DNA of 64,000 bases, from assembly GCF_003428625.2 (NCBI RefSeq), contig NZ_QVQT02000001.1, positions 248,001 through 312,000 of the forward strand. The letters run 5' to 3'. The notes under the pieces are model-generated. The model had not been told where the DNA came from. It searched no databases and saw only the letters and a list, made by a program, of their open reading frames with translations. Below, piece by piece: positions 1 to 64,000 of the stretch (position 1 is the stretch's first letter; every line of letters begins with the position of its first letter). The DNA is from Paracidobacterium acidisoli. GTDB lineage: Bacteria > Acidobacteriota > Terriglobia > Terriglobales > Acidobacteriaceae. The translations under genes were made by a program, and so were the position numbers.

Positions 1-1
1 C

Positions 2-589
2 GTGCTTAAAAAAATTGTTATTGCAGCCACTCTCTTCTTTTTGCCAGCCGCAATCTATGCGCAGAGCGCCCCAGCTGTGACCGGTGGCGGGTCTTCCATC
101 TGGGCCGGAGGTGAGTTCTCCAACTTCGCCAACGACTATCTCGGACGCGATGTGGGCCCCACTGTTTTTGTTGACTACAACGTACACCCCAAATGGGGCG
201 CGGAAGGCGAAGCCCGCTGGCTGAACTGGAGCAGCAAAAACGCGAGTACGGAGAAACTATCCAATTACCTGATCGGACCACGCTACCGGATAGTCCGCTT
301 TCACCATCTGTCTGTCTGGGGCAAGTTTCTGCTCGGCGCTGGTCTTCAGACCTATCCATCGGTCAGTCAGGCGGTCGCCGAGCCAATCGGCAGCGGCAGC
401 TATTTTGCCTATGCTCCGGGCGTCGACGGCGAATACCGGATTACGAGCCGGATCTCGGCACGCGCCGGCTACGAGTGGCAGTTCTGGCCCTCCGCGCCAG
501 GTGCGGCCTTTACAAATGGGAGACCGAGCAATGGCCTGACTCCGACCGGATGGGGAATTGGCTTCAACTACCGAATCCTGGGCCGGTAA
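2..589 (+). CDS. Outer-membrane beta-barrel protein (porin-like), 195 aa
   Basis: The protein opens with a complete signal peptide: Lys-Lys, a hydrophobic core, and a signal peptidase site at about residue 20 (IYAQS). Alternating aromatic/polar strands follow, with many Gly, Tyr and Trp, and the C-terminus (about GFNYRILGR) looks like a last barrel strand. This is the look of the small OmpA/OmpW-like barrel families that sit in the outer membrane; the substrate or role cannot be read from the sequence. The start is a GTG at the second base of the window. Because the signal peptide is intact I take it as the true start, although upstream sequence is not visible. A strong terminator follows at 608-635. 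A second small barrel gene converges from the other strand. Confidence 0.75.
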   Translation: MLKKIVIAATLFFLPAAIYAQSAPAVTGGGSSIWAGGEFSNFANDYLGRDVGPTVFVDYNVHPKWGAEGEARWLNWSSKNASTEKLSNYLIGPRYRIVRFHHLSVWGKFLLGAGLQTYPSVSQAVAEPIGSGSYFAYAPGVDGEYRITSRISARAGYEWQFWPSAPGAAFTNGRPSNGLTPTGWGIGFNYRILGR

Positions 590-607
590 TTCTCTACCGC
601 AATATGT

Positions 608-635
608 AAAGGGCTGGGCTTCGGCTCAGCCCTTT
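608..635 (+). terminator. Rho-independent terminator of the first barrel gene
   Basis: The stem is 12 bp (608-619 with 624-635, one G-U pair) closed by a UUCG tetraloop, and is followed by a T-rich stretch (CGCTTTTCTG). It begins 19 bases after the stop codon of the gene ending at 589. Confidence 0.85.
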
Positions 636-821
636 CGCTTTTCTGCAGATCGCAGCGCAGCAGCCTGCCGCGATCACAGCAACAGCTCTCGTCATCGCTT
701 GCCCTCCAGCCCCCCGACCGCAGCGCCGACCTCCGCACCGCACTCTTGCGCGCCGCCATGCTCAGCCCTCTCCCTGCGAGGAGGCATCCCGTCTCTGCGC
801 CCAAAAGAAGCGCCCAAAAGA

Positions 822-849
822 AAGATCCCGGGCCGCAGCCCGGGATCTT
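822..849 (-). terminator. Rho-independent terminator of the second barrel gene
   Basis: This is a perfect 12-bp inverted repeat (822-833 with 838-849) with a 4-base loop. On the minus strand it is followed by TTTCTTTT. It lies 19 bases past the stop of the minus-strand gene at 869. Between it and the terminator at 608-635 (636-821) I see nothing coding. Confidence 0.85.
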
Positions 850-868
850 CGATCAGCCTACGAATGAC

Positions 869-1474
869 TCAGAAGTGATACGCCACACCGATCACCGGGT
901 TGTAGATGTTGTAGTACCGGTTGGTGCGCGTGTCATTGTTCGGGAAGCTGAAGGAGGGCGTCTTTACGACGATGCCGCGATACTCCGCCCGAATGTCAAA
1001 GCTCGGGCTGATCTCGTAGGCGATGCCGCCGCCGTACAACAGCCCGATATTCGTGTTCTGGCTCAGGCTGTTCTGAAAGTTCGTCTTCGAGTCGTCGATC
1101 GGAGTGAAGATGTAGCCGCCCACACCTGCCTCGAGAAACGGGTTGAAGTTTTTGAAGATGAAATTGTAGACATACGCGCCGGAGATTTCCTGCATCCGGG
1201 TATGCACCAGAATATTGTTGGTCGGAATCAGAAAGTGATTCACGTTCTGCACGTACTGATAGTTCAGCTCCAGTGCGCTGCGGGGGGTCAGCATGTAGCG
1301 ATAGCTGAGAAGACCGCCATAACCAACGGTTGCATGCAGCAGCACGCCGTTGCCATAAGCATAAGGAGGAATAAAGCCCGCACCGCTTACGCTGATGTCC
1401 TGCCGGCTTTCCTGCGCAAAACCCGCAACTGCCAGCATCGGCAGCAGCACTGCTAACAACAAAAATTTCCTCAT
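869..1474 (-). CDS. Outer-membrane beta-barrel protein, 201 aa
   Basis: Residues 1-21 form a signal peptide (MRKFLLLAVLLPMLAVAG, cut after FAQ). The rest consists of alternating beta strands rich in Tyr, Gly and Asn, ending in a final aromatic strand (GVAYHF) with a C-terminal Phe. That C-terminal Phe is the classic signal recognised by the BAM assembly machinery. The length fits the small OmpA/OmpW-like barrels. The reading frame is open back to 1615, but the ATG at 1474 is chosen because it begins the signal peptide and has a GAGAGG ribosome-binding site about 9 bases upstream. The LysR gene ends 137 bases upstream on the same strand. Its function beyond an outer-membrane barrel is unknown. 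Confidence 0.75.
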   Translation of the reverse strand: MRKFLLLAVLLPMLAVAGFAQESRQDISVSGAGFIPPYAYGNGVLLHATVGYGGLLSYRYMLTPRSALELNYQYVQNVNHFLIPTNNILVHTRMQEISGAYVYNFIFKNFNPFLEAGVGGYIFTPIDDSKTNFQNSLSQNTNIGLLYGGGIAYEISPSFDIRAEYRGIVVKTPSFSFPNNDTRTNRYYNIYNPVIGVAYHF

Positions 1475-1611
1475 TCGTTCCAGAACCTCTCGCCTGCCGA
1501 AAGCACCGCAGGCGGAACGCCTCTCGGGCTCGTCAAAGTCGGGTCTGCCCTGATGACGCAGCCCACTCGGCCATTGTACCTGTCGAAGAGCGATTCGACA
1601 GCAGTCCCCCC

Positions 1612-2535
1612 TCATTCCCCTTGCTCAATGCGGTACATGAACGGCTTGCCGCGCTCGACGGCCAGAGCCTTCACCACGCGCAGAAAGGCCGTGCCCGCGT
1701 GCGAAAGCGTGGAATGGCGGCGGTGAATCAGCCAAAGCTGCCGCTCGATCGCCAGCTCCGGCACCGGAACCCGGACCAGCTCCCCGCGCGCCAGCTCCTG
1801 CTGCACCGTCAGCGCCGGAACCAGCGCCACGCCATTCCCCATCGCCACAAACCGCTTGATCGCCTCAAGGCTCGGCAGCTCGGTGCGCATGTTCAGCGGC
1901 GTCTTGTGCTCCTCAAACGTCTCGATCACGCGCCTCCGCAGCGGCGACACCACATTGTGCGCCACGAAGTTCTGCGCGCCCAGATCGCGGATGGAAACGT
2001 GCTTCTCCTTCGCCAGCGGATGACTGGGATTGACGATAAACGCCACCGAATCTGTAAAGACCGCGATCGAGCGGAAGTGATCGCCCGCTGGCCGGAACGA
2101 GACAATCCCGAACTCGACCACCCGCTCCAGAAGCTGATCGGGAATACGGCTCGCCAGCGCCCGCTGCACCGTCACGCCGATATGCGGACAGACGCGGCTG
2201 AACTCGTCGAGAACCGGCAGCAGATACAGACAGGTGTGCTCGTTCGCCGCCAGAACCAGCCGCCCGCGCTCGAGCGACCGCAGCTCGTCGAGCGCCGTCT
2301 CCGCCTCCGTGCGCAGACGCAGCAATCTCTGGGCGTACCCGAGTAGTAACTCACCCGCCGCCGTCAGCGTGCCCTCGCGCGATGTGCGCTCAAAGAGCTG
2401 CTCGCCCACCTCTTCTTCCAGCCTGCGAATCACATGGCTCACGGCCGGCTGCGTACGGTGCAGACGCGCGGCCGCGCGCGAAAACCCGCGCTCTTCCACT
2501 ACCGTAAGAAAGGTCTCGAGCTGATGCAGGTCCAT
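1612..2535 (-). CDS. LysR-family transcriptional regulator, 307 aa
   Basis: The N-terminus is a textbook LysR winged helix-turn-helix (residues 1-60): MDLHQLETFLTVVEERGFS, then the recognition helix AVSHVIRRLEEE and LFERTSREGTLTAAG. The remaining 240 residues form the periplasmic-binding-protein-like effector domain. It is divergent from leuA with 320 bp between the start codons. The LysR family typically regulates its divergent neighbour, so control of the branched-chain amino acid cluster is a reasonable inference, but the effector is unknown. An IlvY/LeuO-type role cannot be claimed from sequence alone. Confidence 0.9.
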   Translation of the reverse strand: MDLHQLETFLTVVEERGFSRAAARLHRTQPAVSHVIRRLEEEVGEQLFERTSREGTLTAAGELLLGYAQRLLRLRTEAETALDELRSLERGRLVLAANEHTCLYLLPVLDEFSRVCPHIGVTVQRALASRIPDQLLERVVEFGIVSFRPAGDHFRSIAVFTDSVAFIVNPSHPLAKEKHVSIRDLGAQNFVAHNVVSPLRRRVIETFEEHKTPLNMRTELPSLEAIKRFVAMGNGVALVPALTVQQELARGELVRVPVPELAIERQLWLIHRRHSTLSHAGTAFLRVVKALAVERGKPFMYRIEQGE

Positions 2536-2563
2536 AGATAAATTAGGTAGAGAAAGCTGGAAA

Positions 2564-2608
2564 AGCGGTTAGCGAAGAAGCGGTCAGCAGAAAAGCGGAT
2601 AGCGAGAG
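2564..2608. repeat. Three tandem 15-bp repeats between lysR and leuA
   Basis: There are three head-to-tail copies of a 15-mer beginning AGCGG (2564-2578, 2579-2593, 2594-2608). Each can be read as a 7-mer plus an 8-mer. Bases 2572-2587 recur as a perfect 16-bp inverted copy at 2731-2746. It resembles the heptad-phased repeats elsewhere in the window, but with an extra base in every second unit. Confidence 0.7.
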
Positions 2609-2827
2609 TGCCCCGGGTCTTAATGCATTGCTTCACCGCCCCGAACGGCCATACCTTCGCCGTTCCGGCTAGGCATTCCCTCACCGCGAACCGGTTGTGC
2701 TGCCGGCTGGTTTCCGCGAACCGCTTTTAACTGACCGCTTCTTCGCCGTCTTCATTACAAATATCTATTAAATCCACAAAAACTACAAATTTGATTTATC
2801 CGCGCGACTCTGGGAAACTTTCTTTGA

Positions 2828-2839
2828 GAGCAATTGCTC
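2828..2839. promoter_or_regulatory. Perfect 12-bp palindrome upstream of leuA
   Basis: GAGCAATTGCTC is a perfect palindrome ending 17 bases before the leuA ATG. Position and symmetry suit an operator for a dimeric regulator, but the protein that would bind it is not known. It may also be chance. Confidence 0.35.
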
Positions 2840-2855
2840 GCAGCAGGCATACCGA

Positions 2856-4055
2856 ATGGATCAACAGCGCCTTCACTTTTTCGATACGACCCTGCGTGAC
2901 GGAGAACAGTCCCCCGGCTGCAGCATGACCCAGCATGAAAAGCTGGCCATGGCCCATTCCCTGGCTGACCTCGGCGTCGACATTCTCGAAGCCGGATTCG
3001 CCATCGCCTCCGATGGAGATTTCGCAGCCATCGAGACCATCTCCCGCGAAATACGCGGTCCCCGCATCGCCTCGCTCGCCCGCTCGCGCCGCGAAGATAT
3101 CGAGCGTGCCGGCAAAGCCCTTGAAAAGGCCGCGCGGTCGCGGATTCACATCTTCCTCGCCAGCTCCGACATTCACCTGCAGTACAAGCTGCGAATCAGC
3201 CGCGAAGAGGCTCTCGATCAGGCCGCGCAGTCGGTCTCTCTGGCAAAGGGTCTGGTCGATGAAGTCGAGTTCTCGCCGGAAGACTCGACCCGCACCGATC
3301 CCGATTTTCTCTGCAAAATCGTCAGCGTGGCGATCGAGGCCGGAGCAGTCATCATCAATCTGCCCGACACCGTCGGCTACACCGTTCCCGACGATTATTC
3401 GGCGATGTTCCGCATGATCCGCGAGCGCGTGCCCGGAGCGGATAAAGTCACCCTCTCCTCGCACTGCCACGACGATCTCGGTCTCGCGGTGGCCAATACG
3501 CTGGCCGCCATCGACGCCGGCGCCCGCCAGGTCGAGTGCACCATCAACGGCATCGGCGAGCGGGCCGGCAATGCCGCGCTCGAAGAGGTCGCCGCCGCGC
3601 TGCACGTGCGCGCAGACCGCTATCCGGTCACACACGGACTGAAGCTCGACCATCTGTATCCGATTAGCCAGCAGTTGGCCGGCACCATCAGCTTTGCGCC
3701 TTCGCCGAACAAGGCCGTCGTCGGCAGCAATGCCTTCGCGCACGAGGCCGGCATTCATCAGCACGGCGTGCTGTCCAATCCGCTCACCTACGAGATCATG
3801 ACGCCGGCATCGATGGGTGTTCCGGCCAACCGCATGGTGCTCGGCAAACACTCCGGCCGCCATGCGCTGCGCTCGCGGCTCGAACAGCTCGGCTATCATC
3901 TCGGCTCCGACGATCTGGAAGCGGCTTATCGCGCCTTTACCAGTCTGGCCGACCGCAAAAAAGCGATCTACGACCAGGATCTGATCAATCTCGTGGCGCA
4001 TCACGAGCGGCACGAAGATCTGATCGCAACCGAGCCTGTCGTCGAATCGCACTGA
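2856..4055 (+). CDS. leuA: 2-isopropylmalate synthase lacking the regulatory domain, 399 aa
   Basis: LeuA condenses acetyl-CoA with 2-oxoisovalerate, the first committed step to leucine. The catalytic TIM barrel is complete. The [12 protein letters not shown] motif gives metal ligand D10, SHCHDDLG gives H203 and H205, and NGIGERAGN gives N239; the spacing matches characterised LeuA enzymes. The accessory helical part ([15 protein letters not shown]) is present. Typical bacterial LeuA has about 510-550 residues, ending in a domain that binds leucine for feedback inhibition. Here the protein stops at 399 and no remnant of that domain follows before leuB. Homocitrate synthase is a short relative, but the LeuA-type motifs and the leuBCD neighbours favour LeuA. 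It is the first gene of the cluster. Confidence 0.92.
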
Positions 4056-4145
4056 CACGGACTCCGAATACGGTCCGATTTGTTTCGACCCTGACCCGGA
4101 CGGCACGCTGTGGCCGTCCCCTCGCTGAGACGGAGAGTCTGCAAT

Positions 4146-5231
4146 ATGAAGCTGAAGGTTCTTGTGGTGGCGGGCGATGGTATCGGCCCGGAAGTGACCA
4201 GTGAAGCGGTGCGCGTGCTGAAGTCCGTTGCCGATCTCGGTGGCCATGATTTTCAGTTCAGCGAAGCGCTCATCGGCGGTGTGGCCATCAAGGCGCACGG
4301 CACGCCTCTGCCGGACGCGACGCTCAATACGGCGCTCGGCAGCGATGCGGTGCTGCTTGGCGCGGTGGGCGGCAATGAGTTCAATTCCCTCACTCCGGAC
4401 AAGCGCCCCGAAGCCGGCCTGCTAAAGCTGCGTCAGGCGCTGGGCGGCTTCGCCAATCTGCGGCCCTCCTTTGCGTGGCCCGCACTGGCCGTCAATTCTC
4501 CGCTGAAGGCGGAAGTCGTCGACGGCGCCGACATTCTCTTTGTGCGTGAGCTGCTCGGCGGCCTCTATTTCGGCGAGCCCCGCGCATGGGACCGCGCAGC
4601 CAACTCCGCGTGGAACACCATGCGCTACACAAAGGATGAAGTCGTCCGCGTGGCGAAGGTCGCCTTTGAGCTCGCCTCCGCGCGGCGGAAGAAAGTGACC
4701 TCGGTCGACAAGGCGAACGTGCTCGAAGTCTCGCAGCTCTGGCGCGCAACAGTCACCGAAGTCGCGAAGGAGTATCCGCAGGTCACGCTCGAGCATCAGT
4801 ATGTCGACGCCATGTCCATGCACCTGATGAACACCCCGCGCAGCTACGACGTCGTGGTGACCGAAAACCTCTTCGGCGACATCCTCTCCGACGAAGCCGC
4901 CGTCATTACCGGATCGCTCGGCATGCTGCCCTCGGCCACCATCGGCGGCAAGGTCAATCTCTATGAGCCGGTGCACGGCTCCGCTCCGGATATTGCCGGC
5001 AAGGGGCTCGCCAATCCTCTGGGCGCGATTCTCACCGCCGCGATGGTGCTGCGCCACTCGGCAAAGCTCGAGCAGGAGGCGCAGTCCGTCGAGACCGCCG
5101 TTCGCAGCGTGCTCGAGCAGGGCTACCGCACCGCCGACCTCGCCCGCGGACAGCAGGGTGTACAGACGCTCTCGACGCAGCAGATGGGCCAGCAGATCCT
5201 CGAAACGCTGAAAGTCCCCGTGGGCCAGTGA
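4146..5231 (+). CDS. leuB: 3-isopropylmalate dehydrogenase, 361 aa
   Basis: LeuB oxidatively decarboxylates 3-isopropylmalate with NAD+ to the leucine keto acid. Family features are the N-terminal GDGIGPEV, the substrate-binding stretch VRELLGGLYFGEPR, VDKANVLE, and the C-terminal Mg/NAD region (DILSDEAAVITGSLGMLPSA, then EPVHGSAPDIAGKGLANP). The frame is open 36 bases further upstream, but the ATG at 4146 directly begins the conserved sequence and has GGAG about 10 bases before it. It lies 90 bases after leuA. A heptad repeat element separates it from leuC. Confidence 0.95.
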   Translation: MKLKVLVVAGDGIGPEVTSEAVRVLKSVADLGGHDFQFSEALIGGVAIKAHGTPLPDATLNTALGSDAVLLGAVGGNEFNSLTPDKRPEAGLLKLRQALGGFANLRPSFAWPALAVNSPLKAEVVDGADILFVRELLGGLYFGEPRAWDRAANSAWNTMRYTKDEVVRVAKVAFELASARRKKVTSVDKANVLEVSQLWRATVTEVAKEYPQVTLEHQYVDAMSMHLMNTPRSYDVVVTENLFGDILSDEAAVITGSLGMLPSATIGGKVNLYEPVHGSAPDIAGKGLANPLGAILTAAMVLRHSAKLEQEAQSVETAVRSVLEQGYRTADLARGQQGVQTLSTQQMGQQILETLKVPVGQ

Positions 5232-5232
5232 A

Positions 5233-5291
5233 CGGTTGTCAGTTTTCAGTTCAGACTACTGGAGACTGTTCACTAACAACTGACAACTCAG
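5233..5291. repeat. Heptad-phased repeat hairpin between leuB and leuC
   Basis: The left arm has CAGTNNN units spaced 7 bases apart (5233-5253). The right arm has four exact 7-base units of the form CTNNNNA (5259-5286). GTTGTCAGTT at 5235-5244 pairs perfectly with AACTGACAAC at 5278-5287, so the arms can form a hairpin. It is one member of a dispersed family in this window. Confidence 0.8.
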
Positions 5292-5311
5292 ATCAGAAGT
5301 GAGACAAAACG

Positions 5312-6745
5312 ATGTCATCGAATCCGAAAACGCTGTTTGAGAAAGTCTGGGAATCCCACCTGGTCGCAGAGCCGCCGAATGAGCCGGCGCTGCTCTACAT
5401 CGATCTGCACCTGGTGCATGAAGTCACCTCGCCGCAGGCCTTTGAAGGGCTGCGCATGACGGGCAGAAAGCTGCGCCGTCCCGACCGCACCATTGCCACC
5501 GTCGATCACAACGTGCCGACCACGGCCAACCGCCTCATTATTGAGGACGCGATCGCCGCAAAGCAGATCGACACGCTGCGGAAGAACTGCGCTGACTTCG
5601 GCGTCGAGCTCTTCGACGTGCAGTCGCCCAATCAGGGCATCGTTCACGTCATCGGTCCTGAGCTTGGCTTCACCAAGCCCGGCATGACCATCGTCTGCGG
5701 CGACTCACACACCTCCACACACGGAGCCTTCGGCGCTCTGGCCTTCGGCATCGGCACCTCCGAGGTCGAACATGTCATGGCGACGCAGTGCCTGCCGCAG
5801 TCGAAGCCGAAGACCTTCCGCATTGCGGTCGAGGGTGAGCTGCCCGACGGCGTTACCGCAAAAGACGTGGCTCTCGGCATCATCGGCCGCATCGGCACCG
5901 ACGGCGCGACAGGGCACGTGATCGAGTACGCGGGCTCGGCCATCCGTTCGCTCTCGATGGAAGGCCGCATGACGCTCTGCAACATGAGCATCGAAGCCGG
6001 TGCGCGCGCCGGCATGATCGCTCCCGACGAGACCACCTTCGCCTATCTGAAGGGACGCAAATTCTCCCCACAGGGCGAGCACTGGGAAAAGGCCGTCGCG
6101 GAGTGGCGCAGCCTCGCTTCCGACGAAGGCGCGAAGTTCGACCGCGAGCTCATCATCCCGGCCATCGAGCTGGCTCCTTATGTCACCTGGGGCACCAGCC
6201 CGGGCATGGTCGTTGCCGTCACCGATGTGGTTCCCGATCCTGCGGCCACCGCGAATGACGCCGACCGCCGCGGCTTCGAGCGCGCTCTCGAATACATGAA
6301 CCTGAAGGCCGGCACGCCGATCGAAGAGGTCACCATCGAGCGCGTCTTCATCGGCTCCTGCACCAACTCGCGCATTGAAGATCTGCGCGCCGCGGCGAAG
6401 GTCGTCACCGGTTATCACGTGCATCCGAGTGTGCACGCCATGGTCGTGCCCGGATCGCAGCTCGTGAAGGCGCAGGCCGAAAGCGAAGGCCTCGATGCCA
6501 TCTTCCGCGAGGCGGGCTTTGAATGGCGCGAGCCGGGCTGCTCCATGTGCCTGGGTATGAACCCCGACATTCTGCAGCCGGGCGAGCGCTGCGCCTCCAC
6601 CAGCAATCGCAACTTCGAAGGCCGTCAGGGACGCGGCGGCCGCACGCATCTGGTCAGTCCGATGATGGCCGCAGCCGCTGCTGTCCTCGGCCACTTCACC
6701 GATGTGCGCACATGGGAATTCAAAAAGGAAGAGGTTCTGGCGTAA
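5312..6745 (+). CDS. leuC: Isopropylmalate isomerase large subunit, 477 aa
   Basis: LeuC and LeuD together isomerise 2- to 3-isopropylmalate by a [4Fe-4S] dehydratase mechanism of the aconitase family. The three cluster ligands are visible: C350 in GSCTNSR, and C410 and C413 in [10 protein letters not shown]-terminal family signatures include VDHNVPT and [26 protein letters not shown]. The length is normal for a bacterial LeuC of the short two-subunit type. The stop codon overlaps the leuD start by one base (TAATG), which suggests translational coupling of the two subunits. Confidence 0.96.
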
Positions 6746-7344
6746 TGCAGGCATTTCGCACACTCACCTCCGGGGTCATGCCGCTGGACCGCGTCAACGT
6801 CGACACGGACCAGATCATCCCCAAGCAGTTTCTCAAGCGCATCGAGCGCACCGGCTACGGCGAGTTTCTCTTCTTCGACTGGCGCAAGGACCCGGCCTTC
6901 GAGCTGAATAACCCGCGCTATAAAGGCGCGGAGATCCTCGTCGCCGGAAAGAACTTCGGCTGCGGCTCCTCGCGTGAGCACGCCGCCTGGGCGCTCTCCG
7001 ATTACGGTTTCCGCTGCGTCATCGGCTCCACCTTTGCCGACATCTTCCACTCGAACGCCGGCAAGAACGGCATCCTGCTCGTCACCCTGCCCGAAGAGCA
7101 GGTGCAGACGCTGCTCGACCGCGCCGCGAAGAACGACGGCTACCGCCTCACCGTCTCGCTCGAGGAAAATACCATCACCGACGGCCAGGGATTTTCGACC
7201 GGCTTCAGCATCGATCCCTTCCGCCGCTACTGCCTGCTCGAAGGGCTCGACGACATCGGGCTCACCCTGCGGCACACCGGCGCTCTCGACACTTATGAGA
7301 AACAGCACGATGCGGCGTTCTGGGTAGCTCCGCGCGCTTCTTAA
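6745..7344 (+). CDS. leuD: Isopropylmalate isomerase small subunit, 199 aa
   Basis: This is the small (swivelling) domain subunit that completes isopropylmalate isomerase with LeuC. Signature stretches are [17 protein letters not shown] near the N-terminus and the active-site loop [17 protein letters not shown], followed by the [18 protein letters not shown] region. About 199 residues is the usual bacterial length. The ATG shares its A with the leuC stop codon; longer upstream readings in this frame lie inside leuC and are not real. Confidence 0.96.
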
Positions 7345-7381
7345 ACAGCTCCATCGACCGAGAACAGGAAAAGACGCAGGC

Positions 7382-9070
7382 ATGAGTTCGAACGGAAGCA
7401 ATAAAGCCAAGCTTTACTCCATCGCACTGACCGAAGGACCGAACCGCGCGCCGGCCCGCGCCATGCTCAAGGCCAGCGGCTACTCGCGCGAAGATCTCGC
7501 GAAGCCCATCATCGGCATCGCCAATACGTGGACCGAGATCGGCCCCTGCAACTTCCACCTGCGCCAGCTCGCCGAAGCCGTGAAGGAAGGCATCCGCGAA
7601 GCGGGCGGCACGCCGATGGAGTTCAACACCATCACCATCTCCGACGGCATCACCATGGGCACCGAAGGCATGAAGGCCTCGCTCATCAGCCGCGAAGTCA
7701 TCGCCGACTCCGTGGAGCTGGTCACGCGCGGCAATCTCTTCGACGGCCTTGTGGCCATCGCCGGCTGCGACAAAAATATGCCCGGCACCGTCATGGCGCT
7801 CGCCCGTCTCGACATTCCCTCGCTCATGTTCTACGGCGGCTCCATCGCGCCGGGGCATCTGAACGGCAAAGACCTCACCGTGCAGGATGTCTTCGAAGCG
7901 GTCGGCGCGCACGCCGCGGGCAAGCTCGACGACGCCGGCCTCGAAGCCGTCGAAGTCAGCGCCTGTCCCAGCGTCGGAGCATGCGGCGGCCAGTTCACGG
8001 CAAACACCATGGCCATGGCCTGCGAGTTTCTCGGCATCTCTCCGATGGGTCTGTCGAGCGTTCCCGCCTTCCTGTCCGACAAGCTCGATGCCGCCCGCGA
8101 GGCCGGCCGTCTGGTGATGGAAGCGGCGAAGAACGATCTGCGCCCCAGCAAGCTCATCACGCCCGAGTCGCTCGAAAACGCCATCGTCAGCGTTGCCGCC
8201 TCCGGTGGTTCGACCAACGCCGTGCTGCACTTCCTCGCCATCGCGCATGAAGCGAACCTGCCGCTCACCATCGATGACTTCGACCGCATCAGCTCGAAGA
8301 CGCCGCTGCTCTGCGATCTGAAGCCGGGCGGCCAGTTCGTCGCCGTCGATTACTTCAACGCCGGCGGCAGCCGTCTGCTCGCAAAGCGCCTGCTCGACGC
8401 TGGCCTGCTGCGCGGCGACTGCCTCAACGTCACCGGAAAGACGCTCGCCGAGGAAGCCTCCGCAGCCACGGAGACCGCGGGACAGAACGTGATCCATGCG
8501 CTCGACAACGCCATCAAGCCGACCGGCGGCCTGGTCATCCTCAAGGGCAACATCGCTCCCGAAGGCTGCGTCATCAAGGTGGCCGGGCACAAGCGCCTCG
8601 AGCATCGCGGACCGGCGCGCGTCTTCGAGTGCGAACAGGACGCCTTTGCCGCCGTCGAATCGGGCTCCATCAAACCGAACGACGTGATGGTCATCCGTTA
8701 TGAAGGCCCGAAGGGCGGACCCGGCATGCGCGAGATGCTGGCCATCACCGCCGCCGTCGCCGGAATCCCCGAGCTCAGCGACACCGTCGCGCTGCTCACC
8801 GACGGACGCTTCTCCGGCGCAACGCGCGGACTTATGGCGGGCCACGTCGCTCCCGAAGCCGCCGTCGGTGGACCGATCGCCGCCGTGCGCGAAGGCGACA
8901 TCATCCACTTCGATATTCCCAACCGCAAACTCAGCGTCGAGATCTCCGATGCCGAGCTTGCAGAGCGGTTGAAGACCTGGAAGAAACCCGAGCCGAAGTT
9001 CACCCGCGGCGTCTTCCACAAGTACGCAAACTCGGTCACCTCGGCATCAAAGGGCGCGGTGACGAATTAG
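7382..9070 (+). CDS. ilvD: Dihydroxy-acid dehydratase, 562 aa
   Basis: IlvD removes water from dihydroxy-isovalerate or dihydroxy-methylvalerate to give the keto acid precursors of valine and isoleucine. Cluster ligands are C56 (IGPCNFH), C129 (AGCDKNMPG) and C201 ([16 protein letters not shown]). The Mg-binding region and C-terminal [11 protein letters not shown] signature are intact. The three-Cys pattern and the length of about 560 residues match the [2Fe-2S] form of the family rather than the oxygen-labile longer E. coli type; that distinction is an inference. It follows leuD by 37 bases. A heptad repeat element lies between it and ilvB. Confidence 0.95.
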
Positions 9071-9075
9071 TTATG

Positions 9076-9142
9076 AGTTGCCGGTTATTAGCCGTCAGTT
9101 TTTTTGAACTGGGGACCGGTAACTGACAACTGTCAACTTTCA
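9076..9142. repeat. Heptad-phased repeat hairpin between ilvD and ilvB
   Basis: The left arm has four 7-base units with RGYY-type starts (9076-9103). The right arm has five 7-base units starting ACT or ACC (9108-9142). The outer parts of the arms are complementary over 12 bases with two mismatches (9076-9087 with 9120-9131). It ends just before the ilvB ribosome-binding site (GGGAG). Confidence 0.8.
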
Positions 9143-9153
9143 GGGAGTGTGCG

Positions 9154-10905
9154 ATGAGTGAAGCAAAGCATACAAGTACACGCCTCACCGGCTCGGAGAT
9201 CGTCTGGGCGACCCTCGAAGGCGAGGGCGTGCGCGATGTCTTCGGCTATCCGGGCGGCGCGATTCTTCCCATCTACGATGCGCTGCGCAAGTTCCCCATC
9301 CGGCACATCCTCGTGCGGCACGAGCAGGGCGCGGCGCACATGGCCGACGGCTATGCACGCGCCTCCGGCAAAGTCGGCGTGGCGATGGCCACCTCCGGCC
9401 CGGGCGCAACCAATCTCGTCACCGGTATCGCCACCGCCATGATGGATTCGGTGCCTCTGGTCTGCATCACCGGCCAGGTGGGCAGCAAGGCGCTCGGCTC
9501 CGATGCCTTTCAGGAAGTCGACATCACCGGCATCACCCTGCCCGTGACCAAGCACAACTATCTCGTCACCCGCACCGAAGACATCGCGCTGGTTCTGCGC
9601 GAGGCCTTCCTCATCGCAAAGTCGGGCCGTCCCGGTCCGGTGCTGGTCGATATCACCAAGGACGCGCAGCAGCAGAGCGCAGCCTTTGACTTCGCCGCCG
9701 CTGCGCCCAGCCCCCATCGTCCGCATCCCATGCTCAGGGCGGAGTCGGCCTCCATTCAAAGCGCGGCCGAGCTCATCCGCTCCGCGAAGAAGCCCGTCAT
9801 CCTCGCCGGACACGGCGTCATCGAATCGCACGCGACCGATCAGGTCCGCACCCTCGCCGAGCGCATGCAGATTCCCGTAAGCTGCACCCTGCTCGGTCTC
9901 GGCGGCTTCCCTGCCTCGCATCCGCTCTCCGTCGGCATGATGGGCATGCACGGCGAGGCGTGGGTCAATCACGCCATCCAGCAGGCCGACCTGCTCATCG
10001 CCTGCGGCATGCGCTTCGACGACCGCGTCACCGGCACCCTCGCCACCTACGCGCCCAACGCAAAGAAGATCCACATCGAGATCGATCCCGCCGAGATCAA
10101 CAAGAATGTGAAGGCCGACGTCGCCCTCATCGGCGATCTGGCCCAGGTGCTCGAGCAGCTTCTGCCGCACCTCGCCCCGCGCTACGACGCCGGCGAGGAG
10201 TCGCCCTGGGTGCGCGAAGTGAATGCCATGAAGGGCGAATGCGCGGTGCGCGACATTCAGAACCTGCCCGATACCGGCCATCTTTACGCCGCGCATGTCA
10301 TGCACGATCTCTGGCGCGAGACCGACGGCAAAGCCATCGTCGTTACCGACGTCGGCCAGCACCAGATGTGGGAGGCGCAGTACTACAAGCACGACACGCC
10401 ACGCACGCTGGTCACTTCCGGGGGCCTCGGCACCATGGGCTTTGCCCTGCCCGCGGCCATCGGCGCGAAGATCGCCTGCCCGGAGAAGGAAGTCTGGGTC
10501 ATCGCCGGCGACGGCGGCTTCCAGATGACTGCAGCCGAGCTCTCCACCATCCGCCAGGAGAACATCGACCTCAACATCGCCGTCATCAACAACGGCTTCC
10601 TCGGCATGGTGCGGCAGTGGCAGGAGTTCTTCTACGAGAAGAACTACGAATCCTCGCCCATCCTCAGCCCCGACTTCGTGAAGCTGGCCGCCGCGCACGA
10701 CATCCCCGGCGCTGCCGTGCGCACCCGCGCCGAGGTGCTGCCCGCCGTGCGCCAGGCGCGCGAGCAGAAGGGACCGTACCTGATCAACTTCCTGGTCGAA
10801 AAAGAGGACTCGGTCTATCCCATGATCCCCGCCGGCAGCGCTCTGCATGAGATGATCCGCAGACCCGGCCATAACCCTCTGATCGAAACCGCACAGGACG
10901 TGTAA
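9154..10905 (+). CDS. ilvB: Acetolactate synthase large (catalytic) subunit, 583 aa
   Basis: IlvB is a thiamine-diphosphate enzyme that joins two pyruvates, or pyruvate and 2-ketobutyrate, to acetohydroxy acids, the first step to valine, leucine and isoleucine. It shows GYPGGAILP, the catalytic glutamate E57 in VRHEQGAAHMADGYAR, the FAD-binding middle domain, and the ThDP motif GDGGFQMT (452-459) ending in NN. The length is typical for an anabolic large subunit. A GGGAG ribosome-binding site precedes the ATG. Only two bases separate it from its regulatory subunit ilvN. Confidence 0.96.
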   Translation: MSEAKHTSTRLTGSEIVWATLEGEGVRDVFGYPGGAILPIYDALRKFPIRHILVRHEQGAAHMADGYARASGKVGVAMATSGPGATNLVTGIATAMMDSVPLVCITGQVGSKALGSDAFQEVDITGITLPVTKHNYLVTRTEDIALVLREAFLIAKSGRPGPVLVDITKDAQQQSAAFDFAAAAPSPHRPHPMLRAESASIQSAAELIRSAKKPVILAGHGVIESHATDQVRTLAERMQIPVSCTLLGLGGFPASHPLSVGMMGMHGEAWVNHAIQQADLLIACGMRFDDRVTGTLATYAPNAKKIHIEIDPAEINKNVKADVALIGDLAQVLEQLLPHLAPRYDAGEESPWVREVNAMKGECAVRDIQNLPDTGHLYAAHVMHDLWRETDGKAIVVTDVGQHQMWEAQYYKHDTPRTLVTSGGLGTMGFALPAAIGAKIACPEKEVWVIAGDGGFQMTAAELSTIRQENIDLNIAVINNGFLGMVRQWQEFFYEKNYESSPILSPDFVKLAAAHDIPGAAVRTRAEVLPAVRQAREQKGPYLINFLVEKEDSVYPMIPAGSALHEMIRRPGHNPLIETAQDV

Positions 10906-10907
10906 GC

Positions 10908-11507
10908 ATGCTGCACACATTTGTCGCACTCGTGGAAGACAAGCCGGGCGTGCTCACGCGCGTCGCCTCGCTCTTCCGCCGTCTGAATATCAACATCGTC
11001 TCGCTCACCGTCGGCCGCACCGAGCGCACCGGGGTCTCGCGCATGACCATCGTCGCCGAATCCTCGCCGACCGCCGGCCATCGCATCATGGCCAGCCTCT
11101 ACAAGCTCGAAAACGTGCTTGAGGTCGATGACGTGGGGCAGCGCTCCTGTGTCGCGCGCGAGCTGGCGCTCATCAAGGTCGCCGCAAACCCGAAGACCCG
11201 CTCGCATATCTTCGAGCTGGTCGAGGTCTTCCGCGCCCGCATCGTCGATCTCGCGCCCGAATCGCTGATGATCGAGATCACCGGCGTCGAAAGCAAAATC
11301 GAAGGCCTCATCCAGGTGCTCAACGAGAGCGGCGATCGTATTCTTGAAATCTCCCGCACCGGCCGCATGGTCATGCGCCGCGGCCAGCACACCAGCCGCG
11401 TGCTCGACGCCATGCGTCTGCCCGGCGTTGCCGAAGCGGGCGAAACCGACGCCCTCGCCACCGAGGACAGCAACATTCTCATGGCCGGGGAGACAGGCTT
11501 GCTCTGA
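10908..11507 (+). CDS. ilvN: Acetolactate synthase small (regulatory) subunit, 199 aa
   Basis: This subunit activates IlvB and confers valine feedback inhibition. Residues 2-75 form an ACT domain (TFVALVEDKPGVLTRVASLFRRLNINI in two parts, with the typical DKPGVL turn). The C-terminal half is the acetolactate synthase small-subunit domain (ALIKVAA to RTGRMVMRRG). The protein is longer than the roughly 160-residue E. coli IlvH, because of about 30 extra acidic and hydrophobic residues at the end. The ribosome-binding site AGGAC lies inside the end of ilvB, so the subunits are probably translationally coupled. Confidence 0.94.
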   Translation: MLHTFVALVEDKPGVLTRVASLFRRLNINIVSLTVGRTERTGVSRMTIVAESSPTAGHRIMASLYKLENVLEVDDVGQRSCVARELALIKVAANPKTRSHIFELVEVFRARIVDLAPESLMIEITGVESKIEGLIQVLNESGDRILEISRTGRMVMRRGQHTSRVLDAMRLPGVAEAGETDALATEDSNILMAGETGLL

Positions 11508-11535
11508 AGGATTCGCGGACGAATCCTCTTTTTAA

Positions 11536-12612
<1,077 letters not shown>

Positions 12613-12706
12613 CTCGCGTTTCACTCAGCACAGCGGCGGGGATGTCTCAAAGCATTCCTGCCGCCGCGCATCCCATCCACCTCGCAGATTTTTTACACTC
12701 ACCCTT

Positions 12707-13192
12707 ATGGCGCTGCGCCGACAACTTCTCGCCCTGACGCTTCTGTTTACCGGAACATCGCTGTGGGCGCAGGCTCGTCCCTCCTGCCAGGTCATCCCCA
12801 GGTCGCTCGACGCCATGCGCGGCTGCTACCGGCCGCTGCTCGTCTTCAGCCCCGGCGCCGGCGACCCGCTCCTGAAAGAGCAGACCGCCTCGCTCGATGC
12901 CGCCGCCGACGACATGATGGATCGCTTCGTCATGCTCACGCCCCTCGTGCCCGACCCCAAAGCCTATGCGACCCCGCTCGACACGCCCTATGCGCTCCTG
13001 CCCGCGCAGGAGATCGACAGCATCCGCGCGCGTTACCACATTCCGGTCGACAAATTCACTGTCCTGCTGCTCGGCGAGGACGGCAAAGAGAAGCTGCGCA
13101 GCGCCAAACCGCTTCCCGTCGATCAGCTCAACGCGCTGATCGACAGCATGCCCGAGCGAAAAGCCGAAATGCTGCGGCCGCACGCGAACTGA
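12707..13192 (+). CDS. Secreted DUF4174 family protein, 161 aa
   Basis: A signal peptide occupies residues 1-22 (LLALTLLFTGTSLWAQA). The remainder matches the DUF4174 pattern of a thioredoxin-like fold: RPLLVFSPGAGDP near residue 42, a stretch of about 60 residues, then FTVLLLGEDGKEKLRS and the terminal helix LIDSMPERKAEML. No CxxC pair is present, so it is not an ordinary thioredoxin; the two cysteines (residues 27 and 39) fall outside the fold's usual active site. The biochemical role of DUF4174 is not known. There is no ribosome-binding site, but a TACACT -10-like box ends 7 bases before the ATG, so a leaderless message is possible. Confidence 0.75.
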   Translation: MALRRQLLALTLLFTGTSLWAQARPSCQVIPRSLDAMRGCYRPLLVFSPGAGDPLLKEQTASLDAAADDMMDRFVMLTPLVPDPKAYATPLDTPYALLPAQEIDSIRARYHIPVDKFTVLLLGEDGKEKLRSAKPLPVDQLNALIDSMPERKAEMLRPHAN

Positions 13193-13259
13193 TCCGCGCC
13201 GTTTTTCGTATCTCCCTCTTCACAGGGGCATCGGTTACCATCTAAAGGAGGCCCCGCTT

Positions 13260-14705
13260 ATGAACTTTGCACCTCCCGCCTCCACCCAGCAGCTCGAACC
13301 CCCGCGAACCCCGGTCCCGGAGCTCGTCGAAGCGCTGAAAGGTGTCTCTGCGCTGCACGGTCTCTCCGATACCGACCTCGAGTGGCTTGCTGCGAATGCC
13401 ACGGAGCTTTTTGTCGAAGCCGGCACCGTCATCTTTCATGAAGGCGATCCCGCGACGACCATGACCATCCTGCTCCGGGGAGAGGTACACGTGCGCCGCG
13501 AGCGCGGAGCCCCGGCGGCACTCTTCATCGGCCGCTCCGGCCAGATCACCGGCCTGCTTCCCTACTCGCGCATGAAGAGCTTCGGCGGCCAGGGTTACGC
13601 GGCGACCGACGTGTGGGCGCTGCAGTACCATCGCGACCTCTTTCCCGCCCTGCTGGCGGCCGTTCCGCCCATGACGCACATCTGCGTCTCGGTGCTTCTC
13701 GACCGCGTCCGCGAGATCACACGCCTCGAGCAGCAGGCGGAAAAGCTGAATGCGCTCGGCAAGCTGGCGGGCAATCTTGCCCATGAGCTGAACAATCCGG
13801 CCTCGGCCGCGCAGCGCTCCGCCTCCGGACTGTTAAGCGAGCTGCGCGTCTACGGCCATCAGAAGTTCCGCCTCGGCAGTCTTTGTCTGAAAGACGACGT
13901 CCTCAAAAAAGTGCAGAGCTGGCAGGCCGCGGTGCGCGAAGACGCGCAGAAAGCAGAGCCGGATACCGCCCGCCAGGCCGAGCGCGAAGACGCGCTGCTG
14001 CGCTGGATGAAGGCGCACGAGGTCGAGGGTGAATGGCAGATCGCTCCCGAGCTGGCCGAGATGGGAGTCACCACCGCGCAGCTCGACGCGCTCGCCGTCA
14101 TCCTGCAGGGACCTCCGCTTGAAGTCGTCCTGACGCAGTTTGCCTCCTCCGTGCGTACCGAGCGCATGGCCGAGGCCATGCTCGACTCGACCGGCCGCAT
14201 CTTCGATCTCATCCGCGCCATCAAAGACTACTCCTTCATGGACCAGGCGCCGATTCAGGAGATCGACATTCCGCAGTCGCTCGAAAACACGCTGGCCATG
14301 CTGCAGTCGCGTCTCGGCCAGGTCACCATCGAGCGCCGCTTTGCTCCGAACCTTCCCTTCATCTCCGCCTACGGCAGCGAGCTGAACCAGGTCTGGATGG
14401 CTCTGCTCGAAAACGCTCTCGACGCGATTCGCGACCACGGCACGATCATCCTCAGCGTGCAGGTCTCCGGCGATCTAATGATGATCGAGATATGGGACGA
14501 CGGGCCGGGCATTCCGGATGACATTCAGGCGCGTATCTTCGAGCCTTTCTTCACCACCAAGCCGCAGGGCACGGCCCTCGGCCTCGGACTCGATGTCGTG
14601 CAGCGTGTGGTGCGGCGCCACCGCGGCTTTGTACACGTCGAATCCAGGCCAGGATCGACCTGCTTCCAGATCCGCCTTCCCCTGCAGCAGCTTCTCGCGT
14701 ATTGA
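13260..14705 (+). CDS. Histidine kinase with cyclic-nucleotide-binding-like domain, 481 aa
   Basis: Residues 35-130 form a cNMP/Crp-like sensor barrel (EAGTVIFHEGDPATTMTILL, a typical start of that fold). Residue H175 in GNLAHELNNPAS is the phosphoacceptor. The ATPase domain has its N box at N385 (LLENALDAI), G1 at D414-G418 (WDDGPGIPD) and G2 at 437-442. About 115 residues (190-305, rich in charged helix) lie between the histidine helix and the helix ERMAEAMLDSTGRIFDLIRA, where ordinary kinases have a short turn. No membrane segment is seen, so it should be cytoplasmic. No response regulator gene is adjacent. A perfect ribosome-binding site (AAAGGAGG) precedes the ATG. The ligand is not predictable. 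Confidence 0.85.
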   Translation: MNFAPPASTQQLEPPRTPVPELVEALKGVSALHGLSDTDLEWLAANATELFVEAGTVIFHEGDPATTMTILLRGEVHVRRERGAPAALFIGRSGQITGLLPYSRMKSFGGQGYAATDVWALQYHRDLFPALLAAVPPMTHICVSVLLDRVREITRLEQQAEKLNALGKLAGNLAHELNNPASAAQRSASGLLSELRVYGHQKFRLGSLCLKDDVLKKVQSWQAAVREDAQKAEPDTARQAEREDALLRWMKAHEVEGEWQIAPELAEMGVTTAQLDALAVILQGPPLEVVLTQFASSVRTERMAEAMLDSTGRIFDLIRAIKDYSFMDQAPIQEIDIPQSLENTLAMLQSRLGQVTIERRFAPNLPFISAYGSELNQVWMALLENALDAIRDHGTIILSVQVSGDLMMIEIWDDGPGIPDDIQARIFEPFFTTKPQGTALGLGLDVVQRVVRRHRGFVHVESRPGSTCFQIRLPLQQLLAY

Positions 14706-14710
14706 GAAAC

Positions 14711-14833
14711 AGGGATCAGCCATTAGGGATCAGAGATTAGTTATCGCAGCGATTAGCTGTTAGAGATCAAGGATTAGAAAAGCTGCTGATCTGTCCGAAA
14801 CTAATGGCTAATCCCTGATCCCTAATCCCTGCT
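14711..14833. repeat. Heptad-phased repeat hairpin between the kinase and the permease
   Basis: The left arm has 7-base units of the AGNNATY type (14711-14745, then out of phase to about 14777). The right arm has CTAATCC-type 7-base units at 14801-14835. The arms are imperfect inverted copies around a 20-base unrelated centre. It fills the whole gap between the two convergent genes and touches the permease stop codon. Confidence 0.8.
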
Positions 14834-17536
14834 TCACTCCGCCCGCAGCGCCTCCACCGGGTCCACACTCGCCGCGCGCCGTGCCGGCAGCCACGCCGCC
14901 GCCAGGCCGCTCACAGCCAGCAGCAGACTCGCCACAGCCAGCGTGCGAAAGTCATGCGCGGTCACGCCGTAAAGCCAGCTGCGAATCAGCCTGCCTGACA
15001 CCAGAGTGAAGACCGTGCCAACCGCCACGCCGGTAAGAATCATCGCGCCTGCCTCGCGCAGCATCAGCAGCAGCACGCTGCTGCGCGGCGCGCCCAGGGC
15101 CAGCCGCACGCCCATCTCGCGCGTGCGCTGGCTCACAAGGTAGGCCAGCAGGCCGTAGAGCCCGGCGATGCACAGCAGCAGCGCCGAGCCGCCAAAGACC
15201 TCCAGCAGATGCGCCGCCAGCCGCTGGCTCCCGTAAGAGTCGTCGACGATCCGGTCCATCGTGGTGATCGGAACATGCGCGAACTCCGGGCTGGCTTTGC
15301 GAAGAATCTCGCGAAACTGCGGAATCATCTGCTCCGGGGGCAGGCTGGTGCGAAGCGCAATATCCATCGCATTGCCCTCCAGCACGCTGTAAAAGCTGAC
15401 GCCCGGCGCAAGCTGCCGGATACTCGCTTCGATCTCCGGCTGCGAGGGCTTCATGATCGAGCTCTGCCTCTCATCGTCGAGCACGCCGATCACCTGCGCC
15501 GGCGTCTTGCCGAAGTGCCACAGATTCGTCCCCACAATCGACGCCGGATCTTTCGGATCGGGCGCATTCCGCTCCGCGAAGGCGCGGTTGACCACGAAAA
15601 CCGGCTGCGAGCTCGGCGTATCCCGCTCGTCGAAGAACCGCCCCGCCAGCAGCCGGAAGCCGAGAACCTTCTGTATCGACGGGCTGACGGATTTGAACAC
15701 CGCGGTGATATTGTGCGCGCTGTCCATCCCGTGCCCCTCTCCGTTCAGCGTGAGCATCACGTTGAACGTGTTGCCCAGCGGCACCTCCGTCATCAGCCCC
15801 GCCGCCTGCACGCCCGGCATCTGCTGCACCTGGTCGAGCAGCGGCTGATACAGCGAGGTGGTCATGTTCATGCCCGTAAAGCGCCACGAGGGAATACTGA
15901 GATCGGCCACGAGAATATGATCGGTGCGAAAGCCGAGCGGCACATGGCGCAGCGTGTAGAGTGTGCGCAGCAGCAGTCCGCAGCCGGCCAGCAGCGTCAG
16001 CGACATCGCGATCTCGGCCACCACCAGCAGCCCGCGCAGCCGGCTCATGCCGCGTCCCGCGCCGCTCTGCCTCCCTCCCTGCTTCAGCGCCGGCTCAATC
16101 GGCGCGCGCGCCGCCAGCAGCGCCGGCCATACCGAAGAGATCACCGCCGACAGCAGCGTAAGCGCGCACAGCACCGACAGAATCGTCAGGTTCACGTGCG
16201 CCGACATATCGACCTTCAGATGAGTCGGAATCGCGCCGCGCGAAAGCCGGATCACCGCCATTCCGATCGCCGTTCCCAGCACCGCCGCCACGCCGCTCAG
16301 CATCAGCCCCTCCACCGCAAGCTGCTGCACAATGCGTCCCCGGCTCGCTCCCAGCGCGCCCCGCATCGCGATCTCTCTGCGCCGCGTCGTGGCGCGGGCC
16401 AGCAGCAGATGCGTAACGTTGATGCAGGCAATCAGCCACAGCACGCCCGTCGCCGCAGAGAGCACCAGCAAAGCCCGCTTCAGGTCCGCATCCACCACCG
16501 TGTCCGCATAATTCCGCAGCCGGACCACCGCACGGTCCTCGCGGCTCTGCGCATCGGCATATCCCTGCACGACCTGCTTCTGCAGCGTATTCAGCTCCGC
16601 CGCCGCGGCCGATTCCGCAATCCCCTGCCGCAGCCGCGCGATCACTTCATAATTCGGCGTATCGGAGTTGCGCAGCATATCCTTCGGCCCCGGCTGACCC
16701 AGTACCCATATCTGAGGAGCCTCCGCCGCCGCGTCAAAGGGAAAGCTGAACCCCTGCGGCATCACGCCCACCACCGTATACGTGTCGGTGTTGACCTTCA
16801 CCGCTCTGCCCGCAATCTCCGTATCGCCATGAAAGACCGTCTGCCACGCCCCGTAGCTCAGCACCATCACATTCGGATTGCCATTCGTGGCAAGCCCGCT
16901 CGCATCCTCATCGAAGCCGCGCCCCAGCTGCGGATGCACGCCCAGCACATCGAAGAGATTCGCGCTCACCAGCTCGCCCGAAACGCGCACCGAGGCGTCG
17001 CCGTTCTGCAGAAAATCCCGCGGACTCAGCCGGTTATAAAACGCCGCCTTCTCAACAGCATGGCTCTGCTCCGCCCATGCCCGCACGTCCGGATACGTCA
17101 CGCCGAATCCGGGCCTGCCCGTCTGGCTGGCTTCACTCAGTGTCACCAGCCGGTCGGCCTGCGCATACGGCAGCGGACGCAGCATCACATGGTCCACAAC
17201 GGTGAACATCGCCGTCGCCGCGCCAATGCCAAGTGCCAGCGTGCCGATCACCGTCACAGCAAACCCCGGCGAGCGCCGCATCTGGCGCAGCGCATACCGC
17301 GCGTCCTGCAGCAGCCGCTCCGGACCCATCCATCCCCGGCTCTCACGCGCTACGTCTTTCACCAGAGCCGCATTGCCGAACTCCCGCTCCGCCTCGTGCC
17401 GCGCCGTCGCAGCATCGGCCCCGCTCGTCTCGCGCTCCGCCGCCGCCATCGCCAGATGCGCCGCAATCTCGTCGTCGAGATCGCGCCTGCGCGCCTCTGC
17501 GCCGTACCGGCCGAACCATCGTTGCCACAGGCTCAT
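14834..17536 (-). CDS. Orphan duplicated MacB/FtsX-type permease (ADOP family), 900 aa
   Basis: The protein has a soluble charged prefix (residues about 1-70, RRRDLDDEIAAHLAM) typical of the acidobacterial duplicated orphan permease family. Then come two copies of the MacB periplasmic domain plus FtsX three-helix unit. The first copy has TM1 near residue 90 (VTVIGTLALGIGAATAMFTV) and an FtsX part with ARATTRRREIAMRGALGASR. The second starts near 540 (LRGLLVVAEIAMSLTLLAG) and ends with TREMGVRLALGAP. No ABC ATPase gene is nearby, hence 'orphan'. The frame is open further upstream, but the ATG at 17536 begins the prefix and has GAGGGAG just before it. PadR lies 71 bases upstream. The transported substrate is unknown. 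Confidence 0.9.
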   Translation of the reverse strand: MSLWQRWFGRYGAEARRRDLDDEIAAHLAMAAAERETSGADAATARHEAEREFGNAALVKDVARESRGWMGPERLLQDARYALRQMRRSPGFAVTVIGTLALGIGAATAMFTVVDHVMLRPLPYAQADRLVTLSEASQTGRPGFGVTYPDVRAWAEQSHAVEKAAFYNRLSPRDFLQNGDASVRVSGELVSANLFDVLGVHPQLGRGFDEDASGLATNGNPNVMVLSYGAWQTVFHGDTEIAGRAVKVNTDTYTVVGVMPQGFSFPFDAAAEAPQIWVLGQPGPKDMLRNSDTPNYEVIARLRQGIAESAAAAELNTLQKQVVQGYADAQSREDRAVVRLRNYADTVVDADLKRALLVLSAATGVLWLIACINVTHLLLARATTRRREIAMRGALGASRGRIVQQLAVEGLMLSGVAAVLGTAIGMAVIRLSRGAIPTHLKVDMSAHVNLTILSVLCALTLLSAVISSVWPALLAARAPIEPALKQGGRQSGAGRGMSRLRGLLVVAEIAMSLTLLAGCGLLLRTLYTLRHVPLGFRTDHILVADLSIPSWRFTGMNMTTSLYQPLLDQVQQMPGVQAAGLMTEVPLGNTFNVMLTLNGEGHGMDSAHNITAVFKSVSPSIQKVLGFRLLAGRFFDERDTPSSQPVFVVNRAFAERNAPDPKDPASIVGTNLWHFGKTPAQVIGVLDDERQSSIMKPSQPEIEASIRQLAPGVSFYSVLEGNAMDIALRTSLPPEQMIPQFREILRKASPEFAHVPITTMDRIVDDSYGSQRLAAHLLEVFGGSALLLCIAGLYGLLAYLVSQRTREMGVRLALGAPRSSVLLLMLREAGAMILTGVAVGTVFTLVSGRLIRSWLYGVTAHDFRTLAVASLLLAVSGLAAAWLPARRAASVDPVEALRAE

Positions 17537-17607
17537 CGCTCCCTCGCTTTCCGGCCCTCCCTGTGCTGACTGATCCGCAGGGAGGAAACCGCGCCCCATC
17601 CCCTTTG

Positions 17608-17967
17608 TCAGCTCTCCGGTACCGGCTGCAGAATGCCGGTGATAGCCGCCACCATCGTCTCCCACCGGGAGCGGTCGCGTGCCAGCTGCTGCCTGCCTGT
17701 TTCTGTGATCTGGTAAAACTTCGCCCGCTGCTTCTGCTCCGTCTGCCCCCACTCGGAGCTGATCCAGCCCTGCCGCTCGATGCGCTGCAGCGCCGGATAC
17801 AGAGAGCCGGTCTCCACCTGCAGAACTTCGCCGGACTGGGAGCGGATGGCCTGGCTGATGCCATAGCCGTGCTGCGGACCCCATTGCAGGGTCTGAAGAA
17901 TAAGCATGTCGAGCGTGCCCTGAAGCAGCTCGATACGATTGCGATAGGGTTCCGGGGCTGGCGCCAT
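17608..17967 (-). CDS. PadR-family transcriptional regulator, 119 aa
   Basis: The whole chain is a PadR winged helix: LLQGTLDMLILQTLQWGPQHGYGIS, then the turn and recognition helix (VETGSLYPALQRIERQGWI), the wing (KQRAKFYQITETGRQQL) and a short C-terminal dimerisation helix. This is the short subfamily (PadR-s1-like), often paired with orphan permeases in acidobacteria. It is the first gene of a two-gene unit with the permease. Paired palindromes directly upstream (17970-18009) are the likely autoregulatory operator. Confidence 0.93.
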   Translation of the reverse strand: MAPAPEPYRNRIELLQGTLDMLILQTLQWGPQHGYGISQAIRSQSGEVLQVETGSLYPALQRIERQGWISSEWGQTEQKQRAKFYQITETGRQQLARDRSRWETMVAAITGILQPVPES

Positions 17968-17969
17968 GA

Positions 17970-18009
17970 TGTAGACACTCTACACCCGTGGAGGGGTAGA
18001 ATGTCTACA
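17970..18009 (-). promoter_or_regulatory. Double palindromic operator/promoter of padR
   Basis: There are two palindromes with centres 25 bp apart: TGTAGA-CAC-TCTACA (17970-17984) and GTAGA-ATG-TCTAC (17996-18008). The two together also form a larger inverted repeat. The first ends 3 bases from the padR ATG. On the minus strand TAGACA and TAGAGT inside the arms could act as -35 and -10, which would give a message with almost no leader. PadR proteins usually repress their own promoter from such sites. Confidence 0.7.
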
Positions 18010-18022
18010 GCCAAAGGAAAAG

Positions 18023-18307
18023 CTACTTCTCTACTTCAACGCCGCGCCAGAAAGCGATGTGGTTCTTGATGTTACGCGCGGCCGGCTTGGGGTCGGGATA
18101 ATACCAGGCCGCATCCTGATTCTCCTGCCCGTCGATCAGCAGGGAGTAATAACGCGCCTGACCCTTCCAGGGACAGGTCGAGGTCGTGGAGCTGGGACGA
18201 AAATATTCGCGCTTCACCGAGCTCTCCGGAAAGTAGATATTGCCCTCGACCGTCTCGTAAGTTTCACTTTCTGCAACTACTTTTCCGTTCCAGATTGCCT
18301 TCGCCAT
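18023..18307 (-). CDS. DUF427 domain protein, 94 aa
   Basis: The full chain is a DUF427 domain, with the characteristic AKAIWNGKVVAESE opening, the conserved VEGNIYFPESSV segment, CPWKGQARYYS in the middle and DAAWYYPDPK near the end. The family has a small beta barrel structure and no firmly assigned function. The frame is open 72 bases further upstream, but the ATG at 18307 starts the conserved sequence and has a GAGAGG-like site before it. It ends 14 bases before the padR operator and is on the same strand, but padR probably has its own promoter. Confidence 0.85.
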   Translation of the reverse strand: MAKAIWNGKVVAESETYETVEGNIYFPESSVKREYFRPSSTTSTCPWKGQARYYSLLIDGQENQDAAWYYPDPKPAARNIKNHIAFWRGVEVEK

Positions 18308-18426
18308 GAATCTGCCGATCCTCTCACGTAAATTCCGACTCTTCACATTAGCAGATGCCGCTCGAGGTGAAAACGACACAACCTGCGGCGGCCGGATCAG
18401 CCGGACGCGACAGCGGGGTGCAGCGG

Positions 18427-21051
18427 TCAGGCGACCGGCTGCGCCCGCTCTCTCTTCTCGCGTTCGATCACCGGGCCGTGCGTGGCGGCAGTGGGGGGCT
18501 CTGCCGGCGGCGGAGCGTCGCCGATCCGCTTCGTGAAGCTGCAGGCGGCCTCGCCATTCGGCTCGGCCTTGCCCTTTTTCTTCTTCGGAGCCTCGTCCTC
18601 GGCCGCCGATTTCTTATTGTTCGGGCAGACCAGGTACACGCCCGACTTCAGCGTCTTCTCCATCAGGTATGGACTGCCGCACTCCGGGCACTTCTGGTCG
18701 ACCGGCTTGTAGTTCGCCGTAAAGTCGCACTTCGGGTACTCGGAGCAGCCATAAAACAGGTTGCCGCGCCGCGCCTTTTTCTCGACAATCTCGCCCACTT
18801 CGCACTTCGGGCACTTCATGCCGATCGTGTTCTGCTTGATGTACTTGCACTTCGGGTATGCCGAACAGGAGACGAACTCGCCATACTGGCCGTTGCGCAG
18901 CACCAGCTGGCTGCCGCACTTCGGGCAGTTCTCATCGAGCGGCTGCGGAGGCTTCTGCTGCTGCTTCTGGTTCAGCCGTCGCACGGTTTTGCAGGGCGGG
19001 TCCTCGTTATAGCCCGGGCAGGCCATAAACGGACCCCACGGCCCGTTGCGCAGCACCATCGCGCGGCCGCAGTTCTCGCAGTACTCCTCTTCCTGCTCGT
19101 TCTCGGCAGCATCGGAGAGGATCAGGTTCGGCTTCGCCTCGAAGTTCTCGCGCGTATACGAGCAGCTTCCCTTCTTCTTCTTGTCATACGAGCTGCAGGC
19201 GTAGAACGAGCCGAACTTGCCCCACTTCAGCACCAGCGGCGAGCCGCACTCCGGACACTTCTCGTCCGTTGCCTTCTCCATCCGCTTGATGTCTTCCATC
19301 TTCTTCCCGGCGACCTTCAGCTCCTTCTCGAAGTGGCCGTAGAAGCCGCCAAGCAGATCGGTCCATTTCTCCTTGCCGTCCTCGATATCGTCCAGCTCCT
19401 CTTCGAGGCGCGCCGTGTACTTCGTATCGAAGATGTAGGGGAAGTTCTTCACCAGCAGGCCGGTGACGACCGTGCCGATCTCGGTCGGCACAAAACGCCC
19501 TGTCCGTCCGCCGATCTTCTGCACGTACTCGCGATCCTGAATGGTGTTGATGATCGACGCGTACGTTGAGGGACGCCCGATGCCCTGCTCTTCCAGCTCC
19601 TTCACCAGCGACGCTTCGTTGTAGCGCGGAGGCGGCTCGGTATAGTGCTGCTCCGGCTTCAGCTCATTGAGCGTAAGCCGGTCGCCCGGTTCGAGGGCGG
19701 GCAGACGATTGGCAAGCGATTCGTCATCCTCGTCCTTCTTGTCCTTCGACTCTTCATAGACCTTCAGAAAGCCGTCGAACTTCAGCACCGAGCCGGTGAC
19801 GCGAAAATCGTAGCCGCGATCGGCTTTGGCCAGGATATCGACCGTCGTCTGGTCGTAGACGGCCGCCAGCATCTGCGAAGCGATAAACCGCTGCCAGATC
19901 AGCTTGTAGAGCCGGTACTGCTCGTCGGAAAGATATTTGCGGATCTGGTCCGGATGCAGCGACGGATCAGACGGGCGAATCGCTTCGTGCGCGTCCTGCG
20001 CATCCTTCTTCGACTTGAAGATGTTCGGCGAATCGGGCAGATAGTGTTTGCCCAGCTTCGACTGAATATAGGTGCGGGCGCCCTGAATCGCATCCGGCGA
20101 AACACGGGTCGAGTCGGTACGCATGTAGGTAATCAGACCCACCGTGCCTTCGCTGCCCAGGTCGATGCCTTCATACAGCCGCTGCGCCACGCCCATCGTG
20201 CGCTTCACGTTGAAGCCTAATTGTCTGGACGCATCCTGCTGCAGCTTGCTCGTGGTGAACGGCGCGGCGGGGTTGCGCTTCCGCTCGCGGCGGTCGACGC
20301 TGCGCACCGACCACGCGGCTTTTTTGAGCTGCGCCAGAACCGTATCGGTAATCTGCTGGTTCGGCAGTGACGGCGTATCGACCGTATCGACTTTGGCTCG
20401 TTCCCCGCCGATGCCGGTAAAGCGCGCGGTAAAGCGGTCGCCTTTTCTGTTCAGATCCGCATCGAGCGTCCAGTACTCGACGGAATTGAAGTCCTTGATC
20501 TCCTGCTCGCGCTCGACAATCAGGCGCAGTGCCACCGTCTGCACGCGTCCGGCCGAAAGCCCGCGGCGGACTTTGTCCCATAACAGCGGCGAGATCTGGT
20601 AACCCACGATGCGGTCGAGCACGCGGCGCGTCTGCTGCGCATCCACCAGATGCTGATCGACGCTGCGCGCATGCTGAAAGGCGGCTTTCACCGCCTTCGA
20701 GGTGATCTCGTTGAAGGTGACCCGATGGATGGCATTCTTTTTTACGACCGGGCGCAGCTCATCGGCCAGATGCGCGGCAATGGCCTCGCCTTCACGGTCC
20801 GGGTCAGGCGCCAGGTACACACTGTCTGCCTTCGCCGCCAGCTTCTTCAGCCGGTCCACTACCTTTTCCTTGCCGGGAATGACGATCAGCTCGGGCTCAA
20901 AGGTCCCGTCTGTAAGATCCACGCCGATTTTGTTCTTTGGCAGGTCCTTCACGTGGCCCACGGAGGCCTCGACCTGAAAATCCTTGCCCAGATATTTACC
21001 GATCGTCTTAGCCTTGGCAGGCGATTCGACGATAACGAGGGATTTGCTCAT
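18427..21051 (-). CDS. topA: DNA topoisomerase I (type IA), 874 aa
   Basis: TopA relaxes negative supercoils through a 5'-phosphotyrosine intermediate. It has the Toprim domain at the N-terminus (LVIVESPAKAKTIGKYLG, and DPDREGEAIA with the acidic triad) and the catalytic tyrosine Y309 in LITYMRTDSTR. From about residue 590 onward there are five successive four-Cys zinc ribbons, starting CPECGSPLVLKWG, CENCGRAMVLRNG, CPKCGSQLVLRNG, CPKCEVGEIVEKK and CPECGSPYLMEK. The last finger is interrupted by a Lys-rich stretch before its final Cys. E. coli TopA has three such ribbons plus two degenerate ones, so the tail is extended but not extraordinary. It precedes DUF427 on the same strand and follows dprA, the common dprA-topA order. 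Confidence 0.96.
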   Translation of the reverse strand: MSKSLVIVESPAKAKTIGKYLGKDFQVEASVGHVKDLPKNKIGVDLTDGTFEPELIVIPGKEKVVDRLKKLAAKADSVYLAPDPDREGEAIAAHLADELRPVVKKNAIHRVTFNEITSKAVKAAFQHARSVDQHLVDAQQTRRVLDRIVGYQISPLLWDKVRRGLSAGRVQTVALRLIVEREQEIKDFNSVEYWTLDADLNRKGDRFTARFTGIGGERAKVDTVDTPSLPNQQITDTVLAQLKKAAWSVRSVDRRERKRNPAAPFTTSKLQQDASRQLGFNVKRTMGVAQRLYEGIDLGSEGTVGLITYMRTDSTRVSPDAIQGARTYIQSKLGKHYLPDSPNIFKSKKDAQDAHEAIRPSDPSLHPDQIRKYLSDEQYRLYKLIWQRFIASQMLAAVYDQTTVDILAKADRGYDFRVTGSVLKFDGFLKVYEESKDKKDEDDESLANRLPALEPGDRLTLNELKPEQHYTEPPPRYNEASLVKELEEQGIGRPSTYASIINTIQDREYVQKIGGRTGRFVPTEIGTVVTGLLVKNFPYIFDTKYTARLEEELDDIEDGKEKWTDLLGGFYGHFEKELKVAGKKMEDIKRMEKATDEKCPECGSPLVLKWGKFGSFYACSSYDKKKKGSCSYTRENFEAKPNLILSDAAENEQEEEYCENCGRAMVLRNGPWGPFMACPGYNEDPPCKTVRRLNQKQQQKPPQPLDENCPKCGSQLVLRNGQYGEFVSCSAYPKCKYIKQNTIGMKCPKCEVGEIVEKKARRGNLFYGCSEYPKCDFTANYKPVDQKCPECGSPYLMEKTLKSGVYLVCPNNKKSAAEDEAPKKKKGKAEPNGEAACSFTKRIGDAPPPAEPPTAATHGPVIEREKRERAQPVA

Positions 21052-21207
21052 TCTTTTCCTTTACTACCCGCGTCCTGTGTGGCCATGCTGCTGCCCGGCC
21101 GGACGCCACGCCAATTCTTCTGGAAAGTACCATGAGGCGCCGGATGGAATCTACCGGAGCCGGCCAAAACCTCATCCTGCCCATACAGCCGGAGATACCA
21201 CGCCACC

Positions 21208-22386
21208 TCAGAAACACCTGACGTAGTTCTTGCCGGGAAGTTGCCGTATGCGTCCGGAAAGTTCCAGTTCAAAAAGCGCGGTGAAGACTTCAGAAGAGCT
21301 TAGCTCCGGTTCGAGCTTCTCCATAATTTCATCCAGCTGTAACGCCTCATCCTGACGGAGCACGCCAAGCACCCGCGCCTCAGAAGGCGGCAGGGGTGCT
21401 TCCTCGAATAACGATGCAGCAGGAGGCGCTTCGGATGCAAGCCCCTCCCGCTCCTCGACCTCCAGCCGGATCTGCGTAGGCAGGTCTTCCCAGATGTCCT
21501 CCCACGTCGCCGTGAGCTTGGCGCCCTGCTTTATCAACGTGTTAGGCCCCCAGGCATTTTTGGTGGTCACGTTGCCCGGCACCGCATAAACATCTCGATT
21601 CTGTTCGAGCGCGCAACGCGCCGTCACCCGCGTCCCGCTGAACTCGCCCGCCTCCACCACCAGCACGCCCACGCTCATCCCGCTCAGAATGCGGTTGCGT
21701 TTGGGAAAGTTCTGCGGCGCCGGAAAGGTCCCCAGCGGCAGCTCCGAGACAATCGCTCCTCCTCCGGCGATCATCTGCTCCGCCAGCGCTTTGTTTTCTT
21801 TGGGATAGATCACGTCAATCCCCGTCCCCCACACCGCCGTCGTGGGACGCTTCGCCGCAATCGCCCCCTTGTGCGCCGCCGTGTCCACTCCGCGCGCCAT
21901 CCCGCTCAGAATCATCAGCCCGCGCTGCGCCAGCTCCCGCGACAGCATCTCCGCCATGCCCGCCCCGTACAGCGTCGGCTTCCGCGTGCCGACCACGGCA
22001 ATCGACGGACGCGCCAGCAGAGTCACATCGCCCCGCACCCACAGCAGCGCCGGGGGATCGAAGATCTGGCGCAGCCGCTCCGGATACGCCTTGTCGCGAA
22101 GGGTCAGAAAGACCGCTCCGGTCTTCGCCAGAGCTTCCACTTCTTTCCCGGCGGCGCGCGCCGAGTCTCCGCGAGCGATGGATTGCGCCGCCTCCGCGGG
22201 AAAGTGAAGCGCCTCCAGCTCCGTCAGCGGCAGGTGCAGAATGCCCTCCGCGGCGCCGCACTGCCCGACCGCCCGCAGAATGCGCCGCGGCCCCAGCCCC
22301 GGAGTGAGAGCGAGCGCAAGCCACGCAAGGCGCTCTTCGGTCGTGGAAACAGAGGCAGGATCAGAAGAGGAAGCGGAAGGCGAAAT
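21208..22386 (-). CDS. dprA: DNA-processing protein DprA, non-standard start
   Basis: DprA protects incoming single-stranded DNA and loads RecA during transformation. The Rossmann core is clear: VVGTRKPTLYGAGMAE, LSGMARGVDTAAHKGAI, VWGTGIDVIYPKEN, PLGTFPAPQNFPKRNRILSG and EAGEFSGTRVTAR. A C-terminal winged helix follows. The first standard start (GTG at 22140) gives 310 residues but cuts off a conserved N-terminal helix-hairpin-helix region (TEERLAWLALALTPGLGPRR) that is open in frame back to a stop at 22441. In that extension there is no ATG, GTG or TTG. A GAGGA site stands 8 bases before a CTG (22389) and 11 before an ATT (22386). I give the ATT start with low certainty; GTG at 22140 is the conservative alternative. 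Confidence 0.85.
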   Translation of the reverse strand: MSPSASSSDPASVSTTEERLAWLALALTPGLGPRRILRAVGQCGAAEGILHLPLTELEALHFPAEAAQSIARGDSARAAGKEVEALAKTGAVFLTLRDKAYPERLRQIFDPPALLWVRGDVTLLARPSIAVVGTRKPTLYGAGMAEMLSRELAQRGLMILSGMARGVDTAAHKGAIAAKRPTTAVWGTGIDVIYPKENKALAEQMIAGGGAIVSELPLGTFPAPQNFPKRNRILSGMSVGVLVVEAGEFSGTRVTARCALEQNRDVYAVPGNVTTKNAWGPNTLIKQGAKLTATWEDIWEDLPTQIRLEVEEREGLASEAPPAASLFEEAPLPPSEARVLGVLRQDEALQLDEIMEKLEPELSSSEVFTALFELELSGRIRQLPGKNYVRCF

Positions 22387-22537
22387 CAGACGGGGATTCC
22401 TCAGACGGCGGAAACTCCAGTCGCCGTGCAGCCTTTCTTTTCAGGGTGTATTGGGCCGGAGACTATCCGCCGCCATCCGGCAAGTCAAGCAAATCACCGC
22501 TTCATCGCATTACGGAAGCTATGCCGCGTCCGGCAGC

Positions 22538-22570
22538 GGGTCACTTTGAATGATTTGTCTTTTCACATCC
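22538..22570. repeat. Shortest copy of the two-palindrome repeat element
   Basis: It carries only the left flank (GGGTCACTTTGAATGATTT) fused to the right flank (GTCTTTTCACATC) of the element seen whole at 26341-26450 and 56933-57039. Both palindromes are missing. The junction lies in the GAATGATTT-type sequence that occurs at both ends of full copies, so it looks like a deletion between short direct repeats. It is in the dprA-mqnA divergent gap (22387-22637), in which I see nothing else. Confidence 0.7.
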
Positions 22571-22637
22571 CGAGCTGACCCACGTCCCCGCGCCTGCCTG
22601 CGGAGCAGAAAAGTCCCTGTCCCCTGTAAACTGGTGA

Positions 22638-23507
22638 GTGAGCCTTGTTCAGACGCACTTACGTATCGCTGCCATCCACTTCCTCAATCCCGCTCCTTTA
22701 ATGTGGAGCTTCGAGCACGAGCCCGGCAAAACCTTCCTCAGCAACCGCTACACCATCGAATCCTCCACTCCAGCCGAGTGCGCCGCGCGCCTCGCCGACG
22801 GAACCGCCGACATCGGCCTCGTGCCGATCGCCGCCTACGCCTCCAACCCCTCGCTCTCCGTCATTCCCGGCTGCGCCATCGCCTCACTCGACTGCGTGCG
22901 CTCCATCATTCTCGTCGTGCGCCATCCCGGCGGTCTCAGCGGCGTCGAGCGCGTCGCGCTCGATACCTCCTCCCGCACCTCGGCCACCTACACCCGCATC
23001 CTGTTTCACCGCTTCTGGAAGCGCCGGCCCGAATTCCTTCCTCACCCACCCGATCTCGAAGCCATGCTCCGCACCGCCGATGCCGCGCTGCTGATCGGCG
23101 ATCCCGCCCTGCTCGCTCTCGAAGACCGCGAACGCCGCGAGCGCGAGACCGGCGAGCAGCTGCTGTATCTCGATCTCGCCCACGAGTGGCGCATGCTCAC
23201 CGGAACCCCCTGGGTCTCCGCCTTCTGGGCCATCCGCCCCGAATCGCTCGCCGACACCGGTATCGCCGCTCCGTTCGTCATTCAGGACTTTCAGCGCTCG
23301 CGCGACGCCGGCATGGCGCACATCGACGATCTGGTCGAGGAATGGACGGGCCGCATCGTCGTTCCGCCCGAGACCATCCGCACCTATCTCACCCAAAACA
23401 TCTGGTACCTGCTCGACGATGCCTGCCTCAGCGGAATGGATCTCTTCTACCGCTACGGCGTCGAGTGCGGAGCGCTTCCCGCCGTGCCGCGGCTGAAATT
23501 TCTGTAA
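22638..23507 (+). CDS. mqnA: Chorismate dehydratase (futalosine pathway), 289 aa
   Basis: MqnA turns chorismate into 3-enolpyruvyl-benzoate, the first step of the futalosine route to menaquinone. The sequence has the periplasmic-binding-like fold of the MqnA/MqnD family, with the N-terminal AIHFLNPAPLMWSFEHE, ADIGLVPIAAYAS, the hinge DTSSRTSATYTRILF, and LLIGDPALLALE before the TPWVSAFWAIRP segment. The start is a GTG; no ATG exists before residue 22. No other mqn gene is in the window, so the pathway is dispersed in this genome. It diverges from dprA. Confidence 0.88.
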   Translation: MSLVQTHLRIAAIHFLNPAPLMWSFEHEPGKTFLSNRYTIESSTPAECAARLADGTADIGLVPIAAYASNPSLSVIPGCAIASLDCVRSIILVVRHPGGLSGVERVALDTSSRTSATYTRILFHRFWKRRPEFLPHPPDLEAMLRTADAALLIGDPALLALEDRERRERETGEQLLYLDLAHEWRMLTGTPWVSAFWAIRPESLADTGIAAPFVIQDFQRSRDAGMAHIDDLVEEWTGRIVVPPETIRTYLTQNIWYLLDDACLSGMDLFYRYGVECGALPAVPRLKFL

Positions 23508-23557
23508 AACCTCGCCGGTCACGCAGCCCTTTCCCGCTATTCTGCGTCCAGGTCTTC

Positions 23558-24238
23558 GTGAGCCTCGTTCTCGAATTCGCAGCCAGACGCAGAAGTTTTA
23601 TTCCCGGCTGGCTGCTGCATCTGGGCTTCAGCGGCGTTTTCCTCGTCGCTGTCATCGACTCCTGTCCCATCCCGACCCCCATTCCCGGCAGCACCGACAT
23701 TCTGGTGCTGCTGCTCTCCGCACACCATGCGCTTCCCTGGCTGACTGCGCTGGCCGCCGTCGCCGGCAGCCTCTGCGGCGGATGGTTCACCTGGAGCGCG
23801 GGGAAGAAGGGCGGCCAGGCCATGCTCGACCGCTTCGCCTCCAAACGCTTTCGCCGCCGCATCGAGCGCTGGGTGAAGGAGCACGCGCTGCTCTCGGTTG
23901 CATGCGCTGCGCTGCTGCCGCCGCCCGTGCCGCTGCTTCCCTTTCTGCTCGCCGCCGGCGCGCTGGGCGTCTCGCGCAGACAGATGTTCCTCGCTTTAGG
24001 CATGGCCCGCAGCCTTCGCTACGGCCTCGAAGCCCTGCTCGGCTATCTTTACGGACGCCGCATCCTTCACTGGTGGAACCACTCGCTCTCCGGCTGGTCA
24101 ACAGCCATCCTCTGGACCTTTCTCGGCCTGGTCGTCGCCGGAATCCTCTTCGGCATCTGGAGATACCGGCTCGAACAGCGCCGCGAGAAGGACACAAAGC
24201 CTATCGCAAAATCATCTCCCACGCCTGCAGCGCGCTGA
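23558..24238 (+). CDS. DedA/VTT-domain membrane protein, 226 aa
   Basis: It has several hydrophobic segments (about residues 17-38, 50-70, 105-130, 175-200) and the VTT/SNARE-associated pattern. The membrane re-entrant motif region (PIPTPIPGSTDILVLLLSA) and the cytoplasmic stretch ASKRFRRRIERWVKEH are followed by a second proline-rich half-helix (LLPPPVPLLPFLLAAG). DedA proteins help flip polyprenyl or phospholipid carriers across the inner membrane; the exact substrate here is unknown. The start is a GTG at 23558, chosen because everything upstream in this frame is non-conserved. It ends 43 bases before thrC. Confidence 0.8.
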   Translation: MSLVLEFAARRRSFIPGWLLHLGFSGVFLVAVIDSCPIPTPIPGSTDILVLLLSAHHALPWLTALAAVAGSLCGGWFTWSAGKKGGQAMLDRFASKRFRRRIERWVKEHALLSVACAALLPPPVPLLPFLLAAGALGVSRRQMFLALGMARSLRYGLEALLGYLYGRRILHWWNHSLSGWSTAILWTFLGLVVAGILFGIWRYRLEQRREKDTKPIAKSSPTPAAR

Positions 24239-24280
24239 GCCGGTCTCTGCGCGCTGCCTGTCTTGCTTTAATCTGTTGTT

Positions 24281-25498
24281 ATGCCTGCGATCTCCTTTCT
24301 TGAATGCTCGCGCTGCGCGAAACACGTCTCCGCCGACACACCGCAGACCGTCTGCCCCGCCTGTGCCGGAGCGCTCTACGTTCGCTACGACAGCGATTCG
24401 CTGAAGCAAACCGCCGTCCGCCCCGACGGAAACGCCACGCAGTCCATGTGGCGCTATGCCTCTGTGCTGCCCGAAGTCGAGCCGGTCACGCTCGGCGAAG
24501 GCTGGACGCCGATGCTGCACAGCCGCCGCCACGAGAACCTCTGGATCAAGGAAGAGGCCGCAAATCCCACCGGCACCTTCAAGGCTCGCGGACTCGCCAT
24601 GGCCGTCACGATGGCGAAGCATTACGGCCTCGAAAAGCTCGCCGCGCCCTCCGCCGGAAACGCCGCCGGAGCCCTCGCCGCCTACGCCGCCGCCGCGGGC
24701 ATTGAGGCGCATATCTTCATGCCCCGCGATGTGCCTATGGCCAATTACCTCGAAGGCGTGGCCTACGGCGCGCACGTCACCCTCGTCGACGGCCTCATCT
24801 CCGACTGCGCGCGCATGGTCGCCGAGCGAAAGGACAAAGAGGGCTGGTTCGATATCTCCACGCTCAAGGAGCCCTTCCGCGTCGAAGGCAAAAAGACCAT
24901 GGGCTATGAGCTGGTCGAGCAGCTCGGCTGGACCTACCCCGATGCCGTCTTCTACCCCACCGGCGGCGGCGTCGGCCTCATCGGCATGTGGAAGGCCTTC
25001 GAGGAGATGGAGCAGCTCGGCTGGGTCGCTCCCGGCCGCCGTCCGAAGATGATCGCCGTGCAGGCCTCCGGCTGCGCTCCCGTGGCCCGCGCTTACCGCG
25101 AAGGCGCCTCCGTCTCGAAGATGTTTGAGAACGCGGCCACCTTTGCCGCCGGCCTGCGCGTGCCCAAGCCGTACGGCGACTCCATCATCCTCGACATTGT
25201 GCGCAAATCGGAAGGCACCGTCATCGATATTCCTGACGATCGCATTCTGGAGTCGCTGCTCGACTGGTCGCGGAACGAGGGCCTGCTGCTCTGCCCCGAA
25301 GGCGCAACGGCCACCGCGGCATACGATCAGCTCATCGCCGACGGATTCCTCACGCCCAAAGACCGCGTCGTGATCTTCAACACCGGCGCCGGCCTGAAGT
25401 ACGTCGACACCCTCGCCGAAGCCATGCACCTGACCCGCACGCCGGAGAAGGAATACCCCGAGCGCGTTCCGGTCGGCGGCATCATCACGCCCCAGTGA
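24281..25498 (+). CDS. thrC: Threonine synthase, 405 aa
   Basis: ThrC converts O-phosphohomoserine to threonine with PLP. The N-terminus has a small zinc-ribbon-like Cys quartet (C9, C12, C25, C28: ECSRC and CPAC), found in many threonine synthases of this class. The PLP lysine is K101 in TGTFKARG, and PSAGNAAGALAAYAA is the phosphate-binding region. The glycine-rich PTGGGVGLIG loop and the C-terminal FNTGAGLKY are intact. Length and motifs fit the short threonine synthase class rather than threonine dehydratase, because of the Cys domain and the terminal signature. A heptad repeat element follows directly. Confidence 0.93.
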   Translation: MPAISFLECSRCAKHVSADTPQTVCPACAGALYVRYDSDSLKQTAVRPDGNATQSMWRYASVLPEVEPVTLGEGWTPMLHSRRHENLWIKEEAANPTGTFKARGLAMAVTMAKHYGLEKLAAPSAGNAAGALAAYAAAAGIEAHIFMPRDVPMANYLEGVAYGAHVTLVDGLISDCARMVAERKDKEGWFDISTLKEPFRVEGKKTMGYELVEQLGWTYPDAVFYPTGGGVGLIGMWKAFEEMEQLGWVAPGRRPKMIAVQASGCAPVARAYREGASVSKMFENAATFAAGLRVPKPYGDSIILDIVRKSEGTVIDIPDDRILESLLDWSRNEGLLLCPEGATATAAYDQLIADGFLTPKDRVVIFNTGAGLKYVDTLAEAMHLTRTPEKEYPERVPVGGIITPQ

Positions 25499-25500
25499 CA

Positions 25501-25622
25501 GGTTGTCAGTGGTCAGTTCTCAGTGGTCAGCAGACTGTTTTCCTTCCGGAGAACGGGGCCACTGGGAACCGGCTACTGAGACTGGGGACTGCCCACTGAG
25601 GACTGACAACTGGCCACTGGGG
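25501..25622. repeat. Heptad-phased repeat hairpin between thrC and ribE
   Basis: The left arm has four 7-base units (GGTTGTC, then AGTGGTC, AGTTCTC, AGTGGTC) at 25501-25528. The right arm, 25561-25622, has nine units starting ACT or ACC, eight of them exactly 7 bases long and one 6. The arms are roughly complementary. It lies between two convergent genes and could also act as a transcription terminator in both directions. Confidence 0.85.
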
Positions 25623-25632
25623 CCTGTCTTCC

Positions 25633-26286
25633 TCAGTATCCGTTGGCGATCAGATACTCCATCGTCAGCTCGAACGGCGACTCCGTCTTCTGCTGCAGCG
25701 CCAGCTTCATCAGCACATCGGCTTCGAGGTTCACCGGATCGCCCACGCGCAGCGTATGCAGGTTCGTCACCGCATACGTGTGCGGAATCACCGCGACCGC
25801 AATCGTCTCGGCCTCGCGCCGCGCAATCGTCAGGCTGATGCCCTCGATCGCGATCGAGCCCTTCTCCACCACATACCGGCGCGTCTCTTCCGGAACCCGC
25901 ACCTCGAGCCACCAGTCCGTCTTGTCCGCCGCGGCCGACGGATCGACAGGATTGAGCGCCGCCAGCGTTCCCGTGCTGTCCACATGCCCCTGCACGATAT
26001 GGCCTCCCAGCGGCGTTCCGGCCGCAGTCGGCAGCTCCAGGTTCACCACCGCTCCCGCTCTCAGCCGCGAGAGCGAGGTGCGCGCCACCGTCTCCGCCGC
26101 CAGATCGGCATGGAAAATCTCCGGACCGATATCGAGCGCCGTCAGGCACACGCCGCTCACGGCGATGCTGTCGCCGGTCTTCAGACGGCCCGCCAGCGTG
26201 GGCGCGGAGACCGCAATCCGCCACGCTCCCGCCCGCTCTTCCACGGAAAGAATATTGCCTGTCGCTTCGATCAGTCCGGTAAACAT
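25633..26286 (-). CDS. ribE: Riboflavin synthase alpha chain, 217 aa
   Basis: This enzyme dismutates two 6,7-dimethyl-8-ribityllumazine molecules into riboflavin. The chain is two tandem lumazine-binding barrels: repeat 1 begins MFTGLIEATGNI and contains DSIAVSGVCLTAL; repeat 2 begins GHIVQGHVD and contains GSIAIEGISLTIA. The length is standard. The frame is open upstream for another 87 bases, but MFTGLIE is the near-universal start of this family, so 26286 is preferred. ribD lies 232 bases upstream on the same strand, behind a repeat-rich gap. No FMN riboswitch is visible in that gap. Confidence 0.95.
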   Translation of the reverse strand: MFTGLIEATGNILSVEERAGAWRIAVSAPTLAGRLKTGDSIAVSGVCLTALDIGPEIFHADLAAETVARTSLSRLRAGAVVNLELPTAAGTPLGGHIVQGHVDSTGTLAALNPVDPSAAADKTDWWLEVRVPEETRRYVVEKGSIAIEGISLTIARREAETIAVAVIPHTYAVTNLHTLRVGDPVNLEADVLMKLALQQKTESPFELTMEYLIANGY

Positions 26287-26340
26287 ATTTTTAGAGTACC
26301 GCGCTCCGAGCACAGATCTCAGCCAGGGGAAACGTCGGCA

Positions 26341-26450
26341 GTGGGCCAGTTGGAGCGGTTTTGGGAAGGGCATGGCTTCAGCCGTGCCACAGGAGGCTCA
26401 AAATAAGCGCGGCTTCAGCCGCGGAGGGATGATTTGTCTTCTCCACACTT
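26341..26450. repeat. Full copy of the two-palindrome repeat element
   Basis: The flank GTGGGCCAGTTGGA leads to palindrome 1 (GGCATGGCTTCAGCCGTGCC, one mismatch), about 20 unconserved bases, palindrome 2 (CGCGGCTTCAGCCGCG) and the right flank GATGATTTGTCTT. The same order is seen at 56933-57039, with shortened forms at 52610-52682 and 22538-22570. Confidence 0.85.
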
Positions 26451-26487
26451 CAAAATGCCCCCGCCCACCGAAGCACCGCACCGGCTT

Positions 26488-26522
26488 CTGTGCCCTGCGA
26501 CCTGTTCCCTGCGCCCTGTTAC
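26488..26522. repeat. Short heptad-phased repeat at the ribD 3' end
   Basis: Five exact 7-base units of the form CTGNNNC run from 26488 to 26522 and overlap the last bases of ribD. They are related to the GCCCTG-type units at 31812-31846. Confidence 0.75.
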
Positions 26523-27709
26523 AGCCATGGATCGCGCAGGTAGCCCAGCACGCGGAGATCGCGCCCGAAGGCATCCACGGTGATCCGGTCCGGATGAATC
26601 TGCGGTGCATCGACTGCGCCCAGCAGCGGGACCGCGACCGAGCCCAGAAAGACCGGTGCATAAAAGAGCGCCAGCCGGTCCACATGCTCCTCGGTCAGCG
26701 CCGAGCTGTTCAGCTGCGATCCGGCCTCCAGCAGCACCGAAGTCATCTGCATCTCGCCCAGCCGCTCCAGCACGCGGCGCAGCGAAACCCGCGATCCCTC
26801 AGGCGATGATTCGACCCGCTCCACCCGCACGCCCATTGCCTCCAGCGCCCGCTGCCGGTCGGTCACGGGAATCGTGCAGAAGATCAGCACATCGTCCTTC
26901 GCCGTGCGCACCAGCTGCGAATCCAGCGGCAGACGCAGCGCCGAATCGAGGACCACCCGCAGCAGCGGACGCCGCCGCGCCAGCCCCGACCGGTCGGTCA
27001 GCAGAGGATCGTCATTCAGAATCGTATGGATGCCGGTCATGATCGCGTCGGCCGCGTGGCGCATCCGCTGCACCTCGGCGCGCGACTCTTCTCCGGTAAT
27101 GAAGGTGGTTCTGCCGATCGGCGCCGTTCCCGGCGGCGGCGCAATGCGCCCATCGAAAGAGACGCCCGCCTTCAGCGTCACAAAGGGCATGCCCGTGCGA
27201 ATGTAGCGCGCAAAGGCATCGTTCTGCTCCTGCGCCTCGCGCCGCAGCACGCCTTCTTCCGCTGTAATGCCCGCATCGCGCAGCCGCGCAAGCCCCTTGC
27301 CGCTGACCTGCGGATTCGGATCGCCCGTCGCCGCCACCACGCGGGCCACGCCCGCCTGGATCAGTGCTTCGGTGCAGGGTCCGGTGCGTCCCGTGTGACA
27401 GCACGGTTCCAGCGTCACGTAGGCCGTCGCGCCGCGGGCCTTCTCTCCCGCCTGGCGCAGCGCCACCACCTCCGCGTGATCGAGCCTGTCGTATGCGTGG
27501 AAGCCTTCGCCCACTACCGTGCCGTCTTTAACCAGCACGCACCCTACTGCGGGATTCGGCGAGGCCAGGCCTACCGAGGAGAGAGCCAGCTGCAGAGCGC
27601 GCACCATCCAGCGCTCATCTTCCTGAAGAGAAGTTCGTGACTGTGGCGACGGGTGCTGATCGGCCTGCACCCTGTCCGGCTGCTGCGCTGAAGTCATTTC
27701 GTTCGGCAC
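26519..27709 (-). CDS. ribD: Bifunctional pyrimidine deaminase/reductase of riboflavin synthesis, 396 aa
   Basis: RibD deaminates and then reduces the pyrimidine intermediate made by GTP cyclohydrolase II. The deaminase domain (about 30-150) has zinc ligands H78 with E80 (HAEVV) and C103/C112 in [11 protein letters not shown]. The reductase domain (about 170-396) contains [14 protein letters not shown], the [23 protein letters not shown] region and [15 protein letters not shown]. The GTG at 27709 is preferred over the ATG 12 bases later because GAGAGGAA sits 5 bases upstream of it. ribE follows after 232 bases. Confidence 0.95.
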
Positions 27710-27746
27710 AACTTCCTCTCACTGCCTGCGTTCGACGGCTTCCCGG

Positions 27747-28712
27747 TCAGTTCCCCAGCAGCGAATCGACAAACGCTCCGCTGTCGAACGGCAGAATATC
27801 TTCGATCTTCTCTCCCACACCGACAAAACGCACAGGCAGCTTCAGCTCACGCGCAATGGCGATCGCAATGCCGCCCTTGGCCGTTCCGTCCAGCTTGGTG
27901 AGCACAATGCCGGTCACCCCGGCAGATTCGGTAAACAGACGCGCCTGCTGCAGCCCGTTCTGTCCCGTCGTCGCATCCATCACCAGCAGCACTTCATGAG
28001 GAGCATCGGGAATAATGCGCTGCGTCGTGCGGCGCATCTTGTCCAGCTCCGCCATCAGGCTGTTCTTGGTGTGCAGCCGTCCCGCCGTATCGACGATCAG
28101 CACGTCGTTGTGGCGAGACTTCGCCGCCTGCAGCGCATCAAAGAGCACCGCCGAAGGATCGCCGCCCTGCTTCGTCCGGACAATCTCCACCCCGCTCCGC
28201 TCGCCCCAGACCTCGAGCTGCTCGATGGCCGCGGCGCGAAAGGTATCGGCGGCGCACATCAGCACCGTCTTCGCCTGCGCGCGGTACCACGCCGCCAGCT
28301 TGCCGCTGGTCGTCGTCTTACCCGTGCCGTTCACGCCGACCATCATAATTACTTCAGGAGGCGCGGCCACCTTCGCCACCGGCCGCTGCTGCTCGTCCAG
28401 AATCTGCTTCAGATGCTCGCGCAGCAGATCCTTGAGCTCCGCTCCGTTGCGAATGCCCTGGCGCTTGCCGCGATCGCGCAGCCGTTCGATAATCTCCGCC
28501 GCCGTCGTCACGCCGATATCGGAGGCGATCAGGCTCATCTCCAGATCTTCCAGCGCGGCTTCGTCCACCTCGCGGGTCAGCGCGATGACGCCCTCGATCC
28601 GCTCGCCCAGGCTCTCGCGCGTGCGCGAGACCGCCTGCTTCATGCGGTCGAAGAAGCCTTTCTTCTGTGGCTCCTGAGCTTCGTTCAGGCTGCCGAACAA
28701 CGTTTGAATCAT
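27747..28712 (-). CDS. ftsY: Signal recognition particle receptor FtsY, 321 aa
   Basis: FtsY docks SRP-ribosome complexes at the membrane. The N helical domain (residues about 15-110) leads to the GTPase domain with P-loop [10 protein letters not shown] (126-135), the insertion-box region [20 protein letters not shown] and [10 protein letters not shown]. The acidic N-terminal A domain of E. coli FtsY is almost absent; only about 20 residues precede the N domain, as in many non-enterobacterial FtsY proteins. Its RNA partner ffs is at 37309-37405 in this window. Confidence 0.96.
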
Positions 28713-28784
28713 GCGCGCCGGGACCTCACTCTGTCGTAAATCGAGTGTAACAAGCCCTCGTGTTCCCCGCCTCGGCCTGGCGGC

Positions 28785-29801
28785 TCAGACCACGCGCTCT
28801 TCGTCGCCCGCGGGCCGGCGCAGCCGGAACGACACCGGCGGGCGCGAATTCTTCACTTCAATCTCTCCCCGCCGGAACAGCGCCGTCAGCGCCGCAACCA
28901 CCGCCGGGTCATACCGCTTCTCCGCCAGCCGCGTCAGCACTTCCACAACGTAAGCCGGGTTCATCGCCTGCTGCCAGGGACGGCTGCTGGTCATGGCATC
29001 GAAGCTGTCCGCCACCGCGATAATCCGCGGCATCAGCGGAATCTCCTCGCCGCGCAGCCCATAAGGATACCCAAGCCCGTCCAGCGATTCGTGATGCAGC
29101 TCGATTCCCGGAATCAGATCTTCCAGCGCCTCAATCGGCCGCAGAATCGACGCGCCCTTCACCGTGTGGGCTTTGACAATGTCAAACTCCTCCGGAGAAA
29201 GCGGCGTTTCCTTCATCACAATGTAATTTTCAATCCCGATCGTGCCGATATCGTGCAGCAGCGCCGCCAGACGAATGCGCTCCGTCTGCTCCGCGTCGAG
29301 GCCCATCTCGCGCGCGATCATCTCCGACCACACCGCCACGCGGTCCGAATGCCCGCGCAGATAGCTCACGCGCTCATCCACTGCGCGCGCCGTCATCTGC
29401 ATCAGCTCGGTAAGCGCCTGATAGTTGCGCCGCGCCGCCGCATGCCGCTCCGACCACGCATTGCGGAAGTTGTACGCCGCCGTCTCCCACGCCTGCGCAA
29501 TGCCGGAGAAGAGCGACTGCTCCCACTCCCGCTCTTCCGGAACGCTTCTCTGCTGCTGAAAACTGGCTTCAATCTGGCGAACAAGCTGCTGATTCTGCCG
29601 CGCCAGCCTGCGGCTCCACCACCACGATGCGGCCGCGCTCGCCAGCACACCGGCCAGAATCCCCGCCGTGACCGCAGCCCACACGGGCGCGCCGGCTTCC
29701 AGCACAACAAAAATCATCAACCCGGCGAAACACACGAGGCTTCCCTGCACTGCCAGAAACCGCCGAAAGATTCGCCACCGAAATGCGGACAAACAGATCA
29801 C
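28785..29801 (-). CDS. Membrane-anchored HD-GYP domain protein, 338 aa
   Basis: Two membrane helices (about 14-34 and 40-60) precede a Gln-rich coiled linker and an HD-GYP domain (about 125-320). Metal ligands of the family are visible: H151 (GHSDR), H183-D184 (LLHDIG), H212, H236-H237 and D265 (VADSFDAM). The GYP triplet is at 244-246 in DGLGYPYGL. HD-GYP enzymes usually break down cyclic di-GMP, so this is a probable membrane-bound phosphodiesterase; activity is inferred. A small winged C-terminal tail follows. The GTG start has a GAGAGG-type site upstream. It sits between ftsY and gpsA on the same strand. Confidence 0.87.
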   Translation of the reverse strand: MICLSAFRWRIFRRFLAVQGSLVCFAGLMIFVVLEAGAPVWAAVTAGILAGVLASAAASWWWSRRLARQNQQLVRQIEASFQQQRSVPEEREWEQSLFSGIAQAWETAAYNFRNAWSERHAAARRNYQALTELMQMTARAVDERVSYLRGHSDRVAVWSEMIAREMGLDAEQTERIRLAALLHDIGTIGIENYIVMKETPLSPEEFDIVKAHTVKGASILRPIEALEDLIPGIELHHESLDGLGYPYGLRGEEIPLMPRIIAVADSFDAMTSSRPWQQAMNPAYVVEVLTRLAEKRYDPAVVAALTALFRRGEIEVKNSRPPVSFRLRRPAGDEERVV

Positions 29802-29940
29802 CCTTCGCCTCTCTCCTCAGCAGGGGAGAGGCTGCATTCAGTGTAAGTTTGCAAACGTGACCACGGTTCACCCGAAAGTGTTACCTGGGCAGGACGAAGG
29901 GGGACGTTACTTCTGCGCTGCCGCGCCCGGATCGCTCCCG

Positions 29941-30948
29941 TTACTCATCTCTTCCCGGCCGCTGCATGAGCTGCCGAATCGCCTCCACCGGCGACTTGCC
30001 CTGGTGCAGAATCGCGGCCATCTGCTCGGCGATGGGCATCTCCACGCCGTGCCGCCGCGCCAGCCCCAGCGCCGCCGGCGTCGTCCGCACGCCCTCGGCG
30101 ACTTTGCCGTGCAGTCCTTCCAGAATCTCCGGCAGCCGCCGTCCGCGGCCCAGCTCGATGCCGACCGTGCGGTTGCGCGAGAGCGATCCCGTGCAGGTCA
30201 GCACCAGATCGCCCAGGCCGGAAAGACCGGCCAGCGTCTCGCGCCGTCCGCCGCAGGCCACGGCCAGACGCGTGATCTCGGCAACGCCCCGCGTAATCAG
30301 CGCCGCCATGCTGTTGTGCCCCAGCTCCAGTCCGGTGACCACCCCGGCTGCAATCGCGATGACGTTCTTGAGCGCTCCGCCCAGCTCCACGCCGATCACA
30401 TCTTCGTTGGTGTAAAGCCTCAGCGTCCCGCTTGAAAACTCCCGCTGCAGCCGCACCGCCAGCGGCATATCCGGAGTCGCCACCGTGATCGCCGTCGGCG
30501 AGCCCGCCGCAACCTCCTGCGCAAACGACGGACCTCCCAGCGCCGCCACCGGCAGATGCAAACCGCGCGCGCGCAGCACTGAGGCGATCACCTCCGTCAT
30601 GCGCAGACCGGTCTCGTCTTCGATGCCCTTGCTCGCGCTCACCAGCACCTGGTCCTCGTGCAGGTACGGAGCAAACCTCTCGAAGCTGTGGCGCACATAC
30701 TGCGAGGGCATCACCCCGACGACGATCTCCGCCCCCTCCAGCGCCTCCGCGGCATCTGCCGTAACGCGAATCTCCTTCGGCAGCGGAAACCCCGGCAGAA
30801 AGACCGCGTTCTCGCCACGCTCCCGCAGCACCGCAGCCGACGCCTCCGAATGCGCCTGCAGCGCAATGCGATGGCCGCCGCGCTGCGCCAGGCTCAGAGC
30901 AATCGCGGTGCCCCATGCCCCGCTGCCCATCACGGCAATGTGGCTCAT
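29941..30948 (-). CDS. gpsA: Glycerol-3-phosphate dehydrogenase [NAD(P)+], 335 aa
   Basis: GpsA reduces dihydroxyacetone phosphate to sn-glycerol-3-phosphate, the backbone for phospholipids. The nucleotide-binding motif is GSGAWGTA (8-15), SKGIE and GGPSFAQEV follow, and the catalytic lysine is in the C-terminal helical domain (LGGALKNVIAIAAG). The NRTVG signature near the C-terminus is also present. The start overlaps the plsY stop by 4 bases (ATGA). The two enzymes act in sequence: GpsA makes the acceptor that PlsY acylates. Confidence 0.96.
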   Translation of the reverse strand: MSHIAVMGSGAWGTAIALSLAQRGGHRIALQAHSEASAAVLRERGENAVFLPGFPLPKEIRVTADAAEALEGAEIVVGVMPSQYVRHSFERFAPYLHEDQVLVSASKGIEDETGLRMTEVIASVLRARGLHLPVAALGGPSFAQEVAAGSPTAITVATPDMPLAVRLQREFSSGTLRLYTNEDVIGVELGGALKNVIAIAAGVVTGLELGHNSMAALITRGVAEITRLAVACGGRRETLAGLSGLGDLVLTCTGSLSRNRTVGIELGRGRRLPEILEGLHGKVAEGVRTTPAALGLARRHGVEMPIAEQMAAILHQGKSPVEAIRQLMQRPGRDE

Positions 30949-31601
30949 GCCGCCGCCGTTCCCGAAGTCTTATCTGATTTGCCGAAACGGTACTCCCTGC
31001 CCTGCAGCAGCCGCCCGATATTCTGATGGTGCTTCGCAATCACGATCAGCGGCGCAATCACCATCACCGCGCTCAGCCAGGGATCGCGTGGCGCATGCGG
31101 CAGCAGAAATGCGAAGACCGGAAACGCAATCGCGGCCAGAATCGATCCCAGCGAGACATAGCGCGACAGAGCAAACACGATAATAAAGATGCCCATCGCA
31201 GCCAGCGCCGGCCACAGCGCCAGCGCCAGAAAGACTCCCAGAGCCGTCGCCACGCCTTTGCCGCCTTTGAATCCCAGCCAGACCGTGTAGATATGTCCCA
31301 GAATGACGCAGAGCGCAGCCAGCGCCTCGGCCTTGCCCGCCGGAATCGCGGTCAGCGAGGAAATGGCCGCCAGGTGCCCGCACAGAAACACGGCCAAGTA
31401 TCCCTTGCAAACATCGAGAAGAAAGGTCAGCGCACCCAGTCCCTTTGCGCCCGAGCGCACCACATTGGTCGCGCCGATATTGCCGCTTCCCTTTGCGCGA
31501 ATATCCTCATTGCGAAAGAGACGAACCAGAATGTAGCCGAAGGGAATCGAGCCCAGAAGATACGCAACAGCAGCAACGATGAGATAAGTCACAACGGGCA
31601 T
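30945..31601 (-). CDS. plsY: Acyl-phosphate:glycerol-3-phosphate acyltransferase, 218 aa
   Basis: PlsY is an integral membrane enzyme that puts the first acyl chain on glycerol-3-phosphate, using acyl-phosphate. The three conserved motifs are present: GSIPFGYIL and the SGNIGATNVVR region near the N-terminus, the glycine-rich GFKGGKGVATALG in the middle, and the HHQNIGRLLQGRE motif near the C-terminus. Five or more membrane helices fit the family. It is immediately upstream of gpsA with a 4-base overlap, a common phospholipid gene pair. Confidence 0.95.
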   Translation of the reverse strand: MPVVTYLIVAAVAYLLGSIPFGYILVRLFRNEDIRAKGSGNIGATNVVRSGAKGLGALTFLLDVCKGYLAVFLCGHLAAISSLTAIPAGKAEALAALCVILGHIYTVWLGFKGGKGVATALGVFLALALWPALAAMGIFIIVFALSRYVSLGSILAAIAFPVFAFLLPHAPRDPWLSAVMVIAPLIVIAKHHQNIGRLLQGREYRFGKSDKTSGTAAA

Positions 31602-31627
31602 TGCGATTACGAGTGTAAATCAGAGGC

Positions 31628-31676
31628 AGGGATCAGCGACGAGGGATGAGGGATTAGGGATTAGCCGTCAGGAACA
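31628..31676. repeat. Heptad-phased repeat, left part, upstream of plsY
   Basis: Seven consecutive 7-base units start AG (mostly AGGGATT/C) from 31628 to 31676. Complementary CTAATCC-type units occur at 31791-31804. The region between (31677-31790) holds a degenerate CCGGATTTTCGG hairpin (about 31711-31733) and no gene. Confidence 0.8.
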
Positions 31677-31790
31677 GCCCTTCGCCATTGGCGTCAAAAC
31701 ATGGGGAGCCTCATCTCCGGATTTTCGGACATAGCTTGCGCATCTTTCAGAGAAGAAGGCCGGCCATCAGGAAATTCTGTACATCCATCC

Positions 31791-31846
31791 CTAATCCCTA
31801 ATGGCTGTTTCTACGCCCTGCGCCCTGTTTTCTGCGCCCTGTGCTC
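31791..31846. repeat. Heptad-phased repeat, right part, at the cinA 3' end
   Basis: Eight successive 7-base units run in one phase. The first ones are CTAATCC-like (inverted partner of 31628-31676), then they change to TGCGCCC-like units up to the cinA stop codon. The change of unit sequence without a change of phase shows that the 7-base spacing is kept while the bases drift. Confidence 0.8.
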
Positions 31847-33089
31847 ACATCAGTCTCCGCCGCACCAGGTCCAGCGCCTGGTGGCTGGCGAAAAAGCGGA
31901 TGCGCTCGCGGTCGCCCGAGAAGCGCTTCTCCACCGTCTCCGTGTACTCGCCATCGCTCACCGAGATGTAGACGAGACCGACCGGCTTCTCTTCCGTTCC
32001 GCCACCGGGACCGGCAATCCCCGTGATGCCCACGCCGAAGGTCGTCTCGCAGCGCAGGCGAATGCCTTCGGCCAGCGCCGTCGCCACTTCGCGGCTCACC
32101 GCGCCGTGCCTCTCGATCAGGGCCGGGCTCACGCCCGCAAACTCCGTCTTCAGCTGATCGCTGTACACCACTGCGCCGCCCATAAACGACCGCGAACTGC
32201 CGCTGATGCTCGTCAGCCTCTCGGCGACCAGCCCGCCCGTGCAGCTTTCCGCTACCGAGATCGTCGCGCCTCGCATCCCCAGGTAGTAGAGAACGATCTG
32301 TTCCAGCGACTCTCCCTGCGAGGAATAGAGCACGTCATCCAGTTCCTCTTCCAGCCGCTCCGCCAGCTCATCCACCCGCGTCTGCGCCAGTGAGGCGAAG
32401 GGCTTCGCGCAGAAAAGATCGATCTGGATATCGCACATGTGCGCCAGGATCGTCGTCTCCACATCCTGGTACTGCGTATAAATCGGAGCGATCCGCGCAT
32501 CCGCCGCCGACTCGCCGATCATCGCCGCCTTCAGCGTGCGCCGTGCAAAGGCCCGCTTCGGCAAAATCCCTTCGAGACGCGGCCGGCACTGCTCGTCGAA
32601 GAGCGGCTTCATCTCTCCCGGAGGCCCCGGCAGCAGCATGATCAGCTTGCGATGATCCCCGTAGACCGTATCCAGCCACTGCCCCGGAGCGCTTCCGCGC
32701 GGATTCGCCAGGATCGTCGCGCCGTCCAGCACATCCGCCTGCTTCTCGTTGTTGCGCGTCATCGTCATGCGCCGTGCCGCCGCGCGCGCATACAGGTGGG
32801 CAATGATGTCGGGATCGCGTTTGATGCCGATGTTCAGCGCCTCGGCCACCGCCTCGCGCGTCAGATCGTCTTCGGTCGGACCCAGCCCGCCGGTAATCAC
32901 CACAATGTCCACGCGCTGCAGCGCCGTGCGCACCGCGCTCACCAGATGCTTCCGGCGGTCGCCCGCAATCGTCTTGAACGCGACAGAGACGCCCAGCTCC
33001 GTGAGCTTTTCCGTGATGTAGAGGGAGTTGGTGTCCTGGCGCCACGGAGTCAGCAGCTCCGAACCAATTGCGATGATCTCCGAGTTCAT
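31845..33089 (-). CDS. cinA: CinA, competence/damage-inducible NMN amidase-type protein, 414 aa
   Basis: The N-terminal half is the MoCF-like (COG1058) domain: AIGSELLTPWRQDTNS, GGLGPTEDDLTREAVAEA, LPGPPGEMKPLF. The C-terminal half (about 255-414) is the CinA amidohydrolase domain: SVAESCTGGLVAERLTSISGSS, and GVGITGIAGPGGGTEEKPVG. Two-domain CinA proteins of this length cleave pyrophosphate-linked nucleotides and deamidate NMN in pyridine nucleotide recycling; in some bacteria the gene is induced with competence. dprA elsewhere in the window is the other competence-linked gene. Confidence 0.93.
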   Translation of the reverse strand: MNSEIIAIGSELLTPWRQDTNSLYITEKLTELGVSVAFKTIAGDRRKHLVSAVRTALQRVDIVVITGGLGPTEDDLTREAVAEALNIGIKRDPDIIAHLYARAAARRMTMTRNNEKQADVLDGATILANPRGSAPGQWLDTVYGDHRKLIMLLPGPPGEMKPLFDEQCRPRLEGILPKRAFARRTLKAAMIGESAADARIAPIYTQYQDVETTILAHMCDIQIDLFCAKPFASLAQTRVDELAERLEEELDDVLYSSQGESLEQIVLYYLGMRGATISVAESCTGGLVAERLTSISGSSRSFMGGAVVYSDQLKTEFAGVSPALIERHGAVSREVATALAEGIRLRCETTFGVGITGIAGPGGGTEEKPVGLVYISVSDGEYTETVEKRFSGDRERIRFFASHQALDLVRRRLM

Positions 33090-33146
33090 TCCGACCTGTT
33101 TACCGTACGTGGGGTGCGGGGGAGAGCCGCGGGCAAACGAATGTCG

Positions 33147-34190
33147 TCAGAACAGCCGCCAGCCCTCGATACCCAAAGCTACATGATAAACGGCGCTCGC
33201 GGTAGCCAGCAGCGCTCCCCCGCCCGGAACGAAACAGAAACCCACAATGCCTGAGCCCGAGACCGCCAGCGACGCCTCTCCGTCCTGCGTGATCCGCACA
33301 ATGCCGCGGTGTCCGTGCAGCGAAGCGGCCACATACAGGCTCCCGGCAATGTCCACCGCCATTCCCTGCGGCCGGCCCAGGCCGCGGTAAAACACCCGCG
33401 TATTCCCGTCGCGGTCAATGGCATACACGGCGTCGTGGCTCGAAGCCGTCGGCCCGGCGACATAAAGCGTGCCCTCCTGCCCGAAGGCCAGGTGGTACGC
33501 GGCCACGCTCGGCTCCAGCGTGGCAAAGACGAAGATCTGGCGATCCGGCGCAATCTTGAAGATCGTTCCGCTGCGGTCGCCGACGTACAGATTGCCCTCG
33601 CCATCGAAGGCCAGGCCCGTCGCCACGCCCATGCCCTCCGCATACACTGAGGCCACTCCGGTGCGCGAAGCGCTGTAAACCGTGCCCTCCTGGCGCGAGG
33701 AGATATAAAGCAGGCCATCCTGGTCCACCGCCAGGCCCGTCGCATTCATTACCCCGGTCACGAATGGGCGCAGCTCGTTGTCGCGCCCGATCCGGAAGAC
33801 CGACACCGGCGTCTCCTGCCCGCGCTGCCCGGAAAAGGTGACGTAGATATTCCCTGCCTGATCCACCGCCGGATTCGCAACCGCGTGCACCCCGGTCGCA
33901 ATCGGGGTCGCAATCTGTACCTCCACGCCATTGCTCTGCGCGCCGTTCTGCAGCACACGCAGCCGTCCGCTCTGCGCCTCTTCCGGAACGCGCAGCACCA
34001 TGCGCTGGCTGCGGCTCAGCAGCACCGGAGCCGACAGCTCGCCCAGCATCGCCACCGGACGCCTCCAGGCAACCGGCGCCAGGTTCGCCCCCGACACTTC
34101 CAGCTCGCCGCCAGGCAGCGCCGCGTCCGGAACCACCGCCTCGATACGGGGTGCTCCGCCAGGATCGGATTTGAGAATACGTGGCATCAT
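33147..34190 (-). CDS. IPT/TIG plus NHL-type beta-propeller protein, about 347 aa
   Basis: The first 90 residues resemble an IPT/TIG immunoglobulin-like domain (PRIEAVVPDAALPGGELEVSG). The remainder has six or so repeats of about 40 residues, each with the pattern 'NA/ATGLAVDxDGxLYxxxRxxGTVY' and a trailing hydrophobic strand. These are typical of NHL/SMP-30-like propellers. No signal peptide is seen, so the location is unclear. A TTG eight codons upstream would also open the frame; the tandem ATG codons at 34190 and 34187 are preferred, with GGAA upstream. The binding partner is unknown. It lies upstream of cinA on the same strand. Confidence 0.75.
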   Translation of the reverse strand: MMPRILKSDPGGAPRIEAVVPDAALPGGELEVSGANLAPVAWRRPVAMLGELSAPVLLSRSQRMVLRVPEEAQSGRLRVLQNGAQSNGVEVQIATPIATGVHAVANPAVDQAGNIYVTFSGQRGQETPVSVFRIGRDNELRPFVTGVMNATGLAVDQDGLLYISSRQEGTVYSASRTGVASVYAEGMGVATGLAFDGEGNLYVGDRSGTIFKIAPDRQIFVFATLEPSVAAYHLAFGQEGTLYVAGPTASSHDAVYAIDRDGNTRVFYRGLGRPQGMAVDIAGSLYVAASLHGHRGIVRITQDGEASLAVSGSGIVGFCFVPGGGALLATASAVYHVALGIEGWRLF

Positions 34191-34219
34191 TTCGTTCCGG
34201 TTTTCCGTCTGCAACCCAC

Positions 34220-34329
34220 AGTTTTTAGTCCCCAGTCCTTAGTTCTTAGTTCTCAGCATCCGGTTTCCGGTTGCAGACCACTGACCACTAACAACTGACC
34301 ACCGGGGACTGACCACTGGCAACTGATCT
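34220..34329. repeat. Longest heptad-phased repeat hairpin, between the NHL gene and pgpA
   Basis: Eight uninterrupted 7-base units start AG or GG from 34220 to 34275 (AGTTTTT, AGTCCCC, AGTCCTT and so on). After a 5-base centre come seven units of CTGACCA type from 34281 to 34329. The two arms are inverted versions of the same theme, so the whole element can fold as an imperfect hairpin. It fills the gap up to the pgpA stop codon. Confidence 0.88.
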
Positions 34330-34809
34330 TCATCGCCACCAGTGCCGCACCACCACCATCACGATCAGCGCATACGCACCGGCGGCGATGTCATCCAGCA
34401 TAATCCCGGTACCGCCGTGCAGTCGTTCCAGCTGCCGCGCCGGCCATGGCTTTACGATATCGAATACCCGGAAGAGCAGGAAAGCCAGCGCCATGTGCCG
34501 CGTCTCCACCGGGCACGCCAGCAGCGCCACCCACTGCCCCGCCACTTCGTCGATCACCACATGGCCCGGGTCTTCGCGCCCTGACTCCCGCGCCACGATC
34601 GTTCCCGCCGGAATGCCGATCGCCGCAACCGCCAGCGCCGCAACCGCCGTCCACGCAATCAGTCCTGTCGAAGTAAGATGCAGCGTTGAGGCCGCCCCGA
34701 ACCACAGCAGAGCCGCCGCCAGCGACGCCCACGTTCCAGGCCCCGGCCCCACCAGCCCGATTCCGAAAAAGGTTCCCGCCGTCCACGCCCACAGCGTCTT
34801 ATGTTTCAT
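34330..34809 (-). CDS. pgpA: Phosphatidylglycerophosphatase A, 159 aa
   Basis: PgpA dephosphorylates phosphatidylglycerol phosphate in the inner membrane. Conserved features are FFGIGLVGPGPGTWASL (the GxGxLPxAPGTxGS-like motif) near the N-terminus, the acidic motif HVVIDEVAGQWVALL, FLLFRVFDIVKPWPARQLE, and GTGIMLDDIAAG at the C-terminus. About four hydrophobic helices are present. The ATG at 34809 gives the normal length; the longer open frame runs through yacG and is not used. It overlaps yacG by 11 bases. Confidence 0.93.
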   Translation of the reverse strand: MKHKTLWAWTAGTFFGIGLVGPGPGTWASLAAALLWFGAASTLHLTSTGLIAWTAVAALAVAAIGIPAGTIVARESGREDPGHVVIDEVAGQWVALLACPVETRHMALAFLLFRVFDIVKPWPARQLERLHGGTGIMLDDIAAGAYALIVMVVVRHWWR

Positions 34810-35029
34810 CTTCCTCACGCTGCCGCCGCACGGCATCGGCCGAGGCAGCCTCGGCTCCCTCCAGCACCTCCGGATCGAGCACCGGCGAAGAGATGCGGTA
34901 GACGCCGCTCGCCCATTTGCCCAGATCGACCGCCCGGCAGCGGTCGCTGCAGAAGGGAAAGTTCTCATCCCCCGCCGTTACCAGCGTCCGGCATGTGGGG
35001 CAGCGCAGGACCTGATTCTTCAGAGTCAT
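34799..35029 (-). CDS. yacG: YacG-like zinc-binding protein (DNA gyrase inhibitor family), 76 aa
   Basis: This is a small protein with a four-Cys zinc site: C10-x2-C13 (RCPTC) and C27-x3-C31 (FCSDRC), followed by DLGKWASGVYRISSP. That is the exact layout of the YacG family. E. coli YacG binds gyrase and inhibits it; whether this one does is inferred. The acidic tail (about 20 residues) is longer than in E. coli. It overlaps rimO by 4 bases upstream and pgpA by 11 bases downstream, so the three genes are almost certainly co-translated. Confidence 0.9.
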   Translation of the reverse strand: MTLKNQVLRCPTCRTLVTAGDENFPFCSDRCRAVDLGKWASGVYRISSPVLDPEVLEGAEAASADAVRRQREEDET

Positions 35030-36603
35030 CGCGAGACCTCCGCGGCAGCCGGACCCGCCTCCTCGATCACCCGCGCCACCACATCGTAGTCGTGCGATTC
35101 GGTGATCTCGCAGCGGTAAAACGCTCCCGGCGTCAGCGATTCGTAAGGGCCGAAGTCGTTGATGTACACCGTACCGTCGATCTCCGGCGCATGAAACTGC
35201 GTCCGTCCCTCCCACAGCAGCGGCGTCTCTTCCGATTCGCCCTCGATCAGCACATTCACTGCGCGGCCCACCTGCGCGGCCTTCCCTTTTTTGCTGATGC
35301 CCTGCTGCAGCTTCATCAGCGCGCGCTTGCGCCGCTCAATCGTGCGCGCCGGAACCTTCTCACCCAGCTCAAAGGCCCGTGAGCCCTCTTCGTCCGAGTA
35401 GCCGAAGACGCCCAGCCAGTCGAACTTCGCCTCTTTCACAAAATCGCAGAGCGTCTCGAAGTCTTCCTCCGTCTCGCCCGGAAAACCGACGATGAACGAC
35501 GTCCGCAGCGCGATTCCCGGCACCGCCGCCCGCACTTTGGCGATCGTCTTCAGAAAAATCTCCGCGCCCGCCCCGCGCTTCATCGTCTTCAGCACCGCCG
35601 GAGAGGCATGCTGCAGCGGAACGTCGAGATACTTGCAGATGTTGTCGTGCTTTGCGATGGTTTCGAGCAGCTTTCCGGTAATCCGGTTCGGATACGCATA
35701 CAGAAAGCGCAGCCACACCAGCCCTTCGATCTGCGCCAGCCGGTCCAGCAGCAGCGCCAGCCCATCCTTCAGATCCAGGTCCTCGCCGTAGCAGGTTGTA
35801 TCCTGCCCGATCAGCGTGATCTCGCGCACCCCCTGCGCCACCAGCGCCTCCGCCTCGGCAACCACCGACTCAAAACGCCGCGAGCGGAACTTGCCGCGCA
35901 GGTTGGGAATCACGCAGAAGCTGCACGGATGATCGCAGCCCTCGGCGATCTTGATATACGCCGAAGCCTTCTTCGTCGCCAGCAGCCGCGGCGTGGTGTG
36001 ATCGTAAAGATACTGCGGCAGCTGCGCCGTCGCGCCATCCCAGGTATCGCGCGCAAAACGGCCCTGCTGCTCGCGCAGATCGCCCTCCGGCCGTGCTGCC
36101 GTGGCCTGCGCCGCTGTGCTGGCCGCACGGGCGGCTCCGCCTTCGGCGGAAAGAATATGAAACGGCGAAGCGTTGGCCAGGATTGTCTGCGGCTTCGGTG
36201 CCTCCAGCCCGGCCGCAGCCAGAATCTGCTCCAGCTCGCCGGTGCCCACCACGGCATCGACCTCGGGAATATTCCTCCGGATCTCGTCGCGATAGCGCTC
36301 CACCAGACACCCGGCAACGATCAGCCGCCGCGCCGAGCCGCTGGTCTTGTGCTGCGCCATCTCCAGAATCGTATCGACCGACTCCTGTTTCGCCGTATCG
36401 ATAAACGAGCACGTATTGACGACAAGAATGTCCGCGGCCTCCGGCTTCGTCGTGATCTCGGCGCCGGCGCGGTCAAGCAGCCCCATCATCACTTCGCTGT
36501 CGACCAGATTCTTGGGACAGCCCAGGGAGACGAATCCAATTTTCGGGCGCGGGGTTTCGTTGAGAACGGCAACAGAGCCGTCGTTTTCAGAAAGATGCTT
36601 CAC
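35026..36603 (-). CDS. rimO: Ribosomal protein S12 methylthiotransferase RimO with insertion, 525 aa
   Basis: RimO adds a methylthio group to the conserved aspartate of ribosomal protein S12. Order of domains: the UPF0004 domain with cluster ligands C29, C65 and C99; the radical SAM domain with C223, C227, C230 (GCDHPCSFC); and a C-terminal TRAM domain (about 455-520). E. coli RimO has about 440 residues. Here about 60 extra residues (138-197, Ala/Gln/Arg-rich) sit between the first two domains, plus a 20-residue N-terminal extension. All catalytic cysteines are intact, so activity is expected. Confidence 0.94.
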   Translation of the reverse strand: MKHLSENDGSVAVLNETPRPKIGFVSLGCPKNLVDSEVMMGLLDRAGAEITTKPEAADILVVNTCSFIDTAKQESVDTILEMAQHKTSGSARRLIVAGCLVERYRDEIRRNIPEVDAVVGTGELEQILAAAGLEAPKPQTILANASPFHILSAEGGAARAASTAAQATAARPEGDLREQQGRFARDTWDGATAQLPQYLYDHTTPRLLATKKASAYIKIAEGCDHPCSFCVIPNLRGKFRSRRFESVVAEAEALVAQGVREITLIGQDTTCYGEDLDLKDGLALLLDRLAQIEGLVWLRFLYAYPNRITGKLLETIAKHDNICKYLDVPLQHASPAVLKTMKRGAGAEIFLKTIAKVRAAVPGIALRTSFIVGFPGETEEDFETLCDFVKEAKFDWLGVFGYSDEEGSRAFELGEKVPARTIERRKRALMKLQQGISKKGKAAQVGRAVNVLIEGESEETPLLWEGRTQFHAPEIDGTVYINDFGPYESLTPGAFYRCEITESHDYDVVARVIEEAGPAAAEVSR

Positions 36604-36640
36604 ATCTCTATTTTACCGGAGGTATTTGCTCAGACTCTCT

Positions 36641-36689
36641 GAATTGTCATCCCGACCGAAGCGCGCAGCGTGGGGTGGAGGGATCTGCA
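36641..36689. repeat. Possible single copy of a dispersed intergenic repeat
   Basis: The sequence starting GTCATCCCGACCGAAGC and ending GGAGGGATCTGC has the form of short imperfect hairpins commonly scattered between genes in acidobacterial and related genomes. Only one copy is in this window, so the family cannot be shown here. Confidence 0.3.
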
Positions 36690-36719
36690 TTTTCCTGCCT
36701 GCCCCTGTGCAGCATCCTG

Positions 36720-37244
36720 TCAGTCCAGCAGCTTCTCGATCTCCGTCATTTCGAAATGAATCGGCTCGTCCGGCGTTCCAAAAACAGAGGCTGGCGTCAG
36801 CTCACTGTTGTGAAATCGATAGAAGCCATTTTGCTCCTCCGGATCGATGACCCATATCTGAGCGATACCCATCGCCTCATAATCTCTCAGCTTGCGCAGA
36901 ATGCGTGTCATGCTGTCTTCCGGCGAAAGCACTTCGAAGATCGCAACAGGAGCATGCGTAATAATCTGCTCGATGGGCCGGCTGCGATCCAGCACCGTCA
37001 CATCCGGAACGCGAAAACGAGTGTCAGACACCTGTACGCGCAGCTCGGGCCTTACACGAATATTCCATTCCTGCTCGTGCTGCCAGAACCACTTCTGAAT
37101 CGCCTGTTGCCATGAAGTGTGGTCGAACTCGCCCATCGGCCGCTCCTCGATCTCTCCATCGACGTACTCCGCATCGGGCTCATATTCTGATGAGCGCAGA
37201 TAGACTTCCACCGGTACGTGAGGATGCGCGGATGCTGTCGCCAT
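36720..37244 (-). CDS. Uma2 family (DUF820) putative endonuclease, 174 aa
   Basis: It has the Uma2/DUF820 layout with a PD-(D/E)XK nuclease-like core: VEVYLRSSEYEPDAEYVDGEIEERP (two parts), the WQQAIQKWFWQH helix, FRVPDVTVLDRS with the acidic residue, and the motif PVAIFEVLSPEDSM containing the conserved E. The family is very common in cyanobacteria and acidobacteria, often in many copies; no defined role is known. The frame is open through the SRP RNA gene to 37499, but the ATG at 37244 begins the conserved part. It is convergent with nothing and divergent from ffs. Confidence 0.83.
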   Translation of the reverse strand: MATASAHPHVPVEVYLRSSEYEPDAEYVDGEIEERPMGEFDHTSWQQAIQKWFWQHEQEWNIRVRPELRVQVSDTRFRVPDVTVLDRSRPIEQIITHAPVAIFEVLSPEDSMTRILRKLRDYEAMGIAQIWVIDPEEQNGFYRFHNSELTPASVFGTPDEPIHFEMTEIEKLLD

Positions 37245-37295
37245 ATTCGCCTCCTTTGGCCCCGAGTCTAACACCGCAGTCCTCTTTCGAGGTGC

Positions 37296-37301
37296 TATCA
37301 T
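37296..37301 (+). promoter_or_regulatory. -10 box of the SRP RNA gene
   Basis: TATCAT ends 7 bases before the first base of the folded SRP RNA at 37309. No good -35 hexamer is seen at the right distance. Confidence 0.5.
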
Positions 37302-37308
37302 CACTCTT

Positions 37309-37405
37309 GTGCCGGGACCTGCGCGACGCAATCCCGCCAACCCCGCCAGGTCCGGAAGGAAGCAACGGTAACGGGCCAGTGCGTGCGCAGCAGGAACCCC
37401 GGTAC
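37309..37405 (+). ncRNA. ffs: Signal recognition particle 4.5S-type RNA
   Basis: The SRP RNA guides membrane-protein ribosomes to FtsY. The universally conserved apical part is present: AGGTCCGGAAGGAAGCA (about 37348-37364) with the GGAA tetraloop and flanking A-rich internal loop that binds Ffh. The 5' end GTGCCGGG pairs with CCCGGTAC at the 3' end (37309-37316 with 37398-37405, one G-U). The size of about 97 bases is that of the small bacterial form without the Alu domain. It lies alone between the Uma2 gene and fabH. Confidence 0.92.
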
Positions 37406-37599
37406 ATATCCATCTTGTTCCTGCTCGTTCACTCCGTGCCCCGATGCTTCTGAGCCCGGTTACACAATCCTTACACTGGCCTTCATAGACAGCTTCCACG
37501 CTCGTCGGCGAAAATACTCTTTTTGAACGGAAGGTTCTCCGGCCTTACCGGAGAGTGCTTTGATGTCGGAGCCTGATCCGCAATTTACGGAGAATCCCT

Positions 37600-38616
37600 T
37601 TGACTCTTGAAGTCCGCCCGCGTACTGCTCGCCGGGCAAAAATCAGCGCCCTGGGAACCTGGGTCCCGCCTCGCGTGCTTACCAACGCCGATCTCGAAAA
37701 AATGGTCGACACCAATGACGAGTGGATCACCACACGTGTCGGCATCCGCGAGCGCCACATCGTCGAAAAGGGCCAGGCCACCAGCGACATGGCCGTCGAA
37801 GCCGCAAAGCGCTGCCTCGCCGAGCGCGGCATCGAGCCGTCCGATGTCGAAGTCATCATCGTCGCCACCGTCACGCCCGACATGCTCTTCCCCTCCACAG
37901 CCTGCCTCGTGCAGGACAAGCTCGGCGCCAAAGGCGCCTGGGGATTCGATCTCTCCGCCGCCTGCTCCGGCTTCGTTTATGCCCTGCAGGTGGGCTGCAA
38001 ACTCGTTGAGAGCGGCGCGCATTCGAAGGTGCTCGTCATCGGCGCCGACACCATGTCTTCCATCATCGACTACACCGACCGCTCCACCTGCGTGCTCTTC
38101 GGCGACGGCGCCGGAGCCGTGCTGATCGAGCCCGCCGCGGAAGGCGAGACCGGCATGATCGATTTCGTGCATGAGATCGACGGCTCAGGCGGCTGCTCGC
38201 TCAATATGCCCGCCGGCGGAAGCCTGCATCCCGCCTCCATCGAGACCGTCACGAAGAAGATGCACTACGTCCACCAGGACGGCCAGGCGGTCTACAAGTT
38301 CGCCGTGCGCAAGATGGTCGAGGCCACGGAAAAAGTCCTTGCCCGGAACCAGGTCACGCCTGAAGAGCTCGGCTGCTTCATTCCCCACCAGGCCAACAAG
38401 CGCATCATCGACTCCAGCGCCGAGCGGCTCGGCCTCCCGCAGGAAAAGGTCATCATCAACATCGACCGCTACGGCAATACCACCGCCGCCACCATTCCTC
38501 TTGCCATCGACACCGCCCGTCAGGAAGGCCGCCTGAAGAAGAACGATCTGGTGCTGCTCGCGAGCGTCGGAGCCGGCTTCACCGTCGGAGCTGCCCTGCT
38601 GCGCTGGGAGATCTAG
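37600..38616 (+). CDS. fabH: 3-oxoacyl-[acyl-carrier-protein] synthase III, 338 aa
   Basis: FabH starts fatty acid synthesis by condensing acyl-CoA with malonyl-ACP. The catalytic triad is complete: C122 (SAACSGF), H263 (PHQANKR) and N293 (YGNTTAA). The order and spacing match characterised Fab[16 protein letters not shown] at the N-terminus and [13 protein letters not shown] at the C-terminus are typical. The start is a TTG supported by CGGAG 8 bases upstream; the chain is about 20 residues longer than E. coli FabH. No other fab or pls genes flank it. A covarying hairpin (38649-38674) separates it from the convergent cupin gene. Confidence 0.95.
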
Positions 38617-38648
38617 AGCCTGCCGGCATACAGCAGGTTGCCGGGTAC

Positions 38649-38674
38649 CCCACGTCCGGATCTTCGGACGTGGG
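38649..38674. repeat. CCGGATCTTCGG hairpin, copy 1, between fabH and the cupin gene
   Basis: It is a 10-bp stem (CCCACGTCCG with CGGACGTGGG) and a 6-base loop GATCTT. Copy 2 at 53086-53111 has the same loop, with a T-A pair where this one has C-G. It could act as a terminator for both convergent genes, although no strong T-tract follows. Confidence 0.8.
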
Positions 38675-38678
38675 CGAT

Positions 38679-39200
38679 TTAAAACAGCCCGAAGGCCTCC
38701 ACCCGCGTCAGCGCCTCGATGTGCTCGCGGTACTGCGGATAGCGGTGCAGCAGCTCCACGCGGCTGCCCGCTTCATAATCCGCGTAATCGAAGCCCGGGC
38801 TCACCGTGCATCCCAGCAGCGCAAATCTTCCGCCCGGCAGCAGCCGTGAGCCCTGCCACACGCCTTTCGGCGCCAGCACCTGCGGCTGCATGCCCTGCTT
38901 CAGATCGCTGCCGATCACAATCGTCCGACCCGAGCCATCGGGAGCCAGCTGCACCATCTCCACCGGATCGCCCAGGTAGAAGTGAAACACCTCATCGGAG
39001 GAGAGCCGGTGGATCTCCGAAAACGTTCCCGGCTCCAGCAGGTAGTAGATCGCCGTGCCCGCGTGGCGCGGACCGTGATATCGCGACGGCAGCGTGTCCA
39101 CCGGAATCGTCTCATCCGATTTCCACGTTTCCACGAAGAAGCCGCCCTCACGCGGATGCGGCTCCAGATTCAGAAGCGCTTTGATTTCATCTGCGGTCAT
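38679..39200 (-). CDS. Cupin-fold DUF985 protein, 173 aa
   Basis: The chain matches the DUF985 cupin family: LEPHPREGGFFVETW, the conserved GTAIYYLLEPGTFSEIHRLSSDEVFHFYLG block (two parts), VLAPKGVWQGSRL, and the terminal motif LLGCTVSPGFDYADYE. The fold is a small barrel that often binds a ligand or metal through His and Glu residues (here H64, E70, H73), but no reaction is established for the family. It is convergent with fabH. Confidence 0.85.
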   Translation of the reverse strand: MTADEIKALLNLEPHPREGGFFVETWKSDETIPVDTLPSRYHGPRHAGTAIYYLLEPGTFSEIHRLSSDEVFHFYLGDPVEMVQLAPDGSGRTIVIGSDLKQGMQPQVLAPKGVWQGSRLLPGGRFALLGCTVSPGFDYADYEAGSRVELLHRYPQYREHIEALTRVEAFGLF

Positions 39201-39326
39201 ATATCGGTCCCCTGTCCTGGCCGGTGATGTTTATCGTAAGCCAGCTTTGCGGGAACTCATGTTAACGTTCGGTGTCTGATACAGCAGGTGTCTCGCTCTC
39301 TCAGCCATATCACTGAGGGAGAACCT

Positions 39327-40040
39327 ATGTTCGAAGACAGTCTGATGGAGTCGGCCGGGCAGATTCGCACCCGCAGCCGCCGTTATGCCGCAGGATCGTT
39401 CGCACTGCAGGCCGCGCTTCTCGGCGGCCTTGCACTCATTCCATATCTGTATCCGGCGGCGCTGCCCCGCCAGTCGCTCAGCATGCTTCTCACCGCGCCA
39501 CCGCCGCCCGTCGCGCCGGCGCCCGTGCAGCATACCGTCTCGTCCGCTGCGCCGCCTGTGCGGATCGACAATGCCTTCACGGCGCCGCGCCTCATTCCCG
39601 CCCACATCGCCGCCGAAGCTCCCGGCCCTTCCCTGCCCGGCAGCATCGGGCTCGATGAAGCGAGCCACACCACCAGTCCCCTCAGCAGCCTCTTCGGCAC
39701 CGGAGCACCGGCAGCAGCGCCGCCCCATGTCGTCGCGCCGCAGCCTCACGGTCCCATCCACATCTCCTCCGGAGTCGCCGCCGGACAACTCCTCGCTCCC
39801 ATCCGCCCCGTCTATCCCGCCATCGCGCTGGCCGCGCGGGCGCAGGGGACGGTCATCCTCGCCGCCACCATCTCAAAGAGCGGAGCCATCGAAAATCTCC
39901 ATGTCGTCAGCGGTCCGCCGCTGCTGCGCCAGGCCGCCCTCGACGCCGTTTCCAGGGCCCGCTACGCGCCTTACCGTCTGAACGGCGAGCCCGTCGAGGT
40001 CGAAACCTCTGTCCAGGTTGTCTTTACGCTGGGTAACTGA
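39327..40040 (+). CDS. TonB-family energy transducer protein, 237 aa
   Basis: The N-terminal 30 residues are cytoplasmic, then one membrane helix (about 26-46, LQAALLGGLALIPYLYP), a Pro/Ala-rich periplasmic linker (about 55-140) and a C-terminal TonB domain (about 150-237). The domain has the pattern PIRPVYPAIALAARAQGTVILAATISKSGAIENLHVVSGP (two parts) ending in QVVFTLG. TonB proteins pass energy from the ExbB-ExbD complex to outer-membrane receptors; neither exbB nor a receptor is adjacent. The ATG at 39327 has AGGGAGA upstream and is favoured over a start 39 bases earlier. Confidence 0.88.
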   Translation: MFEDSLMESAGQIRTRSRRYAAGSFALQAALLGGLALIPYLYPAALPRQSLSMLLTAPPPPVAPAPVQHTVSSAAPPVRIDNAFTAPRLIPAHIAAEAPGPSLPGSIGLDEASHTTSPLSSLFGTGAPAAAPPHVVAPQPHGPIHISSGVAAGQLLAPIRPVYPAIALAARAQGTVILAATISKSGAIENLHVVSGPPLLRQAALDAVSRARYAPYRLNGEPVEVETSVQVVFTLGN

Positions 40041-40125
40041 TCGTCCGGCGCGGGTCTGCGCTGCAACATCCGTTCAGACCCGCCGCCCTTTATTTACAGG
40101 CATGTTGCGATGCGGCTGCTATACC

Positions 40126-40404
40126 ATGAATGGGATGCATGTTCTTGTCTATTCCGCCGAATGGTGCCGCGATTGCCGTGAGGCCAAGCGTTTCCTTGAA
40201 ACCCACAACATCCCCTACACCGAGATCGACATCGAGGAGACGCCCGGCGCCGCGCAGGAAGTGATGGCGCACGTCGGCAAGCGCGCGATTCCGCAGTTTG
40301 TCATCGATGGCGAGTGGGTGCAGCCCTACCGCCCCGGACGCGGCTTTCTCTACCAGGAGATGAGCGAGCGCTTCGGAGTCGCCCTGCAGCGTTCCCGGCA
40401 CTGA
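40126..40404 (+). CDS. Glutaredoxin-like protein, 92 aa
   Basis: This is a thioredoxin-fold redox protein. The active-site pair is C14-R-D-C17 in SAEWCRDCREAK. The glutaredoxin GSH-binding features are there: RAIPQFVIDG with the cis-Pro and the following acidic DGEW. The CRDC motif is close to that of the NrdH/Grx-like group rather than classic CPYC glutaredoxin. No strong ribosome-binding site exists; the ATG at 40135 is an equal alternative. The tonB gene ends 85 bases upstream. Confidence 0.85.
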   Translation: MNGMHVLVYSAEWCRDCREAKRFLETHNIPYTEIDIEETPGAAQEVMAHVGKRAIPQFVIDGEWVQPYRPGRGFLYQEMSERFGVALQRSRH

Positions 40405-40464
40405 TCTCTCCCGCCCGCCCCTTAAAAATTCCGTAACTGTTTCTGTGACGTATCCCGGTGTGGC

Positions 40465-41022
40465 TTACTTTCGCGCGCGCGCCTTTGCCGGAGCTTCTTC
40501 CGCCGCGGGCTCCATCTTCGTCAGCAGCAGCCGCCGCAGCGCCCGCAGCAGCTCCGGTCCCGTCTCTTCCAGCTCCCGGATATGGTGGTTCGCCAGCGAA
40601 TCCAGCAGGCTCTCGCCCTGCGCCGTAATGCGCAGAAGAATGCGGCGATGATCCGTCGGATCGGGACTCCGGCGCAGCAGCCCCTGGTCGATGGTGCGGT
40701 CCACCAGCTCCACGGCGCTGTTGTGCTTCAGCAGCATGCGCGCGGCCACGTTCGCAATGGTTGGGTCCAGTTCGTCCGGCATGCCGCAGACGCACTGCAG
40801 CAGCTGATACTGCTGCGCCCGAAGGCCCGCGCCCTCGGCCGCAATGCTGCTGAAGCTCAGAAAACGGCGCATCTGAAAACGGAACTCGGCCAGCCGCTGA
40901 ATCTGAGCGCGGGTCAGCCCCGGCCTGGAGTGCGCCGCATGCGAGCCGTTCCCGTTCGACGTCGCGGCCCGCCGCGGAACCGCAGAGGTGGCCGGAGATG
41001 GCCGGCCGTTGGACTGGATCAT
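40465..41022 (-). CDS. MarR-family transcriptional regulator, 185 aa
   Basis: The central winged helix (about 65-150) has the MarR pattern: LRAQQYQLLQCVCGM, TIANVAARMLLKHNSAVELVDRTIDQGLLRR in two parts, then the wing DPTDHRRILLRITAQGESLLDSL with the signature DPTDHR. Both tails are extended and basic or Ala-rich. Palindromes directly upstream (41028-41057) suggest autoregulation. The DUF2007 gene ends 28 bases before its start on the same strand. Confidence 0.92.
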   Translation of the reverse strand: MIQSNGRPSPATSAVPRRAATSNGNGSHAAHSRPGLTRAQIQRLAEFRFQMRRFLSFSSIAAEGAGLRAQQYQLLQCVCGMPDELDPTIANVAARMLLKHNSAVELVDRTIDQGLLRRSPDPTDHRRILLRITAQGESLLDSLANHHIRELEETGPELLRALRRLLLTKMEPAAEEAPAKARARK

Positions 41023-41027
41023 CCTTC

Positions 41028-41057
41028 TATCGTAGCACGATCTATCGCCTTACGATA
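41028..41057 (-). promoter_or_regulatory. Palindromic operator region of the marR gene
   Basis: It holds the palindromes ATCGT-AGC-ACGAT (41029-41041) and TATCG-CCTTA-CGATA (41043-41057), and an outer inverted repeat TATCGTA/TACGATA (41028-41034 with 41051-41057). They end 5 bases before the marR ATG and overlap the last codons of the DUF2007 gene. Such sites are typical of MarR autorepression. Confidence 0.6.
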
Positions 41058-41310
41058 TATCAGGCTCTCCTGCCTGCGCGCGCTCCGCCGCCTCGGCCGC
41101 GCCCGGCGCGCCCACATCGGCCAGAATCGCGCGGGCATCCTCCTCATCGTCCGCATTCACCTGCAGCTGCAGCGGACCCAGCCCCGGCTCCATAAAACGG
41201 GCGTTCTCTCCGGAAAGAAATACCTCAATCCCCGCCGACTCCAGGCGAAGCTTCGCCATCTCCGCCTCCAGAGATTCCGTGAAGCTGGCAATCGTCACCA
41301 CATCTGACAT
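41050..41310 (-). CDS. DUF2007 small protein, 86 aa
   Basis: The chain has the DUF2007 (putative signal-transducing protein, GlnB-like fold) pattern: VTIASFTESLEAEMAKLRLESAGIEVFL in two parts, followed by LQLQVNADDEEDARAILAD near residues 48-66. The terminal Ala-rich part is unconserved. The ATG at 41310 has AAGGAAG about 6 bases upstream; the much longer open frame beyond it lies antisense to purB and is not real. The stop codon is within the marR operator. The family's role is not known. Confidence 0.83.
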   Translation of the reverse strand: MSDVVTIASFTESLEAEMAKLRLESAGIEVFLSGENARFMEPGLGPLQLQVNADDEEDARAILADVGAPGAAEAAERAQAGEPDIS

Positions 41311-41478
41311 AAATCTTCCTTTCCCACGCCCATTTGATTGTATGCGTCCACAACGCGCCGGAAACCGCTGCTCCGGCCTGCGCCGGATTTTTCTCCGCGC
41401 ACTGAATACGATGCACAGACGATAGAATTGATGTGTTCCCCGGACTCTTTTCCGGGACTTCAGGGAGGATTCGACGCT

Positions 41479-42798
41479 TTGATCGCGCGTTATACACGGC
41501 CGCAGATGGGCTCCATCTGGACAGAAGAGAACAAATACAAAATGTGGCTCGCGGTGGAGATCGCCGCCAGCAAAACCCTCGCTGAAGACGGCATCGTCCC
41601 CGTCGAAGCCGTAAACGCCATTCGCGAGCGCGGAGCCTTCGATGTTGCCCGCATCCAGGAGATCGAAGCCGAAGTGAAGCACGACGTCATCGCTTTCACT
41701 ACGGCCGTCGCCGAAAAAATCGGCCCCGAATCGCGCTGGCTGCACTACGGCCTCACCTCGAACGATGTCGTCGATACCGCGCAGGCGCTGCAGATCAAAG
41801 CCGCCTCCGCCATCCTTCGCGAAGACCTGCTGAAGCTCGCCTCGGTCCTGAAGGAGCGCGCGCTCGAGTTCAAACACACCCCCACCATTGGCCGCACCCA
41901 CGGCATTCATGCCGAGCCCACCACCTTCGGCCTCAAGCTGCTCAACTGGTACGACGAGGTGCAGCGCAACATCGTGCGCTTCGACGCCGCCGCCGAGCAG
42001 ATCCGCATCGGCAAGCTCTCCGGCGCCGTCGGCACCTTCGGCCACCTGAAGCCCGAGCATGAAGAGCGCATCTGCGCGAAGCTCGGTCTGAAACCGGCGC
42101 CCATCGCCACCCAGGTCATCCAGCGCGATCATCACGCGCACTACATCGCCACGCTCGCCGTCGTCACCGCAACGCTCGACCGATTCGCCACCGAGATTCG
42201 CCACCTGCAGCGCACCGAAGTCCGTGAAGCCGCCGAGTACTTCTCCGAGAAGCAGAAGGGCTCCTCGGCCATGCCGCACAAGAAAAACCCCATCATCAGC
42301 GAGCAGATCAGCGGACTCTCGCGTGTCGTCCGCTCCAACGCGCAGGCGGCCTTCGAGAACGTCGCGCTGTGGCACGAGCGCGATATCTCGCACTCCTCCG
42401 TCGAGCGCGTCATCTTCCCCGACTCGACCATCCTCACCGACTATCTGCTGGCAAAGACCACCGACCTCATCGCCCGCCTGCTCGTCTATCCGGCGCGTAT
42501 GAAGAAGAACCTCGAAAGCACCGGCGGACTCATCTTCTCCGGCCAGCTTCTGCTCGATCTCGCCGAATCCGGTATGCTGCGCGAAGACGCGTACCGCCTC
42601 GTGCAGAGCCATGCCATGAACGCCTGGCAGAACGATCTCGTCTTCCGCGACCTCGTCGCCGCCGACACCGAGATTACCGGCCGCCTGAGCCCAGAAAAAC
42701 TGGCGCGTACCTTCGATCTCCACCGCCAGCTCGGCAACGTCGACGCCATCTTCGATCGCGTTCTTGGCGGAGGCGAGCCGCGCACATACGGCGCGTAA
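41479..42798 (+). CDS. purB: Adenylosuccinate lyase, 439 aa
   Basis: PurB splits fumarate from SAICAR and from adenylosuccinate in purine synthesis. Family motifs: MGSIWTEENKYKMWLAVE at the N-terminus, TSNDVVDTAQAL, GRTHGIHAEPTTFG with the catalytic His, and the signature loop SEKQKGSSAMPHKKNPI. The frame extends 141 bases upstream to an ATG, but the TTG at 41479 has a good GGGAGGA site and gives the family's normal N-terminus (IARYTRPQMGSIW). ubiX follows after 4 bases. Confidence 0.95.
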   Translation: MIARYTRPQMGSIWTEENKYKMWLAVEIAASKTLAEDGIVPVEAVNAIRERGAFDVARIQEIEAEVKHDVIAFTTAVAEKIGPESRWLHYGLTSNDVVDTAQALQIKAASAILREDLLKLASVLKERALEFKHTPTIGRTHGIHAEPTTFGLKLLNWYDEVQRNIVRFDAAAEQIRIGKLSGAVGTFGHLKPEHEERICAKLGLKPAPIATQVIQRDHHAHYIATLAVVTATLDRFATEIRHLQRTEVREAAEYFSEKQKGSSAMPHKKNPIISEQISGLSRVVRSNAQAAFENVALWHERDISHSSVERVIFPDSTILTDYLLAKTTDLIARLLVYPARMKKNLESTGGLIFSGQLLLDLAESGMLREDAYRLVQSHAMNAWQNDLVFRDLVAADTEITGRLSPEKLARTFDLHRQLGNVDAIFDRVLGGGEPRTYGA

Positions 42799-42802
42799 TG
42801 CT

Positions 42803-43420
42803 ATGACTCAGACTGTCCCGATCCGCCGCCGCAACCTCACCGTCGCCCTCACCGGCGCCAGCGGCGCGGTCTTCGGGCAGGCGCTGCTGCAGCGCCTCGA
42901 CGCCGACGAGCGCGTCGGGCGCATCCACTTCATTCCCTCCGACAATGCGCTGCGTGTGCTCGCCGAAGAGATGCAGCTCAGCGGCCGCAACGGTCTTGCC
43001 GAAAAGCTCCTTGGCCATGCCTCTGAAAAAATCCGCCAGCATACCGAGAGCGACATCGGCGCGGGCATCGCCAGCGGCAGCTATCCCTCCGACGGCATGA
43101 TCGTTCTGCCCTGCAGCATGGGCACGCTCGCCGGCATCGCCAACGGCCTCGCCCGGAACCTCATCGAGCGCGCCGCCGACGTCTGCCTCAAGGAGCGCCG
43201 CCCGCTTCTGCTCTGTGTCCGCGAAACGCCCTTCAACAAAATTCACATCCGCAACATGGGCCTCGCCGCCGACGCCGGAGCCACCATCTTTCCCGTCATC
43301 CCCGCCTTCTACAACCGGCCCGCCGATGCAGCGGAGATGGCCCGCCAGTTCGTCTGCCGCGTCCTCGCGCACATCGGCCTGCCGCAGGACGATGCCTTCG
43401 TCTGGAAGCCTGAAGAATAA
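42803..43420 (+). CDS. ubiX: Flavin prenyltransferase UbiX, 205 aa
   Basis: UbiX attaches a prenyl group to FMN to make the cofactor of UbiD decarboxylases. It has the N-terminal ALTGASGAVFGQALLQRL Rossmann-like motif, the IASGSYPSDGMIVLPCSMGTLAGIANGLARNL block and the PLLLCVRETPFNKIHIRNM segment that lines the dimer active site. No ubiD gene is in the window. In a futalosine-type menaquinone producer (see mqnA) a UbiD-like decarboxylase would be expected elsewhere. The stop region is duplicated in tandem (43406-43437). Confidence 0.93.
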   Translation: MTQTVPIRRRNLTVALTGASGAVFGQALLQRLDADERVGRIHFIPSDNALRVLAEEMQLSGRNGLAEKLLGHASEKIRQHTESDIGAGIASGSYPSDGMIVLPCSMGTLAGIANGLARNLIERAADVCLKERRPLLLCVRETPFNKIHIRNMGLAADAGATIFPVIPAFYNRPADAAEMARQFVCRVLAHIGLPQDDAFVWKPEE

Positions 43421-43437
43421 AAAGCCTGAGGAATAAA
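43406..43437. repeat. 16-bp tandem duplication across the ubiX stop codon
   Basis: AAGCCTGARGAATAAA occurs twice head to tail (43406-43421 and 43422-43437), one base different. The first copy holds the last codons and stop of ubiX; the second lies in the gap before the convergent hydrolase gene. Confidence 0.85.
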
Positions 43438-43445
43438 GCAGCTCT

Positions 43446-44486
43446 TCAGTGCGCCGGAATCTCTTCCGTCCGGCTCGACAGCGGCGGGTCCGCATCGAGA
43501 AACTCCACCGTCTTCGGTCCTATGCGCGCAGCGCACTGCCGCGGCGCAAGATGGCCGCAGCCGTCGAAGATCTCCAGCACCGACTGCGGAATCTCCCCGT
43601 GAATCGCCTCTCCGGCAGCCGGCGGAATCAGGTGGTCCTGCCTGCCCCATGCGATCAGCACCGGCATCTTCAGCACGCCCAGCTTTCCGTCCATCAGATC
43701 CTTCTGTGTCAGCATCGCATCCAGGCTGCGGCGTATCACCCATCCGTCTTTGCGCGACAGGCGCAGCACATCGCGCTCGATGAAGCCGGGAATCGAAGGA
43801 ACCGGCCCGGGATTCAGCAGCGCATTCAGCTCCGTCAGCTCCTGCGCCGTGCGCGGCACAAACAACCCCGGATCGAAGCTCAGGTTGAACCGCACGCCCG
43901 CGCTGTCATACAGCATCAGCCTGCGAATGCGCTGCGGCCGGTCGAGCGCCACCCGCATGGCAATCCATCCGCCCATCGACCAGCCGGCCAGGTCCACCTG
44001 ATCCAGATGCTGCGCATCCATGAACGCCTCGATCAGGTGCGCCTCTTCCGGAACCGAATACGTCGCATCGCCCGGCTTCTCCGACTGCCCGTAGCCCAGC
44101 AGATCCGGCGCATACACACGCCGGTGATCGCGCATCAGCTGCGGCATCAGATTGGCCCAGTCCTCTGAGCGTCCGCCCAGCCCGTGCACCAGAACCACCA
44201 GCGTACCCGATCCACCGGTGTAAGCCCCGCCCGTGTAGTAGTGAATGCGGCGCCCGTCGATCGCGACATACTCGCTGTGAATCCCTTTAAGCCGCAGTCC
44301 GATCGCGGTCATGCGAAACAGCACTTCCACCGGCCGCTGCCACACGTACACCAGCAGCGCCGCCGTGCACACCGCAAAGATCACAAGTGCGCGCCGGAAG
44401 AACCGCCACGGAAAGGTGTGAAAGGAGAGCCGCTCCCGCGTTCGCGCGGGCATCGTAACGATTTTTTCCTGCTCCGGTCTCTTCAT
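43446..44486 (-). CDS. Membrane-anchored alpha/beta hydrolase, 346 aa
   Basis: After a basic N-terminus and one membrane helix (about 33-50) comes an alpha/beta hydrolase domain. The oxyanion region is VLVHGLGG (98-105), the nucleophile S170 is in AGWSMGG, and the acid D284 (WGRQDH) and H312 (GCGHLAP) complete the triad. The lid region (about 190-260) is helical. The closest general type is the esterase/haloperoxidase-like family; no substrate can be named. It is anchored facing either the periplasm or the cytoplasm; by positive-inside reasoning the catalytic domain should be periplasmic. Confidence 0.85.
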   Translation of the reverse strand: MKRPEQEKIVTMPARTRERLSFHTFPWRFFRRALVIFAVCTAALLVYVWQRPVEVLFRMTAIGLRLKGIHSEYVAIDGRRIHYYTGGAYTGGSGTLVVLVHGLGGRSEDWANLMPQLMRDHRRVYAPDLLGYGQSEKPGDATYSVPEEAHLIEAFMDAQHLDQVDLAGWSMGGWIAMRVALDRPQRIRRLMLYDSAGVRFNLSFDPGLFVPRTAQELTELNALLNPGPVPSIPGFIERDVLRLSRKDGWVIRRSLDAMLTQKDLMDGKLGVLKMPVLIAWGRQDHLIPPAAGEAIHGEIPQSVLEIFDGCGHLAPRQCAARIGPKTVEFLDADPPLSSRTEEIPAH

Positions 44487-44507
44487 GCATCCGCGCCCTT
44501 CAGAAGC

Positions 44508-44939
44508 TCACCCGATCGTCTCCGCCATCTTCATCCCCTTCCGGATCACCTCCACCGTAAAGGGTGCGATCCCGTCCAGGTCATCCGGCCCGGCCCATCG
44601 CGCATCCGCGGCATCGGTGGCGCAGGCCAGCAACCCGCCCGTGACGCGGCACAGAAAATCTACCAGAACGTAGTGATAGCGAACCTGGCCCTTCGCGTCG
44701 GTCGAGATCCGGTCGAACACCTCGACCACGGCCAGCAGCTCAACCTCGAGGCCGGTCTCTTCCAGAACCTCGCGGCGAATCCCCTCTTCGAGCGTCTCGC
44801 CCAGCTCCAGCGCGCCTCCCGGCAGCGACCACTCGCCCTTCAGCGGCTCCTGTCCGCGCTCGATCACCAGCACCCGGCCATCCTGCACGATCACCGCGCC
44901 CACTCCGGCCACCGGGCGGTCCGGATACTCGCGGCGCAT
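44508..44939 (-). CDS. NUDIX hydrolase, 143 aa
   Basis: The complete Nudix box is present: G42, E48, R56, E57, E60, E61 and G63 in the pattern Gx5Ex7REUxEExGU. Flanking VAGVGAVIVQDGRVLVIERG and the tail DARWAGPDDL are typical of the ADP-ribose pyrophosphatase/MutT-like group. The substrate cannot be predicted. The start shares two bases with the stop of the nitroreductase gene upstream (TGATG), so the two are probably co-translated. Confidence 0.92.
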   Translation of the reverse strand: MRREYPDRPVAGVGAVIVQDGRVLVIERGQEPLKGEWSLPGGALELGETLEEGIRREVLEETGLEVELLAVVEVFDRISTDAKGQVRYHYVLVDFLCRVTGGLLACATDAADARWAGPDDLDGIAPFTVEVIRKGMKMAETIG

Positions 44940-45589
44940 CAGAACCGGAGCGGCTTGCCGTATTCGCCGTCGAAAACCGTGCGGGCCATGCTGAACCGGC
45001 CGCCGTTGAACTTCTCCTGCCCCTTCAGGTGCCCGATCGCCAGCAGCGCGACGACCTGATAACTCAGCGGCAGCTTCAGCACCTCGGCCACCTTGTCCGC
45101 CTCAAAGCCCTCCATCGGAGCCGTATCGTAGCCCAGCACCTCGGCCATCAGCATCATGGTGGTAAAGGCCAGCATCACCTGCTTGTTCAGCCATGCCGGC
45201 AGGTTTGGATGATTCCCCAGATACTCCGGAATCGTCATCGCCGCCTGCTCCGCGTAATTCTCCGTCATGCCGCCCTCGCGGCCCAGCCGCAGCATCTCTT
45301 CCAGATCGCCGCTGCGCCATCCGTCCGCATCCCCGCAGGCCACAATCACCATCGGAGCCTCTTCGATCTTGGCCTGGTTAAAGCTCGCCCCCCGCAGGCG
45401 CCGCCGCTGCTCCGGCGTGCTCACCACAACAAAGCGCCACGGCTGCATGTTGTAGCCGCTCGGAGCATGCAGCCCCGCCTCCAGAATCTTCTTCAGGTCC
45501 GTCGCCGGAACCGGAACACCATCGAAGCTCGGTGTCGCGCGCCGCTGTTCAATTGCCTGGGTAAGTGTCTTTTCAACGAGATTGGCCAT
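44939..45589 (-). CDS. Nitroreductase family protein, 216 aa
   Basis: This is an FMN-dependent oxidoreductase fold: the N-terminal IEQRRATPSFDGVPV, with phosphate-binding Arg pair, then LEAGLHAPSGYNMQPWRFVVV, which contains the FMN contacts S and N. In the C-terminal half VALLAIGHLKGQEK is the second FMN-binding region. It is a typical homodimeric nitroreductase length. The frame is open far upstream, but the ATG at 45589 starts the conserved part. The nudix gene overlaps its stop. Confidence 0.9.
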   Translation of the reverse strand: MANLVEKTLTQAIEQRRATPSFDGVPVPATDLKKILEAGLHAPSGYNMQPWRFVVVSTPEQRRRLRGASFNQAKIEEAPMVIVACGDADGWRSGDLEEMLRLGREGGMTENYAEQAAMTIPEYLGNHPNLPAWLNKQVMLAFTTMMLMAEVLGYDTAPMEGFEADKVAEVLKLPLSYQVVALLAIGHLKGQEKFNGGRFSMARTVFDGEYGKPLRF

Positions 45590-45678
45590 CAGGAAATATC
45601 CCTCACTGTCCTGGTCTTTCGTGCTTCGGATACATCGTCCAAAGCTGGTTGAATTGTGCAGAGCCTGACCGGGGCAGG

Positions 45679-46683
45679 TCAGGAGATCTGATCCATAGGC
45701 AGTTCCAGTGCAAAGGGGTGCTGCCCGTCCACCGCGGCATACACCCACAATCCGTGAAAAGCCTGGCGCAGCTCGGGGTGCTGCTCCAGCATGGCCTTCA
45801 TAACCATCACCACCTGGGCGCGCGCCGCCACGGGATCGGTCGCGCCTGCCGCCTTGTAGGTGATCACCAGATCCAGACCGCCCAGCGATCCGTCCGTAGT
45901 GATGTTTGTGATGCTGAAACTCTGCCCTCCGGCCTTCAGCTCCATCGGGTCCTGCCCCGGCAGCTCCTCCGGATGCACCGCCTGAGCCTCGCGGCGCAGC
46001 TTGTCGAGGTTGGGGCTGGAGAGAAAATCCACCGGAGCCAGCAGCGGCGTCGCCGTCTGGTAATAGAACCAGGCATTCCAGTTCTGCTTCTTCTTCGCGT
46101 AATCGCGCGCCGCCCGCCAGTACCACAGGCCGTCATGCCCCGCGGCCAGCAGCGGACGCACAAAAAAGCCGGCCAGCTTCCAGGAGCTGCTGCCGGCCGG
46201 ATCATTTTCGAGCACCATCGAAAGCTGCTGCGGCTGGTCCACGCCCGTCGCGTGCACCAGAACGAATCCATAATTTCCAGGAGGAAGCTGCGGAATCGAA
46301 AAAGTGACCGTCATCTGCGAACCCGGCAGCGCGCAGAAAAACTGCGTATCCTCGGTCGACCTCAGATCCGTGGCATTCAGCAGATAAAGCGCATTCACTG
46401 TTACCAACGCGTGCTCGATCTCCGGATGAACCGTCTGGATCGTCGCGGCAATCCCGTCAAACTGCGACGCCACCGGAGCGATCGTGACCGCCCGCACCGC
46501 CGCCGCGTTGCCCGCCTGCATATCGGCGGCAATCCGCCGCGCCGCCTGCGCCAGCGCCCCGCGCTGCACATCGGTCATCTGCGATTCCGTCACGCACGAC
46601 ACCGCCCACGCCGGGGCGGAGATTAAAAGCAGCAATATCAGCCCGCTAACGCAGCGGATGGCGGAACGGCAGCCTGGCATCAT
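45679..46683 (-). CDS. Secreted protein of unknown function, about 334 aa
   Basis: I do not recognise a named family. A signal peptide is clear (SGLILLLLISAPAWAVSC, cleavage near residue 27), followed by a C-terminal-rich soluble chain. The N-terminal half includes a mixed alpha/beta part with the stretch PQLPPGNYGFVLVHATG and a WYWRAARDYAKKKQNWNAWFYYQTA helix-rich segment; the last third (FSITNITTDGSLGGLDLVITYKA) looks like a beta domain. No catalytic motif was found. The start may be the ATG at 46683 or 46680; a TTG at 46692 also opens the frame. It is divergent from the STN-like protein gene. Confidence 0.65.
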   Translation of the reverse strand: MMPGCRSAIRCVSGLILLLLISAPAWAVSCVTESQMTDVQRGALAQAARRIAADMQAGNAAAVRAVTIAPVASQFDGIAATIQTVHPEIEHALVTVNALYLLNATDLRSTEDTQFFCALPGSQMTVTFSIPQLPPGNYGFVLVHATGVDQPQQLSMVLENDPAGSSSWKLAGFFVRPLLAAGHDGLWYWRAARDYAKKKQNWNAWFYYQTATPLLAPVDFLSSPNLDKLRREAQAVHPEELPGQDPMELKAGGQSFSITNITTDGSLGGLDLVITYKAAGATDPVAARAQVVMVMKAMLEQHPELRQAFHGLWVYAAVDGQHPFALELPMDQIS

Positions 46684-46794
46684 GCAACGCAAATTCTACC
46701 TTCGGCAAAGATATTCCTGAGCGAATCTGAATCACTGCTAGTCTAGTACACAGAGGGCGATACACGTCCCGGGTAATGCCCGCCCGTCTCCTCC

Positions 46795-47583
46795 ATGCTG
46801 AAGAGCTTCCATTCCGCAACGTGCCTCTCAACGGCAGTTCTTCTTCTGGCAACAGCGCCTTTTTGCGCAGCCCAGGTCATGCAGCCCCCCGGAACCCTGC
46901 CCAACGGCCGCCGCGTCGCTGTGCCGCCGCAGTTTTACAGGCAGCAGCAGCCCGGCCCTTCGCAGCAGATCCGTCCCGGCCAGCCTCCCGCGCCGTCGGC
47001 AGCGCCCTCATCGTCTCAGGGATCGCCAGCGTCGTCCCAGCCCGTTCCGGCACCGGCCGCCGCGCCTGGCCATGCTCCCTCGCTTTCAGACAAGCCCGCT
47101 CAGCCCGCCCAGGTTCACCTGACCTCGGGAGATCTTTCCGTCCAGGCCGATAACTCCAGCCTCGTCCAGATCCTGCACGACGTCTCCTCCTCGACCGGCA
47201 TGACCGTCGACGGACTCGGCAAAGACCAGCGCGTCTTCGGCAGCTATGGCCCGGCAAAGACCAGCGACGTGCTCTCCGCGCTGCTTGAAGACTCCGGATA
47301 CAACGTCATGATGGTCGGCGCCACCTCAGGCGGCGCGCCCCGTCAGCTCTTCCTCACGCCCCGCAATGCCTCCACGCCGGCCGCCGGTGCTCCTCAGCCT
47401 CGTCCTGCACAGGACGAGGCCGAAGACGACGCACCCACTCCCGAGCCGCCGCCGCCCATGCAGTCGCCCGACCAGCCCGAGGTGCGCACGCCGCAGCAGA
47501 TGCTGCAGCAGTTGCAGCGCATGCGTCAGCAGCGCCAGCAGGATGAGCAGCAGGAGCCGCAGCAACCGCCTCAGCAGCAGTAA
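46795..47583 (+). CDS. Secreted STN/secretin-N0-like domain protein with Gln-rich tail, 262 aa
   Basis: After the signal peptide (residues 1-26, cut after FCAAQ) comes a Pro/Gln/Ser-rich linker to about residue 105. Then a short domain (about 106-175) reads LTSGDLSVQADNSSLVQILHDVSSSTGMTVDG in two parts, followed by VFGSYGPAKTSDVLSALLEDSGYNVMMVG. This is the pattern of the STN or secretin N0 domain found at the start of TonB receptors and secretins, here standing alone. The last 60 residues are Glu/Pro/Gln-rich (runs such as QQQ). No receptor or secretin is fused or adjacent. It is probably periplasmic, with a scaffold role. Confidence 0.72.
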   Translation: MLKSFHSATCLSTAVLLLATAPFCAAQVMQPPGTLPNGRRVAVPPQFYRQQQPGPSQQIRPGQPPAPSAAPSSSQGSPASSQPVPAPAAAPGHAPSLSDKPAQPAQVHLTSGDLSVQADNSSLVQILHDVSSSTGMTVDGLGKDQRVFGSYGPAKTSDVLSALLEDSGYNVMMVGATSGGAPRQLFLTPRNASTPAAGAPQPRPAQDEAEDDAPTPEPPPPMQSPDQPEVRTPQQMLQQLQRMRQQRQQDEQQEPQQPPQQQ

Positions 47584-47721
47584 GCGCATACGCCTGCATC
47601 AGCACACTCCCTGCAGCGAAGACGCGTCCGCCCTCGCCTGAGGAGCGGGCTCAAAATATGAAAATAGCTTAAAAAACGAAATTCCCTCGCCGAAGGCGGC
47701 TCTGAAGCGAGAGAAACAGGC

Positions 47722-47901
47722 TCAGGCCTGAGAGGTGTGAACGATCTGTGTCTTGGCCGGTGCTTCCGCGGCCACCGAGCGAGCGTGCATGCGAAGCGCG
47801 GCGAAGGCAGCGCGGCACATGGCATAGGCCATCAGCACCCCCAGCGCGAGCGCGGCGAGACCTGCGCATACCAGCATCAGTAAATTGATTGCGTCCTGCA
47901 T
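47722..47901 (-). CDS. Small single-membrane-helix protein, 59 aa
   Basis: A short open frame starting ATG at 47901 encodes a hydrophobic N-terminal helix of about 25 residues ([19 protein letters not shown] and on to about residue 34) and a polar C-terminus ending in SQA. The composition is far from what antisense noise gives, because the helix has no charge for about 25 residues. The ribosome-binding site is weak: AGGA lies directly before the ATG. It is not a recognised family. It lies alone between the STN-like gene and uvrA and may be missed by annotation because of its size. Confidence 0.5.
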
Positions 47902-48018
47902 TCCTGAATTCGTTTCCGCCTGGCCCTGCCCGGCTGTCTTCTTACCCTGGATCTCTGTGTCTGCAGAAATTTAAGCCTGCAAACTCTTCAGATGCATTCT
48001 CGCAGAGATACACATGCG

Positions 48019-48048
48019 TTGACCCTTGTTTCTGTTGCCAAATAAGAT
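48019..48048 (+). promoter_or_regulatory. Candidate promoter of uvrA
   Basis: TTGACC (48019-48024) and TAAGAT (48043-48048) are separated by 18 bases, which gives a leader of about 100 bases before the uvrA ATG. No LexA box of a known type was recognised. Confidence 0.5.
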
Positions 48049-48152
48049 ACCTAAAGGGGTTCTGTGTCCCAATTCTAACCAGTACTTCCCGATTCAAAAC
48101 CGGAATCCGAATCTGCCTTCTGGATTTTCTGGTTTTTTCGCACAAACGTAAC

Positions 48153-51079
<2,927 letters not shown>

Positions 51080-51083
<4 letters not shown>

Positions 51084-52003
51084 ACGAAGACGATCTCTCC
51101 GGGCAGCCGGAGCTCCTGCATCAGCCCGCTCCTCTGTCTTTGCCCGATTACGAGCCGCCGCAGTACAGAGAAATTCCCGTCCCCGCACCGCCGCCGCTCA
51201 TTCCGAACATCGGCCACGCGATCTTCTTCTTCCTGCTCGCCGTTCCTGCTTTTGTCGGTGGAGAAGTCCTCAGCGCCTTCCTGCTGCGTCTGGTCCTGCA
51301 TCCCGCCGGACGCTCCGCCAGCCTGCGTTCCATCTTTCTGCTCATGCAGAGCGACGTGCGCTACAGCATGCCCACGCAGGCCATCATCTACGGCATGCTC
51401 ATCCTCTTCGCCGCGCCGGTCTTCTCACTTCTCTGGCACCGCTCTTTTGTCGAAGGCATTCACTGGAACAGCGAAATCGCCGGACGCCGCTTCTTCTGGC
51501 TCATCGCTCTCGGTCTTGGCGTCGGCTTCGGCATCTCGCTGCTCGGCAACTATCTGCCTATGCCGAAAAATCCGCCCATCATGGCCGAGATGATCAAGAC
51601 GCCCCTCGGCGCATGGATGATGCTCATCTTCGGCATCTTCATCGCTCCGCCCATCGAGGAGCTCGCCTTCCGCGGCTTTCTGCTGCCCGCGCTGGTCAAT
51701 GTCTTCCGCTGGCTGGCACGCCGCGACGATATCGGCGACTCCACCGTAAAGTGGCTCGGCATCCCCGCCTCCATCGTGCTGACATCAATCCCCTTCGCTC
51801 TGCTGCATGCGCCGCAGGTATCCGACTCCTGGGGACCGCTGGCGCTCATCGGCGCCGTCAGCATCGTGCTTTGCGTCGTGCGTCTCGCTATGAGCTCCGT
51901 CGCCGCCAGCTCCGTCGTCCACGCCGCCTACAACTTCACCCTCTTCGCCGGCATCCTCGTCGAAACCGGCGGCTTCCGCCATCTTGAAAAGCTGACGATG
52001 TAG
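51080..52003 (+). CDS. CPBP-family intramembrane metalloprotease, 307 aa
   Basis: About seven membrane helices follow a 40-residue Pro-rich cytoplasmic tail. The three motifs of the CAAX-protease/bacteriocin-processing family are present: E193-E194 with R198 in [10 protein letters not shown]243 in PFALLHAPQ, and H281 with N285 in SVVHAAYN. Zn-binding and catalysis are inferred from the family. Bacterial members are often self-immunity or protein-processing proteases; the substrate here is unknown. It starts within the uvrA end (4-base overlap), so it is translated with uvrA. Confidence 0.9.
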
Positions 52004-52009
52004 CCTCTC

Positions 52010-52510
52010 TCATCCGAGAGGCTGGTCATCCGCCGACGGCCCATAGACGCCCGGCACCGGCACATCCAGCAGACGCAGATACACGCTCAGCTGCCCGCGA
52101 TGATGAATCAGATGATCCATCACGATGGTGCGCAGCGCCATCCCCCGCGGCATCGCCATCATCACGCGCTCGCCCAGCCGGATCGACCACTCCGCCTTCA
52201 GCTGCTCTTCCGTCAGGCCCGGAATCAGCTCCTGCGCCCTCGCGGCGCTGCTCTCGAACTTCTCCAGCATCTCGGTCTTGGTCGCCGCCTGATAGGGCGC
52301 AAACCCCGGCTGCCGCACCAGCGTCTCCAGCTCCACCACCTGCACCGCGCGGTTCGGAAGATCCGACACATGCGACGCCAGCCTGCCCAGCATCATCGAC
52401 CGCTCATGCGGCCTCCATCCCCACTGCTCTTCCGGAACCCGCTCCAGCATCCTGCGCGTCGCGCCCATCTCACGGTCAAACTCTTTGACGAAAACTTCGA
52501 GGAAGTCCAT
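52010..52510 (-). CDS. DinB-family protein, 166 aa
   Basis: This is a four-helix bundle of the DinB/YfiT metal-binding type. The metal-binding histidines are in LASHVSDLPN (helix 2) and LIHHRGQLSVYLR (helix 4), with PEEQWGWRPHERSMMLG before the first. DinB proteins of this type are often thiol-dependent transferases, using for example bacillithiol or mycothiol, or DNA-damage-induced proteins; the reaction here is unknown. It is convergent with the CPBP gene. Confidence 0.88.
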   Translation of the reverse strand: MDFLEVFVKEFDREMGATRRMLERVPEEQWGWRPHERSMMLGRLASHVSDLPNRAVQVVELETLVRQPGFAPYQAATKTEMLEKFESSAARAQELIPGLTEEQLKAEWSIRLGERVMMAMPRGMALRTIVMDHLIHHRGQLSVYLRLLDVPVPGVYGPSADDQPLG

Positions 52511-52609
52511 ATGAGCGGCAGCATACCACGGCTGTTACCCCCGCTTTGCCGCGTCAGGCAACTGCAGCGGTGCTTCCCGCGCTCAGAACCTGCAGGTGCT
52601 TTTTCGGCC

Positions 52610-52682
52610 GTGGGTCACTTTGAATGATTTTGGGAAGGGCACGGCTTCAGCCGCTGAGGAATGGTTTGTCTTTTCACATCTC
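52610..52682. repeat. Shortened copy of the two-palindrome repeat element
   Basis: It has the left flank (GTGGGTCACTTTGAATGATT) and TTGGGAAGGGCACGG, then a single hybrid palindrome whose first half is palindrome 1 (GGGCACGGCTTCAGCCG) and whose second half is palindrome 2 (CTGAGGAATGGTTTGTC). It then has the right flank. It fits a deletion between the shared GGCTTCAGCCG cores of the full element. Confidence 0.82.
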
Positions 52683-52769
52683 AAACGGGTCCACAACCCT
52701 TTTTTCGGGAGCTATCCTGTCTTCGAAGTTGTCGGAGATAATTCTGAAGTTTGCTATCGGAGGTAATCC

Positions 52770-53048
52770 GTGAATTCCATGCGCTGGAAAGACATGGCTG
52801 CAATGCTGCTCATCGGAGACGGTGTCATGGCGATGCTTTGCCCGCACCGTGACACAAGCGTCTGGAAGATGGGCCCGCCCGAGTGGAACAGCCTCATGAA
52901 GTATCTCGATGACCGCCCCGCCCTCACCCGTCTCGTCGGAGCCGTGCAGGTTGCCGCCACCGTCGCCTGGGTGCTCAACGGCCCCTGCCCCGAAGGCCCG
53001 CAGAGGGAAAGCCGTCATAAGGACGATTCCGCCGCAGCCGCCGTCTGA
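52770..53048 (+). CDS. Conserved-looking hypothetical protein, 92 aa
   Basis: I do not recognise this family. It is a small protein with a short hydrophobic segment near residues 8-22 (DMAAMLLIGDGVMAML), a WKMGPPEWN stretch, a second hydrophobic helix (LTRLVGAVQVAATVAWVLN) and a polar tail. Two membrane helices are likely. GTG at 52770 is preferred because GGAGGT lies 5 bases upstream; the ATG at 52779 is the alternative. It follows the shortened repeat copy and precedes pyrE. Confidence 0.6.
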   Translation: MNSMRWKDMAAMLLIGDGVMAMLCPHRDTSVWKMGPPEWNSLMKYLDDRPALTRLVGAVQVAATVAWVLNGPCPEGPQRESRHKDDSAAAAV

Positions 53049-53085
53049 TTATTCACGCTTCTCTGCAGTCATGCTGACAGGGCGC

Positions 53086-53111
53086 CCCATGTCCGGATCT
53101 TCGGACATGGG
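53086..53111. repeat. CCGGATCTTCGG hairpin, copy 2, upstream of pyrE
   Basis: It has a 10-bp stem (CCCATGTCCG with CGGACATGGG) and the loop GATCTT, identical to copy 1 at 38649 apart from one compensatory base pair. No T-tract follows, so a role as a terminator is uncertain. Confidence 0.8.
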
Positions 53112-53206
53112 CTCTCTGCCTTCATCTCAGCCAATCCCAATCGCTCCCGCGTGCGAAAATTGCACTTGCACCGTCTTTGCAGAAATCACAGGACTCAGCC
53201 AGCTTC

Positions 53207-53809
53207 ATGACCACCACTCATCGCGCCGCTCTGCTTCATCTCCTCGCTCGCATCTCCTTCCGCCTCGGCGACTTCACACTCTCCTCCGGAGCAAAGAGCG
53301 ACTACTACATCGACTGCCGCACCACCACGCTGCACGCCGAAGGCGGACGCCTCACCGGCCTCGCCATCCTCGACCTGCTGCATGAGCATCACCTGAAGCC
53401 CGCCGCCGTCGGCGGCCTCACCCTCGGCGCCGATCCGGTCGTCTCCGCCGTCTCCATCGCCAGCGCCTGGCAGGCGCAGCAGCACGCGGCCGCACCGCTC
53501 ATACACGGCTTCCTCGTCCGCAAAGCCGAAAAGACCCACGGCACCGGCCGCCGCATCGAAGGCTTTCTGGAAAAGGATGCGCCCGTGCTCATCGTCGACG
53601 ATGTCTGCACCACCGGCGCCTCCACCATCAACGCCATCGAAGCCGCCCGCGAAGCCGGCATGAACGTCATCGCCGCCATCTGCCTCGTCGAGCGCGAAGA
53701 AGCCAAAGGACGCGCCGCTCTCGAAAAGGCCTGCGGCGATGCTCCCTTTCTCAGCCTCTTCACCTCGGCCGACGTGCGCGCCGAGCACGTCCGCCATCTC
53801 GCTCTCTGA
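53207..53809 (+). CDS. pyrE: Orotate phosphoribosyltransferase, 200 aa
   Basis: PyrE joins orotate to PRPP to form OMP in pyrimidine synthesis. Features: GDFTLSSGAKSDYYIDCRTTTL for orotate binding, GGLTLGADPVVSAV, and the PRPP-binding signature VLIVDDVCTTGAST. The length matches the bacterial enzyme. The ATG at 53207 is preferred; a TTG 30 bases upstream would also open the frame. No other pyr genes are adjacent. Confidence 0.93.
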   Translation: MTTTHRAALLHLLARISFRLGDFTLSSGAKSDYYIDCRTTTLHAEGGRLTGLAILDLLHEHHLKPAAVGGLTLGADPVVSAVSIASAWQAQQHAAAPLIHGFLVRKAEKTHGTGRRIEGFLEKDAPVLIVDDVCTTGASTINAIEAAREAGMNVIAAICLVEREEAKGRAALEKACGDAPFLSLFTSADVRAEHVRHLAL

Positions 53810-53840
53810 GCCGCCCCGCGCTTCCCCACAAAAATAAAAA

Positions 53841-53866
53841 GAGGACGCAGTGTTTGCTGCGTCCTC
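53841..53866 (-). terminator. Terminator of the OmpA-like lipoprotein gene
   Basis: It has a 10-bp perfect stem (GAGGACGCAG with CTGCGTCCTC) and a 6-base loop. On the minus strand it is followed by TTTTTATTTTTG. It stands about 60 bases beyond the stop codon at 53926 and may also stop transcription from pyrE. Confidence 0.85.
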
Positions 53867-53925
53867 CGATAGTGCAGGCTTTCACCTGCAGGTTGGTCTG
53901 GGGGTTGAGGGTTTGGGGGTAGGCG

Positions 53926-54693
53926 TTACTCCGACGCGCTGCTGCCGTTGCCGCTGCCCGCAATACTGCCGGTCTGCGCAGGCGCCGGCGTCGCGCTCTG
54001 ATCGTTGCTCAGAAGCTGAATGGTGACGCGGCGGTTCTTCTTCCGGCCCGCTGCCGTGCTGTTCGAAGCCACTTCCTGATCCTTGCCGATGCCGATCAGA
54101 TAGAACTTGTGCGCCGGCACGTTGTACTTCGCCGCCAGATACTGCACCACCGCCTGCGCGCGGCGCTGGCTCAGATCGTAGTTGTATTCCTTCGATCCCG
54201 TGGAATCTGTTCCGCCCGTCACTTCGAGGATGTAGCTCTTCGTGTTGGTCATCTGTGAGGCAAACTCGTCGAGCTGCGCCTTGTCCGTTTTGGTCAGATC
54301 GGCCTTGTCGAAGCCGAAATTCACCGAAGCATCCGCGACTGACTTGTAGCTGTCCAGGTTTGAAATCACGCTGGCCAGTGAATCGGCGCGGTTCACCGCT
54401 TCCTGTGCCGACTGCTGCGCCTGGCTTGCGGACTGGTTGGCGCTCTGCGCCGACTGCTGCGCCTGGTTGGCTGCGCCCTGCGCCTGCTGGATACCGGCCT
54501 GGGCGCGCTGATCCACATCGTGGATATTGCGGTTGTTCGTCGCTGTCGCGTCGTCCAGTTCGTTGGTTTGCTGAATAATGGGCGCCGTCTGGCTGCGAAC
54601 ATAGTTCTTGGTCGTGCAGCCGCTGGCCAGCAGCAGCGAAAATGCCCCAAGCGCCGATACAGCCTGCAATCCTGTTCTTGCCATTCGAGTCAT
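53926..54693 (-). CDS. OmpA-family (Pal-like) lipoprotein, 255 aa
   Basis: It begins with a lipoprotein signal with lipobox LLASGC; Cys26 is the predicted lipidated residue. Residues about 50-115 form a helical, Gln/Ala/Ser-rich coiled coil of heptad character (QSAQSANQSASQAQQSAQ). The C-terminal 120 residues are an OmpA-like peptidoglycan-binding domain: VNFGFDKADLT, EVTGGTDSTGSKEYNYDLSQRRAQAVVQYL in two parts, and the final RKKNRRVTIQL. It resembles Pal of the Tol-Pal system, but with a long coiled coil and no tol genes nearby. The ATG at 54693 has CGGAG 8 bases upstream. Confidence 0.88.
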   Translation of the reverse strand: MTRMARTGLQAVSALGAFSLLLASGCTTKNYVRSQTAPIIQQTNELDDATATNNRNIHDVDQRAQAGIQQAQGAANQAQQSAQSANQSASQAQQSAQEAVNRADSLASVISNLDSYKSVADASVNFGFDKADLTKTDKAQLDEFASQMTNTKSYILEVTGGTDSTGSKEYNYDLSQRRAQAVVQYLAAKYNVPAHKFYLIGIGKDQEVASNSTAAGRKKNRRVTIQLLSNDQSATPAPAQTGSIAGSGNGSSASE

Positions 54694-54967
54694 TCGGGAT
54701 ACTCCGTATCTCTGTATTTGGTTCTTTCTGCTGGAGAGCTCGCCGCAGCCTGCACGCCTCATCTCCCCGTACACCTCCTGCAGGTGCAAGCCCCCTGCCA
54801 AACGCCGCGGTTCACTGCAAATTCATTGAATTACGTTACTTGCGCGTAAACGGAGGATTGCAGCACGACGCTCGCCGCCCCCAAATCGAGTATTTTTTAC
54901 GCGATCCTCTCCATCGCACCCTCCACAGTTACCGGCGAAGAAACGGCTAAACTGGTAAAGAGCCGCA

Positions 54968-56926
54968 ATGGATTTACACGAGAAGATTCGAACCCTGCCA
55001 ACGCGGCCCGGCGTGTATCTCTACAAAAACGCCGGCGGCGAGGTCATCTACGTCGGCAAGGCGAAAAACCTTCGCTCCCGCGTCCGCTCCTATCTGCTCG
55101 AAGCCTCCCAGGCCAACGCCAAGACCGGCTCGCTCATGCGCGAGGCCATCGACGTCGACTACATCCTCGTCGACAACGAGCACGAGGCCCTCGCCCTCGA
55201 AAACAACCTCATCAAGCAGCGCAAGCCGCGCTTCAATATCCTGCTGCGCGACGACAAGACCTACCCCTACGTCAGGCTCACCCTCGCCGACCGCTATCCC
55301 AGGGTCTTCGTCACCCGCCGCCTGCGCAAAGACGGCAGCGCTTACTACGGCCCTTACTTTCCCGGAAACCTCGCCTGGCGCATCGCCGATCTCATCCACC
55401 GCAGCTTCCTCATCCCCAGCTGCAAGGTCGATCTCTCCCGCTACCATCCCCGCCCCTGCCTGCAGTACTACATCCATCGCTGCCTCGGCCCCTGCGTCGA
55501 AGGCCTCACCACGCCCGAGGCCTACCGCGAAGCCGTCCGCGACACGCAGATGTTCCTCGAAGGCCGAGGCACCGAGCTGAGCAAATCCATCGAGCAGCGC
55601 ATGCAGGCCGCCGCCGAAAACGAGCAGTTCGAGCTGGCCGCAAAATACCGCGATCTGCTCATCACCATCAGCCAGCTCAGCGAAAAGCAGCGCATCGCCT
55701 CCACCGAAAACGACGACGCCGACGTCTACGGCTATCACTACGAAAACGGCATGATCGCCGTAAACCTCTTCCACATGCGAGGCGGCAAAATCGTCGACCG
55801 CCGCGAGTTCTTCTGGGAAGACCTGCCCGAGTTCGTCCTCGAATCCGGCGAGGAAGAAGCCTCCGCGCTCGCCTCCGGAGCCTCGCAGCCCTTCGATTCG
55901 TCCGCCTTCTTCTCCGCGCTGCTCAAGCAGCTTTACATCGATCAGCACTACGTTCCCAAAAGCATCTTCGTCCCCGTCGACTTCGCCGACCGCGAGACTC
56001 TTTCGGCCCTGCTCGCCGAGCGCACCGGCCATCGCGTCGAACTCGCCGCTCCGCAGCGCGGCGAAAAGCGCTCGCTCGTCGATCTCGCCGGGCAAAACGC
56101 GAAGCAGAGCTACGATCAGCGCTTCCGCGTCCTGCAGCCTTCGCAAAAGGCCATTCAGGAGGCCCTGCAGGACATCTTCATGCTCGAAGATCCGCCGCGC
56201 CGCATCGAGTGCTTTGACATCTCGCACATTCAGGGCGCCGAGACCGTCGCCTCCATGGTCGTCTGGGAAGACGGCGCGATGAAGAAATCGGCTTACCGCA
56301 AATTCAAAATCAAAACCGTCGAGGGCGTCGACGACTTCGCTTCCATGCGCGAGGTCGTCTCCCGCCGCTATCGCCGCATTCTCGAAGGCTCGAACGCCGC
56401 GGGCAACGGCAAACAGGAAGACAACGGCAAACAGGAAAAGGAGCCGAAAGAGGCCCCCAGCCTCATCCTCATCGACGGCGGCCTCGGCCAGCTCCACGCC
56501 GCCGCTGCCGCGCTCGAAGAGCTGGGCCTCACCACGCAGCCGCTCGCCTCCATCGCCAAGCGCGAAGAGATCATCTACCTCTACGGTCAGGAGAACGATC
56601 CCATCGTCCTCGATCGCCGCTCACCGGTCCTGCACCTCATCCAGCGCATTCGCGACGAGTCGCACCGCTTCGCCATCACCTATCACCGCAAGCGCCGCGA
56701 GATGCGCGACCGCGACTCCGAGCTGCTCACCATCCCCGGCGTCGGCGCGCGCACCCGCCAGCGCCTGCTCGAACACTTCGGCAGCCTGCGCAGCGTGCAG
56801 AACGCCGGCCTTGAAGCGCTGACCGCCGTCGTCTCCCGCAAAACCGCGGAGACCATCCACGCGCACTTCCACGCCGATGCCGCTGCAGCCGAAAATCCCC
56901 TGCCCATCCTCGACAACGGCGCGTAA
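54968..56926 (+). CDS. uvrC: Excinuclease ABC subunit C, 652 aa
   Basis: UvrC makes both cuts around a lesion in nucleotide excision repair. The N-terminal GIY-YIG nuclease is GVYLYKNAGGEVIYVGKAKN. A UvrB-interaction (UVR) motif lies near residues 205-240, an RNase H-like nuclease domain with ECFDISHIQGAETVASMVV follows, and the C-terminal helix-hairpin-helix pair (LTIPGVGARTRQRLLEHFGS) ends the chain. A tandem 18-base duplication (56405-56440) adds six residues in a linker near 480. The ATG is preceded by GGTAAAG but no strong ribosome-binding site. The divergent OmpA-like gene is 274 bases away. Confidence 0.96.
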   Translation: MDLHEKIRTLPTRPGVYLYKNAGGEVIYVGKAKNLRSRVRSYLLEASQANAKTGSLMREAIDVDYILVDNEHEALALENNLIKQRKPRFNILLRDDKTYPYVRLTLADRYPRVFVTRRLRKDGSAYYGPYFPGNLAWRIADLIHRSFLIPSCKVDLSRYHPRPCLQYYIHRCLGPCVEGLTTPEAYREAVRDTQMFLEGRGTELSKSIEQRMQAAAENEQFELAAKYRDLLITISQLSEKQRIASTENDDADVYGYHYENGMIAVNLFHMRGGKIVDRREFFWEDLPEFVLESGEEEASALASGASQPFDSSAFFSALLKQLYIDQHYVPKSIFVPVDFADRETLSALLAERTGHRVELAAPQRGEKRSLVDLAGQNAKQSYDQRFRVLQPSQKAIQEALQDIFMLEDPPRRIECFDISHIQGAETVASMVVWEDGAMKKSAYRKFKIKTVEGVDDFASMREVVSRRYRRILEGSNAAGNGKQEDNGKQEKEPKEAPSLILIDGGLGQLHAAAAALEELGLTTQPLASIAKREEIIYLYGQENDPIVLDRRSPVLHLIQRIRDESHRFAITYHRKRREMRDRDSELLTIPGVGARTRQRLLEHFGSLRSVQNAGLEALTAVVSRKTAETIHAHFHADAAAAENPLPILDNGA

Positions 56927-56932
56927 ACGGCG

Positions 56933-57039
56933 GTGGGTCAGTTTGAATGGTTCTGTATCAGGGCACGGCTTCAGCCGTGCCGTAAGAGATTCAAATGGAG
57001 CGCGGCTTTAGCCGCTGCGGAATGGTTTGTTTTCTCTCC
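56933..57039. repeat. Full copy of the two-palindrome repeat element after uvrC
   Basis: The flank GTGGGTCAGTTTGAATGGTT leads to palindrome 1 GGCACGGCTTCAGCCGTGCC (perfect), a spacer, palindrome 2 GCGGCTTTAGCCGC and the right flank GGAATGGTTTGTTTTCT. It begins 7 bases past the uvrC stop codon. The perfect palindrome 1 could act as a terminator-like hairpin for uvrC. Confidence 0.87.
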
Positions 57040-57066
57040 ATTGCAGACGGACCGTCCACCACTTCC

Positions 57067-57104
57067 TTGCAATTTCTTTCAAATAAGTCGAAAATTGTGT
57101 ACAC
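57067..57104 (+). promoter_or_regulatory. Promoter/operator region of the toxin-antitoxin pair
   Basis: TTGCAA (57067-57072) is followed after 18 bases by AAAATT, and the perfect 8-bp palindrome GTGTACAC at 57097-57104 lies between it and the ribosome-binding site AGGAG. Antitoxins of this type usually repress their own promoter by binding a palindrome at this place. Confidence 0.5.
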
Positions 57105-57116
57105 AGGAGTACGCAA

Positions 57117-57386
57117 ATGACCTCTCGAACACAGCAGGTCGGCGTCCGCGAGTTCCGTGAAAATCTCTCCAGCTACCTGCTTCGGGCGGGCGGCCCCATA
57201 GCTATTACCCGCCATGGCGATACGATCGGTCTCTTCATGCCTGTGCGGCGCAAACGCACAGCGGAAGAGCGGGCGGAGCTCGATGCAATTGCAGAGAAGC
57301 TCTACAAAGAGATGGAAAATGCCGGAGTAACAGAAGAAGACATCGTCCGGGAGTTCAATGAACTGCGTGCGGCAAGCCGCAAATGA
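57117..57386 (+). CDS. Phd/YefM-type antitoxin, 89 aa
   Basis: The N-terminal half has the Phd/YefM/VapB DNA-binding pattern (VGVREFRENLSSYLLRAGG, then ITRHGDTIGLF with a beta-hairpin), and the C-terminal half is an acidic helix that would wrap the toxin (ERAELDAIAEKLYKEMENAG). The strong ribosome-binding site AGGAG and the 4-base overlap with the downstream PIN toxin support a type II module. It follows a full copy of the dispersed repeat element downstream of uvrC. Confidence 0.85.
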   Translation: MTSRTQQVGVREFRENLSSYLLRAGGPIAITRHGDTIGLFMPVRRKRTAEERAELDAIAEKLYKEMENAGVTEEDIVREFNELRAASRK

Positions 57387-57811
57387 GCACAGAAACAGAA
57401 AAGGGGCTGGTGATCGATGCCAATATTCTGATCCGTGCCGTATTTGGAAGAAGAGTTCGCCGCATTCTGGAAACCAGCGATAAGGCGGTGTTCTGCTGCC
57501 CCGAATTCTGTATCGAGGAAGCTCGAAAACGTATTCCGGTGATTGCAGAACGGCAAAGCCGGGATCGGCATCTTTCTCTTCTCGCACTGGACAAAGTCAG
57601 CCTGCTGATTACGCCTGTCCAGGAGGATTTTTATCAATCGCTGTACGCCGACGCCAACGCCCGCATTGCCTCCCGCGACCCGGATGACTGGCCCATCGTA
57701 GCTACAGCATTGTTTCTGAATCTTGCCATCTGGACGGAAGACCTCGACTTCTTCGGCTGCGGTCTTCCCACATGGACAACAGACCGCGTGGAGATCTACC
57801 TGCGGGACTAA
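57383..57811 (+). CDS. PIN-domain toxin (VapC-like ribonuclease), 142 aa
   Basis: The PIN active-site acids are visible: D12 (LVIDANILIRAVFG), E45/E46 (CIEEARKR), D101/D102 (SRDPDDWPIVATAL), and D120 with D122 in WTEDLDFF. Family members are Mg-dependent ribonucleases that often cut tRNA or rRNA. The sequence is less like the common VapC with DTSVL and closer to the IVIDANIL group with an SRDPDD motif. It is co-translated with the antitoxin (ATGA overlap). Confidence 0.85.
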   Translation: MSTETEKGLVIDANILIRAVFGRRVRRILETSDKAVFCCPEFCIEEARKRIPVIAERQSRDRHLSLLALDKVSLLITPVQEDFYQSLYADANARIASRDPDDWPIVATALFLNLAIWTEDLDFFGCGLPTWTTDRVEIYLRD

Positions 57812-57889
57812 CTCTTCAGCGCAGGAACTTCCCTGCCATCCTCTGCGTAGTGCATCCTGTAGCGCAGGCATTTTTACCGGGCGGACAAC

Positions 57890-59506
57890 ATGCACACTTC
57901 ACAGCTCTCGACCGCTCCCCCGCAAAAGAACGCCCCACTGCGTCACTTCCTCCTGCTCTGCGCCGCCTTCGCGCTGCTCAAGCTGGCCATTCAGGTCGTT
58001 GGCAACATCCTCGCGCAGCATGCCGGCTACGGCATCTTCCGCGACGAGATGTACTACCTCATCTGCGGCCGCCATCTCGCCTTTGGATACGTCGATCAGC
58101 CGCCGCTCACCGCGCTCCAGGCGCGCCTCACCGAGATCCTCTTCGGCTACGGCCACATGTGGTCCCTGCGTCTCTTCTCCGCGCTCGCCGGAGCAGCCAA
58201 AGTCTTCCTCACCGGCCTCATCGTCCGCGCCCTCGGTGGAAACCGCCTCGCTGCATCGCTCGCCATGCTCGGCGTCATCGTCGTCGGCGTCTACCTTGGC
58301 ATCGACGGCTTCCTCTCCATGAACTCCTTCGAGCCCGTCTTCTGGATGACCTGCGCGCTCGCCCTCATTCACATCGTGCAGATCGATCCGGAAGACCGCG
58401 CAAAACGGCACATCCTTCGCAACTGCTGGATCATCCTCGGCATCAGTGCCGGTCTCGGTCTCGAAAACAAGGACAACATCGTCTTCTTCCTCGTCGCCGT
58501 GCTCATTGCGCTGCTGCTCACTCCGCAGCGCCGCATTCTGCGCAGCCGCTGGTTCGCTCTCTCGCTCGCCATCATCGTTCTGCTTGCTCTGCCCAACCTG
58601 CTCTGGCAGATTCACTATCACTTCCCTACCCTCGAATGGCTCAACGACGTCCGCCACAGCGACAAGGATGTGAAACTGTCACCGTTACATTTCCTTATGG
58701 CGCAGATGATGATGCTCACTCCCTGGACCATCCTCCTCTGGCTCAGCGGCATCTTCTGGCTGCTCTTCGCAAAGGCTGCGCGCCCCTTCCGCTTCCTCGG
58801 CGTCCTCTATCTCGTCTTCCTGCCCGTGATGATGGCGCTCAACGCCAAGGACTACTACCTTGCGCCCATCTATCCTCTCTACTTCGCCGCCGGAGCCGTC
58901 CTGTGGGTGGCGTGGGCCTCGAAGGCAACGTGGCGCAGAGCCCTCATCGGCCTCTACGCACTGCTGCTCGTCATCGGATTCTTCCTCACCGTCCCCTTTT
59001 CCATCCCCGTTCTGCCGCCGCAGCAGTTCCTCACCTGGTCGAAGATCATGCACTTCCAGCCCAAAGACTCGGAGAACCACTCCGCGACCATCCTGCCGCA
59101 GTTCTATGCCGACCGCTTCGGCTGGCATGAGATGGTCGAAAAGGTCGCCGCCATCTACAACGCGCTCCCGCCCGATCAGCGCGCCGTCACCGGCATCTTC
59201 ACCGGCAACTATGGCGAAGCCAGCGCCATCAATCTCTACGGCCCGAAGTACGGACTCCCCGTCGCCATCAGCGGCCATCAGAACTACTGGATCTGGGGTC
59301 CGCACGGCTACACCGGCCAGGAGATGATCATCATCGCTTACCACGCCACCGTCGATTCGCTGCAGCAGTCCTATGCCTCCTGCGCCGTCGCCGGCCGTCT
59401 CGACAACCCGCTCGCCATGCCATGGGAGCAGGGCCCCATCTTTCTTTGCCGTGGCAGAAAAGCCACCCTTGCGTCAGACTGGAAAGACTTCAGGTTCTAT
59501 TACTGA
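57890..59506 (+). CDS. GT39-like membrane glycosyltransferase, 538 aa
   Basis: This is a large membrane protein with about 10-12 helices and the ArnT/PMT-type pattern. The acidic pair in the first loop is in YGIFRDEMYYLICG (DE), followed by the DQPPLTAL motif, and a long soluble C-terminal region (about residue 400 on, ATILPQFYADRFGWHEMVEKV). Enzymes of this family transfer sugars from polyprenyl-phosphate donors to lipids or proteins on the outer face of the inner membrane. The acceptor is unknown. The gene is 20 bases upstream of the amino acid permease. Confidence 0.85.
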   Translation: MHTSQLSTAPPQKNAPLRHFLLLCAAFALLKLAIQVVGNILAQHAGYGIFRDEMYYLICGRHLAFGYVDQPPLTALQARLTEILFGYGHMWSLRLFSALAGAAKVFLTGLIVRALGGNRLAASLAMLGVIVVGVYLGIDGFLSMNSFEPVFWMTCALALIHIVQIDPEDRAKRHILRNCWIILGISAGLGLENKDNIVFFLVAVLIALLLTPQRRILRSRWFALSLAIIVLLALPNLLWQIHYHFPTLEWLNDVRHSDKDVKLSPLHFLMAQMMMLTPWTILLWLSGIFWLLFAKAARPFRFLGVLYLVFLPVMMALNAKDYYLAPIYPLYFAAGAVLWVAWASKATWRRALIGLYALLLVIGFFLTVPFSIPVLPPQQFLTWSKIMHFQPKDSENHSATILPQFYADRFGWHEMVEKVAAIYNALPPDQRAVTGIFTGNYGEASAINLYGPKYGLPVAISGHQNYWIWGPHGYTGQEMIIIAYHATVDSLQQSYASCAVAGRLDNPLAMPWEQGPIFLCRGRKATLASDWKDFRFYY

Positions 59507-59525
59507 TCTCCGGAGCCTCTCCGCA

Positions 59526-60890
59526 TTGAGCACTGCCGCCGACGCATCGCCCACTCTTCCCCGCGTCCTCGGCACCTCGCACGCCACGGCCATCGTGGTC
59601 GGCACCATCATCGGCAGCGGCATCTTTCTCGTTCCGCACGAAATGATGCAGGCCACCGGCTCGTCCACACTCGTCTATCTTGCCTGGATCATCGGTGGTC
59701 TGCTCTCTCTCTTCGGCGCCATGACCTACGCCGAGCTCAGCACTCTGCTTCCTTACGCGGGCGGCGAATATGTCTACATCCGCGGCGTCTACGGCGATCT
59801 GCCCGCCTTCCTCTATATGTGGACCTGGTTCGCCGTCGCCAAGCCCGCCTCCATCGCCAGCGTCACCACCGGACTCGCCCGCACCCTCGCCATCTTCCAC
59901 GCCTTCGCCTGGCTCGATGCGACCGCGCTCCGCATCCCCTTCGCCGTCGCCTGGTCGCAGCTCTTCGCCATCGCCATCACCTGGCTCATCACCGGCCTCA
60001 ACTATCTCGGCATCAAAAAGGCAGGAGACTTCCAGCTCGTCTTCACCTGGCTCAAAGGCATCCTCATCGTCGTCATCGCCGGCTTCTGCTTCGCCTCCGG
60101 CTCCGGCTCTCTCGCCAACTTCCGCACCTCATTCCACGCGGCTCACGGCGGCTTCGGCGGATTCATGATCGCGCTCATCGCCGCGCTCTGGGCCTACGAC
60201 GGCTGGAACGATCTCACCATGGTCGCCGGTGAAATCCGGCATCCCCGGCGCAGCCTGCCCATCGCCCTCATCGCCGGACTCGCCATCGTCGGCGTCCTCT
60301 TCATGGCCACCAACGCCGGCATTCAGTACATTCTTCCCGCCGCTCAGATCGCCGCCGCTCCACGCCCCGCCGTCTCCGCGCTCGCGGTCGTCACCGGCCC
60401 CTGGGGAGCAACGTTCGTTTCCATCGCCATGGCCGTCAGCATCCTCGTCACGCTCAACGGAACCATCATGTCCGGCGCGCGCGTGCCCTTCGCCGCCGCA
60501 CGCGATGGACTCTTCTTCCGCCGCATGGCCGACATCCATCCCCGCTTTCGCAGCCCATCGACCTCGCTCATCGTGCAGGCGCTGCTCACCACCGGACTGC
60601 TCCTCGCCGTCGGCCGCTTCCAGCAGTTGTTTGAGCTGGCCATCTTCGCCGAGTGGCTCTTCTACATGATCACCGCCACCACCATCTTTCTCTATCGCCG
60701 CCGCTCCGCTCCCGTCACCGCCTGGCGGCTCCGCGGATACCCTGCCGTCCCCGCGCTCTTCATCGCCGCCGCCGCCGTGCTGCTCGTCTATTCGTACGCT
60801 GAAAACTTCAAAAACTCTCTGCTCGGCACCGCCATCATCCTGCTCGGCATCCCGTTGTTTTTTCTCTTCCGCAGGCGCGTTTCCGCATAG
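59526..60890 (+). CDS. APC-family amino acid permease, 454 aa
   Basis: About 12 membrane helices follow a short N-terminus. The first helix motif GTIIGSGIFLVPHEMM is typical of APC transporters that bind the substrate amino group. The PFAVAWSQLFAIAITWLITGLNYLG block and the ALWAYDGWNDLTMVAGEIRHPRRSLP helix (helix 6) are family features. The TTG start at 59526 has GGAG about 10 bases upstream and begins LSTAADASP; the frame is open upstream inside the glycosyltransferase gene. The substrate (probably a neutral or cationic amino acid) is inferred only. Confidence 0.88.
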   Translation: MSTAADASPTLPRVLGTSHATAIVVGTIIGSGIFLVPHEMMQATGSSTLVYLAWIIGGLLSLFGAMTYAELSTLLPYAGGEYVYIRGVYGDLPAFLYMWTWFAVAKPASIASVTTGLARTLAIFHAFAWLDATALRIPFAVAWSQLFAIAITWLITGLNYLGIKKAGDFQLVFTWLKGILIVVIAGFCFASGSGSLANFRTSFHAAHGGFGGFMIALIAALWAYDGWNDLTMVAGEIRHPRRSLPIALIAGLAIVGVLFMATNAGIQYILPAAQIAAAPRPAVSALAVVTGPWGATFVSIAMAVSILVTLNGTIMSGARVPFAAARDGLFFRRMADIHPRFRSPSTSLIVQALLTTGLLLAVGRFQQLFELAIFAEWLFYMITATTIFLYRRRSAPVTAWRLRGYPAVPALFIAAAAVLLVYSYAENFKNSLLGTAIILLGIPLFFLFRRRVSA

Positions 60891-60905
60891 GCGCAGGCAA
60901 ATAAA

Positions 60906-60933
60906 AAAAGGCCCCGCCGAAGCGGAGCCTTTT
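60906..60933. terminator. Bidirectional terminator between the permease and the DUF6600 gene
   Basis: The stem AAAAGGC-CCGC pairs with GCGG-GCCTTTT (one mismatch) around the CGAA tetraloop, with A-runs before it and T-runs after it. It therefore works for both convergent genes (stops at 60890 and 60949). Confidence 0.85.
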
Positions 60934-60948
60934 CTGTTGCTGTTCAGC

Positions 60949-63204
60949 TTACTGCTGCGGCTGTGGTGGCTCCTCCTGCTTTGGCGGCGGTTCTTTTCTC
61001 GGCTTCTGCTTCTCCTCGGGACGCGCTCCCGGCTTCTGCGGCGCAGGACGGTTCTGCGCCTCAGGACGAGCCTGCGGAGCCGGACGATTCGGCGCAGCAG
61101 GGCGCGGCTGTGCCGGCGGACGGTTATTGTTCTCCGTCACCCGCGGGTGCATCGGCTCCGGCCCTACCGCCTTCGGTCCCGACTGCGGAACAGCAGGCGC
61201 CGGCTTCGGCCTGACCGGACGCACGTAGTTCTGCCCTCCCGGCCGGTTATTCTCCGGCTGCGTTCCCGGAGCATTTTGGTTCGGAGCCGGCCGGCTGTTG
61301 TTCCCCGGCGTATTGGGACGATTGTTCCCCGGCATGTTCGGCCGGTTCTCATTCGGACGGTTATTCACCGGCGGCTGATTATTCGCCGGCGGTGTTGGCC
61401 GGTTATTCACCGGAGCACCAGGCCGGTTCGCCTCCGGAGACGCCGGCCGCGGTTGAATCACCGGCGTCGACGGATGATTGTTGTTATTGTTCGCTCCCGG
61501 CACAGGCCGCGCATTGTTCCCTGGCTGGCCCGGACGATTCATCGCCGGATTCCCCGGTTGATTCGGCTGGCCCGCCGCAGGCTGACCCGGACGCGGTGCC
61601 GCCGGCCGTACATTCGGAGCCACCGGCCGTGTCGCCGGACGGATCGCGCTCGGCGGAGCCGGCTTCGGCAGAGACGCCGGCGTAAAGCGCTGCCGGTTCG
61701 AGGTCGGCGTAGCCGCCGTGCGTCCATGCGGCGTCATCAGCACCGGCCTCGCCACAGGCCGCGACACATTCACCGCCGGCCGCGTCATAGCCGGACGCGC
61801 CGGAGCCGCCACCGGAGGCCGCGCCATCACAATCGGTGCCCGCGCCAGCTGCTGCTGCTGCTGCGTATTCAGCCGCACCATCGACTGTTGCACCCGCGCA
61901 CCCGAGGTCATCGCATTCTGGTTCACCACCACCACGCGCGTGCGGTTCACATAGTTCACATTCGTTACGCGAATCTGATTCACGTTCGTGACGTTGCGCG
62001 TGTTGTTGATGAAGACGTTGTAGTTGTTGACGATCGTCGTGTTGTGAATCACCGTGATGTTCACGTTGGTCACGTTCACCGTCCGCACGTAGTTCGGCGA
62101 GCAGCGGTACCACGGCACGTACGGCTCGGCCACGCCCAGCGGGAACCATGCCGCCACGCCTCCTCCGCCGCCGAAGCTCACCCCCACCGAAACGCCCGGA
62201 CCGCCGCCCACGAAGGCGACAAACGCCGGAGCATACACCGGACGCACATTCACCGGTCCCGGCACCCATCCCCAGCGTCCACCTACCGTCACCCAGCGTC
62301 CGTAATGGAACGGCGCATACCCCCAAGCTGCATCGTCGACCCATGTATAACCCCACGGCGCCACATACGCCCAGTGGCCCACCGTGTACGGCTGCCAGCC
62401 CGCGGCCACGCTGCGCGGATACCACACCGGCCCGTAATCCGGTGTCGGCGTCCACGATCCGTAATCGTCCAGATCGTCGTAGCCCGGAATATCTCGGCTC
62501 ACATACCGCGCCGAGACCGAAGCCTGGATATGGCGGTCGCGCTCTTCGCTCCAGCGGTCCAGATCATCGGGAGGCATCATGTCCACGGCGCCGATCTCGA
62601 TCGCGTTCGTGCCGTACAGCTGCACCGCCTCGCCCTGATCCACCTCCTGGTTTACATTCGGGCCGGCAATCTGCACCGTGCCCGCATTCACCTGCACCAC
62701 CGATCCCTGATTGTCCGGATACACATTGATCCGGTAATCGCCCGGCTGCTGCATGATCACCGCGCCGTTCGGCGTGTCCACCTCGATCGTCCCGCCCGGC
62801 ACCAGCGCGTACACGCGCACCCGCACGCTGCCCTGCGCCACGCCAACCTGCTCGTAGTCATCGGTCAGGTTGGTCAGCGTCACGTCGCTGCCGCCGCCCA
62901 GCCGCAGATCGTTCGATCCGTTCTGCAGCACCGCGCGTCCTCCCTGGTCCACATACAGGCGGTCGCCGCTCGTCATCGGATAATTCGGCGGAGCCGCGCT
63001 CCACTCATCCGCGCCCGCCGTCTGCAGCGACACATTTCCGCCGATCCAGGCGATGCGCGCCACACGCCCCGGCGGGTCCTCATCCTGCGCAAAGGTGGAT
63101 ACCGCACAAAAAAGAACCGCGGCCATCACCGCGGTCATTACGCCAAACATCGGCAGCTTCCTGCAGATCCGTATACCGGATGCGGGGGTCATGCTGGTCT
63201 TCAT
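60949..63204 (-). CDS. Secreted FecR/DUF6600 protein with Pro/Asn-rich tail, 751 aa
   Basis: After a signal peptide (cut near residue 39, TFAQ) there is a FecR-like domain (about 45-190: ARIAWIGGNVSLQTAG, VYALVPGGTIEVDTPNGAV). Then comes the DUF6600 region (about 200-390) with repeated Trp-rich motifs such as WTPTPDYGPVWYP and HWAYVAPWGYTWVDD. Residues from about 400 to 460 carry Asn/Val-rich repeats (TNVNITVIHNTTIVNNYNVF), and the last 290 are Pro/Asn/Arg-rich low complexity. It belongs to a family enlarged in acidobacteria, probably a cell-surface protein; its function is unknown. The opposite strand also has a long open frame, an effect of the repetitive composition. Confidence 0.82.
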   Translation of the reverse strand: MKTSMTPASGIRICRKLPMFGVMTAVMAAVLFCAVSTFAQDEDPPGRVARIAWIGGNVSLQTAGADEWSAAPPNYPMTSGDRLYVDQGGRAVLQNGSNDLRLGGGSDVTLTNLTDDYEQVGVAQGSVRVRVYALVPGGTIEVDTPNGAVIMQQPGDYRINVYPDNQGSVVQVNAGTVQIAGPNVNQEVDQGEAVQLYGTNAIEIGAVDMMPPDDLDRWSEERDRHIQASVSARYVSRDIPGYDDLDDYGSWTPTPDYGPVWYPRSVAAGWQPYTVGHWAYVAPWGYTWVDDAAWGYAPFHYGRWVTVGGRWGWVPGPVNVRPVYAPAFVAFVGGGPGVSVGVSFGGGGGVAAWFPLGVAEPYVPWYRCSPNYVRTVNVTNVNITVIHNTTIVNNYNVFINNTRNVTNVNQIRVTNVNYVNRTRVVVVNQNAMTSGARVQQSMVRLNTQQQQQLARAPIVMARPPVAAPARPAMTRPAVNVSRPVARPVLMTPHGRTAATPTSNRQRFTPASLPKPAPPSAIRPATRPVAPNVRPAAPRPGQPAAGQPNQPGNPAMNRPGQPGNNARPVPGANNNNNHPSTPVIQPRPASPEANRPGAPVNNRPTPPANNQPPVNNRPNENRPNMPGNNRPNTPGNNSRPAPNQNAPGTQPENNRPGGQNYVRPVRPKPAPAVPQSGPKAVGPEPMHPRVTENNNRPPAQPRPAAPNRPAPQARPEAQNRPAPQKPGARPEEKQKPRKEPPPKQEEPPQPQQ

Positions 63205-63669
63205 ACGTTCTCCGGGCCCTGTAAAGCCTTGCTGGTGAAAACCCGCTTCTCGCGGGAAGTGGGCAGGACCGGAAGATCTTCTCCGCTCCCGCGTTGCCGC
63301 AGAGCCGGCCCAGCCGCTGCCCGCCTGCGAACGATCGGCAAAATCTTCAGAGAAACCGGCGGCGTCCGCGCCTTATCCGGTTCGCATGCGCCTTTGCCAG
63401 GCCCGTCTTCCGGCCTCGATTGCCAGGGAGTATACCCCACCATCCTTTCTTTTTGCTGAACGGCTCTGCTCTCTCTTCCGCTCAGAACCCGCATCGCGAA
63501 GTTTCCACCCGCTCCCGCACCAAAATGGTTGCACCCTGGGATGCCTCCTTCGCCCGCCACGTCCACACGGCCTCGACAATTCGCAATACCCTGCCCGAAA
63601 ATCCCCCTCAATATCTTTCGAAAAATCCTCCCTTGACATATTCCGATATAGGAATGTATTGTTCCGGTC
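63205..63669. other. 465-bp gap between the DUF6600 gene and the ArsR gene
   Basis: Apart from the ArsR promoter at its right end (63633-63662) I see no gene with a plausible protein, no palindromic repeat element of the families above and no terminator. Short open frames here have Arg-rich compositions typical of antisense reading of GC-rich DNA. Confidence 0.5.
63633..63662 (+). promoter_or_regulatory. Promoter with embedded operator of the arsR gene
   Basis: A perfect TTGACA (63633-63638) and TATTGT (63657-63662) are 18 bases apart. The spacer holds a 16-bp near-palindrome ATTCCGATATAGGAAT (63640-63655, 14 of 16 positions symmetric), the usual place for an ArsR-type repressor. The ATG is only 8 bases after the -10 box, so the message is probably leaderless. 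Confidence 0.75.
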
Positions 63670-64000
63670 ATGGCAAGAGCAAGCACCACCTCGGACGCCT
63701 TCAACGCCGTGGCCGAGCCCCGCCGGCGCGAGATTCTTACGTATCTCGCCGGGGTCGAGCGGCCCGTCGGTGAAATCGTCGCAGCCCTCGGCCTCGAACA
63801 GCCCTCCGTCTCCAAACACCTCCGCGTGCTGCGCGACGTCGGCCTCGTTCGCATGCGCTGCCAGGGCCGCCAGAAGCTCTACAGAACCAACGCCGAAGCC
63901 ATTCGCCCCCTCCACGAGTGGACCGCGACCTTCGAGCGCTACTGGCAGCATCAGCTGCATCACGTTAAGGCGCGCGCCGAAGCCATGGCTCGCGGCGTCG
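63670..64000 (+). CDS. ArsR-family transcriptional regulator (truncated by window end)
   Basis: The first 110 residues show an ArsR winged helix: DAFNAVAEPRRREILTYLAG, VGEIVAALGLEQPSVSKHLRVLRDVGLV (two parts) as the helix-turn-helix, and the wing RCQGRQKLYRTNAEA. The following helix LHEWTATFERYWQHQLHHV is typical of the ArsR group that is followed by an SRPBCC/AHSA1-domain gene; that gene would lie beyond the window. No metal-binding Cys pair is seen, so this is not a metal sensor of the classical ArsR type. The start follows directly after the promoter. Confidence 0.88.
   Translation, partial: MARASTTSDAFNAVAEPRRREILTYLAGVERPVGEIVAALGLEQPSVSKHLRVLRDVGLVRMRCQGRQKLYRTNAEAIRPLHEWTATFERYWQHQLHHVKARAEAMARGV

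Follow-up and report, generated by a model that had tools for sequence, protein, structure and literature searches.

The window, by which we mean the whole 64-kb stretch analysed here (G000:C1:248001-312000, from the 5.0 Mb, 15-contig genome of Paracidobacterium acidisoli), carries a set of tracts between its genes in which degenerate units of exactly seven bases follow one another, frequently with an inverted counterpart toward the next gene (Table 1). We scanned the window for the mean pair identity across five successive units at periods 4-15, with a peak threshold of at least 0.60. Period 7 gave eight peaks, whereas five local shuffles averaged 0.6; each of the eight falls between called genes, and they match the seven-base-phased strings which the original prediction listed, with no others. 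Periods 8, 10, 11, 13, 14 and 15 gave no peak in the same scan, periods 4 and 5 did not rise above shuffle level, and periods 12, 9 and 6 gave 2, 4 and 34 peaks, respectively. All eight heptad peaks fall within the first 34.3 kb and none in the half from 34500 to 64000, in agreement with the clustering of heptad gaps along the chromosome described below.

Table 1. Heptad elements and associated pieces in the window (window coordinates), with whole-hairpin copies in genome G058
Feature	Position	Sequence and remarks
Period-7 peaks	5254, 9103, 14705, 25491, 26483, 31623, 31808, 34215	
Heptad hairpin, leuB-leuC gap	5233..5291	left GTTGTCA GTTTTCA GTT; right ACTGGAG ACTGTTC ACTAACA ACTGACA ACT
Heptad tract, ilvD-ilvB gap	9076..9142	weakest of the set; right arm AACTGAC AACTGTC AAC
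Heptad hairpin with both arms, occupying the whole gap between convergent histidine kinase and ADOP permease genes	14706..14833	z -5.7
Heptad hairpin with both arms, occupying the whole gap between convergent threonine synthase and ribE genes	25499..25632	core CAGT / ACTG; z -3.9
Single heptad arm reaching into the ribD stop codon (minus strand)	26483..26522	CTGTGCC CTGCGAC CTGTTCC CTGCGCC CTG
plsY-cinA gap element, left arm	31623..31676	AGGGATC ... AGGGATT AGGGATT AG
plsY-cinA gap element, short palindromic middle piece	31673..31734	CTCCGGATTTTCGGA region; similar pieces on C12, C10
plsY-cinA gap element, right arm, reaching up to the stop codon of cinA (minus strand)	31787..31848	
Two-armed heptad hairpin filling the gap from pgpA to the start of a beta-propeller gene (33147-34214)	34215..34329	pgpA stop codon 34330, minus strand
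Whole-hairpin copies in G058	C5:125850, C5:129427, C9:39473, C9:41870	each at most about 50 nt from a stop codon

The inverted arrangement of the arms, which the original prediction had called frequent in the set, is clear in the elements at 5233-5291, 14706-14833, 25499-25632 and 34215-34329. The element at 14706-14833 sets CAGGGAT CAGCCAT TAGGGAT... opposite ...TAATGGC TAATCCC TGATCCC TAATCCC TG, and that at 34215-34329 sets YAGTNNN units on the left opposite ACTGACC ACTAACA ACTGACC ACCGGGG ACTGACC ACTGGCA ACTG on the right, forming one long imperfect hairpin (-40.6 kcal/mol and z -2.5 for the enclosing called gap 34191-34329). At 5233-5291 the predicted stem has 11 + 7 pairs and a z of just -1.1. 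The arrangement did not hold at 26483-26522, a single arm, and it held in part at 31602-31844, where the arms correspond in the inner portion (GGGATTA / TAATCCC) and the outer end on the cinA side consists of GCGCCCT words; the right arm there (31787-31848) runs ATCCCTA ATCCCTA ATGGCTG ... GCGCCCT GCGCCCT.

Two other repeats were observed beside the heptads. A short palindrome around CATGTCCGGATTTTCGGACATG occurs at 31688-31732 of the window, at G000:C12:492347-492409 and at G000:C10:308236-308282; it forms the centre of two heptad elements and on C10 stands apart from heptads, apparently doubled, so that in the former two cases one repeat is nested within another. The other is dispersed between genes, measures about 50-110 bp and contains a GCGGCTTCAGCCGCG palindrome; it lies at 26336-26443, 52604-52653 and 56928-57036 of the window and also on C8 and C12, with about 75-86 % identity among many places in the genome; it shows no heptad phase as far as seen and no Rfam match at gathering score. 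The heptad elements are likewise unmatched by Rfam at gathering score throughout the window, whose sole match is the bacterial small SRP RNA (RF00169) at 37310-37407.

We extended the analysis to 860,417 bp of the P. acidisoli genome, including 796 kb beyond the window, using a simple hexamer-model gene caller made for this analysis that called 698 genes and left 117 kb intergenic. At a threshold of at least 0.65, 33 period-7 tracts were intergenic and 2 were genic, the shuffled counterparts numbering 0 and 1, which bears out the claim of a dispersed family with a strict seven-base phase; the period-7 signal was nearly absent from shuffled sequence in the window, in the 860,417 bp and in the 80 loci of other genomes described below. 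At this threshold periods 8, 10, 11, 13, 15 and 16 gave no tract in the 860,417 bp, and period 14 gave 4 intergenic tracts, as a harmonic. Period 5 gave 5 intergenic and 5 genic tracts versus 1 and 9 shuffled, period 6 gave 3 intergenic and 60 genic, and period 9 gave 1 and 7. Lowering the threshold to 0.60 raised the period-7 count to 53 tracts, 44 of them intergenic, and 42 of these 44 share an in-phase core of at least three YAG on one strand and CTR on the other; since phase and strand were chosen for maximal YAG in this count, its proper control is the stop-codon position test that follows. The four bases after YAG varied widely among 258 units (GGCG 41, GGAT 39, CCAT 16, GGCA 12; 78 different in all). 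A search with ACTGACNACTGNCAACTG, two mismatches allowed, matched the genome at 24 places, and its reversed control at 1.

The core is placed and oriented with respect to genes. Counting as an array at least 4 of 5 units, in a best register free to start anywhere 0-44 nt past the stop codon, we found a YAG array on the coding strand after 29 of 694 stop codons and a CTR array after 3; reversed cores gave 4 and 1, and shuffles 0. In all 29 YAG arrays the best five-unit register starts 0-6 nt past the stop. Upstream of 697 start codons there were 9 CTR arrays and 1 YAG array. Both arms were present in 13 of the 482 gaps of 40-600 bp, in the order YAG..CTR every time (13/13), and gaps with one or both arms made up 10/79 of the convergent, 18/294 of the tandem and 1/109 of the divergent gaps. 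In the relative G104, 12 of 29 stop-facing tract ends lie within -20..7 nt of the stop codon and 10 of 21 start-facing ends within -7..7 nt of the start codon, so that in this genome start codons are abutted too. This snug fit to stops and starts would arise if the elements were copied into gaps only a few bases long. An element is laid out as a degenerate 7-mer array directly following a stop codon, then a loop whose sequence is not fixed, then an opposed array toward the next gene, the stop-side core being YAG in P. acidisoli and often AGC, CAG, TAG or AGT in relatives, and the opposed core CTR. Provision of stop codons in all frames was considered as a purpose of the tracts and is rejected on account of the CAG core of 208 of the 258 units.

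As the original prediction had proposed, the inverted arms frequently fold as hairpins: the 13 two-armed gaps have a mean RNA fold z of -4.5, against -1.21 (sd 2.0) for 60 sampled control gaps, and 13 one-armed gaps, with a mean z of -1.25, do no better than the controls. Strong stems directly after stop codons, common in convergent gaps (10/79) and rare in divergent ones (1/109), would be expected of intrinsic transcription terminators, perhaps acting in both directions, in which the heptad make-up of the stems is incidental. Against this, a U-run is not evident, as the T content beyond the outer arms is hardly enriched (0.26 in P. acidisoli and 0.23 in G104, against 0.22 in intergenic DNA of P. 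acidisoli), and a search of 14600-34599 gave 10 terminator-like sites, with none of the heptad stems among them and 12.1 sites in shuffles. On these grounds we reject the intrinsic terminator as the cause, and we rate this explanation as quite improbable; the orthologous junction described below adds to both sides of it.

Within tracts, unit identity is 0.62 at distances of 7 and 14 bases, 0.58 at 21 and 0.46 at 42, versus 0.22-0.26 at tested lags other than multiples of 7, and other genomes agree with this profile in outline. Such decay with distance would be produced by ordinary heptanucleotide microsatellites, that is, by polymerase slippage with a 7-base bias and purging from coding sequence, the inverted arms being incidental. 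Perfect long arrays, for example of about 9-12 copies of CAGGGCG, point in the same direction, as does the over-representation of heptamers in many bacteria, for which slippage has been proposed in work cited by Rehm et al. 2015 (PMC4692102). Long near-perfect arrays of CCTGCGA, CCTGTGC and CCTGCGC words, with about 11-13 units, lie at G000:C9:521344-521431, C10:199040-199120 and C12:453146-453226, and these could serve as variable-number markers.

The original prediction had noted two to four fixed bases in the units of each tract, and a drift of unit sequence with kept phase. We simulated 7-base duplication, deletion and random mutation for comparison with 37 tracts of P. acidisoli and 99 of other genomes, and slippage plus mutation came close to the observed variation. 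In the 37 tracts the column sd was 0.288 (se 0.007) versus 0.265-0.271 simulated, invariant columns numbered 3.08 of 7 versus 2.7-3.5, and saturated columns 0.92 (se 0.13) versus 0.31-0.63, with 1.0 for substitution only; in the 99 other tracts the corresponding values were 0.276, 2.89 and 1.15. The heterogeneity inside tracts thus exceeds the simulation slightly, and since this excess is model-dependent we draw no claim from single tracts: the fixed bases are not clearly beyond what slippage plus random mutation leaves, selection on them is rejected as an explanation, and turnover within the tract, in 7-base steps, may be enough to account for the drift. A shared core becomes apparent only in comparisons between tracts.

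Heptads are not an oddity of P. acidisoli. Tracts occur throughout Acidobacteriota, and the portion of Rehm et al. 2015 (PMC4692102) drawn on here describes the same layout in Xanthomonas and Nostoc. The neighbours of P. acidisoli by CinA are Acidobacteriota, many of them Acidobacteriaceae, and none of the relatives found for comparison belongs to its genus; the material compared includes MAGs. Across 80 loci (1.286 Mb, all Acidobacteriota by record title except L061) there were 45 period-7 tracts at a threshold of at least 0.65, versus 1 in shuffled sequence; periods 8, 11 and 14 gave 6, 1 and 3 tracts, and period 5 gave 20 versus 17 shuffled. L061 (JANXWZ010000193.1) is titled as a Rhodanobacteraceae MAG and has a cinA 58 % identical to that of P. 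acidisoli, possibly as a mislabelled bin. The heptad words vary from locus to locus. Among 55 tracts of other genomes the top in-phase triplets are ACT/AGT, AGC/GCT, CAG/CTG and CTA/TAG, 3.9-5.4 times above flank composition, and 25 of the 55 have in-phase CTR in at least 75 % of their units; tracts without such a core occur too, for example with GGATT, TTTCA and CGGAATG words in L078, L099 and L110.

This distribution is wide and patchy. A GCT-spaced pattern searched in 61 genomes gave (control counts in parentheses) 287 (54) matches in G006, 298 (14) in G041, 516 (4) in G059 and 557 (0) in G031, and 8 (8) in P. acidisoli, 3 (0) in G017 and 6 (0) in G019. The last two, the closest genomes searched by CinA (73 and 72 %), have no tract of at least 0.65 in 200 kb each. 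At the same threshold there are 7 tracts in 200 kb of G023, 3 in 160 kb of G004, 2 in 40 kb of G006, 2 in 37 kb of G041, 0 in 60 kb of G055 and 19 in 400 kb of G104, and in 55 kb of G031 no intergenic and 1 genic tract despite its 557 pattern matches. The densities of G058 (13 in 100 kb), G059 (9 in 46 kb) and G044 (6 in 60 kb) are inflated, as these stretches were picked at pattern matches. Period-8 tracts were also found in G004 (3 in 160 kb) and G104 (3 in 400 kb). A control of 100 kb of E. coli K-12 had no tract at any of seven tested periods.

Two candidate genes, SbcD and MutS, do not account for this pattern. The profile of SbcD (TIGR00619), a hairpin nuclease, stayed below cut-off in 18/18 acidobacterial genomes, with 3 weak matches; in a control set it matched 13/14, 8 of them over cut-off. 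In the absence of SbcD, long palindromes could persist. MutS1 was present in all 18 genomes, heptad-rich and heptad-poor. Neither SbcD nor MutS1 separates heptad-rich from heptad-poor genomes, and we reject loss of SbcCD or of MutS as the cause.

The two arms of an element match each other more than they match the arms of other gaps. In 19 gaps of G104, arms of the same gap share 5.05 7-mers versus 1.06 between gaps, and none of 5000 permutations reached this value. Several word families (AGCTTCT, AGCTCTT, GTCGTCG, AGCATTT and GGTACTC) coexist in the 400 kb of this genome. In the genus of G006, where 18 gaps of at least 60 bp were compared, arms share 5.6 7-mers within a species versus 1.45 between species, with 0/20000 permutations as high; the species are related, and kinship is ignored in this test. 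Ranked by best 18-nt identity, the own arm came first in 6 of the 18 species and in 2 of 13 gaps of P. acidisoli. In these 13 gaps arms share 4.46 7-mers versus 2.14, with 442/20000 permutations as high, so that same-gap matching is weaker in P. acidisoli than in G104 or the genus of G006. Incidental arms, as the microsatellite explanation has them, would not outmatch those of other gaps or of other species in this way, and would not run YAG..CTR in 13 cases out of 13.

Whole elements recur in the relatives. A heptad hairpin of G058 (251 bp as query) has 4 near-full copies of 86-100 % identity over 166-251 bp (Table 1), and its words shift progressively inward from the outer end, with the opposite arm mirroring them. 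Two hairpins of G104, separated by 2.6 kb, show 92.6 % identity over 95 bp, loop included, and each takes up the whole gap between one gene's start codon and the stop codon of the next gene. A third, related hairpin sits in the intervening gap, which gives this gene string three filled gaps in a row. For both genomes blastn at 1e-3 found no match between the flanks of different copies, blastp left the neighbouring proteins unmatched from copy to copy (best E 0.12 in G058 and 0.60 in G104), and a translated comparison of the G104 flanks gave weak pieces only (38 aa at 32 %). For another G104 element the arm alone recurs, with at least 27 further matches, some overlapping, among the 40 of 55 candidates scored. 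Copies at the level of elements are weaker in P. acidisoli: the clearest spans 82 bp, inverted, at 88 % and 1.3 kb away, and the element at 31602-31844 matches one on C12 over 53 + 63 bp at 85 % and 81 %, its middle being the separate palindrome. Slippage alone does not place near-identical hairpins of 95-250 bp between unrelated genes. We accordingly regard ordinary microsatellites as an unlikely explanation of the elements.

The whole copies between unrelated genes, present in G058 and G104 and not clear in P. acidisoli, would suit a MITE or a REP/BIME-like element moved in trans by a transposase (Y1/RAYT or other). REP/BIME sequences associated with RAYT are gene-end palindromes dispersed in the genome, 20-40 bp long and accompanied by a GTAG or similar tag, and the position of the heptad elements at gene ends resembles theirs. 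Heptad gaps are moreover clustered: 13 pairs of the 31 heptad gaps (among 375 gaps) of P. acidisoli lie within 5 kb of each other versus 5.1 expected, and 11 pairs of the 20 (among 204) in G104 versus 4.1, each reached in 1 of 1000 trials. We read this clustering as copying that favours near sites, or as regional tolerance. Likeness of words between nearby tracts was considered as a further pattern and rejected, being not significant (1921/5000 in P. acidisoli and 293/5000 in G104). Several observations speak against such an element. The ends of the 4 + 2 copies, compared by eye, vary in heptad number, and no target duplication was noticed by eye at the G058 and G104 copies. The heptad elements differ from REP/BIME in having a heptad phase and no fixed sequence. 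Finally, no Y1_Tnp gene was found in the P. acidisoli genome, which is 97.4 % complete, as compared with its presence in 49 of the 61 genomes searched. A Y1 enzyme thus seems dispensable, provided that none is encoded in the missing portion of the genome; a RAYT/Y1 transposase is rejected as the cause, and we consider transposase-driven movement in general to be doubtful.

The gene after cinA is thpR-like (MRLF..LD) in many relatives and plsY in P. acidisoli, and the cinA-thpR junction allowed one orthologous gap to be followed. In a table of 63 rows, 22 had a thpR-like next gene called and the others had other next genes; two miscalled rows, L010 with heptads and L019 without (about 4 bp by eye), are excluded from the 22. 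Heptads were present in 10 of these gaps (65-150 bp), with L016 (score 0.33) counted among them by eye, and absent from 12 (4, 5, 9, 15, 16, 16, 17, 21, 46, 49, 115 and 294 bp), 8 of which measure 4-21 bp. The words differ among junctions (GTCGTCA, GTACTCG, CATTGAG, GCTCTTA, GAGC and others), mostly with their inverse across the gap. The element is therefore present, absent or different at an orthologous position, and does not behave there as the ordinary conserved terminator that would have counted against the original prediction. Genes only 4-21 bp apart are likely to be co-transcribed, and the occurrence of heptads between genes that lie this close in relatives further weakens the terminator explanation.

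We then read this junction in the genus of G006, where cinA was matched in 43 of 45 genomes and the loci of 30 of these were used; 33 loci were read, three of which proved to be duplicates (L287, L288 and L292), and 22 remained after eight with a junction unreadable by pattern were dropped (L289, L291, L296, L304, L306, L307, L313 and L315). Heptads were present in 17 and absent from 5 (L293, L297, L298, L300 and L308), three of the latter (L297, L298 and L300) forming a clade without a heptad element. By eye, L297 and L300 have a short stem-loop at the junction instead, and the last 8 nt before thpR have a T content of 0.45 in the 17 heptad species versus 0.35 in the 5 others; both observations are in favour of terminators. 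Word classes, assigned by eye and mapped on the cinA tree, required 11 changes, against a minimum of 6 and a shuffled mean of 15.1 (0/200 as low), so the classes are clustered on the tree and rewriting is not frantic. Nonetheless, sister pairs at nodes with 100/98-100/99 support differ in word class (L299/L305, L301/L302, L303/L295 and L309/L310). Both arms have changed cleanly in L299/L305 and in L294 against L290 (node 96/96), and one arm is short or degenerate in L302, L303 and L310. Some orthologous elements share their words (L021/L290 and L057/L079), which indicates that elements are heritable for some time. Loops of sister species gave no alignment, and an attempt to use them to separate rewriting in situ from replacement failed on this account, arm-to-arm copying being indistinguishable there from replacement of the whole element.

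The single core of 42 of the 44 intergenic tracts and its polarity relative to the stop codon would also fit arrays bound by an RNA- or DNA-binding protein with a 7-nt footprint, as proposed for the TAACTGA repeats of Beggiatoaceae. The coexistence of several word families in one genome (AGCTTCT, AGCTCTT, GTCGTCG and AGCATTT in G104) and the different words of sister species are a poor fit with one specific binder, and we hold this explanation to be very unlikely.

The patchy junction, the word changes between sister species and the whole copies together show that the elements are copied within genomes, and suggest that they are renewed in 7-base steps with coupled arms. We consider it probable, with moderate confidence, that they are palindromic members of one dispersed intergenic family, here called heptad hairpins, and that they are copied and renewed in this manner. 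The original prediction had suggested a mobile or template-copied element; spread by copying is borne out by the whole elements in G058 and G104, and a copying mechanism is indicated by the matching arms together with these copies. A whole hairpin would be copied into a short gene gap, and its arrays would gain and lose 7-base steps by strand slippage. The arms may pair by fold-back, such that one arm templates its partner through template switching at a quasi-palindrome, and copying of this kind would keep the same words on both arms. The hairpins may persist in that the 3' ends of genes tolerate, or profit from, a stem-loop, which perhaps protects or delimits the upstream transcript.

Heptamer arrays are known from other bacteria. 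In heterocystous cyanobacteria, STRRs consist of fixed heptamer words in tandem. Heterogeneous arrays of (GGGANTN)n in Xanthomonas and GGGGA(C/T)T in Nostoc/Anabaena are, in the part of Rehm et al. 2015 (PMC4692102) used here, 89-93 % intergenic in Xanthomonas and on average 28 nt from the 5' neighbouring gene, and their G-rich strand is the coding one downstream of genes and the non-coding one upstream. Among totals of 186 and 183 patterns there are 70 and 75 cases of convergent sites lying close together, arrays are rare between divergent genes, and mostly the same gaps are occupied in two species with changed length and sequence (PMC4692102). The acidobacterial elements share with these arrays, as described there, a strict 7-base period, degenerate units with some fixed positions, an intergenic location, convergent pairs near gene 3' ends and rarity between divergent genes. 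They differ in that each of those genomes has one G-tract word, with a G-quadruplex reading, whereas acidobacteria have many words, many of them free of G-tracts (AGCTCTT, TGAGCAA and AGCTTCT), and further in starting 0-6 nt from the stop codon (in P. acidisoli), in arm words that match per site and in whole-hairpin copies. GGG occurs in about two fifths of P. acidisoli units (about 110/258), and since many words of relatives have no G-tract we reject the G-quadruplex as a general cause.

The TAACTGA repeats of Beggiatoaceae, Cyanobacteria and Bacteroidetes (MacGregor 2015, PMC4679880) are likewise intergenic heptamers, patchy between close relatives and with a CTG-containing core. In the parts of that source consulted, however, they are one exact word, repeated directly (with one indirect case in BOGUAY) and, in BOGUAY, mostly just upstream of start codons, and hairpin arms are not among the features described; the exact TAACTGA unit upstream of starts was matched neither by the units nor by the positions of P. 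acidisoli. In a survey of periodic repeats in 7006 prokaryote genomes, tandem heptamers are the most abundant intergenic repeat, with no known function, and the text of the survey as seen here does not treat hairpins or turnover (PMC6344855). The word Acidobacteri appears once in the main text of PMC4060949 and not at all in those of PMC6749651, PMC13155455 and PMC6344855, as far as these were available. A literature search by title and abstract, whose coverage leaves out most subscription journals, found no description of heptad arrays in Acidobacteria. Convergent intergenic heptamer arrays are thus the known kind to which these elements belong, and what is new here is that they are word-free, arm-matched and copied whole.

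A bolder possibility, which we put forward tentatively and think rather unlikely, is a hitherto undescribed copying activity, host-borne or mobile, that writes and rewrites gene-end hairpins in 7-nucleotide steps with one arm templating the other. Under such an activity words would change on both arms, and phase, position and polarity (AG in the 5' arm, CT in the 3' arm) would stay. CTG and CTA, the core of the 3' arm, are also trinucleotides at which bacterial primases start, which may be a hint in this direction. If true, a 7-nucleotide copying activity would explain why seven is so common as an intergenic period in prokaryotes. In the acidobacterial form of these arrays, phase, polarity and hairpin outlast sequence, and the cinA-thpR junction in a genus of 45 species, with its empty, filled and rewritten states, is a natural experiment in which slippage, transposition and arm-templated copying can be put to a direct test.
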